From a virus, in the IMG/VR virus record IMGVR_UViG_3300024343_000100, positions 1 to 26,466 of that record: a stretch of DNA of 26,466 nucleotides, one strand, 5' to 3'. How positions within the stretch are numbered: position 1 is the first letter of the stretch; every line of letters begins with the position of its first letter. The notes beneath the pieces were generated by a model. That model was not told the origin of the DNA. It saw only the letters and a list, made by a program, of their open reading frames with translations, and searched no databases. Made by a program: the position numbers and the translations under genes. Shown here piece after piece: positions 1 to 26,466 of this stretch.

Positions 1-767
1 CCTTGAAACTTCTGTTTAATTCTTTGCTCGATTAGTTGTCTCTCTTCTTCGTTTGGAATACCATTGTTGAAGTTGATAAGCATTGATGGAGCAAGTCCAT
101 TCAAGATGTTATTTAAATGGTAGTTTGAAATCTCCTCCTCTAATTCAGCATATTGAAGACCTCCTTGATAATCTACTGGTGAGTAGTAATAGAATCCTGC
201 TCTGTAAGGCTTCACAAATAGAATTTCGATAGACTCTTTAGATGTACCGAACGCGGGTATTCTTAAAGGTTTGTCAGATGGTTTAACTTTAGTCCAATCT
301 TTAAAGTAGTAATAAGCCTCAATATCTCCATCTTCGTTAGCTTTCTCCGCTCTTAAAGTCTCAACTGGGAAGTGTTCTACTTGTGCAATCTTAGTTCTAT
401 CCTTAGAGTAGATAACTTGCATAGCACACCCACCCATAAGTTTCAAATCATAAGAAAGTTTGCGAACACAATCCTTTTTAAACAAAGACATCATCTGAGC
501 ATACGCATCAGGTTTTCTTTGTGAATCGGTAGCATCCAATCCTCTTCCATAAATCATCTCAGAGATACCATTGATGATAGCGTTGTTTGTAGGTGAACCA
601 TTATACCTATCAATCAAATACTGATAGTAGTTATTGTCCTCTCCGTAACTTACCCACTCCTTGCCTCGAATCTCACTAACTTTAGGAGAAGTATAAGAAG
701 ACAAGTTCACAACACGAACATCCGTACCGCTTTTAGGCTTTTGTTGTATTACTATGTTTCGTTTCAT
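1..767 (-). CDS. Portal protein (partial, C-terminus beyond left edge)
   Basis: N-terminal ~255 residues of a phage portal protein, the ring at the capsid vertex through which DNA is packaged and to which the neck attaches. The translation has the features I associate with Bacteroidota phage portals: an early stretch WVSYGEDNNYY, then NNAIINGISEMIYGRGL, a beta-rich middle and an acidic helical segment (GGLQYAELEEEISNYHLNN). The start ATG at 767 overlaps the stop of the preceding gene as ATGA, and its leader is AT-rich with no Shine-Dalgarno. The gene is cut by the window edge. It is the last head gene transcribed, far from the terminase, which is unusual. The family call is by recognition, without an alignment. 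Confidence 0.85.
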   Translation of the reverse strand, partial: MKRNIVIQQKPKSGTDVRVVNLSSYTSPKVSEIRGKEWVSYGEDNNYYQYLIDRYNGSPTNNAIINGISEMIYGRGLDATDSQRKPDAYAQMMSLFKKDCVRKLSYDLKLMGGCAMQVIYSKDRTKIAQVEHFPVETLRAEKANEDGDIEAYYYFKDWTKVKPSDKPLRIPAFGTSKESIEILFVKPYRAGFYYYSPVDYQGGLQYAELEEEISNYHLNNILNGLAPSMLINFNNGIPNEEERQLIEQRIKQKFQ

Positions 768-1207
768 ATAATTATATAATCGTTGTCTCGAGAATTTTCT
801 TTAATGTATTCTCTACCATCAACTTCTTTTAACACATCATCTAAACACGCATTGTCCTCAAATACCCCATCAGCCAATGATACTCTTTCAGATAAATTAT
901 CTTCCATACCTGCGTTTACAGAATAATAGAAGTTCGAATCTTGATTTATTACTTGGTCTGTACAGAAAATCTTATCTCGGTATATGTCCAAACCATTAGA
1001 CACCACTTTAAGGTCATAATAACGACCCTCAACAAGAGAAAACACTTTAGATATAGTTAGATACTCTCCAACCTTAGTAAGTGTCTCAGAACTCGTTAAA
1101 ACAACATTTGTGCTATCATCTCTTAATATAAGCGTACCAGAAGCAGGATAACTTCTCGGAATAAAAGATAATGTTTGTGTTTCAGCAGATGTGGTTAAAA
1201 TCTTCAT
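764..1207 (-). CDS. Putative virion protein, beta-rich, next to portal
   Basis: 147 residues. The N-terminal ~85 residues alternate hydrophobic and polar positions as in a beta sandwich (SFIPRSYPASGTLILRDD). Residues 107-130 carry an ERV...GVFEDNACL..VL segment that also occurs in the tail protein at 10143-11282 (residues 191-214 there). The gene sits between the tail tube gene and the portal, follows an intrinsic terminator and has its own CGTT-type leader, so it and the portal may form a separate transcript. A structural role (connector, neck or minor tail protein) is inferred from position; no enzymatic motif is visible. Confidence 0.7.
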   Translation of the reverse strand: MKILTTSAETQTLSFIPRSYPASGTLILRDDSTNVVLTSSETLTKVGEYLTISKVFSLVEGRYYDLKVVSNGLDIYRDKIFCTDQVINQDSNFYYSVNAGMEDNLSERVSLADGVFEDNACLDDVLKEVDGREYIKENSRDNDYIII

Positions 1208-1212
1208 ACTTA

Positions 1213-1239
1213 TATAACGATTTTATTTCCCTCTTTTGT
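1213..1239 (-). promoter_or_regulatory. Candidate phage late promoter, site a (CAAAA-N14-CGTT)
   Basis: On the minus strand CAAAA (1238-1234) is followed after 14 bases by CGTT (1219-1216) and, 8 bases later, by the ATG at 1207. It lies directly downstream of the intrinsic terminator at 1249-1274, where a new promoter would be needed for the 147-aa gene and portal. Four other sites in the window share this layout. A translation-initiation element is the alternative reading. Confidence 0.5.
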
Positions 1240-1248
1240 GTGTGTAAA

Positions 1249-1274
1249 ACAAAAAAGGAGGCAAAAAAGCCTCC
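1249..1274 (-). terminator. Intrinsic terminator after tail tube gene
   Basis: Minus-strand stem GGAGGC / GCCTCC (1274-1269 and 1262-1257) around a six-T loop, followed by six T and then GTTTT. It is a perfect 6-bp GC-rich hairpin with a U tract, 25 bases after the tail tube stop codon. Confidence 0.85.
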
Positions 1275-1299
1275 CTTAGTGTAACGCAGTCCGAATGTG

Positions 1300-1821
1300 T
1301 TATGCAGTTGGGTCGATATTAGTTGCACCAATAGTTGATGGAGCAGCAGAACAGAAGAATGGTGGAGCAGTTTCTTGAGCAGTTAAAGTCAAGGTGAATC
1401 CACTCAAATCTCCCATAGCAGCACCTGAAACGATAGTACCTCCAGTTACTTCAGCACCGTGTTCTTTACCCATTAAAAAGAACTTTCCATTGTTGTCTTC
1501 GATTACTACTTGTGGTCTACCAGCAGCAAGAAGTTTAATCTCCTCTTGTGTAGCAGCATCTAAGTAAGTAAAGGTAACATTCAAAGTAGACTCGTAGAAA
1601 GTTGTACCATTCTCACGAGAAGAATTGATAGCAGTCTCTAAAGATGAGTTTCCTTTGATTTCGTATTTGTAAAATTCAGCAGCAGTGCCAATCGTAATCA
1701 CTCCAGCGGTAGGAGATAAAGCGGCAACATCTGTATCATAATTTGCAAAGTAGATATTCTTCAAACCTCCAACAGAAGATTTACAAGGAAGAACTCTACC
1801 TTTAGCGATAGAACAAGCCAT
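1300..1821 (-). CDS. Major tail tube protein (putative)
   Basis: 173 residues from MACSIAKGR at 1821. An in-frame ATG 54 bases upstream exists but falls in the terminator hairpin, and the 1821 start has the A-rich leader (CCTAAAAAAACTATG) typical of Bacteroidota genes. The N-terminus has GGLKNIYFANYD, the middle TTFYESTLNVTFTYLDAAT, and the C-terminus ends in a strand followed by LTAQETAPPF. This layout fits phage tail tube proteins. Location right after the major capsid gene and between two terminators suggests high, separately tuned expression. The assignment rests on sequence character and context. Confidence 0.7.
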   Translation of the reverse strand: MACSIAKGRVLPCKSSVGGLKNIYFANYDTDVAALSPTAGVITIGTAAEFYKYEIKGNSSLETAINSSRENGTTFYESTLNVTFTYLDAATQEEIKLLAAGRPQVVIEDNNGKFFLMGKEHGAEVTGGTIVSGAAMGDLSGFTLTLTAQETAPPFFCSAAPSTIGATNIDPTA

Positions 1822-1844
1822 AGTTTTTTTAGGTTTTAAGGTTA

Positions 1845-1883
1845 TTAAAAAAGGGCAGGTAGGCACTCGGCTCACCCACCCTT
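1845..1883 (-). terminator. Intrinsic (probably leaky) terminator between capsid and tube genes
   Basis: Minus-strand 10-bp stem AAGGGTGGGT / ACCTGCCCTT (two G-U pairs) with a 13-base loop, followed by a T run. It starts 21 bases after the capsid stop. Only ~24 bases separate it from the tail tube ATG, too little for an ordinary promoter, so part of the transcription probably reads through, giving more capsid than tube mRNA. Confidence 0.7.
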
Positions 1884-1904
1884 CTTATATTAATTCAATG
1901 ATGA

Positions 1905-2834
1905 TTAAGAGTAAAGAACGATGTCAGAACCGATTCCGTACTGTACACCAGCGGTAAATCTCATAATAACTCTTACATTTTCAGAGCCATCAAGGTCAGC
2001 CATATCCAACAATTTAACCAAGTTGTGGTCAGATAACAAACCAGTACCGAAGAACAAGTTAGATTTCTGAGCAGCCATCATAGTATCATCAGCAAGTCCG
2101 TTAGCAACAAAGATTTTAACACCATCGAAAGACAATGCTCCGTTGTTCCACCATTGAGTTCCTTCAGCATTAACACCATTAGCACCCAATCCAGAAGCAC
2201 CGAATCCACCTAATGCACGAACATAAGCACGAGCAACATTTTGAGATACATAGATGTAAAGGTCTTCTTTACCGTATAGAGCAGATGGAATAGCATCAAC
2301 TACTTTCCCTAACTCAGCGATAACATTAGCAGCAGTTACAGAAGTACCAACTACATCGATAACAGAAGCATCAGCAGTAGCCAAAGTAACCAATCCGTTG
2401 AACTCACCAGCGTTAGCGGTTACACCACCCCAGATGTTTTGTTCAGTTTTCTCAGCTACCAAACCAGCAGTGTGAGCGATAAGGAAATCAGAGAATGCAG
2501 GTGGCAAAGAGTCAAATGCAGAATATCCCATTTGTACTGCTTCCCAATCTGAATGGAAATCTTTCTTACAAAGTTCAAGGTTTACTTGGAACTCCTCTGG
2601 TTGAAGAATACGCTCAGTCAAAGTGATTGTAGCGGTGTCAGTAAAGTCGCAAGTAGCATCTTTAATTACATTGCTATCAGTAGCAACTTTTTTGATAACT
2701 TCTTTGAATTTTACATTTGGTTTGATGGTAATACCACCATTGTTAAGAGTTGCACCAGAAAGTAGAGCAGCAGCGATGTAATCACCAGCAAAACTTCCAG
2801 CATAACTTGAGGTAATCGATACACTTGTAGCCAT
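1905..2834 (-). CDS. Major capsid protein (HK97-fold, putative)
   Basis: 309 residues, which would form the icosahedral shell. The N-terminus is short and Ser/Ala-rich. Landmarks are LQPEEFQVNLELCKKDF (about 78-94), a central FGASGLGANG glycine-rich loop, and the C-terminal run GVKIFVANG, LLSDHN, DMADLDGSENV and FTAGVQYGIGSDIVLY, a pattern I recognise from Bacteroidota phage capsid proteins. There is no obvious N-terminal delta domain; the separate acidic protein encoded just upstream may be the scaffold. The leader has AAACCTAAAA shortly before the ATG, much like the tube gene. A terminator follows. Confidence 0.88.
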   Translation of the reverse strand: MATSVSITSSYAGSFAGDYIAAALLSGATLNNGGITIKPNVKFKEVIKKVATDSNVIKDATCDFTDTATITLTERILQPEEFQVNLELCKKDFHSDWEAVQMGYSAFDSLPPAFSDFLIAHTAGLVAEKTEQNIWGGVTANAGEFNGLVTLATADASVIDVVGTSVTAANVIAELGKVVDAIPSALYGKEDLYIYVSQNVARAYVRALGGFGASGLGANGVNAEGTQWWNNGALSFDGVKIFVANGLADDTMMAAQKSNLFFGTGLLSDHNLVKLLDMADLDGSENVRVIMRFTAGVQYGIGSDIVLYS

Positions 2835-2852
2835 TGTTTATTTGTTTTAGGT

Positions 2853-3422
2853 TTATTTTTTAATTTGTGAAATTCTTGCCATTACTAAATCCTTAGTAGA
2901 TTGTGGTCTGTTTGCTCCGAATACGATTTGTTTCTTAGCAGACTCACCTTCAGGAGAATGTTTGATTGGAGCAGCGGCAGGTTTAGAAAGTTCTTCTTTT
3001 ACCAACTCTTCCACTTCACTCATTTCTTCTTTAGGTTGTAGCATTGCTTTGATTTCTTCAATCATAGATTTCAATTCAGACAACTCTTCTTTAGTAGCAT
3101 ACATAGACTCCTCAGCCATTTCTTCGACTGGGGCTTCTTCCTCTACTTCTTCACCAGCGAGTTCTTTAATCTCTTTGATGATACCTTCTTCTTCGACTAC
3201 AAGAACCTTTCCATCTTCCAAAGCATACTCGCCTACTGGAAGAGCAATCTTGTCTTCTTCAGTTACGATGAACACCTCGAAGTCAGGAGCAAATTCCTCA
3301 GCCTCCAAAACAGTACCGTTCTCAAGTATCATTTGAGCAAGTTTGGTTTCTACAACCTCTTGACTCAACTCAATACCAAGAACGCTTTTGATTTCTTTTA
3401 GCATTTCGATTGGGTTTTTCAT
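2853..3422 (-). CDS. Putative head scaffolding protein, acidic
   Basis: 189 residues, strongly acidic (long Glu runs around 75-145). A beta-rich section with paired LENGTVLEAEEF and LEDGKVLVVEEEG hairpins is followed by a coiled coil (about 105-145) and a basic C-terminus containing NRPQSTKDLVMARI. Position immediately upstream of the major capsid gene, high acidity and the short basic C-terminal tail fit an internal scaffold. It has the CGTT-type leader (site b). A decoration protein is the alternative. Confidence 0.65.
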   Translation of the reverse strand: MKNPIEMLKEIKSVLGIELSQEVVETKLAQMILENGTVLEAEEFAPDFEVFIVTEEDKIALPVGEYALEDGKVLVVEEEGIIKEIKELAGEEVEEEAPVEEMAEESMYATKEELSELKSMIEEIKAMLQPKEEMSEVEELVKEELSKPAAAPIKHSPEGESAKKQIVFGANRPQSTKDLVMARISQIKK

Positions 3423-3430
3423 ATTAATAT

Positions 3431-3453
3431 AACGATTAGTGATTTTGATTTTG
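3431..3453 (-). promoter_or_regulatory. Candidate phage late promoter, site b (CAAAA-N14-CGTT)
   Basis: Minus strand CAAAA (3453-3449), 14 bases, CGTT (3434-3431), 8 bases, ATG at 3422. Its upstream half closely resembles site c (CAAAATCAA at the same distance in both). It would start a transcript for scaffold and major capsid. Confidence 0.5.
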
Positions 3454-3474
3454 CATTTTCAGCACCTATACTAA

Positions 3475-3822
3475 TTATATAAGTTTTGATAATCCAGATA
3501 TAATTGAATTTGCAGCGGATATTTGCTCCTTTGCTTCTTGAACTTTATTCTGCATCATTTTAATGAAATCAGAAGCGCCTAATTCTTTCGCCTTTTGCAA
3601 ACCGTTCTCTGCAAGTTTCAAAGCAACCTCAGCTTCTGACTTCCCTTTTTTAACCTTATTTTCAATCGCTATAATCTCGGATTGAGACTCGATTAAATCA
3701 AAAGATTTCTTCAAAGAAGAATTAATGTCCTCTACAAGAGCGAACTCCACTCTTTGCACCTCAGACAACTCCTCTTTTTGAATCTGAGCAATCTTGCTCA
3801 TCGCTTGTTTTTGTGTGTTCAT
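3475..3822 (-). CDS. Helical virion-module protein, paralogue of 3840-4202
   Basis: 115 residues, predicted almost wholly helical and rich in Lys, Glu and Ala. It aligns by eye with its neighbour across the whole length: MNT start, RVEFALVEDINSSL matching KVELSLISDIDKAL, and KAKELGASDFIKMMQNKVQEA matching the same region. I do not recognise the family. It lies between the jelly-roll-like protein and the scaffold, so a head-assembly or internal-head role is possible. No catalytic or membrane motif is seen. Confidence 0.7.
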   Translation of the reverse strand: MNTQKQAMSKIAQIQKEELSEVQRVEFALVEDINSSLKKSFDLIESQSEIIAIENKVKKGKSEAEVALKLAENGLQKAKELGASDFIKMMQNKVQEAKEQISAANSIISGLSKLI

Positions 3823-3839
3823 AGTTTTATATATTTATT

Positions 3840-4202
3840 TTAAACCATCATTGATTTAGCCTTAGACACAATGGAATCCATTTCTTTTTTTGATACTTCT
3901 GCTTCTGATATTCTGCCCTGAATTACCCTAACTAAATCATCAGCACCCAATTCTTTAGCTGACTCAAGTGCTTTTTTACCTAAGTTTATTGCTACTTGAT
4001 AATCATTAGAAGCGGTTTTAGCATCAAGTTCAATAGCCTGAACCAATTTCCCAAGATTTTTCTCAGAACTAATTGCTCTGTCTAACGCTTTGTCAATATC
4101 AGAAATAAGAGACAACTCCACCTTGTGAGAAGATAACTCTTGTTTATCTTTTTGTTTGCTTATTTGCGAAACCACTTGGAACGCTCTTTCTTTTGTATTC
4201 AT
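3840..4202 (-). CDS. Helical virion-module protein, paralogue of 3475-3822
   Basis: 120 residues, all-helical and charged; shares MNT..., KVELSLISDID and SAKELGADDLVRVIQG with the next gene, which marks a tandem duplication followed by strong divergence. The 17-base gap and similar AT-rich leaders (TAAACTATAAAT and TAAATATATAAAACT) suggest the leader was duplicated too. Function unknown; an oligomeric coiled-coil head or neck protein is possible. Confidence 0.7.
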   Translation of the reverse strand: MNTKERAFQVVSQISKQKDKQELSSHKVELSLISDIDKALDRAISSEKNLGKLVQAIELDAKTASNDYQVAINLGKKALESAKELGADDLVRVIQGRISEAEVSKKEMDSIVSKAKSMMV

Positions 4203-4221
4203 TTTATTTATAGTTTATGGT

Positions 4222-4365
4222 TTAACTTCTTGTTTTACCGATTCCTTGCGCCCACAGAGACCCATCACAACACTTTCTTGAGTATGTGTCCTTGTCTTTA
4301 CACAGACATCCTCTCGCACTTCCTCTGGGACTTGTTACACTTGGTGTCTGTTCTTCCTTACGCAT
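4222..4365 (-). CDS. Small Cys-rich conserved phage protein
   Basis: 47 residues, starting at MRKEEQTPSV, with RGSARGCLCKD (Cys20 and Cys22) and YSRKCCDGSLWAQGIG (Cys33, Cys34). Four cysteines and a conserved DG.LWAQGIG tail match a small family I have seen in Bacteroidota phages; function unknown. A knuckle-like metal or disulphide fold is possible. The ATG overlaps the stop of 4358-4993 by 8 bases, which supports this start over a longer upstream frame that would lie wholly within that gene. Confidence 0.65.
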   Translation of the reverse strand: MRKEEQTPSVTSPRGSARGCLCKDKDTYSRKCCDGSLWAQGIGKTRS

Positions 4366-4993
4366 AGCTTTGTGTTTTTTGAATGAAGAATATAATATCC
4401 CATATATTAGCGGTTCCACCATTAGCGGTAATCTTCCATTGACTACCATTAGCAACAAACGCATCGTCTGCATACCATTGAAATACTTCGTGAAATTGAT
4501 GTTCTATATCATTGCCCTTAGGGAACCCAATATCTTTACCAACTCTTCTATAAGGAGTTCCATTTGTCGCATCTAATTGTAACCTTAAATATGTTTGATT
4601 TGCATTAGGTGCTGAGTAATAAAAAACTACTGTACATACATAAGTATCATTTACAGAATCGGCTAATATCTTTTTTGTTGTGCCATTGTAATAATCAATA
4701 CCAATATTAGAACGAACTATGTTTGCGGAATTATTTGGTACAACTATTTCAATACCATCTAATAATTCTAATTTGTTAGATGAGGTATATAATCCGTCAT
4801 CATATCTTGCCCATCCAAGACCTGAACCAACACCACTCTGAGGATATAACTTTACCCACTCGCCACCGAACACAGTCCATACTCCAGACTCAGTAGTAAC
4901 ATACGCACCTTCCTCAATGTTATATTGATTGCGGATTGTGTCAGTATCTACATCTACTTGAACCTTATATGATGTATTGAAAACTGTACTCAT
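4358..4993 (-). CDS. Putative virion surface protein with jelly-roll-like C-terminus
   Basis: 211 residues. After a short N-terminal segment with a WTVFGGEWVKLY motif comes a beta-rich domain (about 58-211) starting GLGWARYDDGLY and containing LDGIEIVVPNNSANIV, a central FYYSAPNANQTYLRLQLDA and the end FFIQKTQ. This resembles a beta-sandwich domain seen in uncultured marine phages, likely a capsid decoration or fibre-like element. It overlaps the stop of the small basic gene upstream and lies between the protease and scaffold genes, supporting a head location. Exact role unproven. Confidence 0.65.
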   Translation of the reverse strand: MSTVFNTSYKVQVDVDTDTIRNQYNIEEGAYVTTESGVWTVFGGEWVKLYPQSGVGSGLGWARYDDGLYTSSNKLELLDGIEIVVPNNSANIVRSNIGIDYYNGTTKKILADSVNDTYVCTVVFYYSAPNANQTYLRLQLDATNGTPYRRVGKDIGFPKGNDIEHQFHEVFQWYADDAFVANGSQWKITANGGTANIWDIIFFIQKTQSYA

Positions 4994-5127
4994 CTACCTT
5001 GTCCCTTATAAAGTTTCTTATAGTTCTTACTTGTCTTTAAAACGCTTGTCTTACTCTTAGCGTGTACATTAGGTCGAGATACATCTGGTTTCTCGTAAAC
5101 CATTCCTGCGGTTTGTTTCTTAGCCAT
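4990..5127 (-). CDS. Small basic conserved phage protein
   Basis: 45 residues, very basic, ending KTSKNYKKLYKGQGR. The N-terminus is MAKKQTAGMVYEKPDVSRP. It overlaps the protease gene by 8 bases and its stop overlaps the next ATG, so its frame is tied into the head-gene operon. Similar short Lys/Arg-rich proteins occur in head modules of Bacteroidota phages. It may bind DNA or acidic proteins, but this is inference. Confidence 0.7.
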   Translation of the reverse strand: MAKKQTAGMVYEKPDVSRPNVHAKSKTSVLKTSKNYKKLYKGQGR

Positions 5128-6079
5128 CTAATTCTCCGAGTTCTTTAAGTTTGCTTTCCGCCCATCTCTTACCCGCAAGTCCTCCCCATAGTAAATACGA
5201 AATAGTACCACAAGCCTCATTATCCCCTTCTACATAATACTCCTCTGCTCTGCTTAGATAAGAATACATCCTCTTAATGGTCTCTACGCTGATAGGTTTC
5301 TTTTGTGCTAATTGTTGGGCTCGAATCTTGCCAACTTCGGTAGCACATCGGTTGTTAATCTTTTCGTTTAACTCGATACCTTTCTTAGCGTTGTTTGAAA
5401 CTGCATCTGGATAATCAGAGTAAGATTCCATCTCTAACTTCTTTCCGCCTTTTACTCTCTTGTCTCCTTTGATGATTCCACGAACCACACCAAGCATATA
5501 CTCGGCTTCTTCTTCTTCGGTTTGAGCAAGTAACTCAGACAAAGAATCTTTAGGTCTTTCTATCTTATCAGTGAAATAACCCTCAATAGAGAATCCTTTT
5601 ACTTTACCCGTTTTAACATACTCATCCCAAACCTCTTCATTGTTTACTTTTACCGCACCCATCCAAGTACCTACTGGAACTTCCATTCCGTACATACGAG
5701 ATTTATCGTGTACCTCATCTTCAACAATCCAAGACTCTACCAAAGACAACCCATTAAGAGCGTATTGATGCTCCATTGTAGAGTTGTTCTGATTACCTTT
5801 CATTAAGAACTTCTGAGCGGTTTTAAGGATAGTATCTTTTGAAAAGAATACATAATACTCATCTTCTCCGTTCCTTCTGTAAATAGGCTTATTAGGTACA
5901 AGTAAAGCACCCATTAGGATTCGTTTCTCACTTGATACCTCAGCGAGTTTTATCTCTTGAGAATTAAGTGCTATAAAGTCCTCCTCAATCGCGGGGTTCT
6001 CAACAACCGAAATCGCTTCTACTCCTGATATTTCGTTATCCTCATCTAAAATGAGTTCTATAATCTTAAAATTGCTCAT
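5120..6079 (-). CDS. Prohead protease, XkdF/S78-like, with C-terminal helical domain
   Basis: 319 residues. The N-terminal half resembles XkdF-type phage serine proteases that process the prohead: His104 in MEHQYALNG, followed by SLVESWIV, and Ser164 in KGFSIEGYF are the likely catalytic His and Ser. After an acidic linker (about 178-195), residues 217-313 form a separate helical domain (SYSDYPDAVSNNAKKG, CATEVGKIRAQQLA, LLWGGLAGKRWAESKLKEL) found attached to head proteins of many phages. The start is at a CGTT-type leader (site c). The protease gene follows the tape measure gene rather than the portal, a rearranged order. Confidence 0.82.
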   Translation of the reverse strand: MSNFKIIELILDEDNEISGVEAISVVENPAIEEDFIALNSQEIKLAEVSSEKRILMGALLVPNKPIYRRNGEDEYYVFFSKDTILKTAQKFLMKGNQNNSTMEHQYALNGLSLVESWIVEDEVHDKSRMYGMEVPVGTWMGAVKVNNEEVWDEYVKTGKVKGFSIEGYFTDKIERPKDSLSELLAQTEEEEAEYMLGVVRGIIKGDKRVKGGKKLEMESYSDYPDAVSNNAKKGIELNEKINNRCATEVGKIRAQQLAQKKPISVETIKRMYSYLSRAEEYYVEGDNEACGTISYLLWGGLAGKRWAESKLKELGELDG

Positions 6080-6087
6080 ATATACTT

Positions 6088-6110
6088 AACGATTTTTAAG
6101 GTTGATTTTG
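6088..6110 (-). promoter_or_regulatory. Candidate phage late promoter, site c (CAAAA-N14-CGTT)
   Basis: Minus strand CAAAA (6110-6106), 14 bases, CGTT (6091-6088), 8 bases, ATG at 6079. It lies between the end of the tape measure gene and the protease, at the boundary of the tail and head gene groups. Confidence 0.5.
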
Positions 6111-6113
6111 TAT

Positions 6114-7970
6114 TTATAACGATGCTCCTTTAACGATATTTCTCTCTAATGATTGTGCAGTAGATACATCGGATGCTACTACATACGCTCTCATAGGTTT
6201 AGAGTTTTGTCCAGCTATCACATCTGCTAATTGAGTAGCACTTGATTGACCTACCACATTAAACGAAGGTGGAATAGAACCAGCGGATATAGTAGGGCTT
6301 GATGGGCTCTCTACGCTACCACCAACACCAATACTTGAGGCAACCTTCTTAGACTTACCAATAGCACTACTTACCGCACTAACAATACCAGCAGCTTGTA
6401 AACCATATCCGATAAGCATTGGTATGTTCTGTGGGAATCCAATCTTAGCGGTTTGAGCAGTACCCTCAGCAATCGCAGCGGATGATTTAGCACCAGATAA
6501 ACTTGCAAGTGTTATGGTTTTCTTAGCTTCCATAAACAACTCTTTTATAGCAAGTGCTTGTTTTATTAAAAACGCAGCTTTACCAGCAGCAGTCTCAGCA
6601 CCAAATAAAGAAATAGCTTGGTCTGTTAATTGTGCTTTAGCGGTTAGTAAATCCCTATCTAATTGTATTTGTTTTTGAGTGTTGTCTTGTTGGAAGTTTA
6701 AGAGTTCGTTTTGAGCATCTACATACGCTTGAGTTCCCTCTTTGTATTGATTACGCTTATTGATTAATCTTTCTTCTTCGAGTCTTGCTTCCTCATCAAA
6801 TACAATCTTTAATTGAGTTAATCTCGCAATATCGTTTTGAATTTGTTCAGCACCGAATTGTTTTTCTTTTATTGCTCTCTCGGTTCTTCCATCAATGATA
6901 GATTGGTTCAATTCTAATTGCTCACGATTCAAAGCAAGGTCATTTGCTAATTGTTCAGACCTAAATCCTTCAATCTGTGCAAGTACCGCTTCTCTCTCTT
7001 GAGTAGCCTCTAAAAGTGCAATGTAATTAGCTTGGTTTTGGTTCTTGTTGTATTGTGCTTGAGCAGAAGCAATCTGAGCGTTTACTTGTCTAAGCATCGC
7101 AGCCTCTTGTTCATCGAGTACCGCTTTTAGGTCGTTATTAGCCTTTATTCTTTCATCAATGGTGTTTCTCTCATCATCTCTTACTTGACGAAGTTTCTCC
7201 GCTTGTCTGTCGTATTGCTCAACTAAACCTTGTTGAAGAACTCTTGCAATCTCAGCTTGTTTGTTTAATTCTACGGTGTTCTTAGCGGCATTCCAAGTAT
7301 TAGAAGCATAGTCAGCAATAGAACTCGCAGCGTTAGAGACAACATCTGATACTTTATCAAATGAGTCATCTACACCAGTAACAACATCAACAAGTTCCTT
7401 ACCTGCTTCTTTAAAATCCTCTACCGCACCTACGAAGTCAAAACTAAATACTTTTTGAATAGCACTACCCAATAATCCTGCGGCTTCTATGGCACTATTA
7501 AAGCGTTCTATGAGGTTATCTTGTATTGCCTGACCTAAGTTCTTTAAAGACTCTACTGGGTCGCTAAATATCTGTTTGAAATAACCCGTGATAGTTCCAA
7601 TGTTCCTATCTAAGAAGTTAAAGAAATCGTTAAACGCTAACGATAAAGCCTCGAAGGTTGTGTTGAAGAAATCCGCTACCTTTTGGTTCTCTTCAAATAC
7701 CTCTTTAAGTTTAGCAAACGCAGCCAACAAAAGACCAATACCAATAGCTTTTATAGCAGTTCCAATCTTCTTAATACCATTCGCAGCAGAACCAGATGAC
7801 TTCTCAATGTTCTTAATACTTGTAGCGGTATCTTTGTTTTGCTTCTTTACTTGGTCATTCAGCTTTTTGTTCTCTTCTTCAATCTTAGAAAACTCTTTCT
7901 GAAATTCATCAAGATTCTTTACCGCCTCTTGGTATTTTACTTCTATATCTACAACTACCTTTTTTGCCAT
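6114..7970 (-). CDS. Tail tape measure protein
   Basis: 618 residues. It has a charged coiled-coil N-terminus (about 10-60), a hydrophobic stretch (about 68-87, IKAIGIGLLLAAFAKL), long Gln/Glu/Ala-rich helices (about 240-440) and a hydrophobic Gly/Ala-rich C-terminal part (about 505-545). This is the usual make-up of tape measure proteins, which set tail length and pass into the host envelope. At ~0.15 nm per residue the tail would be about 90 nm, suggesting a siphovirus. The 48-aa frame before it overlaps its start by 16 bases. Confidence 0.88.
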   Translation of the reverse strand: MAKKVVVDIEVKYQEAVKNLDEFQKEFSKIEEENKKLNDQVKKQNKDTATSIKNIEKSSGSAANGIKKIGTAIKAIGIGLLLAAFAKLKEVFEENQKVADFFNTTFEALSLAFNDFFNFLDRNIGTITGYFKQIFSDPVESLKNLGQAIQDNLIERFNSAIEAAGLLGSAIQKVFSFDFVGAVEDFKEAGKELVDVVTGVDDSFDKVSDVVSNAASSIADYASNTWNAAKNTVELNKQAEIARVLQQGLVEQYDRQAEKLRQVRDDERNTIDERIKANNDLKAVLDEQEAAMLRQVNAQIASAQAQYNKNQNQANYIALLEATQEREAVLAQIEGFRSEQLANDLALNREQLELNQSIIDGRTERAIKEKQFGAEQIQNDIARLTQLKIVFDEEARLEEERLINKRNQYKEGTQAYVDAQNELLNFQQDNTQKQIQLDRDLLTAKAQLTDQAISLFGAETAAGKAAFLIKQALAIKELFMEAKKTITLASLSGAKSSAAIAEGTAQTAKIGFPQNIPMLIGYGLQAAGIVSAVSSAIGKSKKVASSIGVGGSVESPSSPTISAGSIPPSFNVVGQSSATQLADVIAGQNSKPMRAYVVASDVSTAQSLERNIVKGASL

Positions 7971-8101
7971 CTTACTTCTTTTTTAAATACATTGAATGTG
8001 TCTCTTAGTGTCTCTGGTAGGTAATACTTACCCTTTGCTATTTGTATGGTTTCTGTTTCTCCTTTAGCGTATGGGAGCAGTTCTAAGATGTTCTTTATCA
8101 T
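7955..8101 (-). CDS. Small conserved tail-module protein
   Basis: 48 residues (MIKNILELLPYAKGETET...KKEVRWQKR). Its ATG overlaps the stop of the 681-aa tail protein as ATGA and its 3' end overlaps the tape measure start by 16 bases, which strongly supports translation. No domain is recognised. The position just before the tape measure is where tail chaperones normally lie, but it is much shorter than known ones and the likely chaperone is at 12242-12975. Confidence 0.6.
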   Translation of the reverse strand: MIKNILELLPYAKGETETIQIAKGKYYLPETLRDTFNVFKKEVRWQKR

Positions 8102-10143
8102 ACTATATTGATTAATTCGATTTCGCTTTTTCCGTTCGTTAAATCGCTTGTAATTGAGTTTATCTTGTATGCTCTATCACCTACTATGAAAGTATCTTCA
8201 GGTCTATATTGGGTTAGAATCTTAATCGGTAAATAAGCAGTTACTTTAGTGATTCTCGTTTGTGAGTTAAACACCGATTCTATGTAATCAGCATAATACT
8301 CTTGAAATAAAGTGTCCTCATAAATAACACCTTCATATTCGTTTAACTCCGCTTTAAAGTTTATGTTAGAAGAATCTGTAGCCACTACCTTATCAACTGA
8401 ATTACTTGGAATAAAGTAAGTGGTTATGACATCCCTTGTAGAGCCATTAAAGATGTATATATTATTCCCCGAACTTGATACTGGATAAAACACTAATGGT
8501 AGACCTATGTATGGGCTTCCTGAGCCATCTGTGTTTATTTTATCAACCATCCAACCCCATTGAATCGTGGTTAATCCGCTTCCTATTTGATTTCTCATAC
8601 GCTCATACTTCATATGCTCAAAAGGAATACTTACGCTATATGTCTCTCCATCGTACTTAGCATCTAAGGCATATTGCTCTGTTGCCCAATCAAGATTGAA
8701 TTGTTCTTTATGATTTTGAGCAAGTAAAGTACCTAATCCTTCGTATTTAAAATCAATCTGTTTAAATAGCGTAGAAGGCACGACTGATGACTGAGTCATA
8801 TCTACATACTCTGTTATGTCAAAAGGATTTCCAGATGCATAGAAAACGCTTAGAGGCTTAACAACTATAACACCGTTGCTTTCGTAAGCAGTAAGGTTAA
8901 ACATCTTAAATACCGCAGTCAAGAAGTCTATAATCTTCATCTTTGGTATGTTGTCTGATATAACCGTAAAAGAAGATGCACTCAATGAAATATCTGTCTC
9001 TAAAGACCAATCGTTAGTTTCTACCGAAGAACCATTCTCATATCTTGTTGCTCTGTAATAGGTGTGAGTTACGGGAGCAGTTGCACTTGATATTAAAGTA
9101 AAGCTATTATCAGGCATTATTTCAAACTCCTGATAGCAATCAACAAGAATATCTGGAAGAAGTATTGTATAAGAAGTAAACCCAGTAAGAGTGCCAGTCT
9201 CAAAGTTTACAGAGCCATTTATCTTAGAACGAACTTTAAAAGATGCTGAGGTACTATCTACTACTACAAAGAGTCTATTCTTATACGCTATATTATCTAT
9301 ACCTCCTGTGTTCGTATAGTCAAATCTTGACCCTCCATTCTCTACAGTTATGTACTCAAAATCATCGAAATCTTCAAATCCTTCTATCGCTACATTTTGA
9401 TTCTGAGGTGTAGTAATTGCACCTTTCTCTCTATGTAACCACATATAAAGATTGTAGTAATTAGTTTCAGATGAATCAAAGAAGTCATCAGAGAATGTTA
9501 TTCCGTATTTCTCTTGAATAGCTAATACCAAACAATGTAACTTGATAGCGTATTTTAAAGATGTCCAAGTTCCTCCATAACCAGAACTCGCTAAGTTACC
9601 TTGAGCAATCCCAAATGATGAGTTATAAAACCATTTCTCTTGTGCGGATATAAGTGGACAAATAATAGCATCCGTAATCCCATTCTTATCAATACCACTT
9701 GATAAAGCAGTTTCAATAGTGGTAGGGTTATAGGCAATATCGTAAGCACTTAAGTCTAAAGAGTCTAATTGGTCTTCTCCAACCAAGTCTTTAAGCGTAA
9801 CTGTGTTTCCAAAGAATGTTACTTTATAAGCGAATGGTGCGTTGTCTTTTAAATCTACACTTTCGAGTTTTATCTTACCCTCTCTAAATGTTTGGTGGTT
9901 TATCTCGATTATTGCGTTTACCTTGAATCTTGCATCGAACCCACCTACAACATCAGGGTTATAATAGTGCTTGAATATCTTGTTGTTTGTAGTCGAAGCA
10001 GGTAAGTTAAACGATTGAGAATAGTCCGTGAACACCTTAGCAATGTCCTTAACATTCTGAATAGTTGAAGTTATCTGAATGGTCTCATCTTGAAACAAGT
10101 CCACTCTCTGTCCTTCGATATATAACTGAACCTCTTGCTTCAT
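8098..10143 (-). CDS. Large tail protein (distal tail / tip candidate)
   Basis: 681 residues. The N-terminus (LYIEGQRVDLFQDETIQITSTIQ, then FTDYSQSFNLPASTTNNKIF) is a hallmark I associate with a conserved Bacteroidota phage tail protein. The rest is beta-rich with many aromatics and ends in SEIELINIV. Residues about 400-440 (IPKMKIIDFLTAVFKMFNL) look like part of a hub-type domain. It sits between the 379-aa protein and the tape measure, so a distal tail, hub or tip role is likely. No peptidase motif is visible. Confidence 0.7.
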   Translation of the reverse strand: MKQEVQLYIEGQRVDLFQDETIQITSTIQNVKDIAKVFTDYSQSFNLPASTTNNKIFKHYYNPDVVGGFDARFKVNAIIEINHQTFREGKIKLESVDLKDNAPFAYKVTFFGNTVTLKDLVGEDQLDSLDLSAYDIAYNPTTIETALSSGIDKNGITDAIICPLISAQEKWFYNSSFGIAQGNLASSGYGGTWTSLKYAIKLHCLVLAIQEKYGITFSDDFFDSSETNYYNLYMWLHREKGAITTPQNQNVAIEGFEDFDDFEYITVENGGSRFDYTNTGGIDNIAYKNRLFVVVDSTSASFKVRSKINGSVNFETGTLTGFTSYTILLPDILVDCYQEFEIMPDNSFTLISSATAPVTHTYYRATRYENGSSVETNDWSLETDISLSASSFTVISDNIPKMKIIDFLTAVFKMFNLTAYESNGVIVVKPLSVFYASGNPFDITEYVDMTQSSVVPSTLFKQIDFKYEGLGTLLAQNHKEQFNLDWATEQYALDAKYDGETYSVSIPFEHMKYERMRNQIGSGLTTIQWGWMVDKINTDGSGSPYIGLPLVFYPVSSSGNNIYIFNGSTRDVITTYFIPSNSVDKVVATDSSNINFKAELNEYEGVIYEDTLFQEYYADYIESVFNSQTRITKVTAYLPIKILTQYRPEDTFIVGDRAYKINSITSDLTNGKSEIELINIV

Positions 10144-11282
10144 TATCGGATGTTGTTAATCTTATCGTATGCGTACTCGAAATCTAAAGTGTAATCAACC
10201 AACTTATCATTTACACTTGTTTTGTAAGTCAAACTATTGCTAACTACATTAAGTGGAAGCACTAACTCCTCATCGGTTAGCTTAGTCATCCAAACTTGCT
10301 CCGATAACAGAAGTTGTCTAATCACTTCGTTATATTCCTCAGAGATATAACCAGTATTCATAGTGATTCTCTCTTTTCCGTTTTTACTTAGTATCGTGTT
10401 TTGATGATTGCTTATACCATAACTAAGAGTCGATAAGTCCATAGTAGAACGCTTATACGAATCTTGTGTTGTTGTGATAGACTCTACTGATTTCTTAAAG
10501 AAGTACATATCTTGTAATGCTCCAAACTTATTCAAGAAGGTAACCTTATACGGAGTGTATTTAGGCTCACATACAGAAATGATTTTAACGATGTCTACAC
10601 CACTATCAGTAGCCACCCATAGTTCATCTACCAACCCTATATCTAAAGTGTCTAAGAACGCTTTTAAACAAGCTGTATCCTCAAGTACACCGCCAGTAGA
10701 CAAAACTCTTTCTTTAAAGTTATCCGAATTATCATTTCCACTAACACTCACATAGTCAATCTGAGCATTTGAATTAGTAGAACTTGAAATAGTTTGAGAA
10801 CGCTTAACCTCTCCGTTGTAGAAATAAGTTACCGAATTGGTAATATCCGTATCTACTGGTACTCTAACATTATTGTCATCAAGTCTGTAAATAATTCTAT
10901 TGGACATTAAAAGACCCTCGTTTAGTTGAGGATTGACTCCATCTTCAAAGTATCCGTACCCCGAGTAAGCGATGTAATCGTTATTATTGCTTGATGTTCC
11001 AGAAGTGAGCGTTAAAATAGTGTCTAATTCCACCCATACTGCCTGACTCGTGTAAGTGCCATCAAATGAAGTATCAAGATAATCCTTTACAAACTCTGAT
11101 ATTTCAAACACCACATAAGTGTCCGCACCTTTAGGGTACTTTACTAAAGTGTATTGTGGGGATGCTGGTTTGTCAGTTGAAAAAACACCTTCGTATATAT
11201 ATAGGCTTAAAGTAGCGTACGATAAATTAACATCGCTATACTTTCTATAAAACGGGCTTCGAACATTTATTTTTGTACTCAT
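10143..11282 (-). CDS. Tail structural protein
   Basis: 379 residues, beta-rich (INVRSPFYRKY at the start, KYPKGADTYVVFEISEFVKDYL about 49-70). Residues 191-214 contain ERV...GGVLEDTACL, a segment shared with the 147-aa protein near the portal. It is linked by ATGA and TAATG overlaps to the neck-like gene before it and the 681-aa protein after it. I recognise it as a conserved phage structural protein, probably part of the tail tip or baseplate-like end, without a firm family. Confidence 0.68.
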   Translation of the reverse strand: MSTKINVRSPFYRKYSDVNLSYATLSLYIYEGVFSTDKPASPQYTLVKYPKGADTYVVFEISEFVKDYLDTSFDGTYTSQAVWVELDTILTLTSGTSSNNNDYIAYSGYGYFEDGVNPQLNEGLLMSNRIIYRLDDNNVRVPVDTDITNSVTYFYNGEVKRSQTISSSTNSNAQIDYVSVSGNDNSDNFKERVLSTGGVLEDTACLKAFLDTLDIGLVDELWVATDSGVDIVKIISVCEPKYTPYKVTFLNKFGALQDMYFFKKSVESITTTQDSYKRSTMDLSTLSYGISNHQNTILSKNGKERITMNTGYISEEYNEVIRQLLLSEQVWMTKLTDEELVLPLNVVSNSLTYKTSVNDKLVDYTLDFEYAYDKINNIR

Positions 11283-11788
11283 CTTGTAAAGTCTAAAAAG
11301 TCATCTATATCTAATGCAAATCTTTCTGTAATATCTTCGGGTAATCTTAAAAACGCTTTCTCAAAAGGCTTAGTAAAAAATAAAGAAGGCTTTATACCTT
11401 TCTCGTAAACACTCTTTTGTAAAATGAATCCTATCGTTCTATAATTACCTTTCTTAAACTTTCCTTTCTCATCTCTTAGTCTAATCCCTCTTGCCTTTGC
11501 CCAATCCGCTAATGGTTGCATTGGAGGCTTCTTATTCGAGTATGAGTATATTGTGTTGTATTTCTTTTTCGTACCACTTACCCCCTTGTCCTGAAACTCT
11601 CCATAATCAGCCATATAAAACTCTAAGCTGAACGAATTAGGACTAACATTCAAATCATATCCCAAAGAGTTATAAAGGTCAGCAGATACATTCTTTCTCC
11701 CCTTAGTTAAGTTTGTCCTCGATTGCTGAATGACATACTTAGCAAAGCGGTTAAGTTCATCTTGCGTTCTCTTGAAATCAGCAGACAT
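11279..11788 (-). CDS. HK97 gp10-like neck / head-tail joining protein
   Basis: 169 residues with the typical layout of the gp10-like family: an N-terminal helix, then YGEFQDKGVSG (about 67-77, like the EFG.G element), PLADWAKARGI, and a C-terminal GFILQKSVYEKGIKPSLFFTKPFEKAF. Such proteins sit at the head-tail interface. It overlaps the next gene by 4 bases (ATGA) and the preceding tail-terminator-like gene by 11 bases. Confidence 0.7.
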   Translation of the reverse strand: MSADFKRTQDELNRFAKYVIQQSRTNLTKGRKNVSADLYNSLGYDLNVSPNSFSLEFYMADYGEFQDKGVSGTKKKYNTIYSYSNKKPPMQPLADWAKARGIRLRDEKGKFKKGNYRTIGFILQKSVYEKGIKPSLFFTKPFEKAFLRLPEDITERFALDIDDFLDFTR

Positions 11789-12245
11789 TAATATCGTTTT
11801 GAATCATTACATCGAATGTTGCAGTCCATCCAGCTAACTCGTTCTCGAACCTATCCTTAAAAGGCTCTAAGGTTACATCTCCTACCACTTGATAAAGGTC
11901 TCGGTATAATGTTCCGATTCTTAGTCTTTGAATCAACTTATTAAGAACTGCGAGTTGCGTATTGAACACATCTTGCTCGTTATTGTTGCCCACGAATCTA
12001 TCTACGGTTTCCTCTTTGCTTTGGTCTACAATATCCATCGATAAGATACTGATGTTAAACGATAGTGTATTTTCTCCGCTTGTAACTGAGTTTACTATCA
12101 AATGAGAAAGTGGAAATATACTTTGCTTGTATAAATCCACCTCAGTAATGTCTCCGAATGTTACTGTGTTTACATCCTCATCGTTTAGGAGTTGTTCCTT
12201 AATCAAATCGGTGAGTAAATAAAATCCTCTTATTCCCGTGTTCAT
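11778..12245 (-). CDS. Putative tail terminator / tail completion protein
   Basis: 155 residues with mixed alpha/beta character: an N-terminal helix (LLTDLIKEQLLND), FPLSHLIVNSVTSGENTLSFNIS strands, a central helix (QLAVLNKLIQRLR) and a final strand (LAGWTATFDVMIQND). This is the usual layout of tail terminator proteins, which cap the tail tube. Its ATG lies in the ATGA overlap with the stop of the -1 frame of the chaperone gene, consistent with coupled synthesis. Confidence 0.6.
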   Translation of the reverse strand: MNTGIRGFYLLTDLIKEQLLNDEDVNTVTFGDITEVDLYKQSIFPLSHLIVNSVTSGENTLSFNISILSMDIVDQSKEETVDRFVGNNNEQDVFNTQLAVLNKLIQRLRIGTLYRDLYQVVGDVTLEPFKDRFENELAGWTATFDVMIQNDINVC

Positions 12246-12975
12246 ATCTTACTTTTAATTTGTCTTGCTTCTATATCGTTCTTCTCTTTCAAAAATGACA
12301 ACATCATAAAACACTCGTGAGCGGTTAGTTTAGTGATATTCTCAAATCTTGTAATATCCCCTTGAGCGAGTGAGTAAATTGATTGATACCAACCCCACTT
12401 TTGTCCGAACTGAGATACTGCACTAAGCGTGTCTCCTGAGACTCCTCCAAATAGTTCATCATAGCTTGAGATAAGTCCATCCCTAAATGGTAAAAAAAAA
12501 GCACCGAACTTATAACCGCATCCATTGGCATATCCTTCATTACATCACCATCACCAGCTTCGTAGTCTGCGATGTTGTATCTCTCTCCGTATTTATCTTT
12601 GATAGGTCTGTATAGAACTGCCATTGCTCTGTGCATATTCTCCCAATCACCTAAGTAGGTATCTAAGTCAATGTATTCACCAAGACTTATCTCATCTAAG
12701 TTTGGAATGAATCCGTACTCCACACCTTTCATCTTGAACTTACGAACTAAGGAAGGTTTAGAATCAAACATCTCTGACAAGATTACGGTGATAGCGTTTA
12801 CATCACTCATCTTCATTTTCATCGTGTCTGTGAGTTTAATCCCACAAAAGATTTCAAGCATCTTGCTTTGTAGGAACTTCTCATCAGTTTCATTATCTTG
12901 TATCTTGACATACCTCTGATATTGGTCAAGAGTAATCTCAGATAATTCGCTTGGTATAATAACTTCAATCTTCAT
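12242..12975 (-). CDS. Tail assembly chaperone, -1 frameshift product (G/GT-like)
   Basis: Fusion of 161 codons from ATG 12975 with 83 codons of the -1 frame, 244 residues in all, entered at the T9 run (12500-12492). The N-terminal part begins MKIEVIIPSELSEITLDQYQ. The shifted part includes SSYDELFGGVSGD, QFGQKWGWYQSIYSLA, DITRFENITKLTAHECF and an end in KEKNDIEARQIKSKI, which reads as real protein and resembles C-terminal parts of tail chaperones. Its TGA at 12244-12242 overlaps the next gene's ATG (ATGA). In lambda-like phages such a shift makes a small amount of the long form that recruits tail tube and tape measure. The start follows the CGTT-type leader (site d); an upstream in-frame ATG lies beyond the terminator. 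Confidence 0.72.
12325..12975 (-). CDS. Tail assembly chaperone, zero-frame product
   Basis: 216 residues when the ribosome does not shift. After the T9 run the zero frame continues for 55 codons (FFYHLGMDLSQAMMNYLEE...ILQDLRISLN), also plausible protein rather than noise, so both frames may be used over about 170 bases. The N-terminal domain (MKIEVIIP, YRPIKDKYGERYNIADY) resembles Bacteroidota phage tail chaperones. It is the first virion gene after the terminator at 13007-13038. Confidence 0.65.
   Translation of the reverse strand: MKIEVIIPSELSEITLDQYQRYVKIQDNETDEKFLQSKMLEIFCGIKLTDTMKMKMSDVNAITVILSEMFDSKPSLVRKFKMKGVEYGFIPNLDEISLGEYIDLDTYLGDWENMHRAMAVLYRPIKDKYGERYNIADYEAGDGDVMKDMPMDAVISSVLFFYHLGMDLSQAMMNYLEESQETRLVQYLSSDKSGVGINQFTHSLKGILQDLRISLN
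12490..12501 (-). promoter_or_regulatory. Slippery site for programmed -1 frameshift
   Basis: Minus strand C TTT TTT TTT AC: zero-frame codons CTT TTT TTT TAC. Slipping back one base at the tandem TTT codons keeps full codon-anticodon pairing and enters a frame open to 12242. This matches an X XXY YYZ site. A homopolymer sequencing error would give a fixed -1 fusion instead, so read-level checking is useful. Confidence 0.65.
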
Positions 12976-12983
12976 AACTATAT

Positions 12984-13006
12984 AACGATATTTTAGACCT
13001 ATTTTA
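12984..13006 (-). promoter_or_regulatory. Candidate phage late promoter, site d (TAAAA-N14-CGTT)
   Basis: Minus strand TAAAA (13006-13002), 14 bases, CGTT (12987-12984), 8 bases, ATG at 12975. It begins right after the T tract of the terminator at 13007-13038, so the long tail-gene transcript most likely starts here. Confidence 0.55.
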
Positions 13007-13038
13007 AAACAAAAAAGGGACAACATCTCTGCTATCCC
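13007..13038 (-). terminator. Intrinsic terminator after small membrane gene
   Basis: Minus-strand 8-bp stem GGGATAGC / GTTGTCCC (two G-U pairs) with loop AGAGAT, followed by TTTTTTG. It separates the terminase/membrane-protein unit from the tail genes. Confidence 0.75.
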
Positions 13039-13063
13039 CTCTCTGACTAAAAATTAACCTTAA

Positions 13064-13183
13064 CTAAATTGATTGTATTGCTGAACCTAATAACATAAAT
13101 CCTATCATTACTATCATCCCTACTGCGTAAAAACTAAGCAAGTAAAAGATGTTCATTGGGTCTCTTTGTAAAAACTTTTTCAT
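13064..13183 (-). CDS. Small single-span membrane protein with own promoter and terminator
   Basis: 39 residues: MKKFLQRDPMNIFYLL, then a hydrophobic helix to about residue 36 (YAVGMIVMIGFMLLGSAI). One transmembrane helix with a basic N-terminus predicts an inner-membrane protein. A consensus Bacteroidota promoter lies 20 bases upstream of its ATG and a terminator follows 25 bases after its stop. It is thus an independently transcribed unit between terminase and tail genes, like a moron. Function unknown; immunity, exclusion or lysis roles are possible. Confidence 0.6.
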   Translation of the reverse strand: MKKFLQRDPMNIFYLLSFYAVGMIVMIGFMLLGSAIQSI

Positions 13184-13203
13184 ATCTGTCTTGTTTATTG
13201 ATA

Positions 13204-13234
13204 CAAATATACTAATCATTTTTAATCTACCAAA
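13204..13234 (-). promoter_or_regulatory. Bacteroidota housekeeping-type promoter for small membrane gene
   Basis: Minus strand TTTG (13234-13231), 19-base spacer, TATATTTG (13211-13204), an exact match to the TTTG / TAnnTTTG pattern. The expected start site is near 13197-13200, giving a leader of ~15 bases to ATG 13183. It lies between the terminase stop and the 39-aa gene. Confidence 0.75.
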
Positions 13235-13240
13235 CTTTTT

Positions 13241-14380
13241 TTATCTGATTGCGTATGTTCCGTAATTTGGTTTGCTTAGTACATTGTAAGTCGCATACCT
13301 AAACGCATCTATTAAGTGGTCGTTTCCATCTTGTGGAATGTTGGTTAGTTTACCACTTCTGTCTTCTATCCATTTGTAGTTTCTCATCTCTTGGACAAAG
13401 TTATCCCCTATGACATTTAGCTTATGTCTTTTGAGTACATCGATTCCTGCGTGAACAGAGTTAGCACCTTTCTTAGTTGGTCTGATAGGTATTCCCATTC
13501 TTCTGAGTTCTTCTATGATTTCAGGTCTCGCTGAGTCCGCATAGATTATACCTTTCAACTCTACTTCTTTAAGATACTTCGCTATATCATAACCAGTCAT
13601 CCCAGTTCTATATAACATCTCTTTTGCGTATAGACTATTCTCTTTACGATACACCTCAACATAAGTAGTAGGGTCGTTATATCCGAAGTCTAATCCAGCA
13701 GATAAGAACTCCGCATCCTCTGGAACTTCTGATTCTTGGAACTGAAAGATAGTTGCTTTAGATATTCCCCTTTGACCAAGTCCGTAAATCTGCCAATAAG
13801 TCTCATCGGTTTCTTTAAGTCTTTCTATCTCTTCTACGATAGCCGAATCTAAGAATGGATTGTCTTTATAGGTGGTGATATAAAAGTCGCAGTCTTCTCT
13901 TGTTTGAACCTTGTCATATATCCAAGAGTATTCATCCGATGGGTTAAAGTCTAAGATGATTCTACCCGATGTTCTAAATACTAATTGTTGCCAATCCTCG
14001 TATGTTAGTTCGTTAGCTTCGTTAATGAATAGCAAATCTCTTTTCCTACCTCTGATTTTCTGAGGTTGGTCTAACGATATAAACTCGATGAGGTTGTCGT
14101 TTAAGATGTACTCGTTAGCACTCTTAGAATGGTTGTCTTCTGAGTAGAGTTCATACTTCCTTAGAATATCAAAGAAATCCCTCATAACAGTTGCACGAAC
14201 CGATGGGAATGTCTTTCTAACTATTGTGATGGTTTCTCCAGTATGGTTAATTGAGTACCTGAAGATAATCCACATTAATATGTTGTAGGTCTTTCCAGAA
14301 CGAGTACCACCTTGCTCGGCAATAATCTTCTTATCAGATATATCTAAATGCTCAAAGACAACATTAGTCTTTAGTCTCAT
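13241..14380 (-). CDS. terL: Terminase large subunit
   Basis: 379 residues, the DNA-packaging motor and nuclease. The ATPase has Walker A QGGTRSGKT (23-31) and Walker B LLFINE with catalytic Glu121, followed by a TTYKDNPF segment (169-176). The RNase H-like nuclease has Asp231 in AGLDFGYNDPT, Asp282 in YADSARPEI and the C-terminal DGNDHLIDAFRY (Asp354 or Asp358). Length is near the short end of the family, but all motifs are present. It overlaps the small subunit gene by 17 bases. The usual next gene, the portal, is instead more than 12 kb away. Confidence 0.95.
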   Translation of the reverse strand: MRLKTNVVFEHLDISDKKIIAEQGGTRSGKTYNILMWIIFRYSINHTGETITIVRKTFPSVRATVMRDFFDILRKYELYSEDNHSKSANEYILNDNLIEFISLDQPQKIRGRKRDLLFINEANELTYEDWQQLVFRTSGRIILDFNPSDEYSWIYDKVQTREDCDFYITTYKDNPFLDSAIVEEIERLKETDETYWQIYGLGQRGISKATIFQFQESEVPEDAEFLSAGLDFGYNDPTTYVEVYRKENSLYAKEMLYRTGMTGYDIAKYLKEVELKGIIYADSARPEIIEELRRMGIPIRPTKKGANSVHAGIDVLKRHKLNVIGDNFVQEMRNYKWIEDRSGKLTNIPQDGNDHLIDAFRYATYNVLSKPNYGTYAIR

Positions 14381-14702
14381 TCTTTATAATTTCGATTTCA
14401 AATAACTTCTTTCCTTCTGAACCAGTTATCTCTTGTCTTTCTACATATCCTCGTTTCTTACCTTTTGTCTTTAGGTAGAATATGAGTTCAGGTGTTGCTC
14501 CCTTGTTAATGTTCTCCATTAGTTTAGATTCCGCTAAGTCAAGCAAAGCCTCCTCACACGCTACTACCTCTTGTCTGAAATCATCATCATCTTCTTTCCA
14601 ATTATAGAAAGTCTGTCTGCTTATGTTCGCAGCCTCACAACTCTTTGAGATATTGCAGTTGTTTAACTTAAATGCTTTGAGAAATGTATCTTTATCTTTC
14701 AT
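14364..14702 (-). CDS. terS: Terminase small subunit
   Basis: 112 residues. The N-terminal helix-turn-helix (NCNISKSCEAANISRQTFYNW, about 15-35) would recognise the packaging site. A helical oligomerisation region follows, and the C-terminus has LIFYLKTKGKKRGY and then RQEITG, which is typical of small terminase subunits. The gene starts 49 bases after a terminator, and I see no TAnnTTTG box in between; the start of its mRNA is therefore unclear. Confidence 0.88.
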   Translation of the reverse strand: MKDKDTFLKAFKLNNCNISKSCEAANISRQTFYNWKEDDDDFRQEVVACEEALLDLAESKLMENINKGATPELIFYLKTKGKKRGYVERQEITGSEGKKLFEIEIIKNETKD

Positions 14703-14750
14703 TATTTAGAATGTTTCTTTTTTAGTGTCTGTCTGTCAAAATTGTAAATC

Positions 14751-14782
14751 AAAAAAAAGGTAGAGAACGATTAAACTCTACC
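14751..14782 (-). terminator. Intrinsic terminator before terminase genes
   Basis: Minus strand stem GGTAGAG / CTCTACC (14782-14776 and 14765-14759) with a 10-base loop, followed by eight T. It ends the operon that runs from 18566 down to 14850, but also lies between candidate promoter site e and terS. Confidence 0.85.
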
Positions 14783-14822
14783 CTTCGGCTAAATACTTAG
14801 GCAAGTAAATAAAGAACATCAT
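14778..14822 (-). CDS. Possible 14-codon leader peptide before terminase terminator
   Basis: ATG ATG at 14822 opens a frame MMFFIYLPKYLAEG whose TAG (14780-14778) falls inside the 5' arm of the terminator hairpin. It follows candidate promoter site e. A ribosome stopping there would block the hairpin. Nothing but position supports translation, so this is tentative. Confidence 0.25.
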   Translation of the reverse strand: MMFFIYLPKYLAEG

Positions 14823-14835
14823 CGTTTTTATATAT

Positions 14836-14858
14836 AACGCTAAAAATCACTACTTTTC
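14836..14858 (-). promoter_or_regulatory. Candidate phage late promoter, site e (GAAAA-N14-CGTT)
   Basis: Minus strand GAAAA (14858-14854), 14 bases, CGTT (14839-14836), then ATATATAA. The two elements keep the spacing of the other four sites, but the nearest ATG is 13 bases away. The upstream element lies in the last codons of the NUMOD1-like gene. It could drive the terminase genes if the terminator is read through. Confidence 0.4.
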
Positions 14859-15332
14859 AACATAACTCAGTTTAAGTTTGTTTGTTATCTTTCCTTTGAG
14901 TTGTCCTTGTATTGTATTTCTGTGTATGTTTAAATCCTTTGTAGCTTCTCCGATAGATTTATATGTCTTATTGTTTATAGCACAATATATCTTCTTAGAT
15001 GCGAATTGGTTTTTGTTTCTTTGGTTTACATAAGATAGTCCGTATCTATTAAATCTTAGTCCTCTAATCATTTCTGATGCTAAGTTTCTATTTATACCTA
15101 TGCTATCTGCTGCTTCCTTTAGTGATTGGTAAGTCTCTCCATTTGATTCACACTTTACTGGTCTTGCCGCTGAAGGTCTTTTAAGTGCTTCGTATCTTAG
15201 TGGGTAGTCTGAGAAATCATTTCTTAGTTGATGAATCATTTGCTTTGCGTATTCTATATGAGTTTCTGATAGAGCGTTCTCTAATACATTCTCGTAGTAG
15301 TAAATCATATCAATTCTCTGTTGTGTAGTCAT
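14850..15332 (-). CDS. Two-repeat NUMOD1-like DNA-binding protein
   Basis: 160 residues. After a helical N-terminus (about 1-45) come two copies of a ~46-residue unit: repeat 1 (57-102) with CESNGETYQSLKEAADSIGINR and repeat 2 (113-158) with CAINNKTYKSIGEATKDLNIHR, each ending in LSYV. This matches the NUMOD1 helix-turn-helix module normally attached to HNH or GIY-YIG homing endonucleases, but no nuclease domain is present. It may be a remnant or a DNA-binding regulator. It starts 3 bases after the methyltransferase stop; a terminator follows. Confidence 0.7.
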   Translation of the reverse strand: MTTQQRIDMIYYYENVLENALSETHIEYAKQMIHQLRNDFSDYPLRYEALKRPSAARPVKCESNGETYQSLKEAADSIGINRNLASEMIRGLRFNRYGLSYVNQRNKNQFASKKIYCAINNKTYKSIGEATKDLNIHRNTIQGQLKGKITNKLKLSYVEK

Positions 15333-15335
15333 ATC

Positions 15336-15980
15336 TTAGAAGATTGTTAATTGTTGTTTGTGTTGTTCTAATCGTTTCATAGCAGCTTCGTAATAGTCCT
15401 TATCGAGTTCACAAGCGGTTAATTCGAACCCCAGATTGTGACAAGCTATTGCTATACTTCCTGAACCTAAATGCGTGTCGAGTATCTTACCTCCTTCTTT
15501 AGCGTAGTTCATAAGTAGCCACTCGTATAACTTTACAGGTTTTTGTGTTGGGTGTATTTTGCCACCATTATTTTTTGCATCAAACAAAGCAGTACCTCTT
15601 GGCATTTCAAAAATTCGTAATGCTTTATTAAAAGAAGTCCAAGCTAATTCTCCATCAGCAAAACTAAAGTTTCTTTGTCCTTTATCCCATAAAATCCAAC
15701 ACATACTTGGCGGTAAAAATTCAGTCATATAATTACCACCCCAAACTATTTGTTCTTTGCTTACTCTAAATAATTCATTAAAATAATTTTCATCAGGTAT
15801 ATTACTATCCCATTCACTTAATTTATATTCAGCAAAACCATTTGACTTGCAATTAACTCCATTTTTGTGTGCGTTTTTATCAGCATCAATACCATAAGGT
15901 GGGTCTACTATCGCTAAGTCAAAATACTTATCAGGGTATCTTGCCATCAGTTGCATATTATCCTCGTTCGTTATTGTCAT
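15336..15980 (-). CDS. Orphan DNA adenine methyltransferase (beta type)
   Basis: 214 residues. Catalytic motif DPPYG (26-30) comes first, then HPTQKP (143-148) and the SAM-binding DTHLGSGSIAIAC (168-180, Leu-Gly-Ser-Gly in place of the usual F.G.G). This order fits the beta class of N6-adenine methyltransferases, although N4-cytosine activity cannot be excluded. No restriction enzyme gene lies next to it, so it probably protects phage DNA from host restriction or regulates it. It overlaps the 34-aa frame upstream by 23 bases. Confidence 0.88.
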   Translation of the reverse strand: MTITNEDNMQLMARYPDKYFDLAIVDPPYGIDADKNAHKNGVNCKSNGFAEYKLSEWDSNIPDENYFNELFRVSKEQIVWGGNYMTEFLPPSMCWILWDKGQRNFSFADGELAWTSFNKALRIFEMPRGTALFDAKNNGGKIHPTQKPVKLYEWLLMNYAKEGGKILDTHLGSGSIAIACHNLGFELTACELDKDYYEAAMKRLEQHKQQLTIF

Positions 15981-16062
15981 CTTGTAGTGTATTTGTAGTT
16001 ATCCAATATCCTCCTGATTCGTAGAAGGTCTCTAAAGCGATTCTAAGCGTTTCTGTGGTCAT
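15958..16062 (-). CDS. Small hypothetical protein
   Basis: 34 residues (MTTETLRIALETFYES...LQDDNNERG). The ATG is coupled by ATGA to the stop of the DnaA-like gene and the 3' end overlaps the methyltransferase start by 23 bases, arguing for translation. No recognised domain. Confidence 0.5.
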   Translation of the reverse strand: MTTETLRIALETFYESGGYWITTNTLQDDNNERG

Positions 16063-16451
16063 ATCTTAGCCTCTTTGATGTATTCGTACATTTGATTTAA
16101 TTTCTCCTCTGTAATGTCGTTTAATGAGTTTTTGATGTATTGTATCTTAAATGATGTTTTCTTGTCGTAACTATTTAAAACCATTTCCGTTAGTTGTCTT
16201 AGGTCTGGAGAGAATCTTAGATAGTCGTTAAAGTTCTTCTCAGCGTGTAAGAGTGTAGCGTGATGGATTGAGTATCCTTTCTCGGCAAATACTCTTTGGA
16301 TGTCTATTAATCGCATCTTGTGATAATCTCTTAGGATGTGAATGAATAACGCTCTTGCTTCTATTACTCCTCTGAGTCTTGTCTTATCGAATAAGTTTAC
16401 TCCGAAGTTATTCTCTATTGTATTTATTAGTTCTCGTGTCTTAGTTGTCAT
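16059..16451 (-). CDS. DnaA domain IV-like DNA-binding protein
   Basis: 130 residues without an ATPase domain. Residues about 24-75 resemble the C-terminal DNA-binding domain of DnaA: a helix (GVIEARALFIHILRDY), a second helix (MRLIDIQRVFAEKG) and the signature-like SIHHATLLHAEKNF (61-74), matching the HTTV.HA core. Such domains bind DnaA boxes. In a phage it may mark the origin, load the phage helicase or compete with host DnaA. It overlaps the HNH gene by 11 bases. Confidence 0.72.
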   Translation of the reverse strand: MTTKTRELINTIENNFGVNLFDKTRLRGVIEARALFIHILRDYHKMRLIDIQRVFAEKGYSIHHATLLHAEKNFNDYLRFSPDLRQLTEMVLNSYDKKTSFKIQYIKNSLNDITEEKLNQMYEYIKEAKI

Positions 16452-16770
16452 ACATTTTTTTTATTATTTCATAATGCTCAATATCGTAGCTTTTCTTAAA
16501 TCGAAGATATGCATAATAATGATTCGGGTCTATCTGATATAATCCCTCAGTAGAAAAATGGCAAGACCTACATAATAAGTGTAGATTATCAATCGATTCA
16601 TCGCCTCCGTATATGTGAGCGACCAAGTGAGACCTTTCTATTCCATTTGTTCTTCCACAAGCAAAACAAGAAATTTCATTATAATCATATATATAGTTTG
16701 GTTTGTCTTTTAAAATTTTATCAAACCAATACTCCCATATTTTCTGTTTGCTTGGCATTTGTTCTCTCAT
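16441..16770 (-). CDS. HNH endonuclease family protein
   Basis: 109 residues. Zinc pair CFAC (35, 38), SHLVAHIYGGDESIDNLHLLC (47-67) with His48 and Asn62, and CRSCH (67-71) give the HNH beta-beta-alpha-metal fold. It is coupled by ATGA to the RecE-like nuclease gene before it. It may be a free-standing homing nuclease or a phage DNA-processing nuclease; it is not next to the terminase as packaging HNH proteins usually are. Confidence 0.82.
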   Translation of the reverse strand: MREQMPSKQKIWEYWFDKILKDKPNYIYDYNEISCFACGRTNGIERSHLVAHIYGGDESIDNLHLLCRSCHFSTEGLYQIDPNHYYAYLRFKKSYDIEHYEIIKKMYDN

Positions 16771-17540
16771 AATATCCCTTCAATATAGTATTGGTCTGTA
16801 TCAATTCCTTGCAAAAAGAATAAGTCGTAAATCTCAATCGCTTCTTCTACCTTTCTCTCTCCATCGTAGTAGAACTCTTCTGAGCAATGATATATCGCAA
16901 TGTCTAAACTACTCTTATCAAGTGCTATGAAAGTAAAGTCCTTGTAACTTATGTTAAATAAATTGCAGTATAAAAAGCATTGTACATCATATCCGTATTT
17001 CTTAGCAGAGTACGGGAATGCTTTGATGTCTGTTGTTGTTTTTAAATCTACTACTCGATTCTCGCCAAGCACATCCGCCTTACCTCTAAAAGGCAGTCCA
17101 AACACTTCTCCTATCTCTGGAACTTCAAACTCGCAGTTAGTAATGTACTGGAGTGCTTTCTCGTTTCTAAAGAACGCATCTGCTAATCTCTCAGCATCTC
17201 TCTTTTCGGATTTAGTAAACACCTTACCGAACTCAAGTTTCGCTTCCTTATAAGCCTTCGTGTTCTTAGATTCTACATCGATAAACTTCTGAGCGTTGAA
17301 TACATCTGGTTCTAAGATTGCGGTATGGAATAACCATCCATCTCTTAGTGCTTGTGATTCTGCGTTTCCGTATTGTGATACATACTTATAAGTCTTTGGT
17401 GAACTTAGTAAGAGTTTAAGAGAAGAACTCGAAAGTGCTGCCTTAGATAAGTACCCATAGTAGAACTCATCATTCTGCATTTCTTTTAACAAGTCTTCCT
17501 TGTTCCATTGTTTGCCATCAAGAAGCGTTATTGATTTCAT
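16767..17540 (-). CDS. RecE-like PD-(D/E)XK exonuclease
   Basis: 257 residues. Motifs in order: LSSSSLKLLLSSPKTY (36-51), GWLFHTAILEP with His72, FRGKADVLGENRVVDLKT (Asp156, Asp165 and Lys167 as the PD-(D/E)XK core) and QCFLY (Gln187-Tyr191). This matches the exodeoxyribonuclease VIII/RecE-type group that resects double-strand ends for recombination with a single-strand annealing protein. No clear annealing protein is seen next to it; the SSB-like proteins at 21.9-22.6 kb are the nearest candidates. It overlaps the 73-aa gene by 23 bases. Confidence 0.82.
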   Translation of the reverse strand: MKSITLLDGKQWNKEDLLKEMQNDEFYYGYLSKAALSSSSLKLLLSSPKTYKYVSQYGNAESQALRDGWLFHTAILEPDVFNAQKFIDVESKNTKAYKEAKLEFGKVFTKSEKRDAERLADAFFRNEKALQYITNCEFEVPEIGEVFGLPFRGKADVLGENRVVDLKTTTDIKAFPYSAKKYGYDVQCFLYCNLFNISYKDFTFIALDKSSLDIAIYHCSEEFYYDGERKVEEAIEIYDLFFLQGIDTDQYYIEGIL

Positions 17541-17739
17541 CTATTCTTTTTATTAGTTGTTTTAAAAGTTTTAAGTTGTGTACGACTCCTGCTCCGTGTG
17601 GGAACTGATAAACTATATACCATCTGTTTGGGTCATCATTGTCGCAAGATAATAAATCTCCTCGTTCATAGTTATAATAATGTCCGTATTCTATTTTTTC
17701 GAATCCAAGTTCGATAAGGTCATTCTCGTTTATACCCAT
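17518..17739 (-). CDS. Small conserved phage protein
   Basis: 73 residues (NDLIELGFEKIEYG, WYIVYQFPHGAGVVHN, then a helix LLKQLIKRIDE). This looks like a small alpha/beta protein of a type common in phage early regions. It overlaps both neighbours by about 20 bases. Function unknown. Confidence 0.65.
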   Translation of the reverse strand: MGINENDLIELGFEKIEYGHYYNYERGDLLSCDNDDPNRWYIVYQFPHGAGVVHNLKLLKQLIKRIDEINNAS

Positions 17740-17848
17740 AGCCTTGCATATGATATTTCCTTTCTTCTTCTACTGGGTCTCTTCTATTATCTACTTTGTA
17801 ACCAGTTATAGGATTGATTCCTTGATTCCACCAATCTCTTTCTTCCAT
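17720..17848 (-). CDS. Small hypothetical protein
   Basis: 42 residues, Trp- and Arg-rich (MEERDWWNQGINPITGY...KYHMQGYGYKRE). It overlaps the membrane protein gene upstream by 62 bases in another frame and the next gene by 20 bases. The NPITGY motif and regular start and stop overlaps make it credible. Confidence 0.5.
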   Translation of the reverse strand: MEERDWWNQGINPITGYKVDNRRDPVEEERKYHMQGYGYKRE

Positions 17849-17942
17849 AGTCTATTAAGTTTATCACCACTAAGATTAATACAAGCGGTGTATGAGTGAT
17901 TGTAATGAAGGCTAAAAATACATTATTTAAAATCGCTTTCAT
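17787..17942 (-). CDS. Small membrane protein
   Basis: 51 residues. A strongly hydrophobic helix (about 8-30, VFLAFITI to LVLILVVINLI) is followed by a basic C-terminal tail (DYGRKRLVES). The leader contains the palindrome and repeats at 17946-17987. Function unknown. Confidence 0.5.
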   Translation of the reverse strand: MKAILNNVFLAFITITHTPLVLILVVINLIDYGRKRLVESRNQSYNWLQSR

Positions 17943-17945
17943 AAT

Positions 17946-17987
17946 TTTGGTGAATTAATTCACTGAATATATCGTTATTTGGTGAAT
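17946..17987. repeat. Palindrome plus direct repeats in leader of small membrane gene
   Basis: The 14-bp perfect palindrome GTGAATTAATTCAC (17950-17963) overlaps the first of two direct copies of TTTGGTGAAT (17946-17955 and 17978-17987, starts 32 bases apart, about three helical turns). It lies in the only real gap of the 14.8-18.6 kb operon and could be an operator for a repressor dimer. Confidence 0.5.
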
Positions 17988-18128
17988 CTATATGTTTCTA
18001 ATGATTAGGTTTAAACAAAACGCTATGATACACACTACACCAACAAGCGTAACAATCTCTGCAAAGAACTCTACCTTATTCATAAGTTCTTCGTACTCTT
18101 TCTTGTAATCTGGTTCTAAATCATTCAT
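17988..18128 (-). CDS. Small single-span membrane protein
   Basis: 46 residues. An acidic/charged helix (PDYKKEYEELMNKVEF) precedes one transmembrane helix (AEIVTLVGVVCIIAFCL, about 24-40) and a short RN-rich end. The ATG overlaps the stop of the zinc-finger gene by 8 bases. Function unknown. Confidence 0.55.
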   Translation of the reverse strand: MNDLEPDYKKEYEELMNKVEFFAEIVTLVGVVCIIAFCLNLIIRNI

Positions 18129-18258
18129 CGTCTATATCTGCGTTAAAACATTCTGTTGAACAATATCCTTCTCTACTCATTGGCGCGTCACACATCTTGC
18201 AAGTGTGTTCTACTTCGTTTTCGGGGTCATCTATCCATCCCCATTCTTGTACACTCAT
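18121..18258 (-). CDS. Small zinc-finger-like protein
   Basis: 45 residues with HTCKMCDAPM (Cys20, Cys23) and GYCSTECF (Cys33, Cys37), a likely zinc-binding CxxC/CxxxC knuckle, in an acidic protein. Coupled by ATGA to the preceding gene. Function unknown. Confidence 0.6.
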   Translation of the reverse strand: MSVQEWGWIDDPENEVEHTCKMCDAPMSREGYCSTECFNADIDDE

Positions 18259-18566
18259 AGTCCTAATTTGTCTTTTAGTTTATATTTGTTTAATTCATCC
18301 TCAAGTTCTTTGATTCGAATCTCAGCCCGTTCCGCTCTCTCAAGCATTCTGTGAGAACTCGCCATTGATTCACTTAACAACCTATCAAAAGAATATCTTT
18401 CTAAATGAAGAGAAGATAAGTATGCACTAAGTCTCAAAACAGTATCAGCCATTTCTTTGATGTCTTCATTCTCCGATTGGCTTCTCCATTTCTTAGCAAG
18501 ACCAAGCAACATCAGAATATCTGAATCACTCTGGAGTTTTAATAAGTTGCGTTGTACCGTATTCAT
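18255..18566 (-). CDS. Hypothetical coiled-coil protein, first gene of the 18.6-14.8 kb operon
   Basis: 103 residues, helical; residues 70-97 (ESMASSHRMLERAERAEIRI) are a coiled coil. No family recognised. The promoter at 18571-18601 ends only 4 bases before its ATG, so its mRNA may be leaderless. Confidence 0.65.
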   Translation of the reverse strand: MNTVQRNLLKLQSDSDILMLLGLAKKWRSQSENEDIKEMADTVLRLSAYLSSLHLERYSFDRLLSESMASSHRMLERAERAEIRIKELEDELNKYKLKDKLGL

Positions 18567-18570
18567 ATTT

Positions 18571-18601
18571 CAAATGTAATTAACATTTTCGAATAAACAA
18601 A
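18571..18601 (-). promoter_or_regulatory. Bacteroidota housekeeping-type promoter, possibly leaderless
   Basis: Minus strand TTTG (18601-18598), 19-base spacer, TACATTTG (18578-18571), then AAAT and the ATG at 18566. Its -33 element lies within the T tract of the preceding terminator. The start site should be at or beside the ATG. Confidence 0.7.
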
Positions 18602-18628
18602 AAAAAGAGGAACTTTTGTTCCCCTCTT
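18598..18628 (-). terminator. Intrinsic terminator ending the helicase-to-DUF3310 operon
   Basis: Minus strand 11-bp stem AAGAGGGGAAC / GTTCCTCTT with loop AAAA (two G-U pairs), followed by a T run ending in G. It begins 3 bases after the stop of the 46-aa gene. Confidence 0.85.
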
Positions 18629-18630
18629 AA

Positions 18631-18771
18631 TTACTTGTCTCTCCAAGTTGTGTAACACACCGCAAGTCTTTGGTCTTCTCTTGGATACTCCCCTATCATC
18701 TTAGGGTTTGCCATACATCTTGAGATAAACTCTTGCTGAGTGTCTGTCGGTAGTGGTTTGATTAGTGGCAT
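18631..18771 (-). CDS. Small conserved phage protein with C-terminal VCYTTW
   Basis: 46 residues: MPLIKPLPTDTQQEFISRCM then PREDQRLAVCYTTWRDK. The ISRCM...QR.AVCY..W pattern is a widespread small phage sequence often attached to, or near, head proteases; here it is free-standing in the replication operon. Role unknown. It starts 2 bases after the DUF3310 stop. Confidence 0.65.
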   Translation of the reverse strand: MPLIKPLPTDTQQEFISRCMANPKMIGEYPREDQRLAVCYTTWRDK

Positions 18772-18773
18772 AT

Positions 18774-19007
18774 TTATGGGTTTAAAGTTTTCTCTAATTC
18801 TTCATCTCTTAGTTCTCGTACATACGCAATCTCTCTTTGTATATAGTCCAAAGCCTTGTTTAAGTCTTGGAGTTCATCATCCTTTCTTCCTGCTCTGATA
18901 ACATACTTTAATACATTACCTCGATTGAAATTAAGTTTGTAGTCTGAGATTATGTCAATCAAGTCATACTCTCCAGTAGCTTCGTAGTGTAAGGCATTAC
19001 CTCGCAT
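18774..19007 (-). CDS. DUF3310 protein (phage nucleotide-kinase-associated type)
   Basis: 77 residues with LHYEATGEYDLIDIISDY, FNRGNVLKYVIRAGRKDD and LQDLNKALDYIQREI, the complete DUF3310 pattern (HY...DLID...G...KYV.RAG.K..DL.KA..Y). This domain occurs in many phages alone or attached to nucleotide-metabolism enzymes; its biochemical role is unsettled. Confidence 0.85.
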   Translation of the reverse strand: MRGNALHYEATGEYDLIDIISDYKLNFNRGNVLKYVIRAGRKDDELQDLNKALDYIQREIAYVRELRDEELEKTLNP

Positions 19008-19494
19008 AGTTTATTTTTTGAATTAGTAAATGATTTATATGTGATTCATTGCATCTAACAACTTTATCTTTTCCTCCGAACTTTTCTCTGGTGTAGTACT
19101 TTAAGTAGTCATTCCTATCGGTTGTGTTCTCTGATGTGTTTTCGATAACCCATTTCAGTAAGTCGATTCTCTTATAGATGTAGTATGCGTTTACATCAAC
19201 CAAATCAAACACAATCCACTTAGCCTCTCCACATAACCAACCTTTTCCACCAAAGACATTCTGAACCTCAAGCCAAATGTCATAACTCTTTTTATTCCCC
19301 TTAATATCTACACCATCTCCGTTCACAAAGAAATCAATGTGCTTATACATATCTTCTTCATCGGTAGCTTCTAATACTACATTCCCTCTACTTATCATTA
19401 AGTCCATAAACTCTCGCTCGGTTTTATTCCCCTTGCTTAGAGTCTCCTCATACCTATTATCACTTATGTGAGCGTATGTGTTTCTTCGACTCAT
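18997..19494 (-). CDS. PD-(D/E)XK-like nuclease (putative)
   Basis: 165 residues. TEREFMDLMISRG (Glu27), YKHIDFFVNGDGVDIKGNK (Asp54; Asp63 and Lys65) and WLEVQN...GWLCGEAKWIVF look like a complete E...D...DxK nuclease core. The family is common in phages and may serve as a resolvase- or repair-type nuclease. It overlaps both neighbours by a few bases. Confidence 0.65.
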   Translation of the reverse strand: MSRRNTYAHISDNRYEETLSKGNKTEREFMDLMISRGNVVLEATDEEDMYKHIDFFVNGDGVDIKGNKKSYDIWLEVQNVFGGKGWLCGEAKWIVFDLVDVNAYYIYKRIDLLKWVIENTSENTTDRNDYLKYYTREKFGGKDKVVRCNESHINHLLIQKINYAR

Positions 19495-19904
19495 TGATTA
19501 AGGTTTATAATTGTAGCTTGTGATTCTTGTAAAAGATAGACTTCTTTGTCCATTCGTTTCTTAGTCCATATCGTAGTGTCAGGGCAGTACAACTCATCTG
19601 TTTCAGGCATCTTAATCTCGTTCAGCCAAAACAAATAGTTCCCTTTAGGGTCATTCACAAAGTAGAACTTCAATACATCCTCTGGTAGTGCCATAAGTCT
19701 ATCGTATTTTGCTTTCTCAAGCATCTTGGTCTCGTAGTATTTCTTTCTGAACTTCATCTCTATAACACAATCAATTCCTTTTGGGGTTTTTCCTTTTGCA
19801 TCATAGAACTCATATTGACCACCACACCACTCTAATTCCCATCCATCAAGGTTTAAGATTAAAACTGTTGTTTGTTCCCACTTATGTACTTTATTCAAAT
19901 CCAT
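19491..19904 (-). CDS. PD-(D/E)XK-like protein (putative nuclease)
   Basis: 137 residues. EFYDAKGKTPKGIDCVIEMKFRKKYY gives Asp35 and Glu49-x-Lys51 in VIEMKFR, followed by LEKAKYDRLMA and FYFVNDPKGNYLFWL, as in VRR-NUC/resolvase-like folds. It lies directly before the second PD-(D/E)XK-like gene (ATGA overlap), so the two may work together or be old duplicates. Confidence 0.6.
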   Translation of the reverse strand: MDLNKVHKWEQTTVLILNLDGWELEWCGGQYEFYDAKGKTPKGIDCVIEMKFRKKYYETKMLEKAKYDRLMALPEDVLKFYFVNDPKGNYLFWLNEIKMPETDELYCPDTTIWTKKRMDKEVYLLQESQATIINLNQ

Positions 19905-20103
19905 TCTGAAAAATTAGGTTGAGGTCTTCAATCCACCTCTTGATTTCTTTTTTGTTACACCCACAAGGTCTATGGTATTTGTGGTTAAAATACTTAGCGT
20001 GAAACTCTGCTATAATAGCTAATTGATTAGGTTCGATTCTTACTAAGTTTATACCAGCATTCGACCAAGTATCCCAATCTTTCTCTGTCATTTTAATTGT
20101 CAT
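19891..20103 (-). CDS. Small CGC-motif protein 1
   Basis: 70 residues from ATG 20103; a GTG two codons upstream is less likely because the ATG lies within the 11-base overlap with the preceding gene. Contains HRPCGCNKKEIKRWI (Cys47, Cys49) after a helix. The following motif resembles that of the adjacent 61-aa protein. Possibly metal-binding; function unknown. Confidence 0.6.
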   Translation of the reverse strand: MTIKMTEKDWDTWSNAGINLVRIEPNQLAIIAEFHAKYFNHKYHRPCGCNKKEIKRWIEDLNLIFQNGFE

Positions 20104-20278
20104 CCCCACAATTACAAGTTAAAGAGTTCAACCATAATTCTCTCTCGTAGCATCCGCAAGATTCGTAACCAAGTTTCCTTGCTACCCAAAATGCAACCTC
20201 ATACGCATTACCAAAAGTTACCAGTTCGGTTATTGCGTGAACCATCGTTCCAAGTTTAATATAACATCCTATTTTCAT
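20093..20278 (-). CDS. Small CGC-motif protein 2
   Basis: 61 residues with YEVAFWVARKLGYESCGC (Cys41, Cys43), then ERELWLNSL and a terminal CNCGDDN. The CGC..R..WLN pattern is common in small phage proteins of unknown role. Coupled by ATGA to the sigma-like gene. Confidence 0.65.
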   Translation of the reverse strand: MKIGCYIKLGTMVHAITELVTFGNAYEVAFWVARKLGYESCGCYERELWLNSLTCNCGDDN

Positions 20279-20751
20279 AATTGTGATTTTAAGAACTTCT
20301 TTACCTTATTGAAAGTATTATAAAGGGAGTAGTAAGATATTTTAGTTTTCCTTGATAGTTCGCTTATACTTAAACCATCATCTATAATCTCATATACCTT
20401 TTTATCGTACCAATACAACTGGTCAAAAGCATCTAATACATCTTGATACTTCTCCTCGTAGTTAGTCAAATCTTGCTCGGTAGAAATCTCACTTACACTA
20501 TCTAAATTAACAATAGTGGTTTTAGCCTCCTTGCGTTTCAAATCCAAGAACATAGTGGATAAGACCTTAAACACATAAAAGTAGTTAATGTCATCCTTGT
20601 ACATCAAATCCGTTCCTGAAGATGCAAGTCTATCAATCTTGATATACATCTCCATTACTAAATCTTCTGCGGTGTCTCGATTACATCCAAACGATACGAC
20701 TATGTCTATCCAGTTCTTATGTCTTTTGAATGCAAGTTCGAGGATGCTCAT
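20275..20751 (-). CDS. Sigma-70-like / ECF-type regulator (putative)
   Basis: 158 residues. Residues about 20-72 (CNRDTAEDLVMEMYIKID, then YFYVFKVLSTMFLDLKRKE) resemble sigma region 2. Residues about 114-152 (YDKKVYEIIDDGLSISELSRKTKISYYSLYNTFNKVK) resemble the region 4 helix-turn-helix. A short linker without region 3 is typical of ECF-type factors. Such phage proteins may redirect host RNA polymerase to late genes. It is the natural candidate for reading the CGTT-type sites, since CGT is common in ECF -10 elements. Coupled by ATGA on both sides. Confidence 0.65.
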   Translation of the reverse strand: MSILELAFKRHKNWIDIVVSFGCNRDTAEDLVMEMYIKIDRLASSGTDLMYKDDINYFYVFKVLSTMFLDLKRKEAKTTIVNLDSVSEISTEQDLTNYEEKYQDVLDAFDQLYWYDKKVYEIIDDGLSISELSRKTKISYYSLYNTFNKVKKFLKSQL

Positions 20752-20942
20752 TCTCTCCAGATTGTAATATGTAGTCCGAAAAATAAAAACATAAGAGTTA
20801 TCTGAGAATAGAACTCCTCTTCTTCAACATCCTCTTCCCTATCAGGTTCAAGGTTTGGGTCATAGTACAGTCCTCCTATTGCTAATCCGTGCAATGGTAT
20901 CAACTGAAAATTTACATTCAAATCATTAAAACTAAAAATCAT
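20748..20942 (-). CDS. Small conserved phage protein
   Basis: 64 residues (FNVNFQ-like start, LHGLAIGGLYYDPNLEPD, a Glu-rich linker, then SQITLMFLFFGLHITIW). I recognise it as a frequent companion in phage replication modules without a known role. Coupled by ATGA to the helicase before it and the sigma-like gene after it. Confidence 0.6.
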   Translation of the reverse strand: MIFSFNDLNVNFQLIPLHGLAIGGLYYDPNLEPDREEDVEEEEFYSQITLMFLFFGLHITIWRE

Positions 20943-21838
20943 ACTTTCTCTTTTATTTTGTGTAATATGTTTTCCCCTTCGATTGAGAATCCCACATTGT
21001 TAGGAACTGACCTCATTCGTATTGGGTGGTCTAAACTTGTTGGTCTTCCACCAGTATCCACATCTTTCACTTTTCTAATGTGTATCATAGAGAACATCCA
21101 ATCAGTAGCGTGTTGAATATAACGATGTATCACAAGGAAGTCATCTGCTCTATTAACAAACTTACCTCCTCCTTCTACATCACTTGCCATCGGTGGTACT
21201 GGGTGTCCTGCGTACTCGTGTTTATCATTATGTGCTTTTCTAAGAGCATCGGTAGAAGCGTGGGTGTTTAACCATATACTTACTTTTCGTGTCTTACAAA
21301 AGATTCGCATCTCAGTAGTTGCTTGATAGTCGTATTCGTGTCCACCTACACCTTTTAAGATGTCTTTGTCCTTTACGAGCGAGTTGTATGGGTCAATCAA
21401 GAACCCATCATAATTCCAAGCATCTTTAATCTGCCCTGCTAAATCTAAAAGTTTTCTATAAGTATATAACTCATTTGCATCGATAATTTTAAAGTGGTCA
21501 TCTAACCAAGATAATCTTTCGAGCATTGTATCCTCTGAGATTTTATTGATAGGCAACCCCTCTAAATACTCAACCATCTTTCTAAGAATGGAGTATGCTT
21601 CATTTTCACTTGAGAACACCAACCATCTTAAATCGTGTCTCTTTGAGTAAGCCAACATCATATAAAGAATCACCGTAGTCTTTCCGACATTAGCGTGTCC
21701 TAATATAACATTGAAGTTACTTGGTTTAAATCTAAAGTGTTCATCAATATCAGGAATACCAAGTCCAAGTCCTTCTTTGAACTCTCCTTTCCTAATAGCG
21801 TTTAGTTTTGATATTTGGTCTTTTACTTTGATAATCAT
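20939..21838 (-). CDS. DnaB-like replicative helicase, C-terminal domain only
   Basis: 299 residues with a RecA/DnaB fold: Walker A GHANVGKTT (47-55), SSENE (76-80), Walker B DGFLIDPYN (144-152), WLNTHAST (189-196) and VEGGGKFVNRADDFLVIHR (221-239) with a likely arginine-finger region. The N-terminal DnaB and primase domains are absent, so it may need a host loader or primase. Its ATG is 7 bases after a terminator U tract, and I see no promoter, so expression probably depends on readthrough. Confidence 0.85.
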   Translation of the reverse strand: MIIKVKDQISKLNAIRKGEFKEGLGLGIPDIDEHFRFKPSNFNVILGHANVGKTTVILYMMLAYSKRHDLRWLVFSSENEAYSILRKMVEYLEGLPINKISEDTMLERLSWLDDHFKIIDANELYTYRKLLDLAGQIKDAWNYDGFLIDPYNSLVKDKDILKGVGGHEYDYQATTEMRIFCKTRKVSIWLNTHASTDALRKAHNDKHEYAGHPVPPMASDVEGGGKFVNRADDFLVIHRYIQHATDWMFSMIHIRKVKDVDTGGRPTSLDHPIRMRSVPNNVGFSIEGENILHKIKEKV

Positions 21839-21844
21839 CTGTCA

Positions 21845-21869
21845 AATAATAAAGGGGGCAAAAGCCCCC
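21845..21869 (-). terminator. Intrinsic terminator between SSB-like gene and helicase
   Basis: Minus strand GGGGGC / GCCCCC with a TTTT loop (21869-21854), followed by TTTATTATT. The hairpin begins 7 bases after the stop of the 89-aa gene, so a terminating ribosome could cover its first arm and allow readthrough into the helicase. Confidence 0.82.
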
Positions 21870-21875
21870 AGTTAG

Positions 21876-22145
21876 TTAAAATGGTAAATCATCATTCGCT
21901 CTGTCAGGCGAGTGTTGAGATGTTGTTACCTCTTTGTTTGGTTTCCAAGTAGAATAACCCACATAGAATCCTCCCTTTTTGGATTTAAGAACATCCATAT
22001 TTAACCATCCATTGTTTTCTTTTATGAGTCCCTCTTTATCTCTTAGGAACTGAGCGAAGTCAGATACCTTGATTGATAATTTAGTTACTACGAAATCCTG
22101 AGGTGCTTCTTTTGCAAATACACCATTTACTAATTCACTTGCCAT
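21876..22145 (-). CDS. SSB-like protein with DDLPF tail
   Basis: 89 residues. The core (FVVTKLSIKVSDFAQFL, then GWLNMDVLKSKKGGFYVGY) is beta-rich. The end, SPDRANDDLPF, copies the acidic DD.PF tip by which single-stranded DNA-binding proteins recruit replication partners. It is not a full SSB domain of the usual length, but location in the replication operon fits. TAATG overlap with the 45-aa gene. Confidence 0.62.
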   Translation of the reverse strand: MASELVNGVFAKEAPQDFVVTKLSIKVSDFAQFLRDKEGLIKENNGWLNMDVLKSKKGGFYVGYSTWKPNKEVTTSQHSPDRANDDLPF

Positions 22146-22282
22146 TATTTCATTAAGTCTTTTAAGTTGTTTTTATCTACTCCTTCTTTGTTTAATTTAA
22201 TCCCCAATGATTGGAGAACTCTTTTAATATCTTCAATGGAATTAATCTTATCCCAGTCGAACTCGTGTGAATGATTATCCAT
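22145..22282 (-). CDS. Small hypothetical protein
   Basis: 45 residues from ATG 22282 (MDNHSHEFDWDKIN...DLMK), which overlaps the previous stop by 8 bases; an in-frame ATG 16 codons earlier would overlap by 56 bases and is less likely. FDWDKINSIEDIKRVLQSLG looks like a helix pair common in phage replication modules. Confidence 0.6.
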   Translation of the reverse strand: MDNHSHEFDWDKINSIEDIKRVLQSLGIKLNKEGVDKNNLKDLMK

Positions 22283-22646
22283 TGTGTACGAATGTAATAA
22301 ATTGTCTCGCAGTTTGTAAAACATCATCAATGCTTGTTTGGTATCCAGCGTGATAGTCTACCGCAGCTTTTAACATTGATTGTCTAATGATGTAGGTTTG
22401 TACATCTTCCTTTTGTTGAGGTGCTGGTGTGAATGTTTGCTCTTCACGAACTAACTTTCCAGTTCCGTACTTCTCATTCTTCTCATAGGTAATGTCTTGA
22501 CCTACACTTCTCTTAAACTCTCCTTTAGCTAAGAACTGAAGCGACTCTCCGTTCGCCATAGTTACTTGATACTTTTGGAAAGTGTTTTGTCCGTTGCTCC
22601 ACACACCTTTAGGCTCTATGTGTGTAATTTTACTTGTTAAATTCAT
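22275..22646 (-). CDS. OB-fold/SSB-like phage protein (putative)
   Basis: 123 residues. The N-terminal ~65 residues are beta-rich (KYQVTMANGESLQFLAKGE, IGQ-type turn, DITYEKNEKYGTGKL) like an OB fold. After a Pro/Gln linker comes YIIRQSMLKAAVDYH and a final helix (DDVLQTARQFITFV). This layout is frequent in phage single-strand DNA-binding or recombination proteins. It precedes the DDLPF protein, so both may coat DNA. Confidence 0.6.
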   Translation of the reverse strand: MNLTSKITHIEPKGVWSNGQNTFQKYQVTMANGESLQFLAKGEFKRSVGQDITYEKNEKYGTGKLVREEQTFTPAPQQKEDVQTYIIRQSMLKAAVDYHAGYQTSIDDVLQTARQFITFVHNG

Positions 22647-22791
22647 CTCTTTGGTTTTGATTAAAAATTTCGATTTGTGCGTTTAGTAAGTCTATTAACT
22701 CCTCTCTGTATTTGAGTGTCGTTTCGAGTTCTTCAATCCTTCTCTGAAGGGCATCTACTCGTGCGTTTAGATAATCAACCTTGAATTCCAT
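22630..22791 (-). CDS. Small coiled-coil protein
   Basis: 53 residues, mostly one heptad-patterned coiled coil (VDYLNARVDALQRRIEELE). Its start overlaps the 40-aa gene upstream by 17 bases and its end overlaps the 123-aa gene by 17 bases. Function unknown. Confidence 0.55.
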   Translation of the reverse strand: MEFKVDYLNARVDALQRRIEELETTLKYREELIDLLNAQIEIFNQNQRDEFNK

Positions 22792-22897
22792 AGTTTCTCA
22801 GGGCTTCAAGTTGTACCTTAACGAGTGCAAGTTCTCTTTCGTGGTAGTCTTCGCTCCACTCCAGTTGTTTGATTTTTTCTTTGATTAAGTCTTCCAT
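22775..22897 (-). CDS. Small charged helical protein, first gene of operon
   Basis: 40 residues (MEDLIKEKIKQLEWSEDYH...LRNYGIQG), helical. First gene after the promoter at 22925-22954 (leader ~25 bases). Function unknown. Confidence 0.55.
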   Translation of the reverse strand: MEDLIKEKIKQLEWSEDYHERELALVKVQLEALRNYGIQG

Positions 22898-22924
22898 TTG
22901 TCTATTAATTGGTTTAACAATATC

Positions 22925-22954
22925 CAAATATATAAAACTTTTTTATATCAACAA
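22925..22954 (-). promoter_or_regulatory. Bacteroidota housekeeping-type promoter for SSB-like operon
   Basis: Minus strand TTG (22954-22952), 19-base spacer, TATATTTG (22932-22925). It lies between the terminator at 22963-22996 and the 40-aa gene, starting a new unit. Confidence 0.72.
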
Positions 22955-22962
22955 CATATGTG

Positions 22963-22996
22963 CAAAAAAAAAGAGATGCTTTTTCAAACACCTCCT
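22963..22996 (-). terminator. Intrinsic terminator after NinG-like gene
   Basis: Minus strand 8-bp stem AGGAGGTG / CATCTCTT (two G-U pairs), 10-base loop, then nine T. It ends the two-gene NinG unit. Confidence 0.7.
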
Positions 22997-23056
22997 TTTC
23001 CAAGACAGAATAGATAGACAAATATCAACTCCTCAAATATAAGTATATATGTCGAA

Positions 23057-23449
23057 TTATGTTTTTAATCGCATTAGTTTTTGCTTATATAACTCAATCA
23101 TTTCCCTTAGTTCGTAATCAGAAAACTTTACCACCTCTCTGGAGCGTTGTAGTAATTCATCAGCCTTTCCTTCTCCGTATGTTTTATCTATCCACTTAGC
23201 AAATAAGTATTGTTGTCCATACTGCATTACATTACATCCATAACATTGTGGAGCAACATTCTCTTCATCCCATCTTGTAGCGTAGTGCTTACGAGATATA
23301 AAGTGTCCGTTTTGAATCTTAGATATGTCGTAAACCCTTCCACAAGTAACACACTCAACATTCCCGTTCTTAGAATACTTTGTTCTAATGTACTTAGAGA
23401 AGATTGTATCAAGATTCGTTACAAGTGTGCTTCGTTTAGCTTTTCGCAT
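23057..23449 (-). CDS. NinG/Rap-like recombination nuclease
   Basis: 130 residues. CVTCGRVY (Cys33, Cys36), IQNGHFISRKHYATRW (His49, His55) and ENVAPQCYGCNVMQYG (Cys69, Cys72) reproduce the lambda NinG/Rap zinc-HNH core, followed by a helical C-terminus with YGEGKADEL. NinG promotes branch migration or resolution in phage recombination. It overlaps the preceding gene by 14 bases and is followed by a terminator after a 60-base gap. Confidence 0.85.
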   Translation of the reverse strand: MRKAKRSTLVTNLDTIFSKYIRTKYSKNGNVECVTCGRVYDISKIQNGHFISRKHYATRWDEENVAPQCYGCNVMQYGQQYLFAKWIDKTYGEGKADELLQRSREVVKFSDYELREMIELYKQKLMRLKT

Positions 23450-23702
23450 CGTATCTTGGTTCTCGTGGATTATCTTGGTGTTGTAAAAACATTTCCCCTA
23501 TGTATGGGTCTACTTCTTTAATCGCTCTAAAGATAACCCTTGAGTTCTTCTTAGCTTCTTCTCGTTCGGATTTAGTAGAATCACTTCCAAGTTCGGTGTA
23601 CATAAAAGCGTTTATCTCTAAAAGTTTGTCTACCCTATCTTTGATTGATAAGTTAAAGTCTCTTGCTACATTGAAAACATATTCTTTAAAATCTTGCTCC
23701 AT
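23436..23702 (-). CDS. Small conserved phage protein upstream of NinG
   Basis: 88 residues from ATG 23702; a TTG start further up would sit on the -7 box. Helical, with NAFMYTELGSDSTKSEREEAKKNSRVIF and GEMFLQHQD, a pattern I recall from phage early regions. Role unknown. Confidence 0.65.
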   Translation of the reverse strand: MEQDFKEYVFNVARDFNLSIKDRVDKLLEINAFMYTELGSDSTKSEREEAKKNSRVIFRAIKEVDPYIGEMFLQHQDNPREPRYDAKS

Positions 23703-23723
23703 AATTTTTTTATTGGTTACACA

Positions 23724-23731
23724 CAAATATA
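23724..23731 (-). promoter_or_regulatory. Likely -7 box of promoter for NinG unit
   Basis: Minus strand TATATTTG, 21 bases before ATG 23702. No good TTTG is found 19 bases upstream, so it may be weak or need an activator; paired repeats lie 34-71 bases upstream. Confidence 0.5.
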
Positions 23732-23764
23732 TAAAAAGTTTTCTTATGTTTGTATCCCCAAGAT

Positions 23765-23802
23765 GATGGAAGACTTCAGTAACCTAATAAAGATGGAAGA
23801 CT
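23765..23802. repeat. Direct repeat pair GATGGAAGACT
   Basis: Two exact 11-bp copies at 23765-23775 and 23792-23802 (27 bases apart) in the gap between lysis and DNA-metabolism genes. Possible regulator binding site upstream of the 23724 promoter, or origin element. Confidence 0.6.
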
Positions 23803-23822
23803 GTTGGAACAGATAATTGGAA

Positions 23823-23902
23823 AATTTCTTTTTCTTAGGGGCTTTTTCTTTCTTTTCTTTTTATTTTCTTTAACTTCTTTTGTTTTTCTTTTCTTTCTTT
23901 TA
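23823..23902. other. Pyrimidine-rich tract (plus strand) after the spanin gene
   Basis: About 80 bases nearly all T and C on the plus strand, so almost pure A/G in the minus-strand mRNA. It fills most of the 197-base gap 23703-23899, the longest in the window without a gene. No clear terminator hairpin. It may be a 3' leader, a DNA-unwinding element or a weak-duplex origin segment. Confidence 0.5.
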
Positions 23903-24352
23903 AAACAAACTAAACTTACTTAGAATAGTTCTTAATAATACAAAGAACACTACAACAAAGAAAATAGGATATAACGCTTTATAATCAAAAGACTTTTCCT
24001 TCTCAAACAACTTCTCTTTAGTTTTCTCTACCACAACTGAATCTTTAACGATTTCTTTAAATTCGTTTAGATGCGTTCTAAGAGACTCTTTCTTCTTTCG
24101 TATAGTTACACTCTTAGCGTTAGAGAAAGTGCTTTCTACACCATTTAAAATAACCGATATAGGCTTTAAGGAGTCTTTTTGTTCTACTATGATTTCGTAA
24201 GTATCAGAATCGTACTTAATCGAATCTTGCTTAACCACTTTTGTAATGGTTGAGACTTCTGTTTTAATATCTTGGGAAACTTTTGTAGTACGCTTTTTGA
24301 CCGAGCAAGAAACGAACAATAAACTACATAACAGTATAGACAGTCTTCCCAT
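23900..24352 (-). CDS. Unimolecular spanin candidate (lipoprotein plus C-terminal membrane helix)
   Basis: 150 residues. The N-terminus is a lipoprotein signal (MGRLSILLCSLLFVSC, lipobox LFVSC, Cys16). A charged, mainly beta and then helical ectodomain (17-125) is followed by one transmembrane helix (ALYPIFFVVVFFVLL, about 126-140) and a short tail. An outer-membrane lipid anchor joined to an inner-membrane helix is the defining layout of u-spanins such as T1 gp11, which fuse both membranes in the last step of lysis. It follows and overlaps the endolysin gene by 29 bases. A simple membrane lipoprotein is the alternative. Confidence 0.7.
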   Translation of the reverse strand: MGRLSILLCSLLFVSCSVKKRTTKVSQDIKTEVSTITKVVKQDSIKYDSDTYEIIVEQKDSLKPISVILNGVESTFSNAKSVTIRKKKESLRTHLNEFKEIVKDSVVVEKTKEKLFEKEKSFDYKALYPIFFVVVFFVLLRTILSKFSLF

Positions 24353-24782
24353 TTTTCTTAGATGCTTTTAAAACTCGTTTTCTATTCTCACTCTCACTAA
24401 CATACGAGATATGTACCCAATCAGGATTTGAGTTATTACCAAACTCCCAAATGAGTTGGTCAAAGTCTAAATTCTCTCTAATCCAATCAAACATCTGTTT
24501 GTTACTTACACCTCCTAAAGTATCATCTATATCTATGGCTCTACCTTGAGTGTGTTGTGAACCTGAAGCACCTCCAATAGCTTTGTTTAACTTCTGAGAC
24601 CTAAAGAATGAGTTAATAGCAATAGGAACTCCAAAGTGTTCTCTAAGTGGCTCAAATACCTTCTCAGCTAAAACTTGCATATTCTGTAACTGATACGCAT
24701 CAGGCTCATTGTTGATTCCTTTACGAACCGCAGTCTGACTCTGTGTAGCCTCTTTGTAAGATATGTGTTTAGATACTTTCAT
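24324..24782 (-). CDS. Endolysin, M15-type peptidase
   Basis: 152 residues. Zinc ligands His77 in SGSQHTQG, Asp84 in RAIDID and His124 in PDWVHISY give the M15 (D-Ala-D-Ala carboxypeptidase/VanY) pattern, with NSFFRSQKLNKAIGG before them. It would cut peptidoglycan cross-links in lysis. It has no signal peptide, so it needs a holin; the membrane proteins just upstream are candidates. Its leader has tandem repeats at 24795-24816. Confidence 0.87.
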   Translation of the reverse strand: MKVSKHISYKEATQSQTAVRKGINNEPDAYQLQNMQVLAEKVFEPLREHFGVPIAINSFFRSQKLNKAIGGASGSQHTQGRAIDIDDTLGGVSNKQMFDWIRENLDFDQLIWEFGNNSNPDWVHISYVSESENRKRVLKASKKNGKTVYTVM

Positions 24783-24794
24783 AAATCGTTAAAC

Positions 24795-24816
24795 AATGTA
24801 ATTACAATGTGATTAC
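24795..24816. repeat. Tandem 11-bp repeat before endolysin
   Basis: AATGTAATTAC is followed at once by AATGTGATTAC (one mismatch); it contains the palindrome TGTAATTACA and the stop of the holin-like gene. Possible regulatory site or slippage product. Confidence 0.45.
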
Positions 24817-25031
24817 AGACTCTTATCTTGGTTTTTCTTGATTAGTGCCTTGATACCGCTCTTTAAGTCATCAGGGGCTAAGAACAAAGCAAGTGAGATA
24901 AGCAACATACCAAAGAATATAGTAGCACCACCATCTTTCTCAAGCAAGTAGTAGAAGTTACCTATTAGTAGCATAAAGCCTAATATGGTAGTCGTTATTC
25001 CTTCTTTAAAGTTCTTTTCTAATCCGCTCAT
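24813..25031 (-). CDS. Putative holin (two membrane helices)
   Basis: 72 residues. A charged N-terminus, helix 1 (ITTTILGFMLLIGNFYYLL, about 12-30), a short charged turn (EKDGG), helix 2 (TIFFGMLLISLALFLA, about 37-52) and a basic tail (KKNQDKSL) fit a class II-like holin. It is next to the endolysin. Could alternatively be an accessory membrane protein. Confidence 0.62.
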   Translation of the reverse strand: MSGLEKNFKEGITTTILGFMLLIGNFYYLLEKDGGATIFFGMLLISLALFLAPDDLKSGIKALIKKNQDKSL

Positions 25032-25066
25032 TTTACTATGTTTTTATCCTTGTGCAAAAAATGCAC

Positions 25067-25345
25067 TTACCTATCTTTCTTTAGTTGGTCTAAGTCTTTT
25101 AGTATTCTTTCTCTGTGTAGCTTGTAGTCCAGTATCTCGTTCTCTAAGGTTCGGATGTCTGGAAACACATAGGTGTTTTGATTGTATCTTAGTGACTTTG
25201 TTTCATTCTCAAGGTCAGCTATCCTCTTCTCAAGTTTGGTATAAAGCAATACCGCTCCACCTACCACAATGACAATCTGAATAAGCCTTTTGATGTTTAT
25301 ACTCAATGAAGAGTCATCACTTAGCTTTGGCAGATTCTCACCCAT
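25067..25345 (-). CDS. Membrane-anchored coiled-coil protein of lysis region
   Basis: 92 residues. One transmembrane helix (LIQIVIVVGGAVLLY, about 21-35) is followed by a long coiled coil (KLEKRIADLENETKSLR and LENEILDYKLHRERILKDLDQL). This resembles a small inner-membrane accessory or i-spanin-like protein, but no partner o-spanin is needed if the 150-aa protein is a u-spanin. Role unsettled. Confidence 0.6.
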   Translation of the reverse strand: MGENLPKLSDDSSLSINIKRLIQIVIVVGGAVLLYTKLEKRIADLENETKSLRYNQNTYVFPDIRTLENEILDYKLHRERILKDLDQLKKDR

Positions 25346-25511
25346 TCTTTATCTTTCTCTTAACGAAGTAAAACACCTCTTTGCCTATAAGACCGAATAG
25401 ACCACCTATAAAACCAACTGCGGCAGCTTGTAATAAGCCCATTAACTCAATGGTAGTAGCAGCAGTTAAAATGTATCCACCTATGAAAGAAATCTTGTTG
25501 TCGATTGCCAT
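25338..25511 (-). CDS. Small membrane protein (holin-like)
   Basis: 57 residues. Residues 8-24 (SFIGGYILTAATTIELM) and 26-44 (LLQAAAVGFIGGLFGLIGK) are hydrophobic, glycine- and alanine-rich, followed by a basic tail (FVKRKIKNG), as in many Bacteroidota phage lysis-region proteins. It overlaps the next ATG by 8 bases. Alternative holin or antiholin candidate. Confidence 0.6.
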   Translation of the reverse strand: MAIDNKISFIGGYILTAATTIELMGLLQAAAVGFIGGLFGLIGKEVFYFVKRKIKNG

Positions 25512-25533
25512 TGTATTCTTATTAAGGTCTTAA

Positions 25534-25549
25534 GGGAGCCTAAGCTCCC
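25534..25549 (-). terminator. Hairpin with poor U tract between fibre-associated and lysis genes
   Basis: Perfect 6-bp stem GGGAGC / GCTCCC, loop TTAG on the minus strand, followed by TTAAGACC. The short T run suggests a weak terminator or an mRNA-processing/stability hairpin after the 133-aa gene. Confidence 0.45.
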
Positions 25550-25564
25550 GATTGACCGATTTTA

Positions 25565-25966
25565 TTAAACTACTTCTTCAGGTAATGCGAAAGACCATCC
25601 TGCGAATGTGTGTACTCCACCTCCTGATGGAATAACCTCATTCTCTACCCATCCTTCAGGGAAAGCTACTTCGCTAACCTCAGCAGAGATTAACTCGCCT
25701 TCTTCGGAATATACCGCTTCAGATAAAATGTTGGTGATTTCTTTTACTACCCATAGTACATCTACGGAGTACTTGTCAGATACGATAGGAGCGACCAACT
25801 CGTTTCCTTCTTCATCGTATTCTCCTTGTACCTTTACGATATGACCAAGTTCTACGATAGTGTGTGAGTGAGTAGGTTGTTTTTCTTCGTTTAGACCAAG
25901 TCCTTCAATTAATGCTTGAGCATCTTCTTTGGAAGAAAAAGCGTATTTTTTAAATATATGTGACAT
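25565..25966 (-). CDS. Conserved phage protein next to tail appendage gene
   Basis: 133 residues. HTIVELGHIVKVQGEYDEEGNE, DKYSVDVLWVVKE and a C-terminal SGGGVHTFAGWSF are characteristic of small proteins that follow tail fibre genes in marine and Bacteroidota phages, in my memory. Function unknown; a fibre chaperone or small fibre-associated protein are inferences. It starts 2 bases after the appendage gene stop. Confidence 0.62.
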   Translation of the reverse strand: MSHIFKKYAFSSKEDAQALIEGLGLNEEKQPTHSHTIVELGHIVKVQGEYDEEGNELVAPIVSDKYSVDVLWVVKEITNILSEAVYSEEGELISAEVSEVAFPEGWVENEVIPSGGGVHTFAGWSFALPEEVV

Positions 25967-25968
25967 AG

Positions 25969-26466
25969 TTATAAAGATGTTAGTGCTGCTAATTCAGCGT
26001 TAGATAATCTTGTGTCGTATAGTTGGATTTTTGAAACACCACCAGATAATTCGTTGCTTCCGAGTATATCATTACCTACGGTTAATTTAATCAACTCTAA
26101 GTTAAAAGCTACACTTGCAGAAGTGTTTTGACCCACAAGAACTCCATCAACATAAAAAGTAAGGTCTGAATCGGCATATGCAATAGCATACTTATGATTC
26201 CCGTTAGTTAGGTTGGTTTTATTTACATCTCTAAGAGCCCCACTATTAGCTCTAATACGAGCAATAAAAGTTGTTCCGTTGATAATCGAAGCAACAAAGT
26301 TGACTGATGTGCCGCTGCTTATTGTCGATACGAGTCTAAAACCAGTAGATATACTCTCTACATTAAATTCACCATAAATAGTACCTTCAGTCTGTCCGAT
26401 AATACCACTTGGAACTGTCTGAGAAGCGACCTCAGCAACCCTTGTAACAGAAGAACCACTCGTAGG
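25969..26466 (-). CDS. Tail appendage protein, lectin-like C-terminal domain (partial)
   Basis: C-terminal 165 residues; the N-terminus lies beyond the right edge. The segment PTSGSSVTRVAE precedes a beta-rich jelly roll of LamG/concanavalin type: GTIYGEFNV, GFRLVST, FIARIRANSG, HKYAIAYADSDLTFYVDGVLVG, VGNDILGS and the closing GGVSKIQLYDTRLSNAELAAL. The last pattern (GG.....LYD..LS.AELAAL) is typical of these sugar-binding domains in phage fibres and suggests host-surface recognition. Confidence 0.78.
   Translation of the reverse strand, partial: PTSGSSVTRVAEVASQTVPSGIIGQTEGTIYGEFNVESISTGFRLVSTISSGTSVNFVASIINGTTFIARIRANSGALRDVNKTNLTNGNHKYAIAYADSDLTFYVDGVLVGQNTSASVAFNLELIKLTVGNDILGSNELSGGVSKIQLYDTRLSNAELAALTSL

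Follow-up and report, generated by a model that had tools for sequence, protein, structure and literature searches.

The DNA analysed here, referred to as the window throughout, measures 26,466 bases and is a fragment of the viral record of an uncultured flavobacterial phage; its main genes all lie on the minus strand. We recognised the genes for the large terminase (PF04466, 5e-23), the prohead protease (PF14550, 1.5e-16; gene 5120-6079) and the portal (PHROG 33693, 4e-56) in the window, and the gene at 1905-2834 is, as judged solely by its position, the probable major capsid gene. Four minus-strand sites, named a to d, carry AAAA, exactly 14 bases and CGTT, followed after 8 nt by the ATG of a gene. 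Site a occupies 1216-1237 (AAAA 1237-1234, CGTT 1219-1216) ahead of the ATG at 1207 of gene 764-1207; site b occupies 3431-3452 (AAAA 3452-3449, CGTT 3434-3431) ahead of the ATG at 3422 of gene 2853-3422; site c occupies 6088-6109 (AAAA 6109-6106, CGTT 6091-6088) ahead of the ATG at 6079 of the prohead protease gene; and site d occupies 12984-13005 (AAAA 13005-13002, CGTT 12987-12984) ahead of the ATG at 12975 of gene 12325-12975. The probable major capsid gene comes next after the gene behind b, and the gene behind d stands at the head of the tail/neck gene block. Directly upstream of a and d lie minus-strand intrinsic terminators, at 1254-1277 (fold -15.7 kcal/mol, z -5.4) and 13014-13041 (-16.4 kcal/mol and z -5.0, with T6 after the hairpin), respectively. 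Given that a hairpin and a T-run precede both sites so closely, transcripts of the downstream genes should begin at these points. A preliminary description of this DNA had already placed the four sites, together with a fifth named e, and its coordinates and sequences for all five were correct, as were the four ATGs 8 nt after CGTT, the additional sequence common to b and c (CAAAATCAA) and the hairpins before a and d.

The minus strand of the window contains AAAA-N14-CGTT five times (sites a-e) and the plus strand not at all, with 0.74 occurrences expected per shuffled minus strand. The full pattern AAAA-N14-CGTT-N8-ATG occurs four times on the minus strand (sites a-d), where 0.009 are expected; for both expectations the minus strand was shuffled 1500 times at first order, and no shuffle contained the full pattern more than once. 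Among all the spacer combinations tested, the pair (14,8) alone yielded more than one match. We also scored the window with a matrix built from 50 sites of relatives, a training set that left out near-copies of the window sites. Sites a-d took ranks 1-4, with d first (26.2), a second (19.8) and b and c at 17.7 each, and the best score per shuffled window averaged 8.0 with a maximum of 16.9 in 100 shuffles.

The preliminary description had grouped all five sites into one family. This grouping holds for a-d, the top four by matrix score, but not for candidate promoter e (14836-14857, minus strand; AAAA 14857-14854, CGTT 14839-14836), which lies before the terminase genes, has no ATG at the 8-nt distance and scores 7.1, a background value exceeded by two chance matches on the plus strand. 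Because of this score we treat a-d as a four-member family with e as a doubtful fifth, and e was downgraded from an equal member to a possible one. Its position is supported by two relatives in which homologous promoters precede the small terminase gene: in L166 a strong promoter lies at the end of a homologue of the NUMOD-domain gene, whose end e adjoins in the window, and in L165 a promoter immediately precedes the same terminase leader. In the window, e is separated from that leader by a terminator-like hairpin (14755-14786, minus strand; -13.5 kcal/mol, z -3.2, then T8), placed ahead of the small terminase gene, and a stretch with the last codons of a gene that is intact in L008. Site e may be a promoter that was cut off from its gene by rearrangement.

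We then turned to related phages, defined as IMG/VR contigs with homologous genes and counted by distinct upstream regions. For the four homologous genes, CGTT-N8-ATG was present in 46 of 198 upstream regions, distributed over the homologues of the genes behind a (10/40), b (7/33), c (8/54) and d (21/71). It preceded the small terminase in 2 of 35 upstream regions and was found in none of the 699 upstream regions of 27 other genes. An aligned profile of 52 sites, chosen by CGTTATA with an ATG at +8, shows AAAA, conserved to 87-96% at each position, 14 nt upstream, then a spacer without fixed sequence, CGTTATATAnnT and ATGAA. As read from this alignment, the motif is longer than first reported and takes the form CAAAAT-N13-CGTTATATAnnT-ATGAA. 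The same promoter architecture is found in the cultured Persicivirga/Nonlabens phage P12024S (genus Inhavirus), whose capsid protein is related (33% identity). Its plus strand carries seven AAAAC-N16/17-CGTT-N7/8-ATG sites, six of them with N8 and 0.017 expected, before gp01, gp05, gp08, gp35, gp41, gp44 and gp45. It is scarcely credible that a-d are operators or other protein-binding sites, or matches by chance: the window does hold just four to five copies, but the numbers found in the window and in P12024S far exceed those expected, and both the orientation and the start-codon register are fixed. A chance origin of the motif was rejected on the basis of the shuffles and the relatives.

The exact 8 nt to the ATG in four genes would also suit a ribosome-recruiting signal on leadered mRNAs that come from undetected upstream promoters, and a translation signal with fixed spacing was the alternative offered in the preliminary description. 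The hosts lack Shine-Dalgarno sequences, and in Flavobacterium johnsoniae initiation is helped by adenine at -6 and -3 and most mRNAs are leadered (PMC6847099). However, the constant distance to the ATG expected of a ribosome-binding or Kozak-like signal was not seen in the relatives. Of the 144 CGTTATA sites that have a gene start no more than 60 nt away, 63 carry AAAA at offset 14, and every other offset accounted for at most 16. In five relatives (L046, L065, L068, L173 and L249) the block is found 20-21 nt from the ATG of the d-gene homologue, and in L165 (53 nt), L166 (35 nt) and others it stands 35-53 nt from the small terminase; in many relatives the internal spacing between A4 and CGTT is constant, with the ATG at distances of 18-53 nt. 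This independent movement of the block disfavours a translation signal and supports the reading of a-d as promoters. Moreover, in 26 strict displaced sites the dinucleotide TA at the would-be T-1/A+1 was kept in 17, with no ATG there, and TA at the surrounding positions 8-19 occurred 0-7 times, which fits a -1/+1 initiator rather than a translation signal. The placement of a and d directly behind terminators, the absence of the motif before the 27 other genes, the difference between CGTT and a Kozak-like pattern, and the fact that motif variants follow the DNA-reading helix of a sigma factor (see below) all speak against a translation signal as well, and we consider it very improbable.

The candidate for the protein that reads a-d is encoded by the gene at 20275-20751 (minus strand), an ECF-type sigma factor gene of 158 aa identified by family profile, fold and annotated relatives. 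The preliminary description had missed this likely cause of the motif, even though the gene lies within the same window. The window protein alone gave no Pfam match at E<0.01 and matched PHROG 1740 (RNA polymerase sigma factor) at E 0.016, while among 21 homologues 5 matched Sigma-70 region 2 (PF04542; best 7.7e-5) and 14 matched PHROG 1740 (best 4e-7). A tblastn search of the phage collection with the window protein alone returned no match; a profile was needed, and it reached the P12024S homologue (E 4e-9). This homologue, gp33, is found at the same locus and is annotated in its record as 'containing Sigma-70 region 2'. Of 16 related records of at least 18 kb, 14 contain the gene, P12024S among them; a search for it in a genome collection of 84,980 species returned no relative. 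The AlphaFold2 model (pLDDT 86.8, pTM 0.46) consists of two helical domains joined by a low-confidence linker (residues 86-94), and such a predicted arrangement of sigma2 and sigma4 with a short linker is that of ECF (group 4) factors. Foldseek matched the model with probability 1.00 to the PDB ECF sigma factors SigE, AlgU and RpoE. The overall TM-scores of these matches were 0.36-0.47, low values that reflect the uncertain orientation of the two domains in the model; region 4 alone, compared with region 4 of E. coli RpoE, gave a TM-score of 0.76. Matches were also obtained to several phage proteins that carry an ECF sigma factor annotation.

Relatives that lack CGTT carry CGATATA, CTATATA or AGTTATA at the same position, and more distant clades carry GGTTAAC, CATTA or TATTAATA at the promoter position, with the -10 labels of the two most distant classes (TATT and CATT) assigned by eye. 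These classes go with different versions of one sigma helix, namely LF[LI]DLKRKE with CGTT, GLYVDLIRKK with CGAT, GIYV[SA]FLRSN with CTAT and HLHYDL with AGTT. The codons of this -10-reading helix (residues 57-78) lie at 20518-20583 on the minus strand of the window. In pairs of sigma proteins that are 40-60% identical overall, the identity of residues 63-74 was 0.74 within a class versus 0.38 between classes, and that of residues 69-80 was 0.62 versus 0.34; the same pairs showed a lesser class gap at residues 21-44 and none in the region 4 windows. Across the compared sequences, promoter and DNA-reading helix thus appear to change together, and most of the protein does not change with them. 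The preliminary description had named the loss of the motif in relatives that keep the genes as an observation that would speak against it. Such relatives do occur, but in them the sigma factor has changed and another motif stands at the same place.

At the level of single positions, residue 70 ranks first among 159 columns for G at -11 and residue 66 second to third among 159 columns for A at -10. They correspond to N92 and N88 of SigH, respectively, according to a profile alignment to M. tuberculosis SigE and our own helix alignment to SigH, and in the SigH crystal structure N92 and N88 contact -11 and -10 (PMC6411747). A one-residue code with Gly66 for A at -10 and Asp/Asn70 for G at -11 was considered and rejected, as it is broken by L027, which has Gly66 with a CGTT promoter, and by L284, which has Asn70 with T at -11. 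On the tree, the classes are mostly single clades, with 8 changes for 8 classes, and single-residue covariation was not significant, with two supported independent contrasts for -11 and one for -10. Given these exceptions and the few supported contrasts, we claim the coupling at the level of the region only.

The Bacteroidota housekeeping -7 consensus TAnnTTTG (PMC6847099) is found on the minus strand at 23731, 23041, 22932, 18578 and 13211, plus 13403 in terminase coding DNA. It is absent at all of a-e, in agreement with the preliminary description, which had located host-type promoters only elsewhere. Two host-type elements with the sequence TATATTTG (minus strand) lie at 22925-22932, upstream of the gene block that leads to the sigma gene, and at 23724-23731, upstream of gene 23436-23702. 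A scan of the window for E. coli-type promoters was uninformative (31 matches against a shuffled mean of 43.6). The same phages have the Bacteroidota promoter for early genes and lack it at the late sites.

Taking these lines together, we propose, with a probability of roughly 0.85, that a-d are late promoters read by the phage ECF-type sigma factor on the host core RNA polymerase, with transcription starting at or near the ATG. The sequences themselves show the motif, which is conserved and keeps its form independently of the ATG, as well as the sigma fold and the covariation; from these we infer binding, timing and the exact start as follows. Early genes, the sigma gene block included, would be transcribed by the host holoenzyme from TAnnTTTG promoters. 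The sigma factor (20275-20751) would then accumulate, direct the host core to a-d by reading the CAAAAT element with domain 4 and CGTT with domain 2, and so switch on the late (virion) genes. Bacterial ECF sigma factors with GTT -10 elements exist, and binding by the phage protein is a prediction, so that a-d could in principle be served by a sigma factor of the host, ECF or other, or depend on a phage activator, with the sigma-like phage protein serving another role. We judge this improbable, since the promoter class follows the -10 helix of the phage protein and not most of its remainder, the sigma gene occurs in nearly every long related record, and the sites are confined to late genes.

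With the phage sigma factor as reader, the start point can be predicted. The -10 element of the SigH open complex reads G-11 T-10 T-9 (PMC6411747), and GTT at -11 to -9 would put +1 on the ninth base after CGTT, which is the A of the ATG. For phages 7-11 and phiEco32, transcription is reported to start 6-9 bp away from the element; the same distance from CGTT would leave a leader of 0-3 nt, which is still nearly leaderless. Given that the -10 element is fixed 8 nt from the ATG, transcription would thus begin on, or within about 3 nt of, its A. The near-leaderless mRNAs anticipated in the preliminary description are consistent with this register and with the conserved T-1/A+1 of the displaced sites, and the mRNAs from a-d would on this basis be leaderless or nearly so. 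Real promoters with a start several bases up- or downstream, giving leadered mRNAs or mRNAs that begin inside the gene, are a less likely prospect, though one to be reckoned with: start-site choice varies among ECF holoenzymes, and the start sites of the two phages just mentioned span 6-9 bp, but that range leaves at most 3 nt of leader, and TA is conserved at the predicted -1/+1 in the displaced sites. For comparison, leaders of more than 10 nt are found on 87% of those F. johnsoniae transcripts for which a promoter is probable (PMC6847099).

Phage-encoded late sigma factors are an already known kind of regulator, with phiEco32 and 7-11 as examples. In Salmonella phage 7-11, SaPh711_gp47 acts with the host core polymerase at bipartite late promoters of the form GTAAtg-(16)-aCTA before virion genes, and early genes use the host sigma factor (PMC8948821). 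The host phylum and the elements differ from those described here, a sequence match is obtained only via a broad phage sigma profile, and the 7-11 promoters are not known to have a start-codon register. The phiEco32 protein gp36 is likewise a phage sigma factor, for middle and late genes, but it lacks region 4 and uses the one-element promoter tAATGTAtA, whereas the window has -35-like and -10 elements and a sigma factor with a region 4 fold. M. tuberculosis SigH and other bacterial ECF sigma factors share the two-domain fold, the GTT -10 element at -11 to -9 and a rigid spacer (PMC6411747), and a further likeness is that the residues at the N88 and N92 positions vary with the -10 element; the window factor differs in being phage-encoded, in having an A-rich -35 instead of GGAAC and in its proposed role of driving virion genes. 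CGTT at a-d and in most relatives agrees with the ECF -10 type CGTC/GTT. The ECF -35 GGAAC with its 16-17 bp spacer is not found, as the window has CAAAAT at 13-14 bp from CGTT and the distance from its A4 to the -10 is about 4 bp shorter than that of an ECF -35. P12024S differs from the window in its -35 AAAAC with a spacer of 16-17 and its -10 continuing as AATA; the AAAAC stands in the register of an ECF -35, yet is not GGAAC. A search of the open-access literature returned nothing on point for late promoters of flavobacterial phages, and the host group, the start-codon-locked architecture and the co-diversified sigma/promoter pairs are new as far as that literature shows.

Our analysis provides, from sequence alone, a proposed transcription programme for widespread uncultured aquatic phages, with the host sigma factor acting early and a phage ECF-type sigma factor acting late. 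The sigma/promoter pairs of the relatives form a natural series, with several apparent switches of -10 specificity, that may serve for tests of -10 recognition by ECF factors and as a source of orthogonal expression parts. If transcription starts on the ATG, the late genes would be translated from leaderless mRNAs, which raises the question of how initiation is made efficient. In a broader version, to which we give slightly better than even odds, an entire lineage of flavobacterial phages would have start-codon-locked late promoters and, for the most part, truly leaderless late mRNAs, and its sigma factors and -10 elements would have co-diversified into at least seven specificities via the positions equivalent to N88 and N92. 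If true, this would amount to a natural code for sigma specificity and would give the phages a way to translate late genes that needs no leader, in a phylum that lacks Shine-Dalgarno sequences.

The terminase leader of the window (14695-14880) looks rearranged. Downstream of site e, the possible fifth promoter upstream of the terminase genes (14836-14857, minus strand), lies AAAAACGATGATGTTCTTTA, which is identical to the 3' end of a gene that is intact in the related phage locus L008 and is followed by a terminator-like hairpin. At the related loci L165 and L166, a promoter is found immediately upstream of the terminase leader. Elsewhere in the window, two adjacent small ORFs of similar appearance occupy positions 3475-4202, with homologues at just two loci and one locus among the relatives. 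The upstream end (23900-25966) carries an apparent peptidase gene and small membrane-protein-like ORFs; no strong late site was found at these genes, which may be transcribed from a promoter beyond the fragment.

A distinct late-promoter form, approximately AACAA-N17-TATTAATA, was seen at loci L312-L315 and L325-L328 (records G011, G013, G028 and G029), where it precedes homologous late genes without a fixed ATG register; the sigma factors of these phages carry Ser66/Gln70. A further form, TAACACTT-N13-ACATTA, with a -35 element similar to the classical ECF AACTT, occurs at L318-L321 and L324 (records G015, G016 and G024), whose sigma helix is highly divergent.

The promoter of L027 is CGTT and its sigma helix is of the CGTT type apart from Gly66, an exception setting residue 66 apart from the remainder of the helix. 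The sigma factors of L174 and L180 are placed within the CGTT types, with an almost identical N-terminal part, and combine an altered helix (HLHYDL) with AGTT promoters. This joint change of sigma factor and promoter would constitute a natural specificity switch.
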